From assembly GCF_965363235.1 (NCBI RefSeq), contig NC_134840.1, positions 92,206,416 through 92,270,415 on the forward strand: a stretch of DNA of 64,000 nucleotides, written 5' to 3'. The stretch comes from Mytilus galloprovincialis (lineage: Eukaryota > Mollusca > Bivalvia > Mytilida > Mytilidae). The notes under the pieces were generated by a model that saw nothing but the letters and a program-made list of their open reading frames with translations, was not told the DNA's origin and searched no databases. Of this stretch, positions 1 to 64,000 are shown in pieces. The translations under genes and the position numbers were made by a program. The stretch's first letter is position 1, and each line of letters opens with the position of its first letter.

Positions 1-501
1 AAATAACATATAAACCTGACTTTTATGATTAACATAATCATGATAATGGTGATTTTTTTTATCTTTCTCCTCCTTTCTGAAAGTGTACAACAATTGTACA
101 GAAATCTGAATGACGTATAACAAAATTAAAAAAAAAAAGACTTAAAACTTGTACAAAGTATTTTACAATTTAATATTCAACAATGATGAATGTACACATT
201 GAAGCACTATAATTTTTACAAAATATAATTCTACAAACTGTGCTGACAAATTCCGTAAAACTATTTACAAAAATAACGAATGGATTTCGTGTCAACGATC
301 GGAATGTATTTAAATAAGCTATTAATAATAGAAAAAAAAATATCAGCATATTTTAAAATCAATATTCTTAGCGTACATGTGTATAACATATTTTCAAAAC
401 ATGATCCTACTCTAAAATCAACGTCTAAAAAATATTTACAATTTCTAAAATCTACTAAAAATGTCACATTTCATGTAAAATAAAACAACTTCCTTCAACA
501 A

Positions 502-570
502 TTAACATGGAAAATGGTTAAAATGGATTTCATTTAACATGGAAAATGGTTAAAATGGATTTCATTTAAC
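502..570. repeat. 32-bp tandem duplication
   Basis: Two adjacent identical copies of a 32-bp unit (502-533 and 534-565) followed by five bases of a third. It lies just past the candidate nanos poly(A) signal, so it is probably downstream of the transcript. No function is suggested. Confidence 0.85.
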
Positions 571-582
571 ACGTAAATTGAA

Positions 583-588
583 TTTATT
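583..588 (-). terminator. candidate nanos poly(A) signal
   Basis: AATAAA on the minus strand, about 420 nt past the nanos stop codon. It is the first perfect hexamer downstream, giving a 3' UTR of roughly 430 nt. Inferred from the motif alone. Confidence 0.45.
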
Positions 589-729
589 GTTTTAAAATTG
601 TCAACAAGAACTTAAATAATGCTCACTAAAACTTGAATTTGTTCTCAACTAAACATATTTCATTCATCTCGCGAATTGATTGTCCCTGAAGTCATTTTTG
701 TGTTTTTTGTGATCGCCTTGAATTCGTAA

Positions 730-1012
730 TTTCCTGGAAATTTCTATCGCTACACGATTTGCAAGCTCAAATTGTCGGAAAGTTCTATCGTTACACTTGC
801 AAGTTCAAATTGTCGGGAAGTTCAATCGTTTCACCACTTGCAAGCTAAAATTGTCGGAAAGGTCTATCTGATTCGTTACACAACTTGCAAGTTCAAATTG
901 TTGGAAAGTTCTTACGTTACACTACTTGCAAACTTACACTGTTGAAAATTTCGTGAAGTAACTTGCAAGCTCATAATATTGAAAAGTTCTATACATAACT
1001 TTCAAGCTCAAA
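730..1012. repeat. degenerate ~40-bp tandem array filling the nanos 3' UTR
   Basis: About seven diverged copies of a unit built around TTGCAAGCTCAAATTGTC and a GAAAGTTCTATCG-like segment. The TTGCAAG-type starts fall near 759, 797, 838, 885, 925, 963 and 1000, so the period is 37-47 bp. The array touches the nanos stop codon (1008-1010), so most of the predicted 3' UTR is this array, read on the minus strand. Confidence 0.75.
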
Positions 1013-1637
1013 ATGCATGTTCTTGTGCTTCATTCTTTGGACAATACTTGATGGTATGGGCTTCATCTCCTGTTTTTCCACACAGGGGACACGTGTATTT
1101 CCTTAGAACTGGACAAGTGGTTTTCCCGTCTCCGTCTTTCAGAACATGGCTTGTATAAACGGCGGTGGATTCTCCGTTGTTCTTACAGAAAACACAATTC
1201 TTCTTAGACTTTGCTCTTCGTAATGCCTTCTTTTTTTCCTTGAACGCCATAACCTCCAACACAATTGGGTTGTTTTCCTTTTTTACACTAATTCTGTCGT
1301 GGACACTTTGCCTCCTAAGTTGAACTTGGTATGCGTCTAAATCGTCCAAGTCACATTCAAATCCATTTCTCCTGAATTCATTTACTTCGAGCGCACCTCT
1401 GCGAATACTATCCAAGTTCTGAGTCTGTTCTTCAGTATCAAATATATCACGACGTGTGTCCAAGTAGTTGGTGGTGTCCATAAATCCATCGTTAAAATCT
1501 TCGTCGGAAATTACTGGCAAAATTAAACTCTCCAAAAATTTAAAGTTACTACACATTCCGTTGTCATTTTGTGTATTCCATAAGCAGTTGTTATTTTCTT
1601 CTCCAAAACTTGGCTGATATTGATTCAGGAAAGACAT
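1008..1637 (-). CDS. nanos: Nanos homologue (CCHC-type zinc-finger RNA-binding translational repressor)
   Basis: Single-exon ORF of 209 aa. The C-terminus carries two CCHC fingers with exact Nanos spacing: C148-x2-C151-x12-H164-x10-C175, then C183-x2-C186-x7-H194-x4-C199, with the family signature KNNGES after the first Cys pair and [14 protein letters not shown] in the second finger. Nanos proteins bind mRNA with Pumilio and recruit deadenylase to repress translation in germ cells and early embryos, in the cytoplasm. The N-terminal ~140 residues are acidic and low in recognisable domains, as is usual. The start chosen is ATG at 1637 (MSFLNQ); the frame stays open a few codons upstream but only with a TTG. 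The family identity is certain; which animal paralogue it matches was not tested. Confidence 0.95.
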
Positions 1638-1649
1638 TTTGACATTCAA

Positions 1650-2690
1650 AGGTAAAATGTTGACAGTGACAGTGGACTTTTTCAGTGATGACTTCTCGTG
1701 CTTGTAATGGTTCGGTGATTAGAAACTGTCGATTTAATAAGTTAGTGGGCGTGGCTTAAAAAATGAGGAATCGTTTGATCCTCGAGTATTGTGGACGTGA
1801 ATAATTACCACCCATGGCATCACTCAACACTCGTACTCGCGATAATTGTTTACAATAAACAATAAATTAAGTTAACACTTTTGCTCTGCGACACAGAGGC
1901 ACTACGGGGATCAACGAGTTTTAATTAGTCAAAGCTGAGAAAATGTTTGTTTTTATTGCACATTATCAGATTATTTATTAGTATCAAATACGATAATTTA
2001 ACGACAAATTAAATCTGTGCCCAATAAAACTCAATTTATGTCTGTCTGTGATTATGTCATAATTCATAAATTATAAAAACATAATAGTAATATTACCTAT
2101 TAAATTTCAAAAATAATAATATTAATATGAAGAAAGACCCATCGGTAAAAAAAAAAAAACCAACGTCAAATGACTTTTAAAAATATTTCAAAGAATTGTA
2201 AAACCTGTGTTTCAAAGAATTGTAAAACCTGTGTTATAGTAGTTTCAGGTAAAACAGATGAAAAGTCAAAAGATGCACGGTAAAAAAGTTGTTACTTTGA
2301 AAAATGCAGAATTAAAAAAGGATGTATATTTTAGATTACAAAAAATTTCCGACAAAGAAATGACTTACAGCAGAACAATCGCAAAAAAATCGAAAAAAAA
2401 TTTGCAGGGCTTTTTTTTATTTTTTATCTTTCTCTACAAATTTTTAATATGGGTAAATGATTAATAGCCGTAACCAGCTTCAGTATTGTTTTTTTTTTTA
2501 GAACTTTAGGTCTTAGACGTACAGAAACTACATTTTATCGTTATGATATGCTTTAGGCAGACGCAGCATCAGATAAATGTGTAAGGCGACAGTTTACAAA
2601 GGCACTACGTGTACTGAAAATTTCTAGAAAAAAATTAAAATACTTTTCATTGAAACAAGATGAATAACATAATTATTAAGCCGACGGACA
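1650..2690. other. nanos 5' flank, no other gene seen
   Basis: AT-rich sequence containing the nanos upstream region (for example a GGGCGTGGC box near 1747, of unproven role) and a 24-bp direct duplication at 2187-2234. The short ORF near 2258 has no recognisable domain and low-complexity composition, so it was not called. Confidence 0.5.
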
Positions 2691-2699
2691 TGTTCTCTC

Positions 2700-2985
2700 G
2701 AATTTGGGTTTATATAACAATATATTGATGAAAATCTCTGCGCCAGAAGTAGCATAAGGCCTCCACGCTAATATTCCATCCTTTTCTATCTTGTGCTGCT
2801 GTTCTGGCCACGTTCCAACTTGTCCATCCTTGTTTTCTCCTTGTTCTGTTGTTCTTATCACAGTAGTTTTTGACCTTCTTAAAGTTCTCTTCCCTTCCGT
2901 GGCCCATTGTAGTCGGCTACATAAATGTTGTATCTTTCGCGCCTTTAAACTTTTCACAACTGAGGTTTCTGGAGGTAGCAATTTC
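2700..2985 (-). mobile_element. LINE remnant, C-terminal tail of an RT ORF
   Basis: Minus-strand reading gives SWNVARTAAQDRKGWN followed by ISVEALCYFW. This matches the typical extreme C-terminal tail of non-LTR retrotransposon RT proteins (a W..A..AQDR..W...V.ALC pattern). Only the tail is present and the frame switches, so it is a decayed 5'-truncated copy. The clade is not assigned. Confidence 0.55.
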
Positions 2986-2989
2986 ATTT

Positions 2990-4530
2990 ACTGTTTTTTC
3001 ATGTTTTTACTTTGCCATCTTATTTTTAGGATTTTTCTTATGCATTTGTGCTGTATAGTATTAAGTTTAATACTTTATGGAAAGGGTTCCGTCATTTTTT
3101 TAATTTGCTTTTTTCGTTCTGGTCTATTTTTCTCAATTCATTATGTTCCCACATTTATCTTTGAGTATTGACCTCATTTTTATGTAAACCCCATCCAGAC
3201 CATCATAAGACATTACAGAAAAAGTCCGTCGCTTGGCCTCCAAAATGTCGTATATATATATATGACTTTTTTTGGCGAACCGGCATTACTTTTTGCAAGG
3301 AATTGTAAATATAAACCATTCCTTGCTTTTTGACACAAATCATTTTGGCGGAAGGAAATCTTTGATATTCCAAAAAAGCATGCAGTTAGACCAATCAAAA
3401 CATTTGAAATAAAATATGTTACAAAATTTCAGTTATTTGTAAAGTTTGCTTCCAAAATGTTGTATGTTAAAAAATTTCTATAATGGCTTTGGGAATCAAC
3501 TGTGAACATAAATTATTTGGGGTAATCCAGAGATGTCAAAGTTTTATTTCACTGCCATTTACAAAAAATGTCAAATTAACATGCGACAATTTGGAAGCAT
3601 GCATTTCGAAAAAAAAATCAAAGCTTGTTGGTGAGAATTGTTTGTTGAAAATAAGTTGTTTACAACATTTTGGAAGCCCAGTGACGAGTCGGTTAAATTT
3701 GCTTTCCATCTGTTCTTATTTTCCACATTGTTCTTTTCCATACAATACTACAGTACTTAATATATATGGTGCCCCTCTTTTCTTATATTCATGTTGACAA
3801 AATAAGTTGGAATATTATTATGAAATGTTTATAACGTAAATCACAAAAAGAAAATAAGAGGTGCATACCCTAAACGGTTATAGATTACTAGTATTGTATT
3901 TTATGTCGGAGAAAGCAGATTACAGGAATTATATTGCTAATTATCGAATTAAACGGTATTTGTTGTGTAAACTTCCTGAATGGGTATAGACTTGGTAGAC
4001 CACCTGGCTTATGAGAGGCTGGATATCAAAGTACCTTCGCCGCCTCTTATTGTAAGGATACTTCAAATCTTTGACCTTCGTCCTTTTATATCGTCATTAA
4101 CTAAAAAGAGTCGTCCGACAGTTCTGGTCTAAATACATCGTACGTCCGGCGATCTTGACACTCTGAACATTCTGTGTAATACTTTCACATTTCTCTAGCG
4201 TTTACGAGTACCTGTAACTTTTACCAGTACCTGTAACTTTTCATATAATTTTGAGACTATTTCGAGTAATGAGATTCTATGAAAAGTCATATTTCCACCA
4301 TAAATAGTTTCTCCTGGTGCCACTAACGAAGTGCGAAATTTGTTCTCCTTCTGTCCTTTCCATCGAATTTCTTTTCACTTGTAGGTGATTTAAAAGCAGT
4401 TATAGAACAAAACTGTACGTGCTGAAATGTCTCGCATACTTATTTGTCAGTATATGTTCCTAATATAGTAACTACTAACTCGTCCCCTTTTCACGAATGC
4501 TACCCACCAAATTAGACTGATTACCAAGTT
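2990..4530. other. no recognisable gene
   Basis: I see no conserved domain, RNA gene or clear terminal repeats here. There is a short TA run near 3251 and a local direct repeat of GTACCTGTAACTTTT near 4208-4238. The ORFs (for example 3483-3797) have no recognisable features. Confidence 0.4.
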
Positions 4531-4534
4531 TGTA

Positions 4535-4745
4535 CTTATAATGAGCATCACGATGGGTGCCACATGTGGAATAGGATCTGCTTACCCTTGGTGGGGTTCT
4601 TGTTGATTATTCTTTAGTTTTCTATATTGTGTTTTGTGTAACATTTGTCGTCTGTCAGTCTGTCAGTTTATTTTCGACTTATGAGTTTGAATGTCCTTCT
4701 TGTATATCTTTCGTCTCTGCTCTAACATGGTCAAGGTCGGATGGA
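4535..4745 (-). repeat. dispersed repeat family A, reverse copy
   Basis: Shares blocks such as GGTGCCACATGTGG and GATCTGCTTACCCTT, and the GAGTTTGAATGTCC region, with copies at 51820-52085, 58655-58930 and 61755-61965, but in the opposite orientation. The family is non-coding and probably a non-autonomous element; its class is unknown. Confidence 0.7.
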
Positions 4746-5077
4746 CTATGCCACACAGACGTATGTACACCTTAAAATAATTCCATTATTAAATAAAATA
4801 TATAGTGGTCATATTGCAATTACAGTATCTAATAAACTGACATGTGACCATGAAAACTTGACATTAACCAATGAACCATTAAAATGAGGCCAATGTCATA
4901 TATATGCCTGCTGAAACATATCAGATAGACATGCATTCACTTCTTACATTAATTCCAAACACCAAATATAGTGTCCCTTTTACTTCATAAACCAAACTTC
5001 AAAAACTAAACATTATGCAGTGAACAATATAAATGACCGCAAAGTCATATGAAACCTGCTACAATCGGCCATGTGCA

Positions 5078-5130
5078 CCCAGAGACATATATTTGTCTCA
5101 AGAGACATATATATGTCTCTGGTGCCCCTT
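5078..5130. repeat. nested short inverted repeats
   Basis: CAGAGACATATATTTGTCTC followed by a second palindromic block ending in TATATGTCTCTGG. The outer arms (GTGCACCCAGAGAC and GTCTCTGGTGCCCC) pair with each other, giving a potential cruciform. No further role is visible. Confidence 0.6.
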
Positions 5131-5159
5131 ACACTTTGATTGGACATATATGGCGTTGT

Positions 5160-5250
5160 GAGCTTATTTTTGACTCATGAGCTTGAAAAAGAGGGGCGAC
5201 AGATACCAGAGGGACATTCAAACTCATAGATCGAAAAATAAACTGAATGT
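5160..5250 (+). repeat. dispersed repeat family A, fragment
   Basis: Contains GATACCAGAGGGACATTCAA and the ACTCATAGATCGAAAA block that opens family A copies elsewhere in the window. It covers only the first ~90 bp of the family. Confidence 0.65.
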
Positions 5251-5284
5251 TCCTTCACCTAATAATTTTATATACCATTATTTG

Positions 5285-5475
5285 TTTACAAACAAAAGTA
5301 CACGGGGGGGGGGGGGTAAAAAAAGTCAGGATAAACTAGTAAAAAAAAAGGCAGGACCGAATAGAGTAAAAAATAAAAAGGCAGGACAGAGATTACACTA
5401 AAAAAAAAAAGTAGGACAACATTTTTCATCCTAGCCCAGCCCCCCCCCCCTTCCCCCATAAAAATCAAATGGTAT
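5285..5475 (+). repeat. A-rich repeat with reiterated AAAAGGCAGGAC units (family H)
   Basis: Poly-A blocks separated by GGCAGGAC, GTCAGGAT or GTAGGACAAC words, bounded by G-run and C-run tracts and ending TTTTTCATCCTAGCCC. A second copy sits at 31378-31622. Homopolymer-rich and non-coding. Confidence 0.6.
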
Positions 5476-5866
5476 CTCCCTTAGTTATATTCACCCAACC
5501 GCTGGACTTGACAGACAATCTGTCAACCAGAAAGACAACAACGTTGTGCACGATGTTCTTACACCACGACGTTACACTAAAAATGCGGCGTCAAAGAGGG
5601 TTTTTGACTTTGATTAATTTTTGCAAGTTTTATTCGTTTTTTTTTATATGTTGTTGGTTGATTCTGGTTCTGTTCTTTTAGTGATAACATTTTATCATAA
5701 ATTACCTCAAGTTGTGGAAATCGATTTAATAATGTTTACTTTTTAAGTTATTTCACCTAAGAATGCAGTGCTTACTGTCGCAAGTAATGTAGGAAGGAAA
5801 AATTGGACGGAAGTACATGTATACGGTTTTCCATAAATAATGTGCAAAACTTTTATCATAGGATGT

Positions 5867-6229
5867 TTAACTTTCATGGTGCATATCATCTGTTATTGTA
5901 AAATTTCTATATCTTAATTCAACCCCAATACAAATATATCTGACACTCTGCAAGTAAATCGAAACATTTTTAACCTTGATTAATTTGAATAGAATTGTTT
6001 TTTCCTTGGCACATAATTTGTCGAAATGAATCTTGGCTTGAGAATTATTTTCCAAGTCATCTAAAGTTGCTTGTTTAAATTGTTTAACTTCTGATATACA
6101 TTTAAAAATAAAGTAATCTACTCCTGAATTGTCCGTAAAAACGGCTAATATAATCCCGGGTTTTATTAATTCAATGAAATGGTTTTCGTTGCTGTTTTGG
6201 ATTTGTCTTTCAATTACCTCAATTTCATG
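5867..6229 (-). CDS. unrecognised ORF, possibly a gene or transposon fragment
   Basis: An open frame of about 120 codons on the minus strand with no ATG near its 5' end (it opens after a TAA with CTT GTG). The product is mixed-charge and not repetitive (for example HFIELIKPGIILAVFTDNSG), which is more protein-like than most random ORFs in this AT-rich DNA. I recognise no domain. It could be an exon of an unseen gene or part of a decayed element. Confidence 0.25.
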   Translation of the reverse strand, partial: HEIEVIERQIQNSNENHFIELIKPGIILAVFTDNSGVDYFIFKCISEVKQFKQATLDDLENNSQAKIHFDKLCAKEKTILFKLIKVKNVSIYLQSVRYICIGVELRYRNFTITDDMHHES

Positions 6230-6239
6230 CACAAGTTAA

Positions 6240-8829
6240 TATTGACGAAAAGTTCCGGCTTCGCTAGTACATGTAGTACAGGAATTACTTTCAGTTATAA
6301 CATGAATAGCAGGACAAATTGCGAAGTAAAACATTCCGTGGACTTGTATTAAGTCTTTTAATATAGTTGGTGAATGCACCTTACTGAAGTGACGACTTTA
6401 AATGATCTATTTCGTAGTCCTTCCGCAACATAAATTAAAATTCGCATTTTACATTTAGAGAATTGTCTTGGTGTTTCCAATTTGTCTTTGCAAAAGTTGA
6501 ACGAAGTTCATGTAATGAGATTTAATTTCCCTTTTCACGATTCTTTTAAATAAATCGATAAAAGCTACATATATAAACGATCAATAAAAATTGCAAAATT
6601 TAATTAATAACCTGTGTCGAATCTATGTCCCGGTCGGAGTCTATACATGTAGCAACATGCACTATTCTTTTTTTTTCGGCAGCCATCAACATCTTTTCCA
6701 AATTTCACCAAACGATTTGTTTCTATTATCTTAAACATTTAATTGAAACACGTCGGAAATTAGCGTTTTTCGGATTTTTCGACGTTTTTAGACGTTTGGA
6801 CAAAATGGCTACCGTTTTGTAATGTGTTGAAAAAAATTATTCCTTTAAGACCCAAATATGTAGTTAATAAGAAAAGAATTTTGGCATTTTGTACTCTTCG
6901 TGTATCTAACTTTTGTTTTGATCAATTATAAATAACTTATTGAAATATCAGTTAAAAAATACGCGTTAACTGCTTTGAAAAATGAAATATCAACTTGGAC
7001 AAAATGGCTACCGCTTGAAAAACGACTGTGTAGAGAAGATTTTAAAAAATCTGCAATATTTGAACTCACGTACAATGAGGCAAATATTTGTACTTTTGGT
7101 AGATGTTATTATTGTCTTACTCTTTTTATTCATTTTCCGCTATATCCACTTATAAAATTCACTTTCAGTCGTTAAGTTACCGACAAACGTCGTTGGACAT
7201 GGCAAAATAACGGCTTCAACGACACAAAGAACCGACACATGTCGTTGTTCCTGCTAAGTTTCCGGAAGATCAGAGAATAAGAAATAGGATCACTATACAT
7301 AAGAGTTAAACCAGTTTTTCACAAATGTAACGTTGGACATCCGTTTTTTTTCCACATAGCTTTGTTATTTTAATCCTCAAATATACTGGATATTACTTAG
7401 TATATGATCAAGAGCTATAAAAACATAATTTAAAACATATATTGAATTTGTTTTAATAGTGGTTCGTGTTTGGTAACATTTTTATTTTGTTTTGCGGAGG
7501 AAATTTCGAAGATTCTGTTTTAAATCCTAGGGGTTGTAGGAACATCGTGCGTAACGTTAACATGGACGCGGTTTACAATTTTCTCAAAACGGAACATACA
7601 CAAAAGATACTGAACGAAAGAACAATACAGTCAGTCGGTTAGAAGTTTCTTGCGGCCACTTTATTCCCTTTGTAAACCTTGTAAAAAACCGCTTGATTCT
7701 GAGACTACTGTCTAAACACTGTGTGTTACAGTAGTCTCATCTTGTTGAGAAAGGGTAATAAACAACAGACTGTCACAATAAGTTTTAGAAAACAGAGAGT
7801 CTTCAATATTGCTGGGAACAGTATATCTAACATATATGTTCCTGGATATTGCATTAGGAACACCAACAATAAAATCATAAGATATATGCCGCAAGTAGGA
7901 TAATGTATGAACCTGCCGATGAAATATATATAAAAAAAAAGTATTATTTCCAGACGTATTGTGTTGTTGAAATTTACACGACCGGCTCCTTGGGATATTA
8001 CAGTATTATATATAGGATTTCTTTTGATTTATTTTATACGTTGTGAATCAACACTGGGTGGTTGTAGGGAATATAAGTTAAAGTGATTCACCATTAGACA
8101 TTTTGTTTTCGATTACTTGTTTAATATCTTTTAGTAATATTCCTTAATTATTTAACTTATTTTCCATACGGTTTACAGTAACAGTAGTTTCTATATATAT
8201 ATTTAACTGTTCTTTAACATTTTCCCCATACTAGAAAAAATACGACAAAGCGGGTAAAGGGAAATAACTTCAGTTACACTCTTCATTTAGGAGGTGTGAA
8301 TCTTGAAACGATAAACAAAAATTATTTTTTCCATTCCAGTTGTTTATGTCAAGAACAAGGTATTTTTCTTCAAAAAAACATAATTTGAATGAAAGAACAT
8401 AGTATAATGTCTTTGAGTATGATATACGCAAAACAAAACTGTATCTGACTCACTCATCGAAGTACATCGGGTGTGGTCACACTCCTCACACAATTTTTAC
8501 ATTTCCTAGTAATCCTACATATTTTCCATCTAATCTAACGAATTTATCCAGTTACAGGTTGAGTACAAACCTCACCAAATGACTTAAATGAAAAATTTCC
8601 CATTTTATTTACTTATAAGTCATTAATAACAGTAACATTTTGACCATTATGAGATATAATATTTTGAATACTATTGTAACTTGTATATATATATTGCTTC
8701 CCAATCAATGAATCATGCCAATAGTCAATACTGTTATGTTTGTAAGCTTATTAACTTAGAAGTACTAATGCTGATGTATTGCTGTGTGATGTCATCATAG
8801 AATTGTTGATTAAAATTATTAGCTTTTAA
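6240..8829. other. no recognisable gene
   Basis: Contains a hairpin at 7701-7748 and two occurrences of GACAAAATGGCTACCG (near 6799 and 6999). A short ORF at 7562-7640 begins MDAVYNFLKTEH and could be a first exon, but nothing downstream could be joined to it. No conserved domains were recognised. Confidence 0.4.
7701..7748. repeat. short perfect hairpin
   Basis: GAGACTACTGT (7701-7711) pairs perfectly with ACAGTAGTCTC (7738-7748). The intervening 26 nt contain a further AACAC/GTGTT pairing. Function unknown. Confidence 0.6.
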
Positions 8830-10070
8830 ATGGTAACTTCAACATGTTCAAAGAAAGTATTTTTAAGGATATTAGATTTTTCTGATTCAGTGAAAAGAAT
8901 ATTTCCATTATTTCCTTGCAATGGATGTACTAAATTTTCAGATTTCTTTTTAGTTAATTTTTTAAAATTTGATCATTTTTCCCTTAAAGATTTTGCTTCT
9001 CCAATTTTTTCACACAAGTCTTCAGACCATTTATTTTGGACATCTTTTTTTGTCATCTCAAAATCATTTTCTGCTTTTGCAACATATTCAAAATTTTCTA
9101 GTGTACTTCTTAATTTGAATTTCTTTTGGGCTTTGTTTAGTTTTCCTTTCATTTCTCTGATATCATCATTCCACCATGGAGGGTGTTGTATTATTGTTTT
9201 TTTCTTTGGTTTGACTAAGGGAATGCATTTTGTCATACAGTTTGTTAAAGTTTCTTCAAATCGGTTGTAGTTATTTTCTATATTTTCATTTTGAGGCAAG
9301 GATAATTTTGAAAATGATTCTTTTGCTATTTCTTTCCATGCATTCCAATCACATTTTTTGATATTCCAATATTCCTCTTCTGATGTATTTTCTTCATGAG
9401 GATTTCCTGCATTAAAATCTAACAATACTGCAATATGGTCTGATTGTACCTTTTCATGAGTTAGGGTTATACAATTTTTTACGTCATTAGATAGTTGCCT
9501 TGATATTAGAAATAAGTCTATTATTACAGAACTACTTGCTCTTCTTGTAGCCTGTCCATCATTAACACATATCAGCTTAGCTGTTGTCATACATTGTTCT
9601 AGTAGTTCTCCATGTTTATTTTCGACAGTATTGTTCCATTCGAAGGATTTAGCATGAATTCAGATCACCTACCAATATTAAATTGTTTAAATTTTTTTGT
9701 TGAATATGTGTACAAAGCTTTTTCATCAACTCTGGTTTATTTGGTGGGATGTACGGAACCCAAAGATGAAAAGTTTTGTTTTTGCTGTCTTTTACTTCAA
9801 TACTGACCATTTCAATTTCTTTTAATTCCAAATGTTACTGCCTTTGTCCTATGAAATGAATGCTTGGCTTTAAAAATATTGCAGATCCTCCCCTTGCTTT
9901 GTTTGGTCTAGGTGATGTTATTGGTTTCCAATCACCAAATGAGAGTGGGTATTTTTTTCAGATTCAAATGATTCATTTATACATAAGATGTCAACATTAT
10001 ATTTTTCACAAATTTCTTTGAGTCCAATTGCTGTTTTAAAAGATTGAGTATTTAGAAATAGGATTTTCAT
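8830..10070 (-). mobile_element. LINE fragment: apurinic endonuclease domain and linker
   Basis: Read on the minus strand from the ATG at 10070, the product opens ILFLNTQSFKTA and DILCINESFES, the expected start of an exonuclease/endonuclease/phosphatase domain. LVGDLNS and the block TRRASSSVIIDLFLISRQLS followed by SDHIAVLLDF, the late catalytic motifs, come further on. A linker region resembling FKKLTKKKSENLVH follows. The RT domain that should come next is absent beyond about 8830. At least one frameshift near 9920 and several stops show it is dead. It belongs to the APE-type non-LTR group; the clade is not assigned. Confidence 0.8.
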
Positions 10071-10079
10071 TTTGATTAA

Positions 10080-11265
10080 ATATATATGGTTAAATACAGT
10101 TTTTAAATTTATAAATATAAATCATAATTAAAGTTGTTTGTTTTATTGGGTAACAAAGTTATTAGGTGACAGATCTACATTGATCTATGGTCATACAGAG
10201 ATGATCAAGCTTTAATAACCAAAAGAGTAAAAGGCTGTTTACATACATGTACAGATATCCCCAGCATAGTTATCTTTTTGCTAACTTGAATGTGCTTGCT
10301 CTATCTTAATACATGTATGTATAGTATCTGTAGGTTACAGACAATGACATAAGGGTTCTTATTACATGTATTAATAATTATATATGTTTGATGTAAGTTT
10401 TCATTTTTGTTAACAAAATGTAAAACAAACAGACTTATAAGACAAATGAAACTACCAGCCAGGATCATAATAGGTAGAATCTCCTCTACTGGAATAATGT
10501 TCTGTAATGAAAAAATAACACGTTTCTCACCTGCACAGATTTCATATTGCATCTTGGTAAACTGGGAATTTTGAAACACAATGTACCATCATTTTTAAAA
10601 AATTGTATCATCAAATCCATTGGAAATTATTTCAGATATATAATGACACCAGATCAATATGACATCACAAGACCATGATGCTTAAGTGGCCCTTGGGAGA
10701 ACACTGTAGTATTTTAACAATACAAAAATTACATGGACTACCTATCAGTTATGAAAGTCTTGAAAAATACAGTAATAGTTTAAGTGGTACATGTAATAAG
10801 AATTTGAATAAAAACCACTATTTAGTTATTTATTATAAATATTCTAGACAGGGTATTAAAAATGCCATCACAGTGTAGCTTTTAAAGATTGTTAACATGG
10901 TGGAGGATCTCTTATTACTGGTACAAAAGACCATGCTCACTAATCATGCAGAACTAAGAAGTGAGGAGAAATCTGCATGGTCGACTTAATAGCAAAATAA
11001 TGTATCCAGATATAGTGACTTGTCTTCCTGCAAACTGTAACATTATAAGCAACTTATATTTAAGACTAGAACTTTAGAATTGTGGCTCAGCATAGTAGTC
11101 AAGTTAAAACAACATTCAAAACATATATTCAATATTTTCTTGTCCAATAATGCCTGAAATGTTTGCTGCTTTACATTAAACAACTGTCAGATTAAGTAAA
11201 ACATTTTTATTCAGAATTACAACCGTCATTTAAATTGATGTCGAAAATCTAACTTTATTTTACAG
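10080..11265. other. upstream of PDCD10 copy 1; one possible membrane-segment exon
   Basis: On the minus strand a frame at 10579-10301 follows a good acceptor (TTTTTTCATTACAG, ending near 10505). It encodes a hydrophobic stretch PIMILAGSFICLISLFVLHF that could be one transmembrane helix. No partner exon was found and the gene is not recognised. The end of this region (acceptor at 11261-11265) implies a non-coding upstream exon of PDCD10 copy 1, which I could not place. Confidence 0.35.
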
Positions 11266-11296
11266 GAAAATGACATAAAAAGTGAATAAATGAGAA

Positions 11297-14200
11297 ATGA
11301 CTATGGGGGAAAACAACAAAGCTATGTATGGGAAGATGATCTTAGATGTGGTCATTGGTCCTTTGTTAGAAAGTGTAAGTATTTGAAAAATTCTCAATAT
11401 TTTGGAAATCTTTATGATATGAAAATGATAGTCAGTTTACTGTTAATGTAAATGATATGTCAACCAACAATACGTAACTATATACACAGGGTAACAGGAA
11501 TGTAAAATAAATAGAAGAATATGTGTTATGAGTGCCAATGAGACTACTCTCAATCAAAGTCACAATTTGTAAAAGTAAACCATGATAGTTCAAAGTAGGG
11601 CCTTCAACAGGGAGCCTTGGCTCACATGGAACAGCAAGCTATAAACAACCCCCAAAATGACTAGTGTAAAACTATTCAAACAGGAAAAAAACACTAGTCT
11701 AATCTATATAAAATACAAGAAACAAGAAATACTTATCATGCTTTCATTCAAATTCGAATTAAATGTCCGTGTGAACGAGGCATAAATCTGTATGTGTCTT
11801 AGAATTTAGTTTTTGTGTATTTATTATAGTTAGAAAAGAAAGACAAATCATCAGCACAGACATTACGAGCTTCTTTTTCAAAGGTAAGGATATAAATTGT
11901 AACATGTCTGCTGTCTACTCTGAACAAGATTCAAGATTAAAATTTTATTAACCTCAGACACATCAGTGTACAAGAGGTCAATATACATACATACACAAAT
12001 AATTGAAATATATATACAGTAATTATAATACAATTATGAAAAACATTACATGTACAACAGCAGGAGCTAACACACATTTAACAACCATGTGATTGATTGG
12101 CAAAACCTTCTCCTTAGTCCACTTATCTTTAAATGATCTAACAAGTAATAATTTCTTAACAAAACTCATCAACTATACCAGGCTTATATTTTTGTATGGT
12201 AGAAACCTGTTTCATCTACAAAAGACTCAATGTTCAGTGATGCTTGAATAAAAAAAAGGCCAAAGTTGAAGAACATTTTAGGTGAAAAGTCCAAATTTGC
12301 TAAATATTGGGAAGAAAATCCATCAAACAATTCAAAACAAGTAAATAAAAAAATAACATAAATCTCTTGCATGATTATAGGTTGACACAACAGTGCCTGG
12401 ATTTGTCCATGATTTCTTGAGGGGTATCCTGAAGAAAGCAGACATACACGACCACTTTGATATATGTGAAACACTGCTAAGATTAGGTGATGCACAAGGA
12501 TATGATGGTATGTACATATATAACACATATATATTTAATGGTAGATTCAATCATTTGTGGTAACATCAATTTGAAACGTAATACAACACATAATAGTTAT
12601 AATCAAGGCTCCATGATATTTATAATATGAACTTTTTAAGTTGTATGACAAATTAAGTTGGCTTTCATTTCACAGTTGAAATAAACATAGAAATGTGTTA
12701 GTGTGAAATAAGTACATTGCCAGGTTAAAGTTTGAGTTAAGATAGTTTACAATCTAGTCAATAACACATTTCAAACTTGGTACACATTTTGATGTTATAT
12801 ACTAAATTATGATTGTAACCAATTGCACTCTGAACACAAACTGAAGATATGATTTTGTGAAGTCAGTACATTTTAGGTGAAGTTTTGGGTGAAAGTTGTG
12901 GTCCCATCAATCTACAAGTAAGGGGCCTGTAATTCAGTGGTTGTCGTTTGTTGCTGTGTAAACCTGTAATACATATTTTTTTTCATTATTTTTTTTGTAC
13001 ATTAGTTAGGCCGTTAGTTTTCTCTTTTCAGTTGTTTTACATTTGTGATTTCAAGGCCTTTTATAGCTGACTATGCGGTTTGGCCTTTGCTCATTATTGA
13101 AGGCAATAAGGTGACCTATAGCTGTGTAATTTGGTCTCTTGTGAAGAGTTGTCTCATTGGAAACCATGTCACATTTTTTTTTTCTTTCATAAATCAGTAT
13201 ACTTATTCATACAGGTAAGAACGTTTTAAGTTATATACCCAGTTATGGTTGAACCATGATTTCATAATTCACTAAACAATATGAAAATGTGCTGGTGTGA
13301 AATAAGTACATTCCAAGATTAAAGTTTTTGACCAGACTGTTAGTTTTCAAGGTTCACAGAACATGGGAATGTGATAAGTGTGTAATTGGCATGTGTTCTG
13401 TGGAATTATATTCTTTTTATAAAACACCAGATTTTTAAGTGTCGTTTTAATGTCTTTTATACAGAAATATTAGACAGCGAATTGACAGGTACAAAAGAGT
13501 GTTTTCTGGGAATCCATCTTACAACGTTTGACTAGCACGCATATCAGCACCTGGCTTAATAATCATAAACTTGGAATCCACTAAAACAAATAACTTTCAT
13601 TTCTTCATATACTTTTTTAAACCTACTACAAACATGACAAAGTGGCTTTCACAAGTGCATGTCTGAAAGATACCTTAAACTGATATTTATTAATTCTACT
13701 AGCATTCCACTAGGATATCAAAATTATTGAGACAGCTGTTTTTAGTTTAAATAACACTGAAGATTTAAGAAATGCTTTATTTGTTTTTATTATAAGTGAA
13801 AATGAATTTACCAGTCCTGTTGATTCATTATTATTTTTGGGATACCAATTTTAATGCGTTTGGTGGGTACAGGCAATCCCTGAATTAAAGTGTTGAACGA
13901 GGTGCAAATTTTCTAAAGCTTGCATGCAGACTTTTCCAAAACCACAAAATAAAATATCCAAGAAATTGGTATTTACGTTAATAAATTACTCCACAGTAAA
14001 TAAAATAGTAACTAGATTTAAATGATCCTCTTTAGTTATTATTAAAGACCTTGGATAGATTATACTGTTTAAATATTCTATAAATTACAAGACATATGAG
14101 ATATAAAAATAAAAAAATAAATCTGTAACTTTTTTCCTTTAATTAACTCATTTTTAATCATATCTCATACTGCATGTAGCTGGTTCGTATTGTTTATACT

Positions 14201-17200
14201 AAAAGTCTCTCCTGCCTTTAAAGGTATACTGATTGTGACAACTTTTTCTCCTTCAATATAGAAATGAAATTGTTCCTTTGAAATGTGTTTTAATAACTAA
14301 AACACAATTTGCTTTATTCTGTCATCTTTTGTTGCATTTAAGTGTGTATGATTTTTGTTTAGAGCTAATTTCCTAGTGCTTGTAGAGTAAAACTTAGCTT
14401 AATCTGTTTGTTTACTTTGTATAAATGTCAACCAATCGTAAAAAAGATTGTCATCTTTTTAAACAATATATATAAGTATAGTTAAACCTGTATATATTAC
14501 ATTAAAGTTTGATTGGACATAATCCTGATTATAATTGTACAATTTTCAAACAGCGAGCAAGCCAACCAAAGTCTTACTCTACATGCATTAGGAAATTAGC
14601 TCTTACGGTGATGGGAGTCAGCTATTTTATAAAATTGCTTGATTTCTGATTTTGTTCTGTGAGGAGGATAAATCTGTCGAAAGTTTGTTTTATATTTTTG
14701 TGCTCAAATGTAATATGCCAGCTGTTATATGCTTCTTTTGTTTATTTATCACACTTGAAAATCTCACATAGCCTTGTGGTTGTTATCAAAACATCAATAA
14801 TTTGTACTAATCAAATAAAATTGATTGTAATATTTTACTTCTGATCATGGAAGTATTATATTGACAGGAACTCCAACAAACCGACTTCAAACGTTTATAG
14901 TGCGATGCCGCAAAATCGTTAAGTATCTGTTAATTAATTTGACATCTTTCAATTAGTTGTATCGATGCATGGGTTCAACGACGTTTTCGGGATACTCGTA
15001 ATTACGGAATTTACCGAAGTAACCGGATGTATACATAAATGTCAAGGATATGACATTTAACGACCATGCCAATATTTGGCAGTTGACAATTTATAGTTTT
15101 TAGGTTTTCTATGTTAATAAACTATCAACATTTACAAATATTTCACTAATCAATATGGACATGCACGATTTTGATGATGAAGAATTTGAAAAAATTATCG
15201 GAGAAGAAATTGAAGAGTTTTATTGCTTTTGTAAATCTGAAACATGTTCAATAGAAAAGATGATTCCGTGTGAAGGACCCGACTGCAAAACAAAATTTTT
15301 CCACCCAAAATTTTTTTCATATATGAAATGGATTTGCTAAAATATGTTTAAGGCAGTAAGGTGACCTATAGTTGAAAACTTCTGTTTCATTTGATCTCTG
15401 GTTGAGAGTAGTCTTATTGGCAATCATATCTTCTTATTTTTATATTGAATTATAATAAATGTCTTGTGTAAGGAAACAAATAGTTGTAATCTGCATGTAT
15501 AATTGAGGTTTACTGCTAACAAATCACTTGTTGAATTGTTTACTGAAAGTCCGGTGTCAAATGTTTCATTCATTTCAACAAAAAGAAAATTTTATAAATT
15601 TCCCAAAACAAATCCGTCAGACGCCAGAGCAATCTCGGACGAGGTTGAATTAAAAAAAAAAAAAGAAGGTGTACATGTAATCTGTGTTTTAACTTGATAC
15701 ATACTATATGGAGAGACAATCACGGGCGTATAATTATACACCTCTTAGTGCTTAAAACAATTTCTATAAATATGTTAAGTTACATTTTACGATCGAGAAA
15801 ACTATTAATATTTGTGTTACACTCGATTAAAATTTACAATCTTTAACTTAAAATTTGAGTTATCAGGCGCCATCAGGCACACTAAACGGACATCAAATTA
15901 TTTTCTGCAAACACTCTACTTCAGAGTCATGTAATCTGCATAATCCGATATTTCCCGATTTCCTAGTTCTAGTGATAAAAACATATTAGACAAAACTAAA
16001 AATAATCTTACTTTCTTTCCAAATACAATTATTTTTCTTTTGTCATTCTGTTAAATATGGACCGATTTTTAAGATTGTTTCAGCTGTAGTCTTTAATTAT
16101 TGAATAGAAACAGGTGTCGTTATTCATGTAGCGATTCGCAATTAGCCACGGGAGTTTCCGTGTTTATTTACATTGGTAGGTAGATTAGACCCTCGATAAC
16201 AGATCACGTGATAAGATCAGTTTCTGTAAACTACACACGCGAGGGCGGCATCGCAGATACCCCACAAAGGAGTTATCACATACTTGACATACTGAGTCGG
16301 AACCTTTTATTTTCCTAAAGAAATCAGTGGGGTGCGAATGTGCTAATTTTTTGTTGGAGTTCCTGTCAATATAATACTTCCATGTTCTGATATATATTAA
16401 ATAAAGTGATGACTTTTTCTTGATATAATCTAACTGTTGAGTAGAGACTGTTATATATACATTATAAAAAAAGTCTATTGTTTTGTAATGCCCCCTCCCC
16501 ATATAAAATTTGTTACAAGCTCCTTTGTTGAATCAAACACAAGCTCTGTTATAAGAAAAAAAATATTTTTGACTGCAGGAAATGATAAATCCTTACTTCC
16601 ATCTATTGGGTTCTTATATAAAAAACTGAAATGGTTAGATTTCCGAATTTATGGCTGGCTTTACTAAAGAACAATTGTCTTAATATGCAAATTTGCTTTG
16701 GTAATTGATGACCTATTATTATTACCATAAACAGAACATGTACTATGCATTATGGGAAAACAAAAAGATAATATGGCCTTGGTATATTCAGTTATTTTTT
16801 TCATGTATTTCTTTGTATATTAAAACATTGTTTTTGTACTCTTTATCTTTATAGCATCCAAAACCACACCAAGTGGAGCTGCTATGCATCCATCCAGTAA
16901 AGGTGAGAATATGAAAATAAGAAGATGTGGTATGAAATCCAATGAGAAAACTCTCAACCAGAGACCATTGACATAAAAATTAACAACTATTAGTCAGTGT
17001 ATGCAGTGTATCCCAAACTCTGTCTGAACGACAAAATATCAGACAAAAATTCATTCGGTCATATAGAATTTTTAGGATTTTTTGGTTGAACATATAGTAG
17101 AAAAGTTCAAATTTGTTTTTCGGTCAGACAAACCCTAAAACAGTTTGGCACAAACTGGTGTATGGTGAGCAAAACCATACAATATATTAAGCATGTTAAC

Positions 17201-20200
17201 TCTGTTTCTATATGTATTTACGAACAACAGAAGTTTATTGATCAGTTTGTTGTTAAGTAAATATTAAAAAACACTTTTAAGTTGTTTCGCCATTATGTAA
17301 AATGATACAGAATTCTTCATTATGTACTAGACAGTCTCTGTTACTGGATGATCTAGGTGGTAGATATCAATTAAAAGACTTTATCAGCCTATTAAAATTA
17401 AATCAAGAATATAATGAAAAGTTAGAAACTATTATGAGGTTAGTGCCAATATTAGTGAGAGATTTGTTTGTGGTAAAGTTATTCATATTGTATAATGCAA
17501 AGAACTTTTTTTTTTCAGAATTAAGATTGCTCAGACCTGAACCATCATTCCAAGAATTAAACAGATGTGCCACAAACCTTAAAACCATATTAAGTCGCAT
17601 TCCAATACAAATTGATGACCGAAAACAATTCCTAGAAACCATTAAGTAAGTCTTAGTGATAAAAAAATATTTTGAAGCTTGATCGTCTAATTAAAGAATG
17701 ATATGGGAGATAATTCAATTTGTCTCAAGGAGAACTTTGAAAAAAAGATTGCATAGCCAGGACTGATTGGTGACAGTGTTTTTATACTGCCCGGTAAAAC
17801 CTGATTGGTGACAGTGTTTTTATATTGCCCGGTAAAACTATATCAAATTAAATTCACTGAAAAAGACTCTTATAAAAATATCATGTAGAACTCTGTATGG
17901 AAAATAACTCCTTGATAAAAAATCTATTTAGTCTTTGTCTTCTGCAGAACTCCAATTTAGAGATTTGTTTACTTTGTATACCTCAAGCTATTTCATTCCA
18001 ATACACAGAACTCATTATTGTTCTTTTTTTTAAAGAACAAGGAAGAAAATTCTCTAAAAAGTGTTCTGTCTTTAAAAAAGATGTTTATCAATGACAGTTT
18101 ATAAAGATAAAGAATAAAGATGGTTATAAAGATGAGACATCTTAAATACTTTGATTTCTCTTCAAGATTATTATTTTGAAATGAAAAAAAAATAAAAATT
18201 GTACATATAATCTTACAATACTGTAAATTTCTTTTATGTTTTATTTTCCCAGAGAAATTGCTGGTTCCATAAAACATTTATTAGATGCCTTCAACAAAGT
18301 AATAGCTGAGATACCTGGTGGTGAGAGTGGAAGTAAACAGGTATAGTTTAACATAAAATTATTTGTCTTCTCAAAACATCTGGGGTTAAAGTCATAAAAC
18401 TTTGTTCAGTGCTCAAAGCACAAAAATCATGCTAGAAACATGAAATCTAGCATTTTGCTTGGTTGTTTTTGGAGTATGAGTACAAAAAACTGACTCGAAA
18501 GTTTAATGACTTCAAGGCCAGAGATGTAATGTTGAGCGACTCCATCTATGGTATCAGCAGTCCATATTATCATAAAAACTAATGAACTTATTTCTGACAA
18601 ATTTACATGTATTTTGTGTCATGTCTAGCAAAATGTAGTCACATTATCTAGGGAATAATGGGGCCTCGGTGGCCGAGTGGTCTAAGTAGTTACTTCTGTA
18701 ATCACTAGCCAGTCAACCCTGAGGTTGTGAGTTCAAACCCTGCTGGTGCGGGTGCACTCAACTCTAATCATAATTGACTAGGATTGTCAGTTTTTCTATC
18801 GAAGGTTGGTTGTTTTCTCTGGGCACTCCGGCTTCCTTCACCAATAAAAATTGGCTGCTAGGAAATAGCCTAAATGTGGAGCTTTAAAGTGGCTTTAAAA
18901 CACCAAAAATCATAATCAAATCTAGGGCATAATAAATAGTTTTATCAGAAGCATCAAAACAAAACCATGTAATATAATACCACATAAGATAACATCATAC
19001 ATGTATATAATCCAATTCTCTAAAAACATGTATTATATCAATCTGTTAAATTTACGTAAATGAACTGATTTTATTCAAATTCACTTATATTTTGTGTCAT
19101 GATTAGCATATAATACTAGTTTGTAAATAAAGAGACAGGTGTAATGGCATCAAAATGCAGAATTTTATTTTGGTCAATTGTTGTTCATTTAATTTCCAGT
19201 GGCAAATATTTGTATTAAACTAGAATAAAGAATTAACATGGCAGGTTCTGCATGGTTGAGAAAATTGGACGTCATTGTTATACAGACCGTGCGAGGGATG
19301 TAAATTCAGTCAAGGTTGCTAAACATTTCCATCATCATCAGCCATTGTAATATAGATATACGAAGATGTGGTATGAGTTCCAATGAGACAACTCTCCATC
19401 CAAATAACAATTTATAAAAGTAAACTATTAAAGGTCAATGAACATCCTTCAACACGGAGCCTTGGCTAACACTGAACAACAAGCTATAAAGGGCCCCAAA
19501 ATTACTAGTGTATAACCATTCAAACAGGAAAACCAACAGTCTAAACTATATAAAAAACAAGAAACGTGAAACACGTATAAATTACATAAACAACTACTGT
19601 ACATCAGATTCCTGACTTAAAACAGGTGCAAATAATACCCATAATATCCCTGACTCTCACATGCCCTTGATTTGGCGATACAACAAATCTTTTTCTGCTG
19701 CCAAAATCTGTGCTCAAGGATTTAAAATATTTGAAATTATAAAAGATATGATTGAAGTATCAAATGTACAGGAACTTTTGTTTATTATCTATAATTTACT
19801 TTCTGTTTTTAGATTTTAGAAGATAGGAAAAAAGAATTTGTAAGATATTCTAAGAAGTTCAGCAATATGCTAAAAGCCTTCTTCAGAGATGGCAGCCAGT
19901 AAGTTACATAGATAACATATATATATAAAATAATGAAATGTGGTATCAATGCCAATGAGATAACTATCCACCAGAGACAAGGACAAGGATATCAACAACT
20001 GTAGATCACAGTTGACTTTTAACATTTTCTTTTGCTTCTTTTTTCTTAGTTTCAGTTATATGTTTTGTTATACATTTTTAAATATTTCTTACAAAGCTTG
20101 TAGTTATTAAAAGTTACATTTAATTTGAATTGAATTTGAATCAAATGTAAATCGAATTCGCTAATCGCGTTCACCCACTCTTCCTTTTTAATTTGGATTG

Positions 20201-21682
20201 ATTTGAATTGGCTAATTTGCATAAACCAATTCGCATTAGAAATCTGTTTTTGTTGATACGAATTCAAAGTTAAAGTTGTTCGAACAGTAAAGCAAATTTA
20301 ATCGCATTGCAATTAGAATTAATGTTTGGACGTCAAATGTTTTCAATGTGGATTAAACTAATTCAAATTAGTTAATGGAATTATGTGTGAACGCAGCATA
20401 AGTAAAAATCAGAAAAGAGAGTACATTTTTTTCTCTTAAATATGTAGGAAGAAGAATTAAATCTAGTTATTATTTTTATGTTGCCTTCAACATCTGATAA
20501 GCTACCAGGACTAAGCAACAATCTACGAGAAGCAAAACAAATCATACCAGTTAATTTAATATTTAAGGAATAATTGTAATATTTTTTTCTGTCTATGAAG
20601 AAATAACATAAAAATGTGATGCACACATACATGTGATGGACTGTAAAACTCAGATCATGAGATTGGGAAATTTTGGTCTGGAGATAAGGACATTTATTGC
20701 CATAAATGTTGTCGTAAATGTAACCATGTGATGATTAAAATTGTCTTTTGAAGTGTTTTTTTCTTCAACTTTGAATCCAAATGTAATATGTTTATAGTAC
20801 CTTTGTACTATAAAATATTCTTTTTCTTTATTCAATCTAATATCCTTTTATTAGAGAACATTCTTGAATATCATGTCTTTTATATACTTTGATTCTCATT
20901 ATTCGATTTAACAATTGCTGCAAAATGAACAATTATTTTTTTTGTCTGTAGCAATTTTATACGACCACAAAATTTTTTTTGCGTCGTATAATGGTATCAT
21001 GTTGTTGTCGTCGTCTGCATCGTCCCAAGACGCCTTTAGTTTCGGGACAATAACTTTTGTTTTAGTGAATGGATCTCTATAAATTTTTACCAGAAGGTTT
21101 AATACCACTAAAGGAAGGTTGGGATTGATTTTAGGGGTTATGGTCCTAATAGTTTAGGAATAAGGGGCCAAAAAGGGGGGCCAAAATAAGCATTTTTGTA
21201 GTTTTCAAACAATAACTTGTGTTTAAGTGTAGGTTATTTTAAAGTGTGCACCACAATTCAATACTTAAAATAGACAGAAAAAATATTATAGTCATTCCTT
21301 ATAATTTAATTCTAATATCCATTTTAAGCCGGAATAAATCATGAAAAAGCATTGATGAGGTCTTGGTCACATGATAAAATTATGTCTATGAGCTGAGAAC
21401 CATTACACTGTTGGCCAATCAGAAGACGTGTTACATCCAAAATTGAATTATTAGTAAATATTTTTTATCAAACTTTGAATGAAGTAAAAATAATTATTTT
21501 GTGTTCTAATAATTCCAGAGATAATTTAGCTGTGTACAGAACTTTACATATTATATTGATAAATTATATATTCAAATTTTCTCTCTTGCAGAAGACAGAA
21601 TGTGTTTCTAAGTGCTAATTTCTTGATCTACCAGACGAATGTCATTTTAAGAACTGTGAAACAAGAAACAGAGAGAGAATGA
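11297..21682 (+). CDS. PDCD10: PDCD10/CCM3 copy 1 (programmed cell death 10)
   Basis: Coding exons: 11297-11374, 11830-11883, 12381-12507, 16855-16902, 17519-17645, 18253-18340, 19813-19898, 21592-21682; all introns are GT-AG and phases agree, giving 232 aa. The N-terminal helices (LEKKDKSSAQTLRASFSK) correspond to the dimerisation/GCKIII-kinase-binding region. Residues ~103-232 are the FAT-homology bundle, including RPEPSFQELN, KKEFVRYSKKFSNMLKAFF and NVFLSANFLIYQTNVILRT, very close to vertebrate PDCD10. The family is a cytoplasmic adaptor linking STK24/25/26 kinases, CCM2 and STRIPAK. The 48-nt fourth exon (ASKTTPSGAAMHPSSK) lies between the two domains and is missing from copy 2 and from human PDCD10 as I recall it; it is phase 1-1, so it can be skipped. 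A 5' UTR exon must precede 11266. Confidence 0.94.
11514..11765 (+). repeat. dispersed repeat family B in intron 1
   Basis: Carries the GAGTGCCAATGAGAC core, then CCTTCAACAGGGAGCCTTGG and GACTAGTGTAAAAC. The same order of blocks recurs at 19350-19640 and 35726-36005, with fragments at 16912-17010, 19918-20010, 31618-31765 and 63318-63410. Non-coding, abundant in mussels. Confidence 0.75.
12175..12345 (-). repeat. hammerhead-repeat family, decayed reverse copy
   Basis: On the minus strand the ribozyme-bearing family found at 54385-54600 can be followed here (GAGTCTTTTGTAGATGAAAC), but box I is interrupted and the cleavage-site side is altered, so self-cleavage is not expected. It lies in PDCD10 copy 1 intron 2, just upstream of exon 3. 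Confidence 0.6.
12925..13195 (-). repeat. dispersed repeat family B-related, reverse copy
   Basis: Contains TATAGCTGACTATGCGGT, AAGGTGACCTATAG and GTTGTCTCATTGGAAACCA, the reverse-strand start of the same group that gives 26375-26520 and 15350-15445. It lies in intron 3, between two related segments (around 12640-12900 and 13200-13400) that both contain GTGTGAAATAAGTACATT. Confidence 0.65.
13815..13997. mobile_element. MITE with GTGGATTCATT-type ends, diverged
   Basis: Left end CTGTTGATTCATTATT and right end ACTCCACAGTA are imperfect inverted copies. The interior GATACCAATTTTAATGCG matches the same family at 30050-30627. Inserted in PDCD10 copy 1 intron 3. Confidence 0.6.
14362..14602. mobile_element. 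241-bp MITE, TTA target duplication (PIF/Harbinger-like)
   Basis: The left end starts GAGCTAATTTCCTAGTGC and the right end finishes GCATTAGGAAATTAGCTC. They form an imperfect terminal inverted repeat of about 36 bp flanked on both sides by TTA. A 3-bp TWA duplication is characteristic of PIF/Harbinger, so that superfamily is inferred. No coding capacity. Confidence 0.75.
14846..16384. mobile_element. 1.54-kb DNA transposon with perfect 35-bp inverted ends
   Basis: The 35-bp end at 14846-14880 (starting CATGGAAGTATTATATTGAC) is repeated without mismatch in reverse complement at 16350-16384. The flanks read TTCTGAT on both sides, a 7-bp target duplication. The interior holds an ORF with a PHD-finger-like start (15155-15340), a second protein-like ORF (15503-15697) and a family B fragment at 15350-15445. 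No transposase domain was recognised, so it is probably non-autonomous. The CA...TG ends and 7-bp duplication are compatible with P-like elements, but that is a guess. The perfect ends suggest recent movement. It sits in PDCD10 copy 1 intron 3. Confidence 0.85.
15155..15340 (+). CDS. short ORF with a truncated PHD-finger-like segment
   Basis: 61 aa starting MDMHDFDDEEFEKIIGEE. An acidic lead is followed by FYCFCKSETCSIEKMIPCEG and PDCKTKFFHPKFF. The C-x-C, C-x4-C and His spacing follow the first half of a PHD finger (a ...MI.C....C...FFH pattern), but the later Cys residues are missing because the frame ends. It lies wholly inside the 14846-16384 transposon, so it is either a piece of that element's own protein or a captured host exon. 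Confidence 0.4.
   Translation: MDMHDFDDEEFEKIIGEEIEEFYCFCKSETCSIEKMIPCEGPDCKTKFFHPKFFSYMKWIC
17763..17838. repeat. 38-bp tandem duplication in intron 5
   Basis: Two nearly identical 38-bp copies (17763-17800, 17801-17838) starting CTGATTGGTGACAGTG and ending GCCCGGTAAAAC, with one difference. A simple local duplication. Confidence 0.85.
18661..18925 (+). mobile_element. tRNA-derived SINE in intron 6
   Basis: Opens with a tRNA-like head: A box TGGCCGAGTGG (18670-18680) and B box GAGTTCAAACC (18729-18739), inside a Leu/Ser-like leader GGCCTCGGTGGCCGAGTGG. The body contains CTGGGCACTCCGGCTTCC and the end is an A/T-rich tail (AAATCATAATCAAATC). The head lacks a foldable acceptor stem and is followed by ~160 bp of body, so it is a SINE and not a tRNA gene. 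Similar tRNA SINEs are widespread in molluscs; the family name is not assigned. Confidence 0.85.
19350..19640 (+). repeat. dispersed repeat family B, near-full copy in intron 6
   Basis: Includes GATGTGGTATGAGTTCCAAT, CAACACGGAGCCTTGGCTAA, ATTACTAGTGTATAACCATT and a TGTACATCAGATT end. A second short family B piece lies at 19918-20010 right after exon 7. Confidence 0.75.
20040..20400. repeat. AATT-rich quasi-periodic repeat in intron 7
   Basis: Dense AATT words (GAATTGAATTTGAATC, AATTCGCTAATCGCG, AACTAATTCAAATTAG) ending in GTGTGAACGCAGCATAA. The same terminal phrase occurs at 11745-11795 (GTGTGAACGAGGCATAA), which identifies a dispersed family. Non-coding. Confidence 0.55.
20940..21175 (+). 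repeat. dispersed repeat family E
   Basis: Begins with TACGACCACAAAATTTTTTT and contains GTCGTATAATGGTATCATG, GGATCTCTATAAATTTT and GGAATAAGGGGCC. The same blocks occur at 51300-51660. It lies in the last intron of PDCD10 copy 1. Confidence 0.65.
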
Positions 21683-21928
21683 ATCTCGAACCAAACATGC
21701 ATCAGCTAGATGTCTGTTGTATAAACATTTAGTTTGATTTATTTTAGCAAACCTTTCTTTCATTTTTATGAGGGAATTATTTGATAGTAGGCTACATACA
21801 TATGTAAACCTGGAAAATGTTTGTAGCTGTTTTATTTTTACTCATTTTCATACCAAAACAGATTAAATTATTAAAATTTAAACATATTTGATGTATTTCA
21901 CATGTATAAATGTGGAAAAGTTGACAAA

Positions 21929-21934
21929 AATAAA
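21929..21934 (+). terminator. poly(A) signal of PDCD10 copy 1
   Basis: AATAAA 247 nt past the stop codon, followed by a T/G-rich stretch (TTTTATGTGATG). Repeat sequence starts at about 21985, consistent with the transcript ending before it. Confidence 0.6.
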
Positions 21935-21984
21935 TTTTATGTGATGACTATTATTTATTCAACATATTCAAAAGTGTGTTTACA

Positions 21985-22375
21985 ATAGACCACTTTCGAG
22001 ATCAACTTTCACTGTGAAAAATTCGTCAATTATATGCGCCTTTATGACGTCATTTACCAGATAGAGGGAATCGCCTGTATCCTGCACTATTACCGTTCAT
22101 CAAGCGTCTTAGTGATCGTCATTATGCAGGATAAACTAGAAAAAAAGTTTGTTTTGTAAGAACTTAATCACAATCCCCTTATGACAGCAGTGCTGATTGT
22201 CAATTATGAGAATCTAATTTGCCAAATAATTTGTGCAATATAGCAATGTAGTTTTCCAACCACTCCCTCAACATTGGAAAGGAAGTGATGATGCCCCTAA
22301 ACACGCCAATGATGTTCACTTAAACCAGAGCTTTTGACAGAAATGCATTGAACTCGGAAGTTGTCTATTAGAATG
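21985..22375. mobile_element. MITE family C, copy downstream of PDCD10 copy 1
   Basis: Left end AATAGACCACTTTCGAG and right end CTCGGAAGTTGTCTATT are inverted copies of each other. The interior (CAGGATAAACTAGAAA, ATGACAGCAGTGC, TGTCAATTATGAGAATC) is shared with 38578-38885. Non-coding. Confidence 0.75.
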
Positions 22376-22419
22376 TGTCATTTATTGAAATTTTTTCTTG
22401 CAAGAATAAAATATTTTTA

Positions 22420-22790
22420 AAACTAGATGTGTCAAAGCGACACGAATGGCCCCGTCTCAAAAAGTTGAAACATCTGCAATTTCAATAATGTTTTGTGGAC
22501 ACAAACATGTTGATAGTCTCACATATCAAAAATCAGCTAAAAAGCTGGAGGCGTATAGAAAAAGGTCCATATAACTGTGATTTTCAACAATTTATCGACA
22601 TATCTTGGTTAACTCACATGCCAAAAATCAGATCAATATCTGAAGGCGTTTAGATAAAAACTCTGTATAATGGTTTGTTGTGGAAAGACGGAATTACAGA
22701 TTTTCAGAATTACCGAATTACGGACAAGGTTAAAACTATATGGCACCGACAACTTTGTTGCGTGGCCATAAAAATTGGACCTATCAGCCC
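22420..22790 (+). repeat. dispersed non-coding repeat (GACACGAATGGCCCCGTCTC type)
   Basis: Starts AACTAGATGTGTCAAAGCGA and ends TGTTGCGTGGCCATAAAAAT. It has an internal near-duplication (ATCAAAAATCAGCTAAA and GCCAAAAATCAGATCAAT, each followed by a GGCGT word). It resembles repeats that I recall as common in bivalve genomes, but no second copy was identified here. Confidence 0.45.
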
Positions 22791-23477
22791 TACTGCTTTT
22801 AGCATTTTATTTACTGGGAAAGAAGATACTTGAACTTTTTTTAAATATATTTACCAATTTTGTTGTTCAGGTAAGAATCTAGTACATGTACTTGATTAAT
22901 TAAGGACATTTTTTTTTGGTGGGGGGGATTAAACACCACCCGGTTTCAGGGTCAAATAATACTATTGTTATCAGCTTCCTAATTGTAAAATAGTGGATAA
23001 ATGTTTGGCTTAACAATGTATGACAAGTGGTTTATTTCACAATAGACACAGATAGATTTTAAATTAGAAATGAATACAACAATATTTTTTGTGGTTTATC
23101 TTCCTTGACCAAAAAAATATAGGTATTGCATGATAGAAATACACTAAGTGGATTTAGACTTTTTAGATATGAGGCCAAGTGAAATGAAAATCATACTTTT
23201 AGTTGCCTCATGAAATAAATTTAAGGTTATAGATTAGAAACTAAGATCTTGTTTTATTTTATTCAATATCCAAAAATAAGGACTTCATTGTTGTCTGAAC
23301 TATGCATATTAAAAATATTAACCTAAAAGAAAATTTTGCATAAGGGGGATAAGAATAAGTTTAGCTAGGGGTAGGTAGTGGTAGATTCAGGGGGGATGGT
23401 TCTAGGGGTTGGAATTCCCCATTTTTATCCTGGGTTGACACCTCCCCCTTTATCCTAGGTTGGGACACCCCCCTTTT

Positions 23478-24300
23478 TGTCGAGCCTTTGACTTTAGTCG
23501 AAAAAGCGAGACTAAGCGATCCTACATTCCGTCGTCGGCGGCGGCGTCCACAAATATTCACTCTGTGGTTAAAGTTTTTGAAATTTTAATAACTTTCTTA
23601 AACTATACTGAATTTCTACCAAACTTAGACAGAAGCTTGTTTATGATCATAAAAAAGTATCCAGAAGTAAATTTTTTCCGTATTTTACTTATAAATGGAC
23701 TTAGTTTTTCTGCGAGGAAACATTACATTCACTCTGTGGTTAAAGTTTTTAAAATTTTAATAACTTTCATAAACTATCCTTGATTTGTACCAAACTTGGA
23801 CAGAAGCTTGTTTATGATCATAATATAGTATGAAGAAGAAAATTTTGTAAAAATAAATTTCCACTTTTCCGTATTTTACTTATAAATGGACTTAGTTTTT
23901 TTGCCAGAAGCAAAACATTCACTCTGTGGTTTAAGTTTTTAAAATTTTTATAATGTTCTTAAACTATCCTGGATTTCTACCAAACTTAGACAAAAGCTTG
24001 TTTCTGATCATAAGATATTATTCAGAAGTAAATTTTGTAAAAAAAAAATCACTTTTTCTGTATTTTACTTATAAATGGACTTAGTTTTTCTTCCAGTTAA
24101 CATTACATACAGTCTGCAGTTAAAGTTTATAAAACATTTATTAGATTCATAACCTATCCTGGATTTTTTTACCAAACTTGGAATCTTCTTCAATCAAAAG
24201 ACAGTATCGAGAGGGAAATTTTTATTGATGTTTTTCCTCATTTTTGTTGAGTCTGCGATTAACAGCAAAAGTAGGCGAGACACTGGGTTCCGTGGAAACC
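23478..24300 (+). repeat. dispersed element with ~3.5 internal tandem units of 165-195 bp
   Basis: Opens TTTTTGTCGAGCCTTTGA and closes GGCGAGACACTGGGTTCC. Between them a unit starting CATTCACTCTGTGGTTAAAG and ending ATAAATGGACTTAGTTTTT is repeated near 23557, 23727, 23920 and, more diverged, 24107. Translations are frame-limited and low complexity, so it is treated as non-coding. Confidence 0.75.
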
Positions 24301-24341
24301 TTACAAATTTTTTTTAAATATTTGGATTCGCCCCTGGCAGG

Positions 24342-24457
24342 CACAAGCACTTGTCTCAGAAAAAAAAACCTATATACCTAAATAAAACACATTAAGGTGT
24401 ATAGGAAATTTTTTTTCTGAGACAAGTGCCTTTTTTTTTCTGAGACAAGTGCCTGTG
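24342..24457. mobile_element. 116-bp MITE with 8-bp target duplication
   Basis: Ends CACAAGCACTTGTCTCAG and CTGAGACAAGTGCCTGTG are inverted repeats. Both flanks read CTGGCAGG (24334-24341 and 24458-24465). The right arm is present twice in tandem, separated by a T run. An 8-bp duplication suggests the hAT group; that assignment is inferred. Confidence 0.85.
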
Positions 24458-24469
24458 CTGGCAGGAAAT

Positions 24470-25550
24470 TGTATATTATTTTATTTGGCCTAAGATGAAA
24501 TACCTCACTTGTTTTTACGGTCCCATATTGGTAGATAAAACTAAATTGGGACACTGAGATTAATGCTTCTGCTCATGCTTAAGTAAGGCTAGGATAAGAT
24601 TAGTGACCATTTATTGACCGCTTGAATAAAATATAATAAAACAAAGAACTTTTCAAACATTTGGTAGAATGTGTCTCATGTATCAGTTCTAAAATATATT
24701 TGAATTTTTAATTGCATCCTGAGGTTTTCAACTTCTTGTATTTAAAGAAAACTGTTGAACCTTGCAAAATAGCCCCAATTTCAGATTGTACTAAATCAAT
24801 ATGTCTTATACATATATATATATATGTCAATTGAGAGGCAAATTAATGTCTCTTGTCATATCTCCTTCTTCTCTTTAATGCAAGCAATAGTCAATAGTCA
24901 TAATTTTCTTGCCTAGAATAGATAAAGCATGCTTGAAGCATACAATTTCATATAACATATTTATATAGACATTATTTATGATTGTATAATTTAACTATAT
25001 CCTCAATAATAGACAAGCTGCTGGAAGAAAGACTGAATAACAATTGAAGTTTATTTTATAAGTGTTAATGATAGTTGATATACTTTTTTAATGTCGATAA
25101 TGGACTGATCACTTTTTGCTGTAAAAGTTTAATTTGGCAGACTAAAAAACAACTTTGGGATTCTCAGGTCCCCCCTCATCTCTTCAATATCTACCTCATA
25201 AATAAATTTGATCTTTTGACCTAAAAAGACAGAAGAGTCAAAGAACTTTTCATTTCTTGAATAAATATCAGATGTTCTTATATAAAATAATGGTCAGATG
25301 TACCTCCTTACCTGACATAAATTTTTGACAAATTACTTTAGAATCTATTTATAGATTTAATGATGGCGGCCTTATTGAATTTAAGTTTGTTTTTGTTGAT
25401 TTGAAAATTTTACGTTCTGTTCATTTTGATATAGAGTCCTAATCTCTATGGGTGAACATTCCAATATAATACAAATGGCAAATTTATGTTTATTTATTAT
25501 TCACTTTAAGTTTCACATTGTATTCTACATGTATTTAACAACACTTGTCC
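24470..25550. other. intergenic, nothing recognised
   Basis: AT-rich sequence with a short TA run near 24816. No domains, RNA genes or clear element ends were seen. Confidence 0.4.
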
Positions 25551-25556
25551 CATTTA

Positions 25557-25784
25557 GGGACGACATCAAAATTTCAATGTAGGATAAAAAACTTAATTCA
25601 CATAGTTTTTACACTAACCCCCCACACCCCCCGTCTTAACTTAATTTGGGAAAAATTGATTTACCTATATGGATATATGTAAAATCGATTTTGAATTAAC
25701 AAAACTTGTAGCAATGTTAACCCCCCACCCCCAAACTATTTGATTTAAGTTTTTTATCCTACATCGATCTTTTGATGTCGTCCC
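25557..25784. mobile_element. 228-bp MITE with ~40-bp ends and TTA duplication
   Basis: GGGACGACATCAAAA followed by ATGTAGGATAAAAAACTTAA at the left is mirrored by TTAAGTTTTTTATCCTACAT and TTTTGATGTCGTCCC at the right. TTA flanks both ends, so it is PIF/Harbinger-like by target-site type. Two C-rich stretches (CCCCCCAC) are in the interior. Confidence 0.85.
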
Positions 25785-26374
25785 TTATGTGTAATTTTGT
25801 CTCAGTTTTTGTGTAATCTTAAATTAACCATGATTTATTATTCCATATTTTTTGTCAATTGAAAGTTGTCTCCTATTATATATATTTCCTTTTTCAAGTT
25901 TTTGGGAGGTGGGTACCTTGTACATATGTGGAAGTTTTGTTACTGTGGCAGAGGAAAAATTTAAAGAAAAAATATAACTTACAATCAAGATTATTATATA
26001 TAGATATTAAAATATCAGTAGATTTTGAAATATATTGAAAAAAAGGTTATGTAAAAAAATTATGTAGTATTATCCTATTAAGTTTTCTTTAAATTTGATA
26101 CAAAATATTTGTTCAAAATAGAAATACATGTATCACTTTCTAGACTTTGGTTTCACAATCAGAATTTATTGAATATTTTTGAGTATCCAACACAACATGG
26201 CAGCTATCAAGTGATAAAAGATGGAATGATTTTAATTACTGGTACTGTTATTTTTTTAATTTTAACTAATATGTTTCTAGGTGCCAGTTTACTGTATACA
26301 CAAACATCTTTTTTGTTTTGAGGTGAAAATGTTTATTGTTTAACCTATTAGCCTTGTTTAAGTGATAACCTACT

Positions 26375-26520
26375 TTTTATAGCTGACTATGCGGTATGGG
26401 CTTTGCTCATTGTTGAAGGCCGTACAGTGACCTATAGTTGTTAATGTCTGTGTCATTTTGGTCTTTTGTGGATAGTTGTCTCATTGGCAATCATACCACA
26501 TCTTCTTTTTTATATTTTTC
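26375..26520 (-). repeat. family B-related repeat, reverse fragment
   Basis: TATAGCTGACTATGCGGTAT, GTGACCTATAGTTG and GTTGTCTCATTGGCAATC, as in 12925-13195. Confidence 0.7.
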
Positions 26521-26641
26521 TTAATACCTTTCTTTGATATAAAAAGATTTTGTCTTGAGGTTAACGATATAAAGAATGGAACTGTTGTGAAATTTGTGTA
26601 CCAGTAATTTAATGTTCTATCTTGCTCAAAACCATAAGTTT

Positions 26642-28055
26642 TTATGCCCCACCTACGATAGTAGAGGGGCATTATGTTTTCTGGTCTGTGCGTCCGTTCG
26701 TTCGTTCGTTCGTCCGTCCGTCTGTTCGTTCGTCTGTTCGTTCGTCCGTCTGTCCCGCTTCAGGTTAAAGTTTTTGGTCAAGGTAGTTTTTGATGAAGTT
26801 GAAGTCCAATCAACTTGAAACTTAGTATACATGTGCCCTATGATATGATCTTTCTAATTTAAATGCCAAATTAGAGTTTTGACCCCAATTTTACGGTTCA
26901 CTGATAGAAAATGATAGTGCAAATTTCAGGTTAAAGTTTTTGGCTTCAGGTTAAAGTTTTTGGTCAAGGTAGTTTTTGATGAAGTTGAAGTCCAATCAAC
27001 TTGAAACTTAGTATACATGTGCCCTATGATATGATCTTTCTAATTTAAATGCCAAATTAGAGTTTTGACCCCAATTTTACGGTTCACTGAACATAGAAAA
27101 TGATAGTGCAAATTTCAGGTTAAAGTTTTTGGCTTCAGGTTAAAGTTTTTGGTCAAGGTAGTTTTTGATGAAGTTGAAGTCCAATCAACTTGAAACTTAG
27201 TATACATGTGCCCTATGATATGATCTTTCTAATTTAAATGCCAAATTAGAGTTTTGACCCCAATTTTACGGTTCACTGAACATAGAAAATGATAGTGCAA
27301 ATTTCAGGTTAAAGTTTTTGGTCAAGGTAGTTTTTGATGAAGTTGAAGTCCAATCAACTTGAAACTTAGTATACATGTGCCCTATGATATGATCTTTCTA
27401 ATTTAAATGCCAAATTAGAGTTTTGACCCCAATTTTACGGTTCACTGAACATAGAAAATGATAGTGCAAATTTCAGGTTAAAGTTTTTGGCTTCAGGTTA
27501 AAGTTTTTGGTCAAGGTAGTTTTTGATGAAGTTGAAGTCCAATCAACTTGAAACTTAGTATACATGTGCCCTATGATATGATCTTTCTAATTTAAATGCC
27601 AAATTAGAGTTTTGACCCCAATTTTACGGTTCACTGAACATAGAAAATGATAGTGCAAATTTCAGGTTAAAGTTTTTGGCTTCAGGTTAAAGTTTTTGGT
27701 CAAGGTAGTTTTTGATGAAGTTGAAGTCCAATCAACTTGAAACTTAGTATACATGTGCCCTATGATATGATCTTTCTAATTTAAATGCCAAATTAGAGTT
27801 TTGACCCCAATTTTACGGTTCACTGAACATAGAAAATGATAGTGCAAATTTCAGGTTAAAGTTTTTGGTCAAGGTAGTTTTTGATAAAGTAGAAGTCCAA
27901 TCAACTTGAAACTTAGTATACATGTTCCCTTTGATAAGATCATTCTAATTTTAATGCCAAATTAGAGAATTTATTCCAATTTCACAGTCCTTTAAACATA
28001 GAAAATGATAGTGTGAGTGGGGCATCCGTGTACTGTGGACACATTCTTGTTTCTT
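26642..28055 (+). repeat. dispersed family F element with recent 7-unit internal expansion
   Basis: The outer parts (TATGCCCCACCTACGATAG to GTGTACTGTGGACACATTC) match family F copies at 39528-39990, 41170-41475, 48283-48545 and 48646-48865. Inside, seven units start at 26759, 26945, 27134, 27303, 27492, 27681 and 27850. Spacing alternates between 169 and 186-189 bp because of an optional 20-bp duplication of TTCAGGTTAAAGTTTTTGGC. The first six units are almost identical and the last is diverged. A CGTTCGTTCGTCCGTCCG simple repeat precedes them. Confidence 0.9.
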
Positions 28056-28784
28056 TCAGTTATAAAGCTTGCAACATATTGTGTTCCTACATTACATCAG
28101 CAGTGTAACATTAAAGTCTTGCTTGTGTTTTTTTGTGGAATTTTTTCCAAATTAAACTGATAAATGGACTGGGTTTTTTTGGAAGCCAATATTAGGCCTG
28201 GGCTTACTCACACAAGACACAAGGTTCTAAGTTATCTTTATTTTGTTGTTTTTTTTTTTTCATGCTGAGAATAAAATTGAGAATTGTATGATGTTGCTTT
28301 TAGCTTTCTCAGGTATTTAAGAGATTGAAATGACATATTTCTTATATAATCTTGTAATTGTTGATGTTAAATATTATTTTTGATTCTATAGGTTCTTATT
28401 CCACTAAAATAGAAATAATACAAATGCATGATTTATACACTCTCCCTGAACATGGCTTATATCTTCAGACTTTTTAAAAAAAAAATTAATATTTACTATG
28501 GATTTGCTATTATTTTCATAACACATGTATTTTATGTTTTATTTTATTGTATCATATATTCAGATCTGAAACATGTATAAAATCATTAGAAGCTAAAATA
28601 TGTTGTTTATTTTTATTTAACATTTGATATCTCATATGTCAGTTCTAAAGCCAACCCTCAAGAGCCAGCCAGCCTCTTCGAGTCAATTATAAGTGATTAT
28701 CAAGATGCAGAAATTAAAAGAAAATTAAAAAACTAGCTATTAAATTGCGCAAACTTTGTTTCAAAGTGAACTATGTGTAAATTA

Positions 28785-29520
28785 AATAAAGGGCTGCGCT
28801 TTAGCGCATGATACACCCGTTGCTCTTTTAACTTGTCTTTTATGCTTTAAATGAATTTATATGATCAACTAGAAATATATATACAAATCAAAAGGGATGT
28901 TACATTAATATATTCACCAAAGTTTCATAAAATCCCCCTTTTTTAAGTATAAAAATTCATTACTTAAGAAAACGTAAAATCTAAAATTTATAAAAATGGA
29001 AAGGGAGCTTATGTCAATAGATATAAACAATTTATCAAAGTTACATAAAATTTTGTGAAAGTGTTAGTTATTGTCCCAAAATTGGAAAATCCCCCCTTTT
29101 TTAAGCATAAAAATTCATAACACGGAAATGTAAAATCTAAAATTTATAAAAATTGAAAGGGAGCTTACATCAATAGATATAAACAATTCACCAAAGTTTC
29201 ATGGACATTGGTGAAAGCCTTTTTGAGTTATTGTCTGAAGTGTTGAAAATCCCCCCTTTTTTATGAATAAAGCCCCATAAATCCAAAACTTAAAATCGGA
29301 AATTAAAAAAAAAACGAAAGGGAGCTTACGTCAATAGATATAAACAATTCACTTAAGTTTCATGGAAATTGGTGAAAGTGTTTTTGAGTTATTGTCCCAA
29401 GTGTGGACGACGGACGGACGGACAGACGGATGGACAGACAGACGGACGGATGGACGGACAGACGGACAACGGTATACCATAATACGTCCCGTCTAAAAGA
29501 CGACGGGCGTATAAAAACTG
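28785..29520 (+). repeat. dispersed element with ~180-bp internal units and GACGGAC run
   Basis: Opens GGGCTGCGCTTTAGCGCATG and has about three diverged units containing AAAGGGAGCTTA and CAATAGATATAAACAATT. It ends after a GACGGACGGACAGACGG simple repeat (29404-29470) with GTCTAAAAGACGACGGGCG. The ORF over the simple repeat is an artefact. Confidence 0.65.
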
Positions 29521-30049
29521 TAAGAGCAAAATTTTTTTATCAGAACTATGAACATTTATTCAGTAATTTATATAAAAAGATGAATATACGGACCTAAAAC
29601 TAGAAGTCAAAGAAGGCAGAAATCCCATAGACAAGAGAAAAAAGATGAACAGGCTACCAAAACATGCAAAAGTCTAGAAAAGCTACACTAAAAACTTCAG
29701 AATAAGTAACATCAACCTATCAAATACCTGTGCTCTTGAGTGGTAAGCAATTCCTGCTATAGAGCAGTGTGGTACCTGTCATGTTGATCATGTCAATTTA
29801 AAAAAAATAAATAGTGATAAGTCACATTAGGTGATGTCAAACAAGGAAATCATTTTACCTTCTGATTTACCAATTAAGCTACTGCAGTTACTTAAATAAA
29901 CAACACCCCTTATCTTATTTTGTCAGTATTGAGTCTGTTGGAACCAATTGTTGTTACATTTATATAGGTATGATATATCCAACACAAAAGTAGGAACAAA
30001 CACTATGCCATTATTCGATCATCAGAATTGAGTTTGTTTATTAAAAATG

Positions 30050-30627
30050 CTGTGGATTCATTATAATTTGTAGGATGCCAATTTTGATTGATTTTATGGT
30101 TAAGGATGTTTGCTCCTCTATTTTTTGAATGTTTGCCAGAATTTTGGAATCCTCTGGATTTATCCATGTATTATGACCATTAAAAATTTGCTCACTAACC
30201 CCTACTTTGCATATTTTTATTACATATTGTTTAAAAAGTCATATTTCAAAATCTTACAAAATTCTTGTTATTTTTTCATAGTTTTTTAAACAAAAAAGGT
30301 GCCAATGTTAAGTGAAAGAAAAATCTAGAGACAATTATTTCCCGCTAAATTTTCAGGAGCTTATATCTCGAAAAGCATATGGACCCTCCATTTTCTTTAT
30401 TCATATACTATCAATTTATAACAGTCTTTTAAAAAGCTTGTTACTTTTAAACAGAGTAACGAACATCCTTAAACATGAACCAAGAATTTAAATCTTGAAC
30501 AAAGTGGAATTTTGTATAGGCCTGTATGCAAACCTGAAATAAGACAACGAAATCAAATATCCACAAAATACAAAGTTCCCTCATTCCATGAAAATTGGTA
30601 CGCATGAAAAATTAAATAAATCTGCAG
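30050..30627. mobile_element. GTGGATTCATT-type MITE interrupted by a second MITE
   Basis: Left end CTGTGGATTCATTATAATTT and right end AAATAAATCTGCAG are imperfect inverted copies, with GGATGCCAATTTT mirrored by AAAATTGGTACGC. The element is split by the 30103-30469 insertion; without it the remainder is about 210 bp, the size of the sister copy at 13815-13997. Confidence 0.75.
30103..30469. mobile_element. nested 367-bp MITE
   Basis: Ends AGGATGTTTGCT and AACGAACATCCT are inverted copies. The flanks allow either a TA or a TTAA duplication, since TTAA is palindromic here. It is inserted inside the older MITE at 30050-30627. Non-coding. Confidence 0.8.
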
Positions 30628-30965
30628 TACAAGATCCAAACAAATATTGGACAAATTCATCAGAAAAATTATCATTCTTAAAGGTTTTGTCTTTTCTTGA
30701 TGTGGGTGTATTTGATATGTGAGCTTGTTCAAGATCCTGTTGTTGAAACCAGTTTTTCAAATCATGTGACATTTGTATGATTGAAAACCTTACTACCTGC
30801 AAGAAATACAACATCAATTAGAATGAGAAACATTTTAGATAAGTTGATTTTTTTTGTCTGACCCAAATTTCAAAGTATTTAAGTAATATAATGTACTTCA
30901 TTGAGATGAGAGAAAAGAAAGGACATGATGTGATAAATTCTTTATTTGGCCTAAACTTTTATTTA

Positions 30966-31239
30966 AGGTGGTACCCAACACCTTCATCAAAATTAATTTG
31001 GCTTGTTTAATTGTCATTAAATTTTGACAAATTATTTACTCTGATCATTTGACAAAAATATAAAAATTTAAAAAAATTTAAACCAACCAATTTATCAGAA
31101 AAATTACACTGGTTATATAGCAGTTTGACATACACTAATTTTGATCATTGAAAGCTTAATATTCCCTTAACAACACAACGTAATTAAAACTTTTAGCTGA
31201 TTTTACAGAGTTATCTCCCTGTAGTGTTAGGTACCACCT
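30966..31239. mobile_element. 274-bp MITE, AGGTGGTACC ends
   Basis: AGGTGGTACCCAACACC at the left pairs with GTGTTAGGTACCACCT at the right. The flank is TA (or TTAA). The interior is AT-rich and non-coding, with a GAGTTATCTCCCTGTAGTG block near the right end. Confidence 0.85.
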
Positions 31240-31377
31240 TAAATATGAACTAAATAAATTTATGTTAATAGTTCAGGTAATTGGGAAATTAAAAACAAAC
31301 CTATGAAGTCACAACAAATGCAGCTAAGAAAGAATCAAGAAAAAAACTTTTTACATATTGTGAAAAATATAAGGGAG

Positions 31378-31765
31378 CTACCATTTGATTTTTATGGGGG
31401 CTAGGATGAAATTTGAAAAAAATAGGCAGGACAGGAGGTTTGAGTAAAAAAAAAAGGCAGGATGAGACACTTGCAAAAAAAAAAGTCAGGACGACAATTT
31501 AGGTAAAAAAAGTCAGGATAATCTAGAAAAAAAAAGGCAGGACCCAAAAGAGTGAAAAATAAAAAAGCAGGACAGAGATTACAGCTAAAAAAAAATGCAG
31601 CACAAAATTTTTCATCCTTCAACACGGTGTCTTGGCTCACGCTGTAAAGGACCCCCATGAAATACTAGTGTAAAACCATTCAAAAGGGGAACCAACGGTC
31701 TAATCTATATAAAAAAATGAGAAAGGAGAAACACTTATGAACCTTTTCCCTTATCTGAAACAATA
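31378..31765 (+). repeat. family H A-rich repeat joined to a family B fragment
   Basis: 31378-31622 repeats GGCAGGAC and GTCAGGA words between poly-A blocks, as at 5285-5475. At about 31618 it switches directly into the middle of family B (CTTCAACACGGTGTCTTGG). The join suggests insertion of one repeat into another. Confidence 0.65.
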
Positions 31766-32194
31766 GTGTAACATCACAACATAGAAAGACACACTATGAA
31801 ATATCAATTGAAATGGCTTAACTCAAGAAAAAAACGTAGTCTCACAAATGAACATACACTGAAGAATCACTGAAGGAATAAATTTGATCTATGATACAAC
31901 ATAAATACAAAGTTAATAAAAATAAAAGTATTATACTGCTGTGAAATGTTAAACAATTACAGAAAAACATCAACTTTGAAAAAATAACGTCATATTATAC
32001 ACAGGTAAATGAAAATATATGGTCATTTTATAGGTTCCTAATCAACTGAAACTGATTTTTTTCTTAAACATCATGTACCTCATAAATAAAATTTAGTAAA
32101 TGAATAAATGTGGTTTTATTTAGATGATAACACAATGTTGACTGCTGTACCCCTATTTTTTTACTTTTTTACCTATTGTGTCTGTTTGTTTTGT

Positions 32195-32475
32195 TCAGGC
32201 ATCGGTGAGTGACAATATAATGGAATTTGATGCGACTGTCATACAAGTGAAAGGTTTAGCTAGCTATAGAACCAGGTTCAATCCACCATTTTCTACATTT
32301 GAAAATACCTGTACCAAGTCAGGAATATGACAGTTCTTGTCCATTTGTTTTTGCTGCGTTTTGTTATTTGATTTTGCCATGTGATTATAAACTTTCCGAA
32401 TTGATTTTCCTCTGAGTTCAGTATTTTTGTGATTTTACTTTTTTTTTTCTTATGTTAAGATACAGTTTAGTGGTA
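32195..32475 (+). repeat. dispersed repeat family J
   Basis: AACCAGGTTCAATCCACCA, ACCAAGTCAGGAATATGACA, GATTTTGCCATGTGATTATA and TTTTCCTCTGAGTTCAGTAT. The same order is seen at 53085-53490, 57310-57570 and, in part, 63030-63140. Non-coding. Confidence 0.7.
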
Positions 32476-32927
32476 GATCCAGTGTTTAGAAAAACCTTTT
32501 ATGTATTGATAAATCTATAATTATTGATAATTTTATCCTCAAAAAATTATGAAGGGTATTATTGTTACAGTATTCCGTAATCGATTTGTGCTTCTTTCCG
32601 AAATTGTTTGGGATAGTATTAGTTTTTTCGGAACAACTTAGTCTTTCCGAATTTGTTTGGGATATTATTAATTTATTTAGGAACTTCTCGGACTCTATCT
32701 TCAAAACTTATAAGCAAACGAAACAGGTAGATAAACAACACACCTGTTTTTATTTTTTAACAAGAAGGACTATTTATATATGAATTAATTAGGTTTTTGA
32801 TGCATACATCATTATCATATAACCATATATTAATAGTTAAATTTTCTGTTTTGTTGATGGTCTACTTACAAATGACTTATTTGATATGAGTTTATACCAC
32901 TTCAGGCACTTGAGTTTGTAGTCCCAG

Positions 32928-33011
32928 AAATAATTATGACGTCTTGAAAGGCTATTATAATTTTTTCTTTGACGCCTTACTTCAAAGCCTTTCAAGACGT
33001 CATAATTATTT
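32928..33011. repeat. 26-bp perfect inverted repeat (fold-back)
   Basis: AAATAATTATGACGTCTTGA plus AAGGCT (32928-32953) is perfectly mirrored at 32986-33011 around a 32-nt loop. Less perfect pairing continues outward (GTAGTCC with GGACTAT). It may be the core of a fold-back MITE. Confidence 0.8.
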
Positions 33012-33089
33012 GGACTATTGAGTCTGAGTCTTGCCTGTACATCCTTGTTTATGTAGTTGGCATCTATGAACTAAGAAATTCATCTACTT

Positions 33090-33312
33090 TTTTAACAGTC
33101 TGTCAACCCTGAGTTTGTGAGCAAAAACCCTGTACCTAGAGGGCAGGTTCAACTTTTATCAGTGGCATATATATAATCACCAAATTATTCTACTGAACAA
33201 ACTTTCACAGTGGTCTTGTGGTAGTGTGTTGTTTGATGCAGTTGTGTCAGTCAAAGGCTAAAATTGATCTTTGCTGCTCTTGACCCTTGTGCATGCATCA
33301 TAAAGAATTAAG
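33090..33312 (+). repeat. possible SINE-like remnant split by a transposon
   Basis: AACCCTGAGTTTGTGAG and AAACCCTGTACC echo the tRNA-derived SINE at 18661. A GTGGTCTTGTGGTAG word follows at about 33210. The sequence appears to resume after the 33313-35295 insertion. Weak similarity only. Confidence 0.3.
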
Positions 33313-35295
33313 CATACCTGCCAACTTTCACGATTTAGGCGTGTACTACACGATTTTGACCCTTTGACACGACTGCACGATCGTGATCGTGAAAAACCCT
33401 CTAAAACACGATTTTGTGAAAATCTACACGAAAAATATGATTGTTCCCGATTTTGATCTGTGTCTAATGGAATACAATTGTGTTCAGCCAATCAAATTCT
33501 ATGTTTCTCATGATCAAATTAATCAGCCAATCAAAAAAGTTTTCTCTCAAGAATATTCTAACATCCTAGATTTTGAACTTGTGTTGTATTCCTCTGTTTG
33601 TTAAAATCGTGAACATGGCAAATGGTTTTTCACCTGCAAGGAGGTTCTTACATAAGAATAAGAATAAAAGCATGACTGATTGACAAACTTGAATGATGCA
33701 GTACTACCATAAAGATAATAAATAGTAGTTTATTCACTAATTTATTGATATTACACTTGATGTAACAAATGTTATAAATTTATGTATTCAATTAAATTAC
33801 CAAATTAATTAAAGTACAATGTACTATTCTTTATTTTTCACATGGACAAAACAAAAACCCCCCACATGAGGAATCTCTTGAATGAGGGACTTCAAGTTAG
33901 TCAAGGGGTCAATTTACTCTTGTAAAAAATAAAATAAAAAAATCATTAAATGTACATTTTTTAACTTAAAAATGGGATATTCTATTAACATTATATTTAA
34001 AACAACTTTTCTAACTGAAGGGTCCAATTATTTTGAAAAATAAAGAAGTTATAAGGCCAAGAACATATCAAAATTCTTGAACATGTGTTGACCATATAAT
34101 ACCATAGCCAGAAATTAGTAGTGGTTTTGCTAATTAATATTCATAATATGTAAATGAGAATTGTACCACGTGATAGTACTTTGAACTGGACTGGCTTGAT
34201 AGACTTGATATCGTTAAATTCTTTAAAACACGGATATTATAAGTTGCCCGTCACAGAGTCCTTATTTACAATCACTTTGATATTTCCGTAAAGTTGTCAG
34301 GCGGTCAAAATCAAAACAATGAACGCGAATTTAGTAAATTGTTCGTGCTTTCGTGAGTTTGTTCTTCTTGAAATAGTGACATTTTAATTTTACGTGGGAA
34401 CCTAGAGTTCAACGACTACACATACAAGGTTTGGACTTGCTTATTCTTTGGAAATTCAAGTTTCATATTTCACCCCGGCAACCTGTTTTTGTAATGACCT
34501 TGTAAGCCAATTTTCAACACGAAGTTTGCAAATTTGACGTTTCAGCCATTTTAGCCTGTATTTTACACTGCTATGTTAAGAGCCTCTCGCTTCGATTTTT
34601 AAAATAGCTCAGGAACCTGTATTTTTGCAACAACAGTCATTATGTTTCGTTTAAATGGTGTATATTGTTGTGTATATTCATTTTCTGCCCCGGCAACCTG
34701 TCTATCACTTAAATTAAAATTAAAACAGACATTTTTTCAAAATTCCCTATCATTTTAATGTAATTTCCGTGACCCGTATCCGATTTCTTTAGTATAATAT
34801 TCAAATAAGCAAAGTGGCGTTGATTTCTGGATATGCCAGATATATCATATATCATATCATAGATGTATGGGAAAAGTTTCTTCAAACTTCAAATATGTGC
34901 TCATTTTTACTTAAAGAAAAAAGTGGTTTTTAATGTCTTTACATTGAGGGGTTACCCCTAGGTGTTGTTCCCAACCTGATAAAGGTCCTTCTTTGTGCAT
35001 AATTTTGAATTGGAAAAGTCAACAATTATTTAATATCCTTACACATGAAATTAATTCCTGGTCTTGCAGCCACATGTTCATCTTTTCTACTGATATATAA
35101 TAACTAGAATCATGCAAATAAAAATAAACTTAAGAAAAAGGCATGTAAGCTCATCTTACAAATATGACACTTTTTCTAGACCATAAAACAGCACGCGCAA
35201 AATAGTCGTCGCAAAGTATTGTAACTATGGTAACCTTTGAAATTGTTTTCGCGCACTAAAACCCCCAAGGGCACTTTTAAAAGTTGGCAGGTATG
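33313..35295. mobile_element. 2-kb non-coding DNA transposon with CATACCTGCCAACTTT ends
   Basis: The 16-bp ends CATACCTGCCAACTTT and AAAGTTGGCAGGTATG (the left base set allows one offset) are inverted. ATTAAG flanks both sides (33307-33312 and 35296-35301), a 6-bp duplication. There is no ORF with a transposase-like sequence; the ORFs inside are short. The interior around 34200-34800 has more CpG and two CCCCGGCAACCTGT words, unlike the flanks, and may be captured sequence. Superfamily unknown. Confidence 0.8.
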
Positions 35296-35725
35296 ATTAA
35301 GGCAAAGACTGGTTACAATGTAGCTTGGAGTTAGAATAATGTGTCCGAGTAGTGACATGCCTCCCTGTGGTCTCTTACCTTGTGAACTAGCATTTTAAGT
35401 CTGTTTCAAGCCCTTGGTCTAGTATAATTATTTTATATTTTATATATCTAGTTATTTAATGCTGGATGTTAAACAGCCATCCATTTGATAACCAATGGCA
35501 CTTTCAAGTTTATTTAAAACACAAACAAGTAACTTGTTCAAAGTAATTAGTTGTTTGATAACCAGCAAGACCTAGGGCTTTTAGTTTTTTATAAAAAGAA
35601 ATCTCAAACTGAACAATGAAGAAACAATCTATATGGTTATATTGTTCAGAAATTTTTTCATACATGAAGGTTTGATCAGGTCAATATTTTTAAGTATTTG
35701 TGCATCTATGATGAAATATTATATC

Positions 35726-36005
35726 ATAGATATAGGAAGATGTGGTGTGAGTGCCAATGAGACAACTCTCCATCCAAATAACAATTAAAAAAAAGTAAAC
35801 CATTATAGGTCAATGTACGACCTTCAACACGGAACCTTGGCTAACACCAAACAACAAGCTATAAAGGGCCCCAAAATTACTAGTGTAAAACCATTCAAAC
35901 GGGAAAACCAACGATCTAATCTATATAAAATAAAAAACTGAGAAACGAGAAACACATATAACTTACATAAACAAACAACAACAACTGTACATCAGATTAC
36001 ATACA
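35726..36005 (+). repeat. dispersed repeat family B, near-full copy
   Basis: GGAAGATGTGGTGTGAGTGC, CTTCAACACGGAACCTTGG, AAAATTACTAGTGTAAAACC, ending CTGTACATCAGATTAC. Confidence 0.8.
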
Positions 36006-36009
36006 TGTA

Positions 36010-37027
36010 ACACTTAACAGTTGAAGCTGATTGGTACACTGAGTGAATGGACAAATGTTGTCATCAATAGTTTTTTCTATGTTTATATGTTTCATGTGAA
36101 TACACATTTTTTTTTAAATATTATATTGCCCTTTTCAATTTATCATGTTTGTTGTTGAATTTAAACAAATTATAGTGTCAGTGATGAAAGACCCAGACTT
36201 GTCTGACAGTTTTATAATTGTTGGTAATTTTGTCTTTTTAAAAATATATTCAAATAGCACCATTTGATTTGAAACTGTACAGGTACAATGTACCACATTT
36301 CATATTTATTCAAATAATTCTGTCACCATGATGTTATAGGTGTCAGACCACCATTAAAAATCCCTATCTGTTCAACCAAATTTTGCAATTTTCAAAGCTT
36401 TCTAAATATTTTACCTTAAGTTTAACTTCAAGGAAACCAGGTATATCCTGAATTGTACATGTATCACCTTTCTACATGCTAATTTTCAACCAATGTTTAA
36501 AGTCTTATTAGAAATTTCTGATCTTGAAAACACAGGTACTACCAAAATAACTCCCGGTTTTCTGGAAATCTTAAATTAGTGTACTATGTAGCGCATTAAT
36601 CTTGAATTTTTAATGCAAACTCATAGACAAGTGAATTTTGACTCAAAATGGTCTAAATGTATCTTCCTTTCATCAAAAGTTTCATTTCTGCAAATTTGTT
36701 GGTTAGTTTAAGTAAACAATGACATCAAATGTAGGCCTACTTTCTCATACGTTCTAAATTGGAGGGAGTAATTTGTGGTCTTACACCTATAAAGCCCTGG
36801 AAAGAACACTAAGATTAGATTATCATTCTCATTCTCAATACATCTTCATTATCATTTGATTTTTTTAAGTTGAATAGGCTAAATATGTGATTTTTAAAGC
36901 AAATTATAGAATAAATTTGAAAATTCTTGAGATTATAGAAGTATTATATTAGAATTCTATTTCAGAAACAAATATCTAAGTGAATGATGAATACCATGTG
37001 ATGTGATTTTATAAGTCAGTTTTACAG
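36010..37027. other. 5' flank of PDCD10 copy 2
   Basis: AT-rich, no repeats recognised. An acceptor (TTTTACAG, ending at 37027) directly before the first coding exon means a non-coding exon lies upstream, possibly in this stretch; I could not place its donor. Confidence 0.4.
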
Positions 37028-37034
37028 AGGCATC

Positions 37035-40000
37035 ATGGGAGAAAGTAGCAAAGCACTATATGCCAGGATGTTGGTGGATGTTGTTATTGGCCCAGTCTTG
37101 GACAATGTAAGTATTGACAGTGAAACCTCCTGAAGCAGTCATGTTGTTATTGGCCCAGTCTTGGACAATGTAAGTATTGACAGTGAAACCTCCTGAAGCA
37201 GTCATGTTGTTATTGGCCCAGTCTTGGACAATGTAAGTATTGACAGTTAAACCTTCTGAAGAAGTCATGTTGTTATTGGCCCAGTCTTGGACAATGTAAG
37301 TATTGACAGTGAAACCTCCTGAAGCAGTCATGTTGTTATTGGCCCAGTCTTGGACAATGTAAATATTGACAGTGAAACCTTCTAAAGCAATCATGTTGTT
37401 ATTGGCCCAGTCTTGGACAATGTAAGTATTGACAGTGAAACCTCCTGAAGCAGTCATGTTGTTATTGGCCCAGTCTTGGACAATGTAAGTATTGACAGTG
37501 AAACCTCCTGAAGCAGTCATGTTGTTATTGGCCCAGTCTTGGACAATGTAAGTATTGACAGTGAAACCTCCTGAAGCAGTCATGTTGTTATTGGCCCAGT
37601 CTTGGACAATGTAAGTATTGACAGTTAAACCTCCTGAAGCAGTCATGTTGTTATTGGCCCAGTCTTGGACAATGTAAGTATTGACAGTTAAACCTTCTGA
37701 AGAAGTCATGTTGTTATTGGCCCAGTCTTGGACAATGTAAGTATTGACAGTGAAACCTTCTCAAGCAGTCATGTTGTTATTGGCCCAGTCTTGGACAATG
37801 TAAGTATTGACAGTGAAACCTCCTGAAGCAGTCATGTTGTTATTGGCCCAGTCTTGGTCAATGTAAGTATTGACAGTGAAACCTCCTGAAGCAGTCATGT
37901 TGTTATTGGCCCAGTCTTGGACAATGTAAGTATTGACAGTTAAATCTTCTGAAGCAGTCATGTTGTTATTGGCCCAGTCTTGGACAATGTAAGTATTGAC
38001 AGTTAAACCTTCTGAAACAGTCATGTTGTTATTGGCCCAGTCTTGGACAATGTAAGTATTGACAGTTAAACCCTCAGAAGCAGTCATTTTTTACAGGAAG
38101 TTGTGTAAAACGAAAGGGATCATATAGCAAACAGCATTATAATCTATTTTCAATAAGAATTGAATGTTTCTTTTTGTAAATTTATTGGGGTGTAAAAGCA
38201 TTGACCGAAGTACATTTTGTAAGAAGCGCGGAAGCGCTTCATTCTAAAAATGTGCGCACGGTCAACGCTTTTACAACCCTAAAAAGTTACAAAAAGAAAC
38301 ATTCAATACTTATAATTACATTTTTTAGCTATGATCATGAAAACACGAATTTTATATATTTTTTTATTTAATTCACCTGTGCACTTTATTGTTGGACCAC
38401 ATGTTATCATGAATGAAAAGTTGTATTGAGCAATGCAACTGCTTACAGAATATATGTGATGTGCAGTTTGCCAATCAGAATAACGTATTATAATGAAACA
38501 TACATCTAATGTAATTATTCTCCTATAAATGCAACATTTTACAGTGGTCTCTTGATGCAGATCAAAAACAGTAAAATTTGACAAAAGACCACTTTCGAGT
38601 TTGTCTTTCACTGGAAAAAACACGTCAATTATTATGGTTCATCAAGTGTCTTAGTTATTGTGCAGAATAAACTAGAAATAATGTTTGTCCTGTAGGTACT
38701 AATCACAATTCCCTAATGACAGCAGTGCCGGATGTCAATTATGAGAATTCAATTTGCCGAAATATGTTCAATATAGCTTTATAGTTTTCTTGCCAATTGC
38801 TCAACGTGGGAAGGGAAGTGACAATGCCATATACATGTAACACACTAAATGCATTGAACTTGAAAGTTGTCTATTGTACAAAATGTATAAGTACAAGTTA
38901 CCAACAGAAAAAAATGTAAACAGTTTGTACCTTATTATTACCATAATATGGGTGAACAACCTAGCCTGTGACAACCATATCAAAATATAGAACTAACGAT
39001 TTCATTATTTTCTTAATATGATTCCTTAAAAGACCGACATCATCTCTTAAAGTGTTTGCTTAAAGCTTGTAGTGATTGTTTTAGAATTTTTGTATGATAA
39101 AAAAAAAAACATATGTGTTCTTTTTGCAAAATCATATTTAATAATATATGACATAATGGTTTAATATTTTGTAGTTAGAAAAGAAAGACATATCTGCAGC
39201 CCATACATTGAGAGCAGCTTTCTCAAAGGTATTTGTATTAATTGAGAGCGTTCATTGTCATTAAAACAACTCTACTATATTGGACAGTTGATTAGTTATC
39301 TGCTGTTTAGGACGTTTGATAAATGTCCCATGGGTCAACAAGAAAATAATATATACTTTTTCTCATGAAATATACATGCTGAACATCCATTATTACAATA
39401 AGCTTAATAAAAATTTATTGGATGCAATCTTATTTGATAGTTAACACTTATAAGTTTCTGCTTAATGATAGGGGGACAAAAGGATTCCTGTTTGTAATTT
39501 TGTATGTTATGCCCTTTGATGACTTAAACAAGAATGTGTCCAAAGTACACGGATGCCCCACTCGCACTATCCTTTTCCATGTTCCATGGACCGTGAAATT
39601 AGGTAATTATCTAATTTGGCATTAAAATTAGAAAGATCATATCATAAGCAACAAGTGTACTAAGTTTCAAGTTGATTGGACTTCAGCTTCATCAAAAACT
39701 ACCTTGACCAAAAACTTTAACCTGAAACTCCCACTTTCATTTTCTATGTTCAGTGGACCGTGAAATTGGGGTCAAAAGTCTAATTTGGCTTAAAAATTAG
39801 AAAGATCATCTCATAAGCAACAAGTGTACTAAGTTTCAAGTTGATTGGACTTCAGCTTCATCAAAAACTACCTTGACCAAAAACTTTAACCTGGACGGAC
39901 GAACGGAACCACAGACGGACAGACGGACGAACGGAGCCACAGACCAGAAAACAAAATGCCCCTCTACTATTGTAGGTGGGGCATAAAAATTGAAATGATC

Positions 40001-43000
40001 ACTCTTTATGAACTCAACCTATTTCACACTTTTTGGATTTGAATGAAATTCGTATGCAAGTATTTACTTAAATAAATGTTCATTATTATATTTCAGGCTG
40101 ACCACACACTGCCAGGGTTTGTATATGATACAATTAGAGGTATGCTGAGGAAAGCTGAAATGACAGATAAAGTAGATATGTGTGAAACATTACTGAGACT
40201 AGGAGGCACTCAAGATAGTGATGGTATGATTTCAAATTTCAAATTGTATTTACTCTAAAAAGAGGCTGAAAATGGATTTTTTTATAGCTAATTAAAATCA
40301 TTTTAAATCAAATGGTCTGCAACTTTTTCATGATAACTGATGAGACATAGTCTGATTTCCCAAGTTATTTCATGTTCAAGCAAGCTAACTTCAGCTGAAG
40401 TTAAACAAATTATAAATATGAATATACTCACATTTGATCTTTGTTACGATTATTTTCTGAAAGTACTCTTGTTAAACTAGATGCTTTGTCAGTGTATACA
40501 TACAAAATGTATCATATTACTAGGACAATTTTGTATAAATTATATACCAATAAGAATTAGAATTAGAAAAAGTATTTTAAGTAAATTAATCTTTGAAATC
40601 TGAATATTTGCAGAACTTAAATTATATCGCCCAGAAAAGACATTTCAAGACTTAAGCAGATGTGCTTCTGGTTTGAAAATGATTCTTGGTAGGATACCAG
40701 ATCAAATTTATGACAGAAAACAGTTTTTAGAAACAATAAAGTAAGTACATCTTGTATTTGCAGATAAATAATTATAGTCTAAGTGACACTAACTTTTTAT
40801 AACGACTTAATGTTGATGGTTTTGAAAATTGATATGGTCTACTTTATTTGGATCAGAATTTGGTACTTTTATTGTTGAAATGCAGTGGCGGATCCAGCCA
40901 TTTTAAAAAAGGGGGGTTCCCAACCCAGAGTAAAGGGGGGGTTCCAACTATATGCTCCCATTCAAATGCATTGATCGGCCAAAAAAAAGGGGGGTTCCAA
41001 CCCCCGGAACTCCCTCCTGGATCTGCCACTGAGATGTTATCTCTGCTTATATCATAAATTATTAAATATATCATAATTAAAATCAGTTACAATTCCTACT
41101 CTTTAACCATATCTATTCTTATTGTCTAAACAAGACTTTTAGAGTAATAGAATGTATGTGTTGTTATTATGCCTCATTTACGGGCATTATGTTTTCTGGT
41201 CTGTTCGTCAGTTCGTTCGTCCTTTCTTCTGTCCCACTTCAGGTTAGTGTGTTTGGTCCTTCAGGTTTAAAGTTTTTGGTCAAGGGTTTTTGATGAAGTT
41301 GAAGTCCAATTAACTTATAACTTAGTACACAGGTTCCCTATGATATGGTTTTTCTTATTATAAATTTTCAATGCCACATTAGATTTTTTACCCCAATTTC
41401 ATGGTCCACTGGACATAGAAATTATGATAGTGGGAGTGGGGTATCCTAGTACTATGGACACATTCTTGTTCTCTAATACATCTACATCTGATGTGTGACA
41501 AAACTTTTCAAATAAATTAACAGGCTGTGTCCTGTGATATAATGATGTGTCAGTGGCGGATCTAGAAATTTTCATAAGTGGGGGCCCACTAACTATCTAA
41601 GAGGGTCATGCTTCAGTGATTCTCTATATAATCAAATAAATTTTTCTTAGAAAAAGGGGGGTGTAGACCCCCTCCCTAAATTTGTCTCTATGTGTTATGG
41701 TCAGTAGATTATTAAACCTTTTGTAATATTTTACAGAGAAATAGCTAGTTCAATCAAACTGTTACTAGATGCCTTCAACAAAGTGATAGAAGATGTTCCT
41801 TCTAGTGACAGTGGGAGTAAACAGGTATTATGATAGAGCTTACTAACAAGTTAACCTATGTTATATAAATTTTATAATTACACCCTGTGGGTGTATACTG
41901 TTTTACCTCTGTATGTCCGTCCTTCCATCCCATGATTATCTTTTGTCACATCTTTGTTAGGAAGTAAATCATAAGGATTCTGAAATGTTCTATCAGGATT
42001 TATATAAGTTAGCTATACTGTGTGATGTGTTTTCAGATTCATCACTCAACAACTTCCTGGGTGGGCAGGGGTTATTATCAGATAGCAGTCTCTTGCAGTT
42101 CCACTTGTTTTACCTATCTTAAACCAGGATGAGATGTTCTGTTGATGATATTTTTGGAACCTTTATTATAATTGATCTGGTATTCAAAGCTATGAAATAG
42201 ATTTTTGGCAGTTTTGATATAATTTATTGTCCTCAACTTTAGAAAGCTGCCTTTAGTTTTCTTTACGCTATAAAGTTTTGTCATCATTGAAAAATACCAT
42301 GGATTAAATAATGTCACTGGTTAAAACTGTTTATTCATACATATGATACTTAAAGACGGTTTTCCCAGTTACGGGTAAAGATTTATCTCCTCGAATATAA
42401 TTTTTTTTCATTTTGATAACATAATTTCTAATTTCTTATTGTTCTTGTGAATATAAATGAAAAACAAATTTCAAACATTGAAAATTGTATATAAAGATTA
42501 ATTTGTTTGTAGATCTTAGAAGACAGGAAAAAAGAATTTGTAAGATATTCGAAGAAATTTAGTAACATGTTGAAGGAGTTTTTCAGAGATAGCAGTCAGT
42601 AAGTACATTTATATTAATCAGAAACCATTTTTTTCTAGCATTTTGTCTACTCTAATTTCAAGTTTGTAGGTATTTGAGCATATTACAAAGGCACCTATAG
42701 CATTGTTTATAAGCCAGTATTCTTCATGGTAAAATCAATATAAATTCAAGTCCCCCTGAATTATTTCTTAACTCTCTTTTACAGGACTTGTACTCGAAAA
42801 TATCAGGCAATGATGTCAGATATCAGTGCAGCAAGGTCACATGCTCAAGTCTATTCTCATTAATTAATCAATGAAATGCACACAACTTCATTCAAACAAT
42901 CAAACAACAGTCTAATCATTTTGTATGTGCAAAAGTAGTTTTTCTTTTCATTTTTCTTCATATTCTCAAACAATATGATATTCTTGCTGATAAAAAACAA

Positions 43001-45867
43001 ATATGTCATTAATCTATATGTATTAAATTACCAAATGTCATACATAACTGCCAAAATTATGATAAAAAAAAACCTACATATATATATATAGACGAGTTGT
43101 ATATACATTATGTACACAGCCATGTATCACCATCATTGATGGCGATCCGATGGATACATCTGTTGTAGAGTTGTCACTGACTCAGACGTACTTATATATA
43201 TATATATATATATACAACTCGTCTAAACATCAACCCAACAATGTTAGATCTGTAAATTTGCTTTCGCAAATTTTTGGTTCTTCCCTCGCCGGGATTCGAA
43301 CCCATGCTACTGTGATATCGTGGCACCAAATCGCCTGCACTGCAGCCGTCCCGCTAGACCACACGACCACCTGGGCTCTACAATAATAGAGCTTTCGCTG
43401 GCCGTGTGTTACCTTTCCTCGTCAGTTTTAATCTAGCGGCGTACTACAGTACATGATATATAAGGCATGAAGATGTTATTGTTATAGATCAGCTAAATTA
43501 TCTATAGTAAAGGATCCTACAAATTAATGTAATATACAGTCACAGAAAATTATTATATTTATATTCGCAAATTTACAGATCTAACATTGTTGGGTTGATG
43601 TTTAGACGAGTTGTATATACATTATGTACACAGCCATGTATCACCATCATTGATGACGATCCGATGGATACATCTGTTGTAGAGTTGTCACTGACTCAGA
43701 CATACTTATAAATATAATTATTTATCCGGAGTTGTAATCCGGAGTTGTAATAATGAACACAGAAGATTATAAATTAGAGGTAGAAAAGGAATTAGATAAC
43801 AACGATACGTACAAAGCAATAGATAAGGATCTAACACAGAAAAATGAAAATAAAGTAAAAAAACTCATAGAAAATTTATGTAAAAGAGAAATAATAGACA
43901 AAGACATGAAAAAATATCTCTTACCGAAAGGAACATGTCCCGGAAAGGTACAAGCCAATCCGAAATTACACAAAAAAAATCACCCAGTTAGAACAATTAT
44001 TAATGGGCGGAACCATCCCACAGAAAAAATCGCGGAAATAGTCGAAAACGAGCTTTCGGAGAATGTTCGAAACTTGCCCACCTATATCAAAGACACAACA
44101 GATTTTTTAAACAAATTAAATGCAATACAACAGCCTTTACCAGACAACGCAATAATGTTTTGTTTAGATGTAACTAAATTATATCCAAGCGTACCAAGAA
44201 AAGAAGCACGAGAAGCATGCAAATCAGCACTAGAAAATCAAACTAACACATCAATCCCAACTGAAGATGTTCTTAAAATGATGGATTTAGTCATTGAAAA
44301 CAATAATTTTAGCTTCAACGGAAAACACTTTTTACAAACCGAAGGAACAGCTATTGGTTCCCATCTAGGCATGAATTATGCTTGCACCTACCTCGGACAA
44401 TGGGAAGAAAATTTATTTCAAAACAGCAATTTACAACCATTTTCATATTGGAGATATGTTGATGACATCTGGGGAATATGGGAACATGGTTTAGATAAAC
44501 TAAAAGAATTTCACGAAATGTCAAACAGTTTGCATCCGCGAATTAAAACAGAAATGCGTTACTCAACTGAAAAAATTGAATTCCTTGATGTGTTTGTACA
44601 CATAGAAAACGGACAACTTAAAACAGATCTTTATACGAAATCAACAGATAACCAGTACTTACATGTGTCGTCGAGCCATCCAAACTCCGTAAAAAATGCT
44701 ATACCGTATGGACTCGGTATACGTGTCAAAAGAATTTGCTCAACAGAAGAAAATTACAAAACAAGAAGAGAAGAAATAAAAACGCACCTAAGAAAACGTG
44801 GATACAATAACTCGTCAACTGAAGTTCAATTGAAAAAAGTCGACAATTTAAACCGAGAAGATCTATTACAGTACAAACCGAAGAAAGAAAACAACAGGGT
44901 ACCTTTAGTAATTACTTTTTCCAAAGCGCTTCCAAATGTACATTCAATTCTTAGAAAAAATCTTAAAATTCTCCATCAATCTGAAAGACTAAAGAAAATA
45001 TTCTCCGATTCGCCTATCGTGGCATTTAAACGTGATAACAACATAAAAGACATCTTAGTGCACAAAAAGCATAATTTACTATTTTATAAACAAACTAATG
45101 GATGTGGACCATGTGGTAAACATTGTGCATTATGCTCACATATAAATGAAACCAAGGTATTTTGTGACAACACCGGCAAAGAATATACCATTCAGGGACA
45201 AATAAATTGTAAAACCGTAGGCGTAGTATATGCAATTAATTGTACAAAATGTGAAAAAGTTATATATGTAGGACAAACGGGTGATACACTATATCAACAA
45301 ATGCTATTGAACTTTTCAAAAATAAGAACACAGAAAACAGAAGATCCAGTAGCCAACCATTTCATTCAGAACAATCATTCAATGACAAATTTAAAAGTTA
45401 CCGCCATAGAAAGAGTATTTGGGACAGAAACTTACAGAAAAACCAAAGAAGCCTTTTGGATAAAAAAATTAAAAACTTTAGAACCTGAAGGACTCAACAC
45501 AATGTATGAACGATAATAAAAATATTTATATTAAAAAAGCGAAAAACGCGGCAAATGAACGTCATAGAAGTTATTATAACGTAATGTATCCAAGCAATGT
45601 AATTGTTGTTTCAATGTTGTCATTTATTCCAATGAAGAAGGCCGTAATGGCCGAAACGTATGGGAATTTGTGTTATAGTTTTTATTATATATATATATAA
45701 AAGTGTGGTGAGGGGTATGGTCTATGGTGGACATTTAATGTTGTTTGAAGCTGTTTTATTAATAATTCAATTTTGCTTTCAGGAAACAGAATGTTTTCCT
45801 GAGTGCCAACTTCCTTATATACCAGACCAACGTTATTCTACGAACAGTTAAACAAGAATGTTGTTGA
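37035..45867 (+). CDS. PDCD10: PDCD10/CCM3 copy 2
   Basis: Coding exons: 37035-37106, 39175-39228, 40097-40223, 40614-40740, 41737-41824, 42513-42598, 45783-45867, giving 212 aa, the length of human PDCD10. Phases are identical to copy 1 without its extra 48-nt exon. It starts MGESSKALYARMLVDVVIGP, with LEKKDISAAHTLRAAFSK in the dimerisation/kinase-binding part, then YRPEKTFQDLS, KKEFVRYSKKFSNMLKEFF and NVFLSANFLIYQTNVILRT in the FAT-homology part. The C-terminus differs from copy 1 (KQECC versus KQETERE). Protein divergence from copy 1 is substantial across all exons, so the duplication is old. Two features are odd: the exon 1 donor is embedded in a 16-unit minisatellite, and the last intron (42599-45782) holds a Penelope-like element. 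Confidence 0.93.
37080..38087. repeat. 63-bp minisatellite, 16 units, carrying the exon 1 splice donor
   Basis: Units start every 63 bp exactly from 37080 to 38025 with few substitutions. Each has 27 nt of exon 1 coding sequence (GTTGTTATTGGCCCAGTCTT plus GGACAAT), then the donor GTAAGT and 30 nt of intron. Fifteen units keep GTAAGT; one (unit 5) has GTAAAT. Only the first unit continues the reading frame from the start codon; reading through it meets TGA at 37131-37133. The long minus-strand ORFs here exist only because 63 is a multiple of three. Confidence 0.97.
38155..38313. repeat. near-perfect palindromic element in intron 1
   Basis: The left arm (AATTGAATGTTTCTTTTTGT, then GGGGTGTAAAAGCATTGACCG) mirrors the right arm (CGGTCAACGCTTTTACA, then ACAAAAAGAAACATTCAAT). 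The centre is GAAGCGCGGAAGCGCTTC, itself palindromic. Arms are about 50 bp with a few mismatches, so it is a fold-back MITE. Confidence 0.85.
38578..38885. mobile_element. MITE family C in intron 1 of PDCD10 copy 2
   Basis: Left AAAAGACCACTTTCGAGT and right TGAAAGTTGTCTATTGT form inverted ends. The interior matches 21985-22375 but lacks part of it. Confidence 0.7.
39528..39990 (-). repeat. family F element, reverse copy with two internal units
   Basis: Starts AACAAGAATGTGTCCAAAGT and ends TGTAGGTGGGGCATAAAAA. Two ~180-bp units contain CCTTGACCAAAAACTTTAACC. It lies in intron 2 of PDCD10 copy 2. Confidence 0.8.
40883..41031. mobile_element. 149-bp MITE with CAGTGGCGGATCCAG ends
   Basis: CAGTGGCGGATCCAG at the left pairs with CTGGATCTGCCACTG at the right with one mismatch. 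The interior is made of G-run/C-run words (AAAGGGGGGTTCC). Related ends occur at about 41550, 60263 and 63635 in this window. No clear target duplication. Confidence 0.7.
41170..41475 (+). repeat. family F element, degraded copy
   Basis: GGGCATTATGTTTTCTGGTC at the start and GTACTATGGACACATTCTTG at the end, with one internal unit. Located in intron 4 of PDCD10 copy 2. Confidence 0.7.
42785..42863 (+). other. possible alternative last exon of PDCD10 copy 2
   Basis: After a strong pyrimidine tract and TTTTACAG, the sequence continues the exon 6 phase. The split codon CA|G is followed by 25 codons starting TCTRKYQAMMSDISAARSHA and a TAA at 42861-42863. Using it would replace the last FAT-homology helix. 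No transcript evidence is available, so this is a reading of splice signals and phase only. Confidence 0.25.
43281..43375 (-). repeat. tRNA-like (SINE head) module inside the Penelope 5' region
   Basis: On the minus strand the A box is TGGTCTAGCGG (43351-43361) and the B box GGTTCGAATCC (43292-43302), with GGGTTCGAATCCCGGC as a T-arm. The spacing between boxes is too long for a normal tRNA and no acceptor stem closes, so it is a tRNA-derived head and not a tRNA gene. The sequence after the B box runs into CAAATTTACAGATCTAACAT, which is repeated in inverse orientation at 43567-43616. Confidence 0.7.
43753..45516 (+). CDS. Penelope-like polyprotein: reverse transcriptase plus GIY-YIG endonuclease
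   Basis: 587 aa, uninterrupted. RT motifs in order: VRTIINGRNHPTEKIAE, MFCLDVTKLYPSVPRKEA (first catalytic Asp), EGTAIGSHLGMNYACTYL, catalytic YVDD at 235-238, then FLDVFVHIENGQLKTDLYTK and a YLHVSSSHP motif typical of Penelope RTs. A Cys-rich linker (GCGPCGKHCALC) is followed by the GIY-YIG nuclease, with GVVY at 490-493 and YVG at 505-507. The product would copy element RNA at nicked chromosomal sites. The N-terminal ~100-200 residues seen in full-length relatives are missing, and the ATG used may be an internal Met, so activity is uncertain. The open frame suggests a young insertion. Confidence 0.92.
   Translation: MNTEDYKLEVEKELDNNDTYKAIDKDLTQKNENKVKKLIENLCKREIIDKDMKKYLLPKGTCPGKVQANPKLHKKNHPVRTIINGRNHPTEKIAEIVENELSENVRNLPTYIKDTTDFLNKLNAIQQPLPDNAIMFCLDVTKLYPSVPRKEAREACKSALENQTNTSIPTEDVLKMMDLVIENNNFSFNGKHFLQTEGTAIGSHLGMNYACTYLGQWEENLFQNSNLQPFSYWRYVDDIWGIWEHGLDKLKEFHEMSNSLHPRIKTEMRYSTEKIEFLDVFVHIENGQLKTDLYTKSTDNQYLHVSSSHPNSVKNAIPYGLGIRVKRICSTEENYKTRREEIKTHLRKRGYNNSSTEVQLKKVDNLNREDLLQYKPKKENNRVPLVITFSKALPNVHSILRKNLKILHQSERLKKIFSDSPIVAFKRDNNIKDILVHKKHNLLFYKQTNGCGPCGKHCALCSHINETKVFCDNTGKEYTIQGQINCKTVGVVYAINCTKCEKVIYVGQTGDTLYQQMLLNFSKIRTQKTEDPVANHFIQNNHSMTNLKVTAIERVFGTETYRKTKEAFWIKKLKTLEPEGLNTMYER
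45627..45665 (+). ncRNA. hammerhead-like fold at the Penelope 3' end
   Basis: Stem I TTCCA/TGGGA, box I ATGAAGA (consensus CUGANGA except its first base), stem II GGCC-GTAAT-GGCC, GAAA box II, and a very short stem III before the GTA cleavage site. Penelope-like elements are known to carry such minimal hammerheads. The one box I mismatch makes activity doubtful. Confidence 0.6.
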
Positions 45868-48185
45868 TACTAAATATTGGTTAGTCAAAAAACTAAAGTA
45901 CAAAAAAATATGCAGAAAAATTTAAAAACCAAAAACTTTTGAGGACGTTTTTGTTTGTTCGTACACTTGTTAGTGATGACACCTTAAATTGAGTATGACC
46001 AAACATGTTTCAGAACATTTCTCAATCATTTTTTTGTTGTTGTCTTTATTATGTTGGACAAACTAGCATTGTTAATTATTTTATTTCAGCATTATGTACC
46101 TACTACTATGTAATACTTCAGGCTGTTTTAAAAGTGTTCAAACTATATTAGGGGTCTGACCATAAATTTCTTGTGAATCAAAGTTGCTGAATTTATGACT
46201 GGGTTCTATTTTTAGGAAAGTTTTCTGATCACTTATTATGTAGTCATAATTTTTTTGTAACATCTAAAAGACAGAGATGGGTGTTCTATATTTTTTTCTA
46301 AAGATAGAAATAATAGTGAGATTCAGCAGATTCCTTCAAGGACTACATCTATAAGAAAAGAACTCTTAAATTTTGGAGTATGATATAAATATATATATTC
46401 TGTTATTTCAATATCAAAATATTTTACACTACCATCTGATAAGTGTTGTGAGTGTAATATTTCTATCAAGAACCAGTAAAATAATTGTAATTTTACTGTA
46501 AACATAGTGTATGGTCTGATGTTTGATGGGAAGAAACACTTTTATATGGGGTTGTGTTTCAATTGTTGATTAATGCAATATATCTTTTTGTTATTATTTG
46601 TGTAATATGATAAAATACAACCTTTTGGTTTATTCTAGTTCATGAATGTGTTTTAACATGTAAGGGTAAGTGATGTTAACAGTGGTAAAAATGCAGAAAC
46701 GCAATGACATTGTGAAAAATTACTGGTACTATGTATATACCAATATACATATTTTAAATAGTCTATATATACTTAATTTGCAATATGAAACATTAATACA
46801 TGTACAAATGTATATGTATATAATTCTTGTTGACTCATATGCTGATGTTTTTTTCTTCATTATTTTCATTTATAAGTAATTGATAAAATTATGGGCAATA
46901 TGAAGATTACATTGTACTTTCAGTAAAAGATATGCTGAACTAAGATTATTTTTTAGGTAAAGATTGCATGAAATGCAATCAAAACCTTATGGGACTGACT
47001 TAATATCTAAATGTTCCAAGGCTTATCACTAGCTTTTTTGATACACAAAATATAGTGCATTGATCATAACATTCTATACATCTTATCCATGAACATTTCT
47101 AGAAATTTATCAATGTAATATATGTTCAGTTATTCGAAGCACAAAATGATGTTACACCTGTCAAGAAAATTACATAACTTTTGCAAGGTGCAGGAATCTA
47201 ATATCTGTTCTAAACATAGAATGATGTCATTGTTAAAATCATCTTAAAAAATTTGGAGTTGCCTAGTATTACTGTTAAATCAACAACAACCAATGCAATG
47301 TTAAATTTTACTTCACACTGATAAATTGAAGCAATCTTTACCGTCTAGTGGCTACAAGCACTTTAAGTTAATCTTTTTGGCAAAAGCTTTAAATGACTTT
47401 GAAAACATGGAAATCAGTAGCATGGTCAATGAATTAACTATTTACAAAATCTTATTACATTTGTACTATCTTTCTATGGTAAGCAGAGGAGGAATTATTG
47501 CTGTTGAACAATATTTAAAAACATCATTTACTGTCATTTTTTTTAATAAGAACAAAAGACTAATGAGTTAATTAGTTGAAAAGTTATCTTTGCTATCATT
47601 ATTTTCTATTATTGGTACATCGAATATTTTGTATTAAGTTATTGTTATTTTCATTTTTATGCTTTCTCAGTATAAACCATTCACATGTTAACCAGTTCGT
47701 TGTCTTGCAACTTGTCAGTTAAATTTGAATTTTATCAAAAGATATTGAAAACTTTTTAGGTGTTGAATTCAATATTCTTATAACAAGGTGGCTCACTGTA
47801 ACCAGCAATTTAGTTTCAACAATTTTCAATTTTTTTAAAACTTGAATACAATTGATAGTTTATACCACATTCAGAAGAGATTATTTTTTTAATTTCATAA
47901 TCTTAATTTATGAATACTAGTACATGGTTGTAATGTTTTTGTTTAAATCAAATTTTTATCATTTCTGTTCACAATGTTTTTTTGTTTTTTTTTATTTATG
48001 CCTTAAATCAAAGACAATAGGTGTTCACAATTTTTTTTTTTGGAACAACAAACTTTTATATTATATTGCAATATAGTCTTTTATAATTTATATTAAATAA
48101 TTTATATATTATGAGTATATGTTTGTGCATTGTACTGAAAATTGATACATTAGATTTAAAATAAATTGAAATATTTTTTGAAATG
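45868..48185 (+). other. probable long 3' UTR of PDCD10 copy 2
   Basis: 2.3 kb free of the dispersed repeats that crowd the rest of the window. I found no AATAAA closer than 48160-48165 (TTTAAAATAAATTG), which is followed by TG-rich sequence. Repeat sequence resumes at 48283. This fits a long 3' UTR, but ORF-free unique intergenic DNA is also possible. Confidence 0.45.
48160..48165 (+). terminator. candidate poly(A) signal of PDCD10 copy 2
   Basis: AATAAA with a GAAATGTGTCTTTT-type downstream region. Assigned by position only. Confidence 0.45.
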
Positions 48186-48282
48186 TGTCTTTTACTGTCT
48201 CCACCTGCCATAATACTACCTCAAATCACCAACATCTCACTTTCTGTTACCATCCTGCCAAGATGTTTTCTGTATACTTTTT

Positions 48283-48865
48283 ATGCCCCAATTAAGGGGC
48301 ATTATGTTTTTCAGACTGTGCGTTCATTCATCTGACCATCTGTCTGTCCTGCTTCAGGTTTATTTTTTTGATCAAGATAGTTTTTGATGAAGTTGAAGTC
48401 TTGGAAGTAAGTACACATGTTCCCTATAGTATGATCTTTCTAGTTTAAAGCCAAATTAGAGTTTTGATCCCAATTTCATGGTCCACTGAACAAATAGAAT
48501 TATAGTGTGAGTGGGGCATCCATGTTCTATGGACACATTCTTGTTATTACTTCTTTCTGTAGTCACCTCTCTAAATCTGTCATCCATCATCTTTTTTTTT
48601 GTTTGCAAAATCAATATTCTGACTCCAACTTTCATGAGTACTACAACAAGAATGTGTCCTCAGTACACGAATGCCCCACTCGCACTATCATTTTCTATGT
48701 TCAGTGGACCGTAAAATTGGGGTAAAAACTCTAATTTGGCATTATAATTAGAAAGATCATATCATAGGGAACAGGTGTACTAAGTTTGAAGTCGATTGGA
48801 CTTCAACTTCATCAAAAACTACCTTGTCCAAAAACTTTTAACCTGAAGCAGGACAGACGGAGGAA
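48283..48865. repeat. two family F elements in opposite orientation
   Basis: A forward copy (48283-48545, GCCCCAATTAAGGGGCATTA to CTATGGACACATTC) is followed after ~100 bp by a reverse copy (48646-48865, AACAAGAATGTGTCCTCAGT onward). The reverse copy breaks off at the edge of the LTR fossil. Confidence 0.75.
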
Positions 48866-48867
48866 TG

Positions 48868-51142
48868 AACTCAAAGAAAAACAATTATTCAGACGTTCCT
48901 ATGAACAACCGAAGATATAAAAATAAAAGATATAGACAGTGTACGAATTGTAGAAAAAGAGGACACACAAGAGAGTTCTGTTGGAGTAAGACACATTCAA
49001 ACGATCAGAACATTTCAAATCAGACGGTACCAGATGAGAACACCACCCAGAATAGTGGTGGTACCGTCCAGCAGTTAAACAACAACCGGTCGGAGCAATA
49101 GGCCCTGCTCCGACCGACGGTAACTGGTGGCCTAGCAGAAGTTTAAAGGAGTGTACCTTGGGTAAACATAGGACGTCACGTTCCACTCAAACTGAAAGGG
49201 GTGATATGGAGATTGACTTGGATCACTTATTAGACCAAGATTTAACTCCAGAGTATCACATAACACCTAAGCGGTTGAGTGATGGTGCGTTTGTTATCTG
49301 CGAGAGGAACACATAGACAACGAATTATTGTCAGATAATATTGGACAAAATGACGTACGTAGCTGTGTTAACGAAAATATAAGGAAAGGTCGGTATGATG
49401 GTAGAAAGTAAATAGAAGGACCAGCAATTACTTGCAAGATCGATACCGGTGCAAGACATACTTTCATAACAAAAGACAGCTACCGAAATATTTTGCCTGA
49501 TAGTAGACCTATGCTAGGACCATTAGATACCAGGTTCATCACAACTATTGGTGATGATTTAAAAGTGTTAAGAACTGCAGCTGTTATGACATAATCATGT
49601 GATGAATTGTGTGTTCAATTTCCAATTATTGTTTCAGGAGTAATAAATCATTTACTTGGTGAAAGTATTATCCAATCCATTCGATGTGAAAGGAACTGGG
49701 ATTCCTTATTTTAAGAAATATGAGGCAGAAATATTCCATTTCATGACAAAATATGGACTACTAGTATCTTAATTCTTCTCAAGGTATGGTACATGTAAGT
49801 TTGTTTTACCCAACCAGTAAAGATATTATGTTGTTCAAAGGAACACATATTGCTGTGTTTGTACCAGTTTTGAATATCGGCAATTCTGTTGAGGTAGAAG
49901 ATGAAAATGAAGATGTTTGTTGTATTGTTGAGCATCGTAATTCGTCTAATAGTTTGTTTCCTCAATGTATGGAAAAGATGTACCAAAGCGGTATACAGAA
50001 TCTTTCAATTTAAGAAGCCGATGAATTTAAAAGGGTATTGCTGCAAAATTGTTGTGTGTTTGCTGACCCTGATGGAGAAACTGGACATATATTGTTGGGA
50101 ATGCATGAAATCATACCGGAGAAACAGATACCAATCAAGGAACTGTAGGACCATTCTTTATATAAATCATTGGGACCGCTGAACATTTTTTTATGAATGA
50201 AAAATTGAAACCGCCTGACAATTCTGAGAAAAAAATATTGGAACCACCAGACAATTCTTCAAAATAAAACATTGGAACCTCTTGGAAATAATTTTAATAA
50301 AACATTGAATACAAGGTTCGTCACAGCTAATGTTGGTGATTTGAAAGTGAAGTTAGGAACTGCTATCATAACTTTATTATGCATGTTGAAGTGAACATAT
50401 AACATTGACTTGCATTGAGTTGAACTACATTGATTGTGTTTTTAGATATATATATGTAACTGTACATTGAGAAGCCTAGTTTTGTTTAATACGACATTGA
50501 AATAGGAATTTCAATTGCTAGTTGGGGGGATTGTAGCGATTTTAGTTTGACTGTATAAATTATTATTATGTAAGATGTCTTTCTTTTAGATACTTTTGGG
50601 TTAAAATAAATTTCTATAGCGCAATGCCCAGTATTTTATTTACCTGAACGGTATCTATAATTCATTTAAATTCACCGCCTGGTATCTTAAGAACCGCCCG
50701 GTACCCCATCTTTGAAACTGTCAGGGTACCGCCCGGTAGACAATCTTTAGAACCGTTGAGGTACCGCCCGGTAGACAATCTTTAGAACCGTTGAGGTACC
50801 GCCCGGTACCCCATCTTTGGAACCGTCGGGGTACCGCCTGTATTTATGTATATAAGGGGATGCGAGAGAGATCAGAGAGTGTGATAATATAGGAAGAGAT
50901 AGAATTGATATTGTTAGTTAGAAGTGTTGAGATTAATATTGTTTTAGTGAATTAGGATTACTGTTCAACTGTTTTATTATGTTAAACTGATATACATTTA
51001 ACAGATTACATAGTGATTTGATTTGAAACTTTGTGTTGTGGTTTGTTTTCTTTGTGCCATTTGAGAATGGATTTTACGTAATTTACGCTACCAAAATAAC
51101 ACATCGACAAACACGAATCCATACAAAAACGACAACGCTACA
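48868..51142 (+). mobile_element. LTR retrotransposon fossil (Ty3/Gypsy-like), reduced
   Basis: Recognisable parts in order are a gag-type CCHC zinc knuckle, a retropepsin-like aspartic protease segment, and one LTR at 50532-51142 preceded by a purine-rich tract. RT, RNase H, integrase and a 5' LTR are not seen. It is broken, with several breaks, and is a decayed partial copy. Family assignment to Ty3/Gypsy is inferred from the gag-protease layout. Confidence 0.75.
50532..51142 (+). repeat. LTR of the fossil element
   Basis: 611 bp, starting TGTAGCG and ending CGCTACA (TG...CA with short inverted ends). It contains a GC-rich local tandem array (GGTACCGCCCGGTAGACAAT type, ~50690-50840) and a TATATAAGG promoter-like box soon after it, consistent with the U3/R layout of LTRs. 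Confidence 0.8.
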
Positions 51143-51299
51143 GTATTGTATTGTGGTAATTATTTTTATTTTTGTCTTTCATTTTTGCTTGATATGTGCT
51201 TTGTCTATATGCCCTTTTGTGTTTCTTTGTTACATATTTGTTTGTTTTTAAAGTGATTAAGATTACAACACAATGTTGACAGTTGTACCCGGCCTATTT

Positions 51300-51800
51300 T
51301 GACATTTTTATACGACCGCAAAAAAATATTGCGGTCGGATATTGGTATCACGTCGTCGTCCGAAGACACTTAGTTTCCGGACAACAACTTTAGTCAAAGT
51401 GAAAGGATCTCTAATGAAATTTACACACAAGATTTGAAACCACAACAGGAAGGTTGGGCCTAAAAAGCGGTCCAAATAAGTATTTTCTAGTTTCCAGACA
51501 ATAACTTGTGTGTAAGTGTATGGACATTTCTGAAATTTACAAGGTTCCATACCAAAAAAGGAAGTTTGGGATTAATTTTGGGGTTATGGCACTAACTGTT
51601 TAGGAATAAGGGGCCGAAAAAGACCGAAAGCAATATTTTTCTAATACTTTGTATAAATTGCTTATTTCTTGACCAATTTCAATGGAGTTTTATTCTTGAA
51701 TTTTTTGGGTTTTTTTTATATGTTGAATCTAAACATGTATTTTTAGATTTTTGATTATGGGCGCAGTTTTCAAGTTAGTCATAATCGGGGTCTAAAATTA
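51300..51800 (+). repeat. dispersed repeat family E
   Basis: TACGACCGCAAAAAAATATT, GGTATCACGTCGTCGTCC, GGATCTCTAATGAAATTTAC and TTAGGAATAAGGGGCCG. Diverged versions of the downstream part (GCTGAATCTAAACATGTATT) recur at 52560-52920. Confidence 0.65.
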
Positions 51801-51819
51801 AACTTGGTTTGATTTCAAC

Positions 51820-52085
51820 AAAAGACCAAAGATACCAGAGGGACAGTCAAACTCATAAATCGAAAATAATCTGACAATGTCATGGCTAAAAATGAAAAAG
51901 ACAAACAGACAAACAATAGTACACATGACACAACATAGAAAACTAAAATATAAGCAACACGAACCCCACCAAAAACTAGGGGTGATCTCAGGTGCTCCGG
52001 AAGGGTAAGCAGATCCTGCTCCACATGTGGCACCCGTCGTGTTGCTTATGTGATAACAAATCCGGTAAATAGTCTAATTCGGGTT
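51820..52085 (+). repeat. dispersed repeat family A, near-full copy
   Basis: GATACCAGAGGGACAGTCAA, AGGTGCTCCGGAAGGGTAAG, CCTGCTCCACATGTGGCACC and CCGGTAAATAGTCTAATTCG. Confidence 0.8.
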
Positions 52086-52575
52086 ATTCCATAACGGTCA
52101 ACCAACTCGTGATGGCGTCCGTAAAATTTACGAAGGGATGATTTCCACTTCATCATTTGGAAGTCTTGGTTTGATAGCTTCCTTGTGAGCAGCAACCCTC
52201 TATCAAGAAAATCATGATAGGAAATGCAAGCATGGGACTATCGTATCAATTGGGAGATATATACCCCGTATGCAGGTGCTGCTGGAATGTTGCTACTTAG
52301 AAATGGAACGTTCACAATTGGAAAGCTGAAATCATCCGCTCTTTTGTCGTAAAGTTTTGTTTTCAACCGACCATCATTGTCAATTTCTAGATGTAAGTCA
52401 AGATATGAGGTCGACTTAACTGTGTATGTAGTATCCTTTATCTCTAGTTCGATGGGATACATGCGTTCAACATAGCCACCAAATTTTGAATTATTTAGTG
52501 AAAGAACATTATCTATATAGCGGAAAGTAGAGTTAAAGGATATTGCTAACTTCTTATCTTTCTTCCTAACCGTAT
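52085..52575 (-). mobile_element. reverse-transcriptase remnant, Penelope-like family (tentative)
   Basis: Minus-strand reading gives a YIDN box (FRYIDNVLSLNN) and MYPIELEIKDTTYTVKSTSY. LDLHLEIDNDGRLKTKLYDK, FPIVNVPFLSSNIPAAPAYG and VYISQLIR follow. This is the C-terminal half of an RT family very common in bivalve genomes. It is decayed and lacks the upstream RT motifs. The same family appears at 61625-62990. I place it near Penelope RTs by the FLDL...G.LKTKLYDK pattern. Confidence 0.65.
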
Positions 52576-53084
52576 CTTTAGATTATTAATTTTTGGTCCA
52601 GTTTTCAAATTGGTTTACATAAGGTCCAAAGGGTCCAATATAAAACTTAGTTTGATCTTAAAAAAAAAAATGAATTCTTGGGGTTCTTTGATATGCTGAA
52701 TCTAAACATGTATTTACATTTTTGATTTTGATTTTGCCCAGTTTTCTAGTTGGTCGAAATCGGGGTCCAAAATTAAACTTTGCTTCAACAATTTTTTTTT
52801 TATTTCAACAAAAATTGAATATATGGGGTTCTTTGATATGCTGAATCTAACCACGTGTTTAGATTTGGGATATTGGACATAATAGGTAAAATATTTTTTA
52901 AGTTCTTAGACCACATGCATTCTGTGTCAGAAACCTATGCTGTGTCAAATATTTAATCACAATCCAAATTCAGAGATGCACCAAGCTTGAATGTTGTGTC
53001 CATACTTGCCCCAAATGTTCATGGTCATGCAGCCTGCAGAGAATTTTTATTATATATAATATTCGTGTGTTTTGTTCACACATC

Positions 53085-53490
53085 GTTTTCAATATAATGG
53101 AATAATAGCAAGAGGTTGAACTAGCTATTTAACCGGTTTAATTCACCATTTTCTACATAAGAGAAAAATGCCTTTACCAACTGCCAAGTCAGGCACATGA
53201 CAGTTGTTATCCATTCGTTTAATTTATTTGATCTTTTGATTTTGCCATATTATAAGAGGGACTTTCCGTTTTAAATTTTCCTCGGATTTCGGTATTTTTA
53301 TGATTTTACTTTTTTCTATGTATTTTGCATTGGCGTTTGTTTTTGATGCACTTAAAGTGATTTTGTTCTGTTGTTTTCCTCTTACAGATTATGTGTTTCC
53401 TTTGGTTTTAGTTTGTATCCCGGATTTGTTTTTTTCTCAATCAATTGATGATTTTTTTAACAGCGGTATACTACTGTTGCCTTTATTTAA
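53085..53490 (+). repeat. dispersed repeat family J, long copy
   Basis: Contains CCGGTTTAATTCACCATTTT, AAGTCAGGCACATGACAGTT, TTTTCCTCGGATTTCGGTAT and GTATCCCGGATTTGTTTTTT. The downstream GGTATACTACTGTTGCC end is also seen at 57310-57570. Confidence 0.7.
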
Positions 53491-53514
53491 CAAAATTTGA
53501 ATTGTTCGATACAT

Positions 53515-53680
53515 AGGATTTTTTTATCGCAGTAATAGATTATCTAAGCTTTCAACTTTGTACTTTATTTGCATTATCATTTAATCTTTGTTGCTTGAGT
53601 TGTTTTTTTTTTTTGACAAAACGCGTGTCTGTCGTACTAAATTACAGGCCTGGTATCTTTGATGAGTCTGTTTTCTATAT
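53515..53680 (+). repeat. hammerhead-repeat family, decayed copy
   Basis: Retains CTTTCAACTTTGTACTTTAT, AAAACGCGTGTCTGTCGTAC and GCCTGGTATCTTTGATGAG, but box I and stem II are replaced by a T run, so no ribozyme fold is possible. Confidence 0.6.
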
Positions 53681-53911
53681 TTCGATGGTGAAGCTAAAAG
53701 ATATTTCTATTATTCATTGATAATCTCATGTAACGGAAGTTAAGTTCTCAAGATTAACATAATGCTAGTGTTGGGTAACAATGTTATAAGACCTTTTAGC
53801 TTTAAGGTCTTACAAATCGTCCACTGACAAAAAATGAATGCATTTCCAGAATAGAAAATGGTCTGCACTTGTGAGATTTAATTTCTGTTTACACCCCCCA
53901 AAAAAAACAGT

Positions 53912-56724
53912 TCAAGTTTCACTTTCCATCATAGATTTTGGTCGTAGATATAAATCTTTGGTTAACATATGATATATGACTGCTGCTGATTTGGTTTTAT
54001 TGTACACCTTATTTCCATGCGATGTTTCTAAATCTGTAGCCATTTTACCACAGACTCTTGATAAAATCTGAAGAAAATTGTCGAAGTTGGTATCCAATAA
54101 CTCCTCAAACACAGTAAACAAACAGTACATAAGCCATCCTCCTTTACCCTTATTAGACCAACCAAGTTTCCCTGTAAAAACAAAATGAGCATCATTTTGC
54201 TTGTGTCAGCAAAGATATATAAAAAAAATTGTACTATATGCCTCCGGTGTTTGAATATTTTTTAATCAAACAAAAATGATCCTAGGAAGATAAAACTATA
54301 GATCTAAAATCTTTTCGGATGACATGAATATCAATTATATGGTCATTTTAATAAATTTCCTGTTGACAAAACTTTAAATTTGCGAAAAACTAAGGATTTT
54401 CTTATCCCAGATATAGATTACCTTAGCCGTATTTGGCACAACTATTTTGAATTTCGGGCCATTAATGCTCTTTAACTTTGTTCTTGTTTGGGTTTATAAC
54501 TATTTTATTCTGAGCGTCACTGATGAGTCTTATGTAGATGAAACGCGCGTCTGACGTTTTAAATTATAATCCTGGTACCTTTGATAACTATACGGTATAT
54601 TTTGCAAATTGATTTAACCGGTGTTTTTACAGTTATCTTTTATTGAAATTGGTTGTTGGTGTGAAGTTTGATTTCCTAGTAGCTACAATTTGATGTAGTA
54701 TAAAAGAAGTATTATCTTTTAAAAAAAAATGTCCCTGCTAAATATGATTATTATATACTAAAATCGTAAGAAGTGTGCAACTAGGATTTGTTAGCAAATA
54801 TAAGTAACGTGCCACAGTAACGTACAATTTGATACATAATTTTGAATCGTGTCAGACGATGAATGGATAAGCCTGGGAATTTTTTTGGAATATATTGAAC
54901 CTGTTATATTATTTACATGCATAATCCGAATTTTAAAAAAAAATCCATAGAAACTTGACATATCTGTTAATCATGTTACAGTTTTCTCCAAAGACACATG
55001 TTGCAAGACAACTGTACACAAAACAATTTTGAATTTAAGTATCGTTTTCGGTTGTTATGTAATGTCCAATTGTAGACCGTTCTATTCTAATCAAGACATT
55101 TTTTGACGATCTTCAAACGACAAAACGACAAAAGTTGTAGTTGCTGTTCTATAAATATTTTTTTTTAAGATAATGTTTTTTCAATAACACTGTCAACACT
55201 GGAATACAAATTACCTGATGAACTTGAAAACATAACTAGATAATCCTCGTAGCATGGAATAAGACAAAAATCTACAGGTTCAATTGGTTTACAGTTAGAC
55301 AGATTGTTTTCCTCCTCTTCATGTCGGCCATGCGTATCAGCCAATGTTTCTTTCGTTTTTTCAGGAACTTTATCAATATCAACTTGATCTTGTACTAAGT
55401 CAATTGTATATCCTTCGTCTACTTCACTTTTAGGAGCGATGTCGAAAATACTTCTACAAGCCTTCAAGAATAAACAATACAATGTCTTACAGTGTCTTGA
55501 AATCAAAATAATGAGATTTTCTATTGTTTCGTTATTATAATTAAACAAATTTCAGGAGAAACACTTTTTACAGAGGAAAATAAGTGCGGTTGAATAAAAT
55601 TCACAATTAAAATAGTAACAAAAATAGTGATTTAAAGGAAAGCGTGAAAGAAATACTTGTCTCGTAATCAGTATTTTATATTTGTGAAATTAAATATGTT
55701 CCATACCTGAATGAAAAACATTCTAGGTTTTCCTTGCAGATTTGGACAATTCTCGTCGTTAAACAATTTAAGAATTGTATCAGTAGGAATTATATTGTCT
55801 TCTGTATAGAGTACATGATGTCTTGGCTGTGGTGAGGTTTCGCTACTTGAAGCAATGGGTATTTCTGCCCCATGAGAACTTATCACACATGCCAAGCAAT
55901 CGCAGTTATTTTCTATCTGACGATTTATTGCTAAAAGTAAAGAACAAAATTAGAAAGTAAAGGAGATTTAAAATCCAGCAAAACAAAGTTTTCTATTCTT
56001 TACTCTGAAACTGTATTATCAGGATCATATGACGCCATGGATTGTACGCTTTATAGTAAATTAAATAAATGACAAAGTGGATCGATAGCTGTTCGTGTGT
56101 AACACATTTTCGTCCTTTTGTTTGCTGTATCAGCAATTTCTTTGTGTACTGTTGCTGAATTTGAAAAAAAAACTTAAATTATTTTTACAAATAAAACCCT
56201 AAGTTTTTTTTTATATTGGATTCACGAACTCCAGTCATTTTCGTCGTTTCTCGGTTTTTCTTTTGCGTATGGTATTTTCTTTGTTTCGTCGACTTATGCG
56301 TTTTTATCGTCGTTTTGGATTGTTAAAGCACATTTTCACACTATTTAGAACTACTTAATAGCGATATCAATGTCCTATGTTTTGTTTGCTTCAATTTGAT
56401 GTTAGATGTTTCCAATTGTAAATGTCGAGTTTTGTATATCTACAAAAGGGTTTTTCATAACTCATCATAAAAAATCTGATTAATATTTTGATCCATACTA
56501 ACTCGCGTGTTAGTATATATATATAAACAAGTCTAAATTGAAAACGACGTTCAAACCTAAGATTGCGTTGGATAAAAATCGCAATTTTTATACGTGTGCA
56601 TGTAAAACAAATTTCGTTGTAGAAGGGTCTAAATACAGCACAAACAACATTTTCCAAAAGACCAAAAAAGTGAAAAAGTATATTTAAAGAAAACGCATTT
56701 GACTAACAGGTCGAACAATTGATG

Positions 56725-56800
<76 letters not shown>

Positions 56801-59800
56801 ATGAGTATTACGAAATCAGAGAACTATAATTTGAATAGATATTCATCCTAAAACACTCTCTAAGATTTCCATAAAACGTCTAAGGAATCTTTCTGACACC
56901 ATATATCTTTCAATGTCATTTTTTTATTTGAAATCATTGTGAGGTTTTACATAGCACAACGTGGACTATCTTTTCTAAATACTAAGGATTTTATTATCCC
57001 AGGCATATATAACCTTAGCCGTATTTGGCACCACTTTTTAGAATTTTGGGTCACCAATGATCTTCAACTTTGTACTTATTTGGCTTTCTTAACTGTTTTG
57101 ATCTGATCGTCACTGGTGGGTCTAATGTAGGCGAAACGCACGTATGGTGTATTAAATTACAAGCCTGGTACCTTTGATAACTATTAGCATGTCGAAATGT
57201 CCTAATGTAATGTTTATTTGTGTATTTCTTTGTCATGAATGTTCTTGCATTTATGCGTACTGTACTCCTGTCATGTAATGTTGTCATTTTAATGTTATAT
57301 TTAACATTGCCATAAAAGCACGAGGTTTGGCTAGCCGCAAAACCAGGTTCAACCCACCACTTTTTTTTCTAAACATGTCCTGTACCAAGTCAGGAAAATG
57401 GCCATTGTTTTATTATAGTTCGTTTCTGTGGGTGTAACATTTCAGTGTTGTGTTTCTGTTGTGTCGTAGTTCTCCTCTTATATTTGATGTGTTTCCCTCA
57501 GTTTTAGTTTGTAACCCGGATTTGTTTTTTTCTCAGTCGATTTATGAATTTCGAACAGCGGTATACTACTGTTGCCTTTATTTATATCTTTCCAGCCGCA
57601 TTAGTTATACAAACCTTGTAAATCTTCCCACAGATCACCGCTTTTTCTATTTTCTAATACAATGACTTCAAAGTCCAGCAATTCAAATAGTTTTTTCATC
57701 TTCGTTTTATCTTCATCAGCAAACCGACGCTCTGGTTGTTCAGAAATTTTAAAGGAATTGATGATCAAGATGGCAACTCTTCTATTTGAATGTTCAAACT
57801 TGAAGTCATATATGTGGCTGCATACATTATTTTTTTCATGTGGCTTTTCCTTGTTATTTGTTTTGTTAGTTTGGGATGGCATCTGTCCAGTTTTCAGCTT
57901 AAACCTATATTGATTGTACATTTAGTTAAATACAAAATATAAGTGAACGCGATACGGGGTGTAGACTATAATTAGACAGCAAACTAACGACATAAGTAAC
58001 CAATAGACATCTGGAGGTCAATATACATTTCTCAACAGTAGTCGACAGTCTACAATATCTAAAATTCCAAATCGCTCCGAGAATAAAATGGCAGAAGACA
58101 TGCACTGGTGAAGTTATTGATGATATCTGATATCGGCATATTAACATATGGCGATGTAAAATACTTGTATATTACTAGTATTAGTAGTATCATTAATTGT
58201 ATTAGTAGGAGCAAACTACAATAATTTTAAAGATAAGAACAGATGATACGGAAGATATGCCTGAAATATTATAACACTGAGAAAACAAAGGGATCAAACA
58301 ATTTATGGAACAAGGAAATCTAAATCAAAGATATGCTACATTTAAAAGGGAAATAGAACATTCACTTTAAAATATAGAAAATTTAGAAACAGAAAAACCA
58401 TGCAGTTTCTCAGAAATAAAATGAAAGTTATAACAGGACTTAAATTAGGGAAAGTTGCTGCCCCAGATAGAATAATTAATGAAGTTGCCAGCAGCATTTT
58501 ATTTTCAAATCTCTAATCAGAAAAAAAACAAAAGAAATTTAATGCTTGTTTTGTAGATTTAAAAAAAGCATTTGACTCTATAGAGAGACGCTTTGGATAA
58601 TTTACCAGTAGCAGGCCGTAAAGTGACTAGTTTCTTCCATATCTGCTTTTGTCTCATTGGCATAAAAGAGGGGTGAAAGATACCAGAGGGACAGTCAAAC
58701 TCATAGATCGAAAACAAACTGACAATGCCATGGCGAAATAATTATAAGAAAAAGACAAACAGACAAATAATAGAACACAAGACATTACATAGAAAACTAA
58801 AGACTAAGCAACACTTACCCCATCAAAAACTCGCAGGTGCTCCAGAAGGGTAAGCAGATCCTGCACCACACGTGGCACCCGTTGTGTTGCTCATATTATT
58901 ACATACTCGGTAAATAGCCTATTTTGCATATACAGGTACTAACTTGATGTTTTACAACGAAGTTACTTAGAACCAATTTCGAAATTGTGTTAGCTTTGAA
59001 ATAACGGTAACCTATTGTAAATAAGTAAATACCAATCTATCAGTCCTCTCATCCTCTTCTTCACACCATCAGGGGTAGATTCTGGAAAAAAAAACAATAT
59101 ATCATGGACAACGTGCAAACATAAGTATAACATGTGGTTGCATGCATGACATGCTTACAGTAGAAAGTGTCTTTGTGTACCAAAAGACAGAATTTTGATA
59201 TAGTCAAGTAAGTGTTGTTTGTGTTAGGTTTTTTTTAACTATAACCCGAATTTATAATGGTCACTATATATATTAATAAACGCAAGTTAAGATATTGTTA
59301 ATAAATAAACTCGTCATAGATACCAGGATTAAAATTTTATATATACGCCAGACGCGCGTTTCGTCTACAAAAGACTCATCAGTGACGCTCGAATAAAAAA
59401 ATGTTTAAAGGCCAAATAAAGTACGATGTTGAAGAGCATTGAACACCATCTTTCAGGCACAGGTATACTTTAAGATAATGGTTTGAGGAAGAAAATATGT
59501 TCCTGATTATATTGTCCTTAGGTAACAATTCTATCTCTTGAAATATTCTGTCATAAAATCAAGCATAATAAGAATACTGGTCTTTGGAATAAAAAAGACT
59601 GATTGACAGCAATTATATATTTTTTTAATCACACTATCTTAAATAAGTCTTTGGTGTAAAGCATGAAACAAAATGTTACTCCATAATGGAACTATTTTAT
59701 TACACCAAGGACTATTTCCAACATTTTTTTTATTTTTGAAAAGCATACCTCTTACTCCTCTTTGATACTGACACTGCATTTTGAATAATTTACATCATAA

Positions 59801-60909
59801 ATTTTACTACACTTTTCCCGTCACCTCTGAATTAAGTATTATATGAACACATGCTGAAATCTATGGATCCTTAATGCTCTTCAACTTTGTACTTGTTTGA
59901 GCGTCACTAATGAGTCTTATGTAGACGAAACGCGTGTCTGGACTTCTAAATTATTATCCTGGTACCTTTGATAACTATATGCAAGGATCAATCAACATTG
60001 TTACAATATGGATATTTGAGTATTTGTATCGATTTATTAAAAGTAAATATCCAACGATATATACTTCAAAATGATAATGTGATATTTGCTTACTCTAAGA
60101 ATGTCATTATCACTATTTTCATTATTGGTACATATTGTTTGAACTTATAACTGGATAATTAGTCCATTTTGTAACACGTAAAGTCAGTTATATTTTTCAA
60201 AACATATATTTTTTTAAAATTTTGGTTTCTATTTTTATAAATATTTACTATATTGATCAAATATAAATGGATCGGATCCAGAATTTTTAAAAGGGAAGGG
60301 GGAGGGGGTTGTAATTAAAAAAAAAACGGATTATAAATATTTGGATGGTTTTATGCTAAAATAAATCATATAAATAGTAAAAAAAATCATATGTATTTTT
60401 TGGCGATGAAAGGGAGTAGCGCTTCGCTCCCTGGTTCAATAAAAAAAAAAACGGTTATACAATATAGCGATAATCTAAATATAATCATATATATATATTT
60501 TATATCTTACTCTGACAAAATGTACTATAGAAAATAGTGGTACAACATGGATGAGAGCGTTGATGATTCGATTTTACTTAATTTTTCCATGATATGGTTC
60601 TTGTATCTGTTATAACTCGGTGAAAAGTAAAATCACAAAAATACTTAACTCCAAGAAAAATTCAAACGTAAAGTTCCTAGTCAAATGACAAAATCGGTGA
60701 ACCACCTTCTTAGTAATAAGAATATATAAAGAGACACCATAAACGGAGTTTTTTAAAAACCTATCTGAACATTAAATACACACATTTTTTTTTTAATTTA
60801 CCCGACTATGTTACATTTAAACAAACAATAGTATCTCTAATAAACGACAATTTAAATGAAAAAAAATGATCCTACCATTGATTTGACTTTCAGATTCCGA
60901 GATCTCCAT
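53912..60909 (-). CDS. caspase (cysteine-aspartate protease), divergent, short prodomain
   Basis: Six coding exons on the minus strand: 60909-60876, 59081-59033, 57904-57615, 55930-55707, 55461-55215, 54171-53912 (1104 nt, 367 aa); all junctions are GT-AG with matching phases, and an in-frame TGA lies two codons before the ATG. The p20 domain runs from RRVAILIINSFK through PERRFADEDK to VISSHG (catalytic H144), then HHVLYTEDNIIPT, LQGKPRMFFIQ and ACRS with catalytic C201. The p10 part has EDYLVMFSSSSGKLGWSN, GWLMYCLFTVFEEL and LTKDLYLRPK. Caspases cleave after Asp in apoptosis or immunity. Odd points: QACRS in place of QACxG, and Ser287 where the S1-pocket Arg (SWR) normally sits. No CARD or DED in the ~65-residue leader, so it resembles an effector type by length. 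Exons 1 and 2 are the least certain. Confidence 0.88.
54385..54600 (+). mobile_element. hammerhead-ribozyme repeat (retrozyme-like), copy in caspase intron 5
   Basis: Opens AACTAAGGATTTTCTTATCC, contains TTAGCCGTATTTGGCACAAC, then the ribozyme at 54514-54557, and closes TCCTGGTACCTTTGATAACT. Non-coding. Other copies lie at 12175, 53515, 56970, 59315 and 59845. Small ribozyme-bearing non-autonomous retroelements (retrozymes) are known from mussels and other animals. Confidence 0.75.
54514..54557 (+). ncRNA. hammerhead ribozyme, complete core
   Basis: Stem I GCGTCA (54514-54519) pairs with TGACGT (54552-54557), extendable by two pairs. Box I is CTGATGA (54520-54526). Stem II is GTCT-TATGT-AGAT with a G-U closing pair. 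Box II is GAAA (54540-54543), with minimal stem III C-GCGC-G and cleavage after GTC (54549-54551). All invariant core bases are present. It is antisense to the caspase gene. Confidence 0.85.
56391..56725. other. caspase intron 3, no feature recognised
   Basis: AT-rich intronic sequence. An echo of GCGTTGGATAAAAA-CGCAATTTT words is shared with 61345-61385, indicating a further low-copy dispersed repeat. Confidence 0.35.
56726..56801. repeat. (AT)n then (GT)n microsatellite
   Basis: An uninterrupted AT run of about 65 bp followed by five GT units. Confidence 0.95.
56970..57187 (+). repeat. hammerhead-repeat family copy with decayed ribozyme
   Basis: Full-length by its ends (ACTAAGGATTTTATTATCCC to CTGGTACCTTTGATAACTAT). 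Box I reads CTGGTGG and the region around the cleavage site is changed, so self-cleavage is not expected. In caspase intron 3. Confidence 0.75.
57310..57570 (+). repeat. dispersed repeat family J
   Basis: AAACCAGGTTCAACCCACCA, AAGTCAGGAAAATGGCCATT, GTAACCCGGATTTGTTTTTT and GCGGTATACTACTGTTGCC. It ends close to caspase exon 3 (57615). Confidence 0.7.
58370..58605 (+). mobile_element. LINE remnant, reverse-transcriptase fragment
   Basis: LKLGKVAAPDRIINEV, the K.PG.D.I..E motif of non-LTR RTs in altered form, is followed further on by NACFVDLKKAFDSIERRF, the first catalytic Asp motif. Stops separate the pieces. In caspase intron 2, antisense. Confidence 0.7.
58655..58930 (+). repeat. dispersed repeat family A
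   Basis: GATACCAGAGGGACAGTCAA, CAGGTGCTCCAGAAGGGTAA, CACCACACGTGGCACCCGTT. In caspase intron 2, ending about 100 bp before exon 2. Confidence 0.8.
59315..59455 (-). mobile_element. hammerhead-ribozyme repeat in sense orientation in caspase intron 1
   Basis: On the minus strand the copy runs TTCAACATCGTACTTTATTT, GCCTTTAAACATTTTTTTAT, then the ribozyme and AATCCTGGTATCTATGACG. It is shorter at its 5' side than the 54385 copy. Confidence 0.75.
59345..59388 (-). ncRNA. hammerhead ribozyme, complete core with perfect stem II
   Basis: Minus strand, 44 nt: stem I GCGTCA/TGGCGT (six pairs, two wobble), box I CTGATGA, stem II GTCT-TTTGT-AGAC (fully paired, G-C closing), box II GAAA, stem III C-GCGC-G, cleavage after GTC. 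All invariant positions match. It lies in caspase intron 1 in the same strand as the gene, about 260 nt upstream of exon 2. Confidence 0.88.
59845..59990 (+). repeat. hammerhead-repeat family copy, box I mutated
   Basis: The ribozyme region is 59901-59944. Stem II (GTCT/AGAC), GAAA and the GTC site are kept, but box I reads CTAATGA in place of CTGATGA, which changes an essential G. Antisense in caspase intron 1. Confidence 0.75.
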
Positions 60910-61420
60910 TTCTCACCGACTCTTTAGTTTTGTGCCAAACAATCTTGTGACCGTCATAATTTAAGTCAAGCGATTTAAAAAAAATCCAGTTCTCAGAAGA
61001 GGCATGATACGTAGATGTAGAGTTTATCAAAGGAATCACTGATACGTGATATATAAGAAAAGAAATATGTGTACATGTACAAGCTTAAATACAGATGATT
61101 ATCGCGTTGCAATATTACTAAAAGGCACAAAGGATTTTTATATTGTGTATGATAACGTATATTGGATTGTGACACTACTTACTATAATCGACGCTGGTGT
61201 TGATGAATTAGACTTTACATATGGATACTGCGTCAAAACAATGACAATTGTAAAAGTTTGAATTCTTTACAGACAGAGAAGACAATTTGAATTAAAGCTT
61301 TTGTATGAGGTCGTTGCAAGGACCTGAAAGAGGTTTATTAACTGAGCGTTGGATAAAAACCGCAATTTTAAACGGCCACATGCAAAACAAATGGGTAGAG
61401 GTGTCTATATAAATGCACAA
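60910..61420. other. caspase 5' flank
   Basis: The region directly upstream of the caspase start on the minus strand should contain its 5' UTR and promoter; no TATA box or other motif stands out. ORFs here (for example 61046-61261 on the plus strand) have no recognisable domain. Confidence 0.35.
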
Positions 61421-61426
61421 ACAACA

Positions 61427-61515
61427 TTCTTCTTCTTCTTCTTCTTCTTCTTCTTCTTCTTCTTCTTCTTCTTCTTCTTTCCTTCCTTCTTGTTCTTGTT
61501 CTTGTTCTTGTTCTT
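61427..61515. repeat. (TTC)n microsatellite with TTCTTG extension
   Basis: About 18 TTC repeats followed by CCTTCCTTC and several TTGTTC units. The poly-Phe ORF over it is an artefact. Confidence 0.95.
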
Positions 61516-61624
61516 CACAAACTCGATGCTGTCACAATATGGGGGATTGAGAAGACAATTGGAATATATATGAGGTCATTTGTGACACAAATATTCGATG
61601 CATAAACCAAAACATGATGGTATC

Positions 61625-62990
61625 CATACACTATTGGAATGGCCTGAAAATTTCTGTTTCAATTGCTTCCTTGTAAGCAACAACCTCCACAGCAATCATG
61701 ACAATCGTAATAGGAAATTCACTGGAATATTGTATCAACAGTTATACTTGTAATAGAGGGGCAAAATATATCTGATCAGAGGAAAATTCAAACTCATAGA
61801 TCGAAAATAAACTAACAACGCCATGGCTTAAAAAAACAAAAAAAAAAACAAGATAAATAATAGTAAACAAGACACAACACAGAAAACTCAAGATTAAGCA
61901 CCCGTCATGTTGCTTATGTTATTATAAAACCGGTAAATAGTCTAATTCGGTACTAAGAATCAACTAATCTATCTGTCTGTAGGACTAGGATAATTCGAAA
62001 GGAGGGTAGTATAACTTACCTAATACTTCACGGTTCAGCTGCTGCTAGCTAGCAAGCTAATTAACCAAAGATAAAATACGTTACTCTAGAGCTAGCTCAA
62101 AGTGCATTGATTTTGTTGAACGAGGAATACTGCTTTCTCAAAAGTTACTAAGACAGGGCTATGAATCAATCAAATTAAGGTCATCACTCAAGAAATTTTA
62201 CCTGATTTCACTCCCGGTTTTAGTGGAGTTCGTGTTGTTTCTTATTTATTATTTATAACTGTTGATGTAATGTCCTTTGGTTTTGTGAGTCTTTGTTTAC
62301 TCCTTGGATTTGATTGTTATTGTCTTTAGCTACACACTCAATAGAATTACTTAGTTTGGAATGAGGAATTCTTGGGTATAGTGTAGAAAAATTAAATGTT
62401 TAATACTATTGCAAGATGAAAGAGCCTGAGATTCTTATATTGTATTTAATACTCTTAACGATCTTTGGAAATTTTAATATCCACATTTGATTCACGCCAC
62501 CTCTAAAATATGCAGTTTCACAATAACTATGAATTGATTGCTTGGAAGACCCATCAATATACTTTTGTTTGTAAGGACACTTGCGTAGCTGAGGTATCCA
62601 ATACAGTAATAGAAGATCAAGTTCTTTGGTTGAAATTACAAAGGAACATAGAACAGAACTACGATTATCCAGGATTTCCTCTTTAGTAAGTGTACCAAAA
62701 TCATTTATCAAGCAGTTTGTGTAATGCGATTTACATACAGATACGATGTCGTTTGTGGTTTTGTTTGTGGGAACAACAGTAACTTTGTCATCAAGGTAGG
62801 ACAACTGTTTTTTAACGATTGATTTAGCATGGGTATTGATAGATCCATTCAGTTTTCCAATTCTAATAAGATGCGTTCAACATAACCACTATAGTTTGAA
62901 TAACTTAGTGAAAGGACATCATCTGTAAAGCAGAACTTGAAAATCAACATGTTTTCAATCTACATGAGAGGTTCCTTCATAAGTCAACTC
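61625..62990 (-). mobile_element. reverse-transcriptase remnants, same family as 52085-52575
   Basis: Minus-strand pieces: near 62960-62870 FCFTDDVLSLSYSNY and GYVERI (the YxDD region). 62804-62406 has DKVTVVPTNKTTNDIVSVCK, then LLLYWIPQLRKCPYKQKYID (an early RT motif, LYWLPKLHK-like). 61755-61625 has the LVAYKEAIETEIF tail. The order of pieces is scrambled relative to a normal RT and stops occur, so this is one or more decayed copies. A family A fragment is at 61755-61965. Confidence 0.6.
61755..61965 (+). repeat. dispersed repeat family A, internally shortened
   Basis: AACTCATAGATCGAAAATAA and AACGCCATGGCTTAA run quickly into GCACCCGTCATGTTGCTTAT and GGTAAATAGTCTAATTCGGT; the middle of the family is missing. 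Confidence 0.7.
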
Positions 62991-63029
62991 GTGTGGAAAA
63001 AACAAGTCGACAAGAGGAGTACAGTTGGT

Positions 63030-63410
63030 TCAGAAATATGACAGTTGCTATCCATCCGTTTGATGTATTTGATATTTTGATTTTGCCATTTGATTTATCA
63101 TTAGGAACTTTCCGTTTTAAATTTTCCCTGGAGTTGGGTATGTTTTTGTTTTTTTACTTTTTCCCATGGGAATGCCGATTGTTTGTTGAAAACACGTTCT
63201 CCAAACATAACAAATATGATGTCAATCAAGAAATCAAAAATCATTATAATGTCAGTTCAGTCCAAGAAATAGGTATTTGATAGAGTGGTTTTTACAATGT
63301 ACAGTATACCCCGATACATAGATATAGGAAGATGTGGTGTGAGTGCCAATGAGACAACTCTCCATCCATATAACAATTTAGAAAGTAAACCATTATAGGT
63401 CAATGTTCAT
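63030..63410 (+). repeat. family J fragment and family B fragment
   Basis: 63030-63140 holds TATGACAGTTGCTATCCATC and GGAACTTTCCGTTTTAAATT of family J. 63318-63410 holds GGAAGATGTGGTGTGAGTGC and ACCATTATAGGTCAATG of family B, breaking off there. Confidence 0.65.
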
Positions 63411-63629
63411 GCATATCATTTAAGATGTAGATTAAAACGTAAATTTCCATCATCGCATTAGGAAAAGCATGAGTTTTTGATTCATAAAAACAAGTTCAAA
63501 AAACAATAAACAAAGTTGTTATTGGTCTGTGTCTCTCCTCTGACCAAAAGAGTTACCCTTGACAAAACATGATCATTTGTATAACACTACTCCGGAACAT
63601 TTCCCGGTTTTTTTAAACGACATGCTCTT

Positions 63630-63810
63630 TTCAGGGTCGGATCCAGAATTTATGAAAAAGGGGGATTCTTTAAAATAGATTATTTATTTTTGGACGATTT
63701 AATGCAAAAAAAAAAACAAACCCAACCGCATATAACTCTTGAAAAACATAATATAATCATTTTTTTGCGACCAGAAAGCATAGTGCTACCCCGGGAGTGA
63801 TATGCCCCCA
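63630..63810 (+). repeat. GGATCCAG-type repeat, degraded
   Basis: AGGGTCGGATCCAGAATTTA followed by a GGGGGAT run and CGACCAGAAAGCATAGTGCT. A similar copy lies at 60263-60440 (GGATCGGATCCAGAATTTTT through GGGAGTAGCGCTTCGCTCC). Confidence 0.55.
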
Positions 63811-64000
63811 GGACGGTCACTGCTTTTCCATAAACATATATATTGACATACACATATTCTGTTCCCAAGTAGTACAATTTTTTTTTATCAAATATATTAG
63901 GATATGATATATATTATATCTTGCTCTGACAAAATGAATTAAAAAAAAATTATGTTATACCAGGGACATTCTTTTCTAGAATGAGAGCGTTGATACTCAT

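Follow-up and report, generated by a model that had tools for sequence, protein, structure and literature searches.

When the end of a coding exon and the splice donor that follows it are repeated in tandem, which of the donors would be used, what would become of transcripts spliced at the others, and how did such an array arise? These questions are raised by a locus of the mussel Mytilus galloprovincialis, examined here within a window (the whole stretch of DNA analysed, 64,000 nt long; C3:92206416-92270415), in which a minisatellite crosses the junction between coding exon 1 and intron 1 of the downstream one of two PDCD10 genes.

The array and its host gene

On the plus strand, Tandem Repeats Finder (TRF) reports a 63-bp unit in 16.0 copies at 37078-38087, with 96% matches and 0% indels, and both the printed units and the genome search described below agree with this; sixteen units of exactly 63 bp fill 37078-38085 in tandem, followed by 2 nt more. 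In the TRF register, each unit comprises the last 29 nt of coding exon 1 (37078-37106), the 8-nt donor and 26 nt more of the intron, while the register itself is free and the exon part counts 27 nt with the start chosen in an earlier note on this DNA. Fifteen of the 16 units have GTAAGTAT as donor, while unit 5 has GTAAATAT (at 37359). The observation of that note, sixteen 63-bp units at an exon/intron junction with the donor repeated in every unit and variant in one, is thus confirmed. The printed units show 11 variable columns with 12 distinct changes and represent 9 sequence types in non-periodic order, where units 1, 2, 4, 6, 7, 8 and 12 are identical to one another, units 3 and 10 form a second identical set, and the remaining seven are each unique.

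In intron gain by tandem duplication of the AGGT type, a repeat carrying AGGT lets each new copy form an intron. AGGT is absent throughout 37078-38087, as the scan of the whole array indicates, and the array does not belong to this type (background on intron gain: PMC2809761). Micro-introns inside the array, 52 nt long and running from a donor to the CCCAG of the next unit, were also rejected, as they would be very short, lack AGGT and show no evident pyrimidine tract. On the minus strand, open frames of 217 and 108 aa cover the array (window 37056-38087). They are rejected as coding and regarded as a by-product of the 63-bp period being divisible by three: in 4258 of 5000 shuffled 63-mers, one or more of the six frames can be read through the unit without a stop, and the unit-to-unit differences alter the antisense protein.

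The window encodes two complete PDCD10 (PDCD10/CCM3) genes in tandem, 15,352 nt apart and both on the plus strand, which were located by comparing the plus-strand frames of window positions 1-36000 with those of 36500-44000, followed by a search for the last exons. Such a pair of full genes is notable in itself. Copy 1 (11297-21682) has 7 coding exons and encodes 216 aa, and copy 2 (37035-45867), likewise with 7 coding exons, encodes 212 aa. The coding exons of copy 2 lie at 37035-37106 (from the ATG to donor 1), 39175-39228, 40097-40223, 40614-40740, 41737-41824, 42513-42598 and, with the stop, 45783-45867. All six introns of both copies are bounded by GT-AG, intron positions are conserved, and exons 2-6 are equal in length between the copies. 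Exon 1 ends in GACAAT in copy 2 and in GAAAGT in copy 1, in either case followed by the donor GTAAGTAT; intron 1 of copy 1 (455 nt) begins with this donor and carries no array, while intron 1 of copy 2 (37107-39174) extends over 2068 nt. An AG at 37026-37027 stands just before the ATG of copy 2 and a similar TTTTACAG precedes that of copy 1, which suggests that a 5'UTR exon lies upstream and that coding exon 1 is internal, 79 nt in length.

The two proteins share 73% identity (155/212). Pairwise dN/dS is 0.09 by NG86 (0.188/2.01) and 0.16 by LWL85 (0.163/1.02), with dS near saturation; given these low values and the intact structure, both copies look constrained, although the ratio, being pairwise and without outgroup, is not specific to copy 2. 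Copy 2 matches PDCD10_N (PF20929, 67.6 bits) and PDC10_C (PF06840, 103.8 bits), both over the cut-off, and thus contains the N-terminal dimerisation and the C-terminal domains of PDCD10/CCM3; it also matches solved PDCD10/CCM3 chains in the PDB (E 1.5e-45), and copy 1 is about equal to it in Pfam and PDB chain matches. Pseudogene status of copy 2 was rejected on the intact frame, the splice sites and the pairwise dN/dS, and the array host is an apparently intact PDCD10 paralogue. The exon structure and domain matches bear out the earlier assignment of the unit to the exon 1/intron 1 junction of such a paralogue.

Other, weaker PDCD10 family matches occur in the genome. In a tblastn comparison of nine such loci with both copies, eight gave no match at E<=1. 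Locus L010 (G000:C1:43305532-43305672) contains a weak PDC10_C-like match (19.5 bits, below the cut-off; tblastn E 0.005, 27% over 37 aa), and similar weak matches are also present at C2; matches of this kind may be due to chance or represent a distant relative. The last intron of copy 2 contains an uninterrupted 587-aa ORF (window 43753-45516, plus strand), which has no Pfam match at E<=1 and one weak NCBIfam match below the cut-off, and which is reminiscent of a reverse transcriptase of the Penelope type, its end being GIY-YIG-like. In intron 1, about 65 nt past the array, an inverted repeat (window 38153-38313) with 55-nt arms, 89% complementary and 51 nt apart, resembles a small terminal-inverted-repeat or hairpin element. 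Apparently related, diverged repeats of the GTTAAAGTTTTTGG / CTATGATATGATC type lie at window positions 26757-28013, 39560-39893, 41081-41517 and 48165-48559, in the form of a 189-bp array, a 169-bp duplicate and single pieces, and probably constitute one repeat family.

Donor choice and its consequences

Donor 1 (GTAAGTAT, 37107-37114) is the sole donor compatible with the full protein, and donors 2-16 follow on the same strand every 63 bp (37170-38059), 14 of them with GTAAGTAT. Paired with the 5' end of U1, 15 of the 16 unit donors have a duplex energy of -7.3 kcal/mol, and that of unit 5 has -1.6 kcal/mol. These 15 are the best U1 matches of the 180 GT sites located between 37028 and 39174, the best site outside the array reaches -6.6 kcal/mol (at 38952), and the donor of unit 5 ranks 87th. 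The claim of up to sixteen nearly identical donors therefore stands for fifteen identical and strong ones, but not for unit 5, which is weakened. On the plus strand of the window 72 of 3691 GT sites, including the 15 array donors, are at least as strong, and three of the eleven other donors in both PDCD10 genes, all in copy 1, are stronger; the array donors are thus good, not extreme. All 100 shuffled versions of 37028-37350 fold more stably than the actual RNA (z +2.6), so the donor sites within this stretch should be accessible, and structured RNA was rejected for the stretch that the fold covered.

As the period equals 21 codons, a downstream donor does not shift the reading frame, and the first in-frame stop past exon 1, the TGA at 37131-37133, is included with any donor after the first, which is why all later donors fail and yield a product of 24 + 8 = 32 residues. 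Translation bears out the earlier prediction on this point, including the truncated length. The distance from the stop to the new exon junction is 36 nt for donor 2 and 99 nt for donor 3, with five further coding-exon junctions downstream of that junction. Nonsense-mediated decay follows, in the usual mammalian rule, from junctions downstream of the stop; given these five junctions, mRNAs from donors 2-16 should qualify for decay, the rule being mammalian and the animal a mussel.

If the AG ending at 37027 is the acceptor, the exon would grow from 142 nt with donor 2 to 1024 nt with donor 16, and exon definition should thus favour the first few donors. On the other hand, U1 bound to several strong duplicated donors reportedly favours the donor nearest the 3' splice site, according to Eperon and colleagues. 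Such an intron-proximal preference would make most transcripts unproductive, an outcome not easily reconciled with the gene being intact.

Origin of the array and variation between its units

With the 63-bp unit as query, a DNA search of the 1.38-Gb, 331-contig genome returns 16 matches at E<=10, all within the array; the array is thus found at one place, and a dispersed-repeat or mobile origin of the unit was rejected, these counts being lower bounds. Minisatellites of its class (period 25-200, at least 5 copies, at most 3% indels) are common in the genome: TRF on twenty evenly picked 10-kb stretches and the window (264 kb together) finds seven, the PDCD10 copy 2 array included, six of them in the twenty stretches. 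Large minisatellites elsewhere are found at L041:4885-10000, L033:6474-7955 and L030:4518-6102 (periods 76, 62 and 166, respectively).

The array is probably a young minisatellite that grew by slippage across the exon-intron junction; downstream donors would be used wastefully to some extent, with a small, roughly neutral effect. First, 63 bp across the junction of exon 1 and intron 1 in the downstream paralogue would have been duplicated, with ATGTT in the exon and ATTTT in the intron as the probable short matches. The unit start ATGTT resembles the ATTTT directly after the array, and a near-repeat (GGATGTTGGT GGATGTTGTT) lies in the exon just upstream of the array; both are plausible seeds of the first duplication. 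Growth to 16 units may then have proceeded by slippage or unequal exchange. Since copy 1 shares the donor GTAAGTAT but lacks the array, this growth would most simply postdate the split of the two copies, the alternative being loss from copy 1. Donor 1 would remain the productive site, alone giving the 212-aa protein, while the later donors, 14 of 15 of which match U1 equally well, probably capture a minority of transcripts; with the TGA at codon 33, these would probably be subject to decay. Like the human CBS exon 13/intron 13 VNTR, the array probably affects output little and in a roughly neutral manner.

Plain neutrality of the array leaves unexplained that differences between units are scarce in the exon/donor part. 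Only one of the 12 distinct changes falls in the 29-nt exon part (5.5 expected, P 0.007) and two in exon plus 8-nt donor (37 of 63 positions; 7.0 expected, P 0.004), while the other 10 lie in the 26 nt of intron. A circular scan without preset borders places 10 changes in a 17-nt window, a concentration reached in 31 of 20000 simulations with a window length picked after seeing the data. Pairwise diversity in the exon/donor part amounts to 0.007, against 0.082 over the remainder of the unit. The same script gives P 0.0025 for the PDCD10 copy 2 array and 0.26, 0.63, 0.93, 0.99, 0.99 and 1.0 for six control arrays, which lack clustering and form a small sample, with change counts inflated in two of them by 1-2% indels.

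This pattern would fit a template-unit effect or selection on the donors, of which we prefer the former. The exon/donor part may look conserved because new units are usually copied from unit 1, the exon of which is under protein and splice constraint while its intron half varies freely, and take over this state, a tentative reading compatible with the neutral growth proposed above. It is in line with the identity of unit 1 to six other units and with the location of all three shared variants (columns 45, 52 and 59) in the intron half, but singleton changes, which arise after copying, are also skewed (2 of 9 in the 37-nt part, P 0.03).

Any regulatory role of the array is putative. The earlier note proposed the array as a copy-number dial, where a higher unit number would raise the share of unproductive splicing and lower the amount of copy 2 protein, and where individuals would differ in a functionally relevant way. 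Its reading of donor 1 as the sole donor able to give the protein, with a stop ahead of every later donor, holds and speaks for such a dial; seven identical units of 16 suggest recent turnover, and VNTR length in human CBS is reported, in a review statement, to lower enzyme activity. A large dS with low dN/dS, however, points to both genes having been constrained over a long divergence, and we consider such a dial unlikely.

Selection of the extra donors as a multi-U1 platform near the gene start, by which transcription would be boosted or premature polyadenylation in the long first intron averted, appears improbable. The clustering of changes, its lack in the six controls and the low exon/donor diversity would agree with it, as would the one AATAAA past the array (at 38666). 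Nevertheless, there are only twelve changes, the singletons alone are less strongly skewed, the controls are few and in part inflated by indels, the donor of unit 5 is already weakened, and intron 1 of copy 1 has two polyadenylation hexamers and no array. Similarly improbable is the form of this proposal in which the promoter-proximal multi-U1 array leaves splicing at donor 1 and unit number sets output via U1 dose, not splice-site choice. A single search of the open-licence literature on U1 telescripting yielded no paper with the word minisatellite. An assembly artefact, with the array shorter or absent in the animal, is hardly credible, as nine unit types in non-periodic order and the single place found argue against assembly stutter, as do the exact period and 1-kb total length. 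A young, roughly neutral, slippage-grown minisatellite thus stays the preferred explanation.

Known junction-spanning repeats

A narrow search of the open-licence literature on PDCD10 and mussel found no report of the array. It may serve as a natural test bed for spliceosome choice among many identical tandem donors, where alleles differing only in unit number, if they exist, would form a dose series, the array-free sister gene about 15 kb upstream is a control, and the scarcity of changes in the exon/donor part might reveal whether surplus donors are tolerated, eliminated or retained.

Two human genes provide the closest precedents. The CBS VNTR was reportedly first described by Lievers et al. 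in 2001, and the IFI6 minisatellite with multiple splice donor sites, the unit of which is 12 bp, is said to have been reported by Turri et al. in 1995. The CBS polymorphism c.1444_1467+7(16_21) is a VNTR with units invariably of 31 bp that carry substitutions (PMC2630376) and is listed as exon 13-intron 13 (PMC1395315); more units at this boundary were found to lower CBS activity in a paper that terms the repeat non-coding sequence at the boundary (PMC5188458). As read from the notation, the CBS unit also spans an exon-intron junction, with exon end and donor start, inside a working gene, and is present in 16-21 units with single substitutions within units. The PDCD10 copy 2 array likewise has a tandem unit with an exon end and a 5' splice site in an intact host gene, but its unit measures 63 bp (29 exon + 34 intron) against 31 bp (24 exon + 7 intron) in CBS, and it lies at the first coding exon, not at exon 13. 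Polymorphism and an activity effect are reported for CBS, whereas the mussel array is known here from one assembly.

In IFI6 (6-16, G1P3), splicing also takes place at two downstream repeat units, and the three mRNA species that arise encode different isoforms (PMC4526556). In PDCD10 copy 2, as judged from its sequence, the repeat units would likewise supply alternative donors of one exon; the mRNAs from the downstream donors of IFI6 encode isoforms, whereas every later donor of PDCD10 copy 2 runs into the TGA at 37131-37133 and keeps no open reading frame. Tandem repeats at exon-intron boundaries with altered splicing are also described in recent human segmental-duplication paralogues (PMC2812944), and share minisatellite growth at such boundaries in duplicated paralogues; those cases are reported to involve novel introns and retained repeats, while the PDCD10 copy 2 array lies within an existing intron. 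The DDX3Y/MSY2 promoter minisatellite and the repeats within the first intron of an earthworm metallothionein are unlike it in anatomy.

The earlier view of a splice-donor array as unusual thus holds for PDCD10 and not for the category, since arrays of repeated splice donors are already known from human CBS and IFI6. The present case, new in gene and phylum, adds to these two and differs from the known ones in its longer unit, its position at the first coding exon and the unproductive outcome of every alternative donor.
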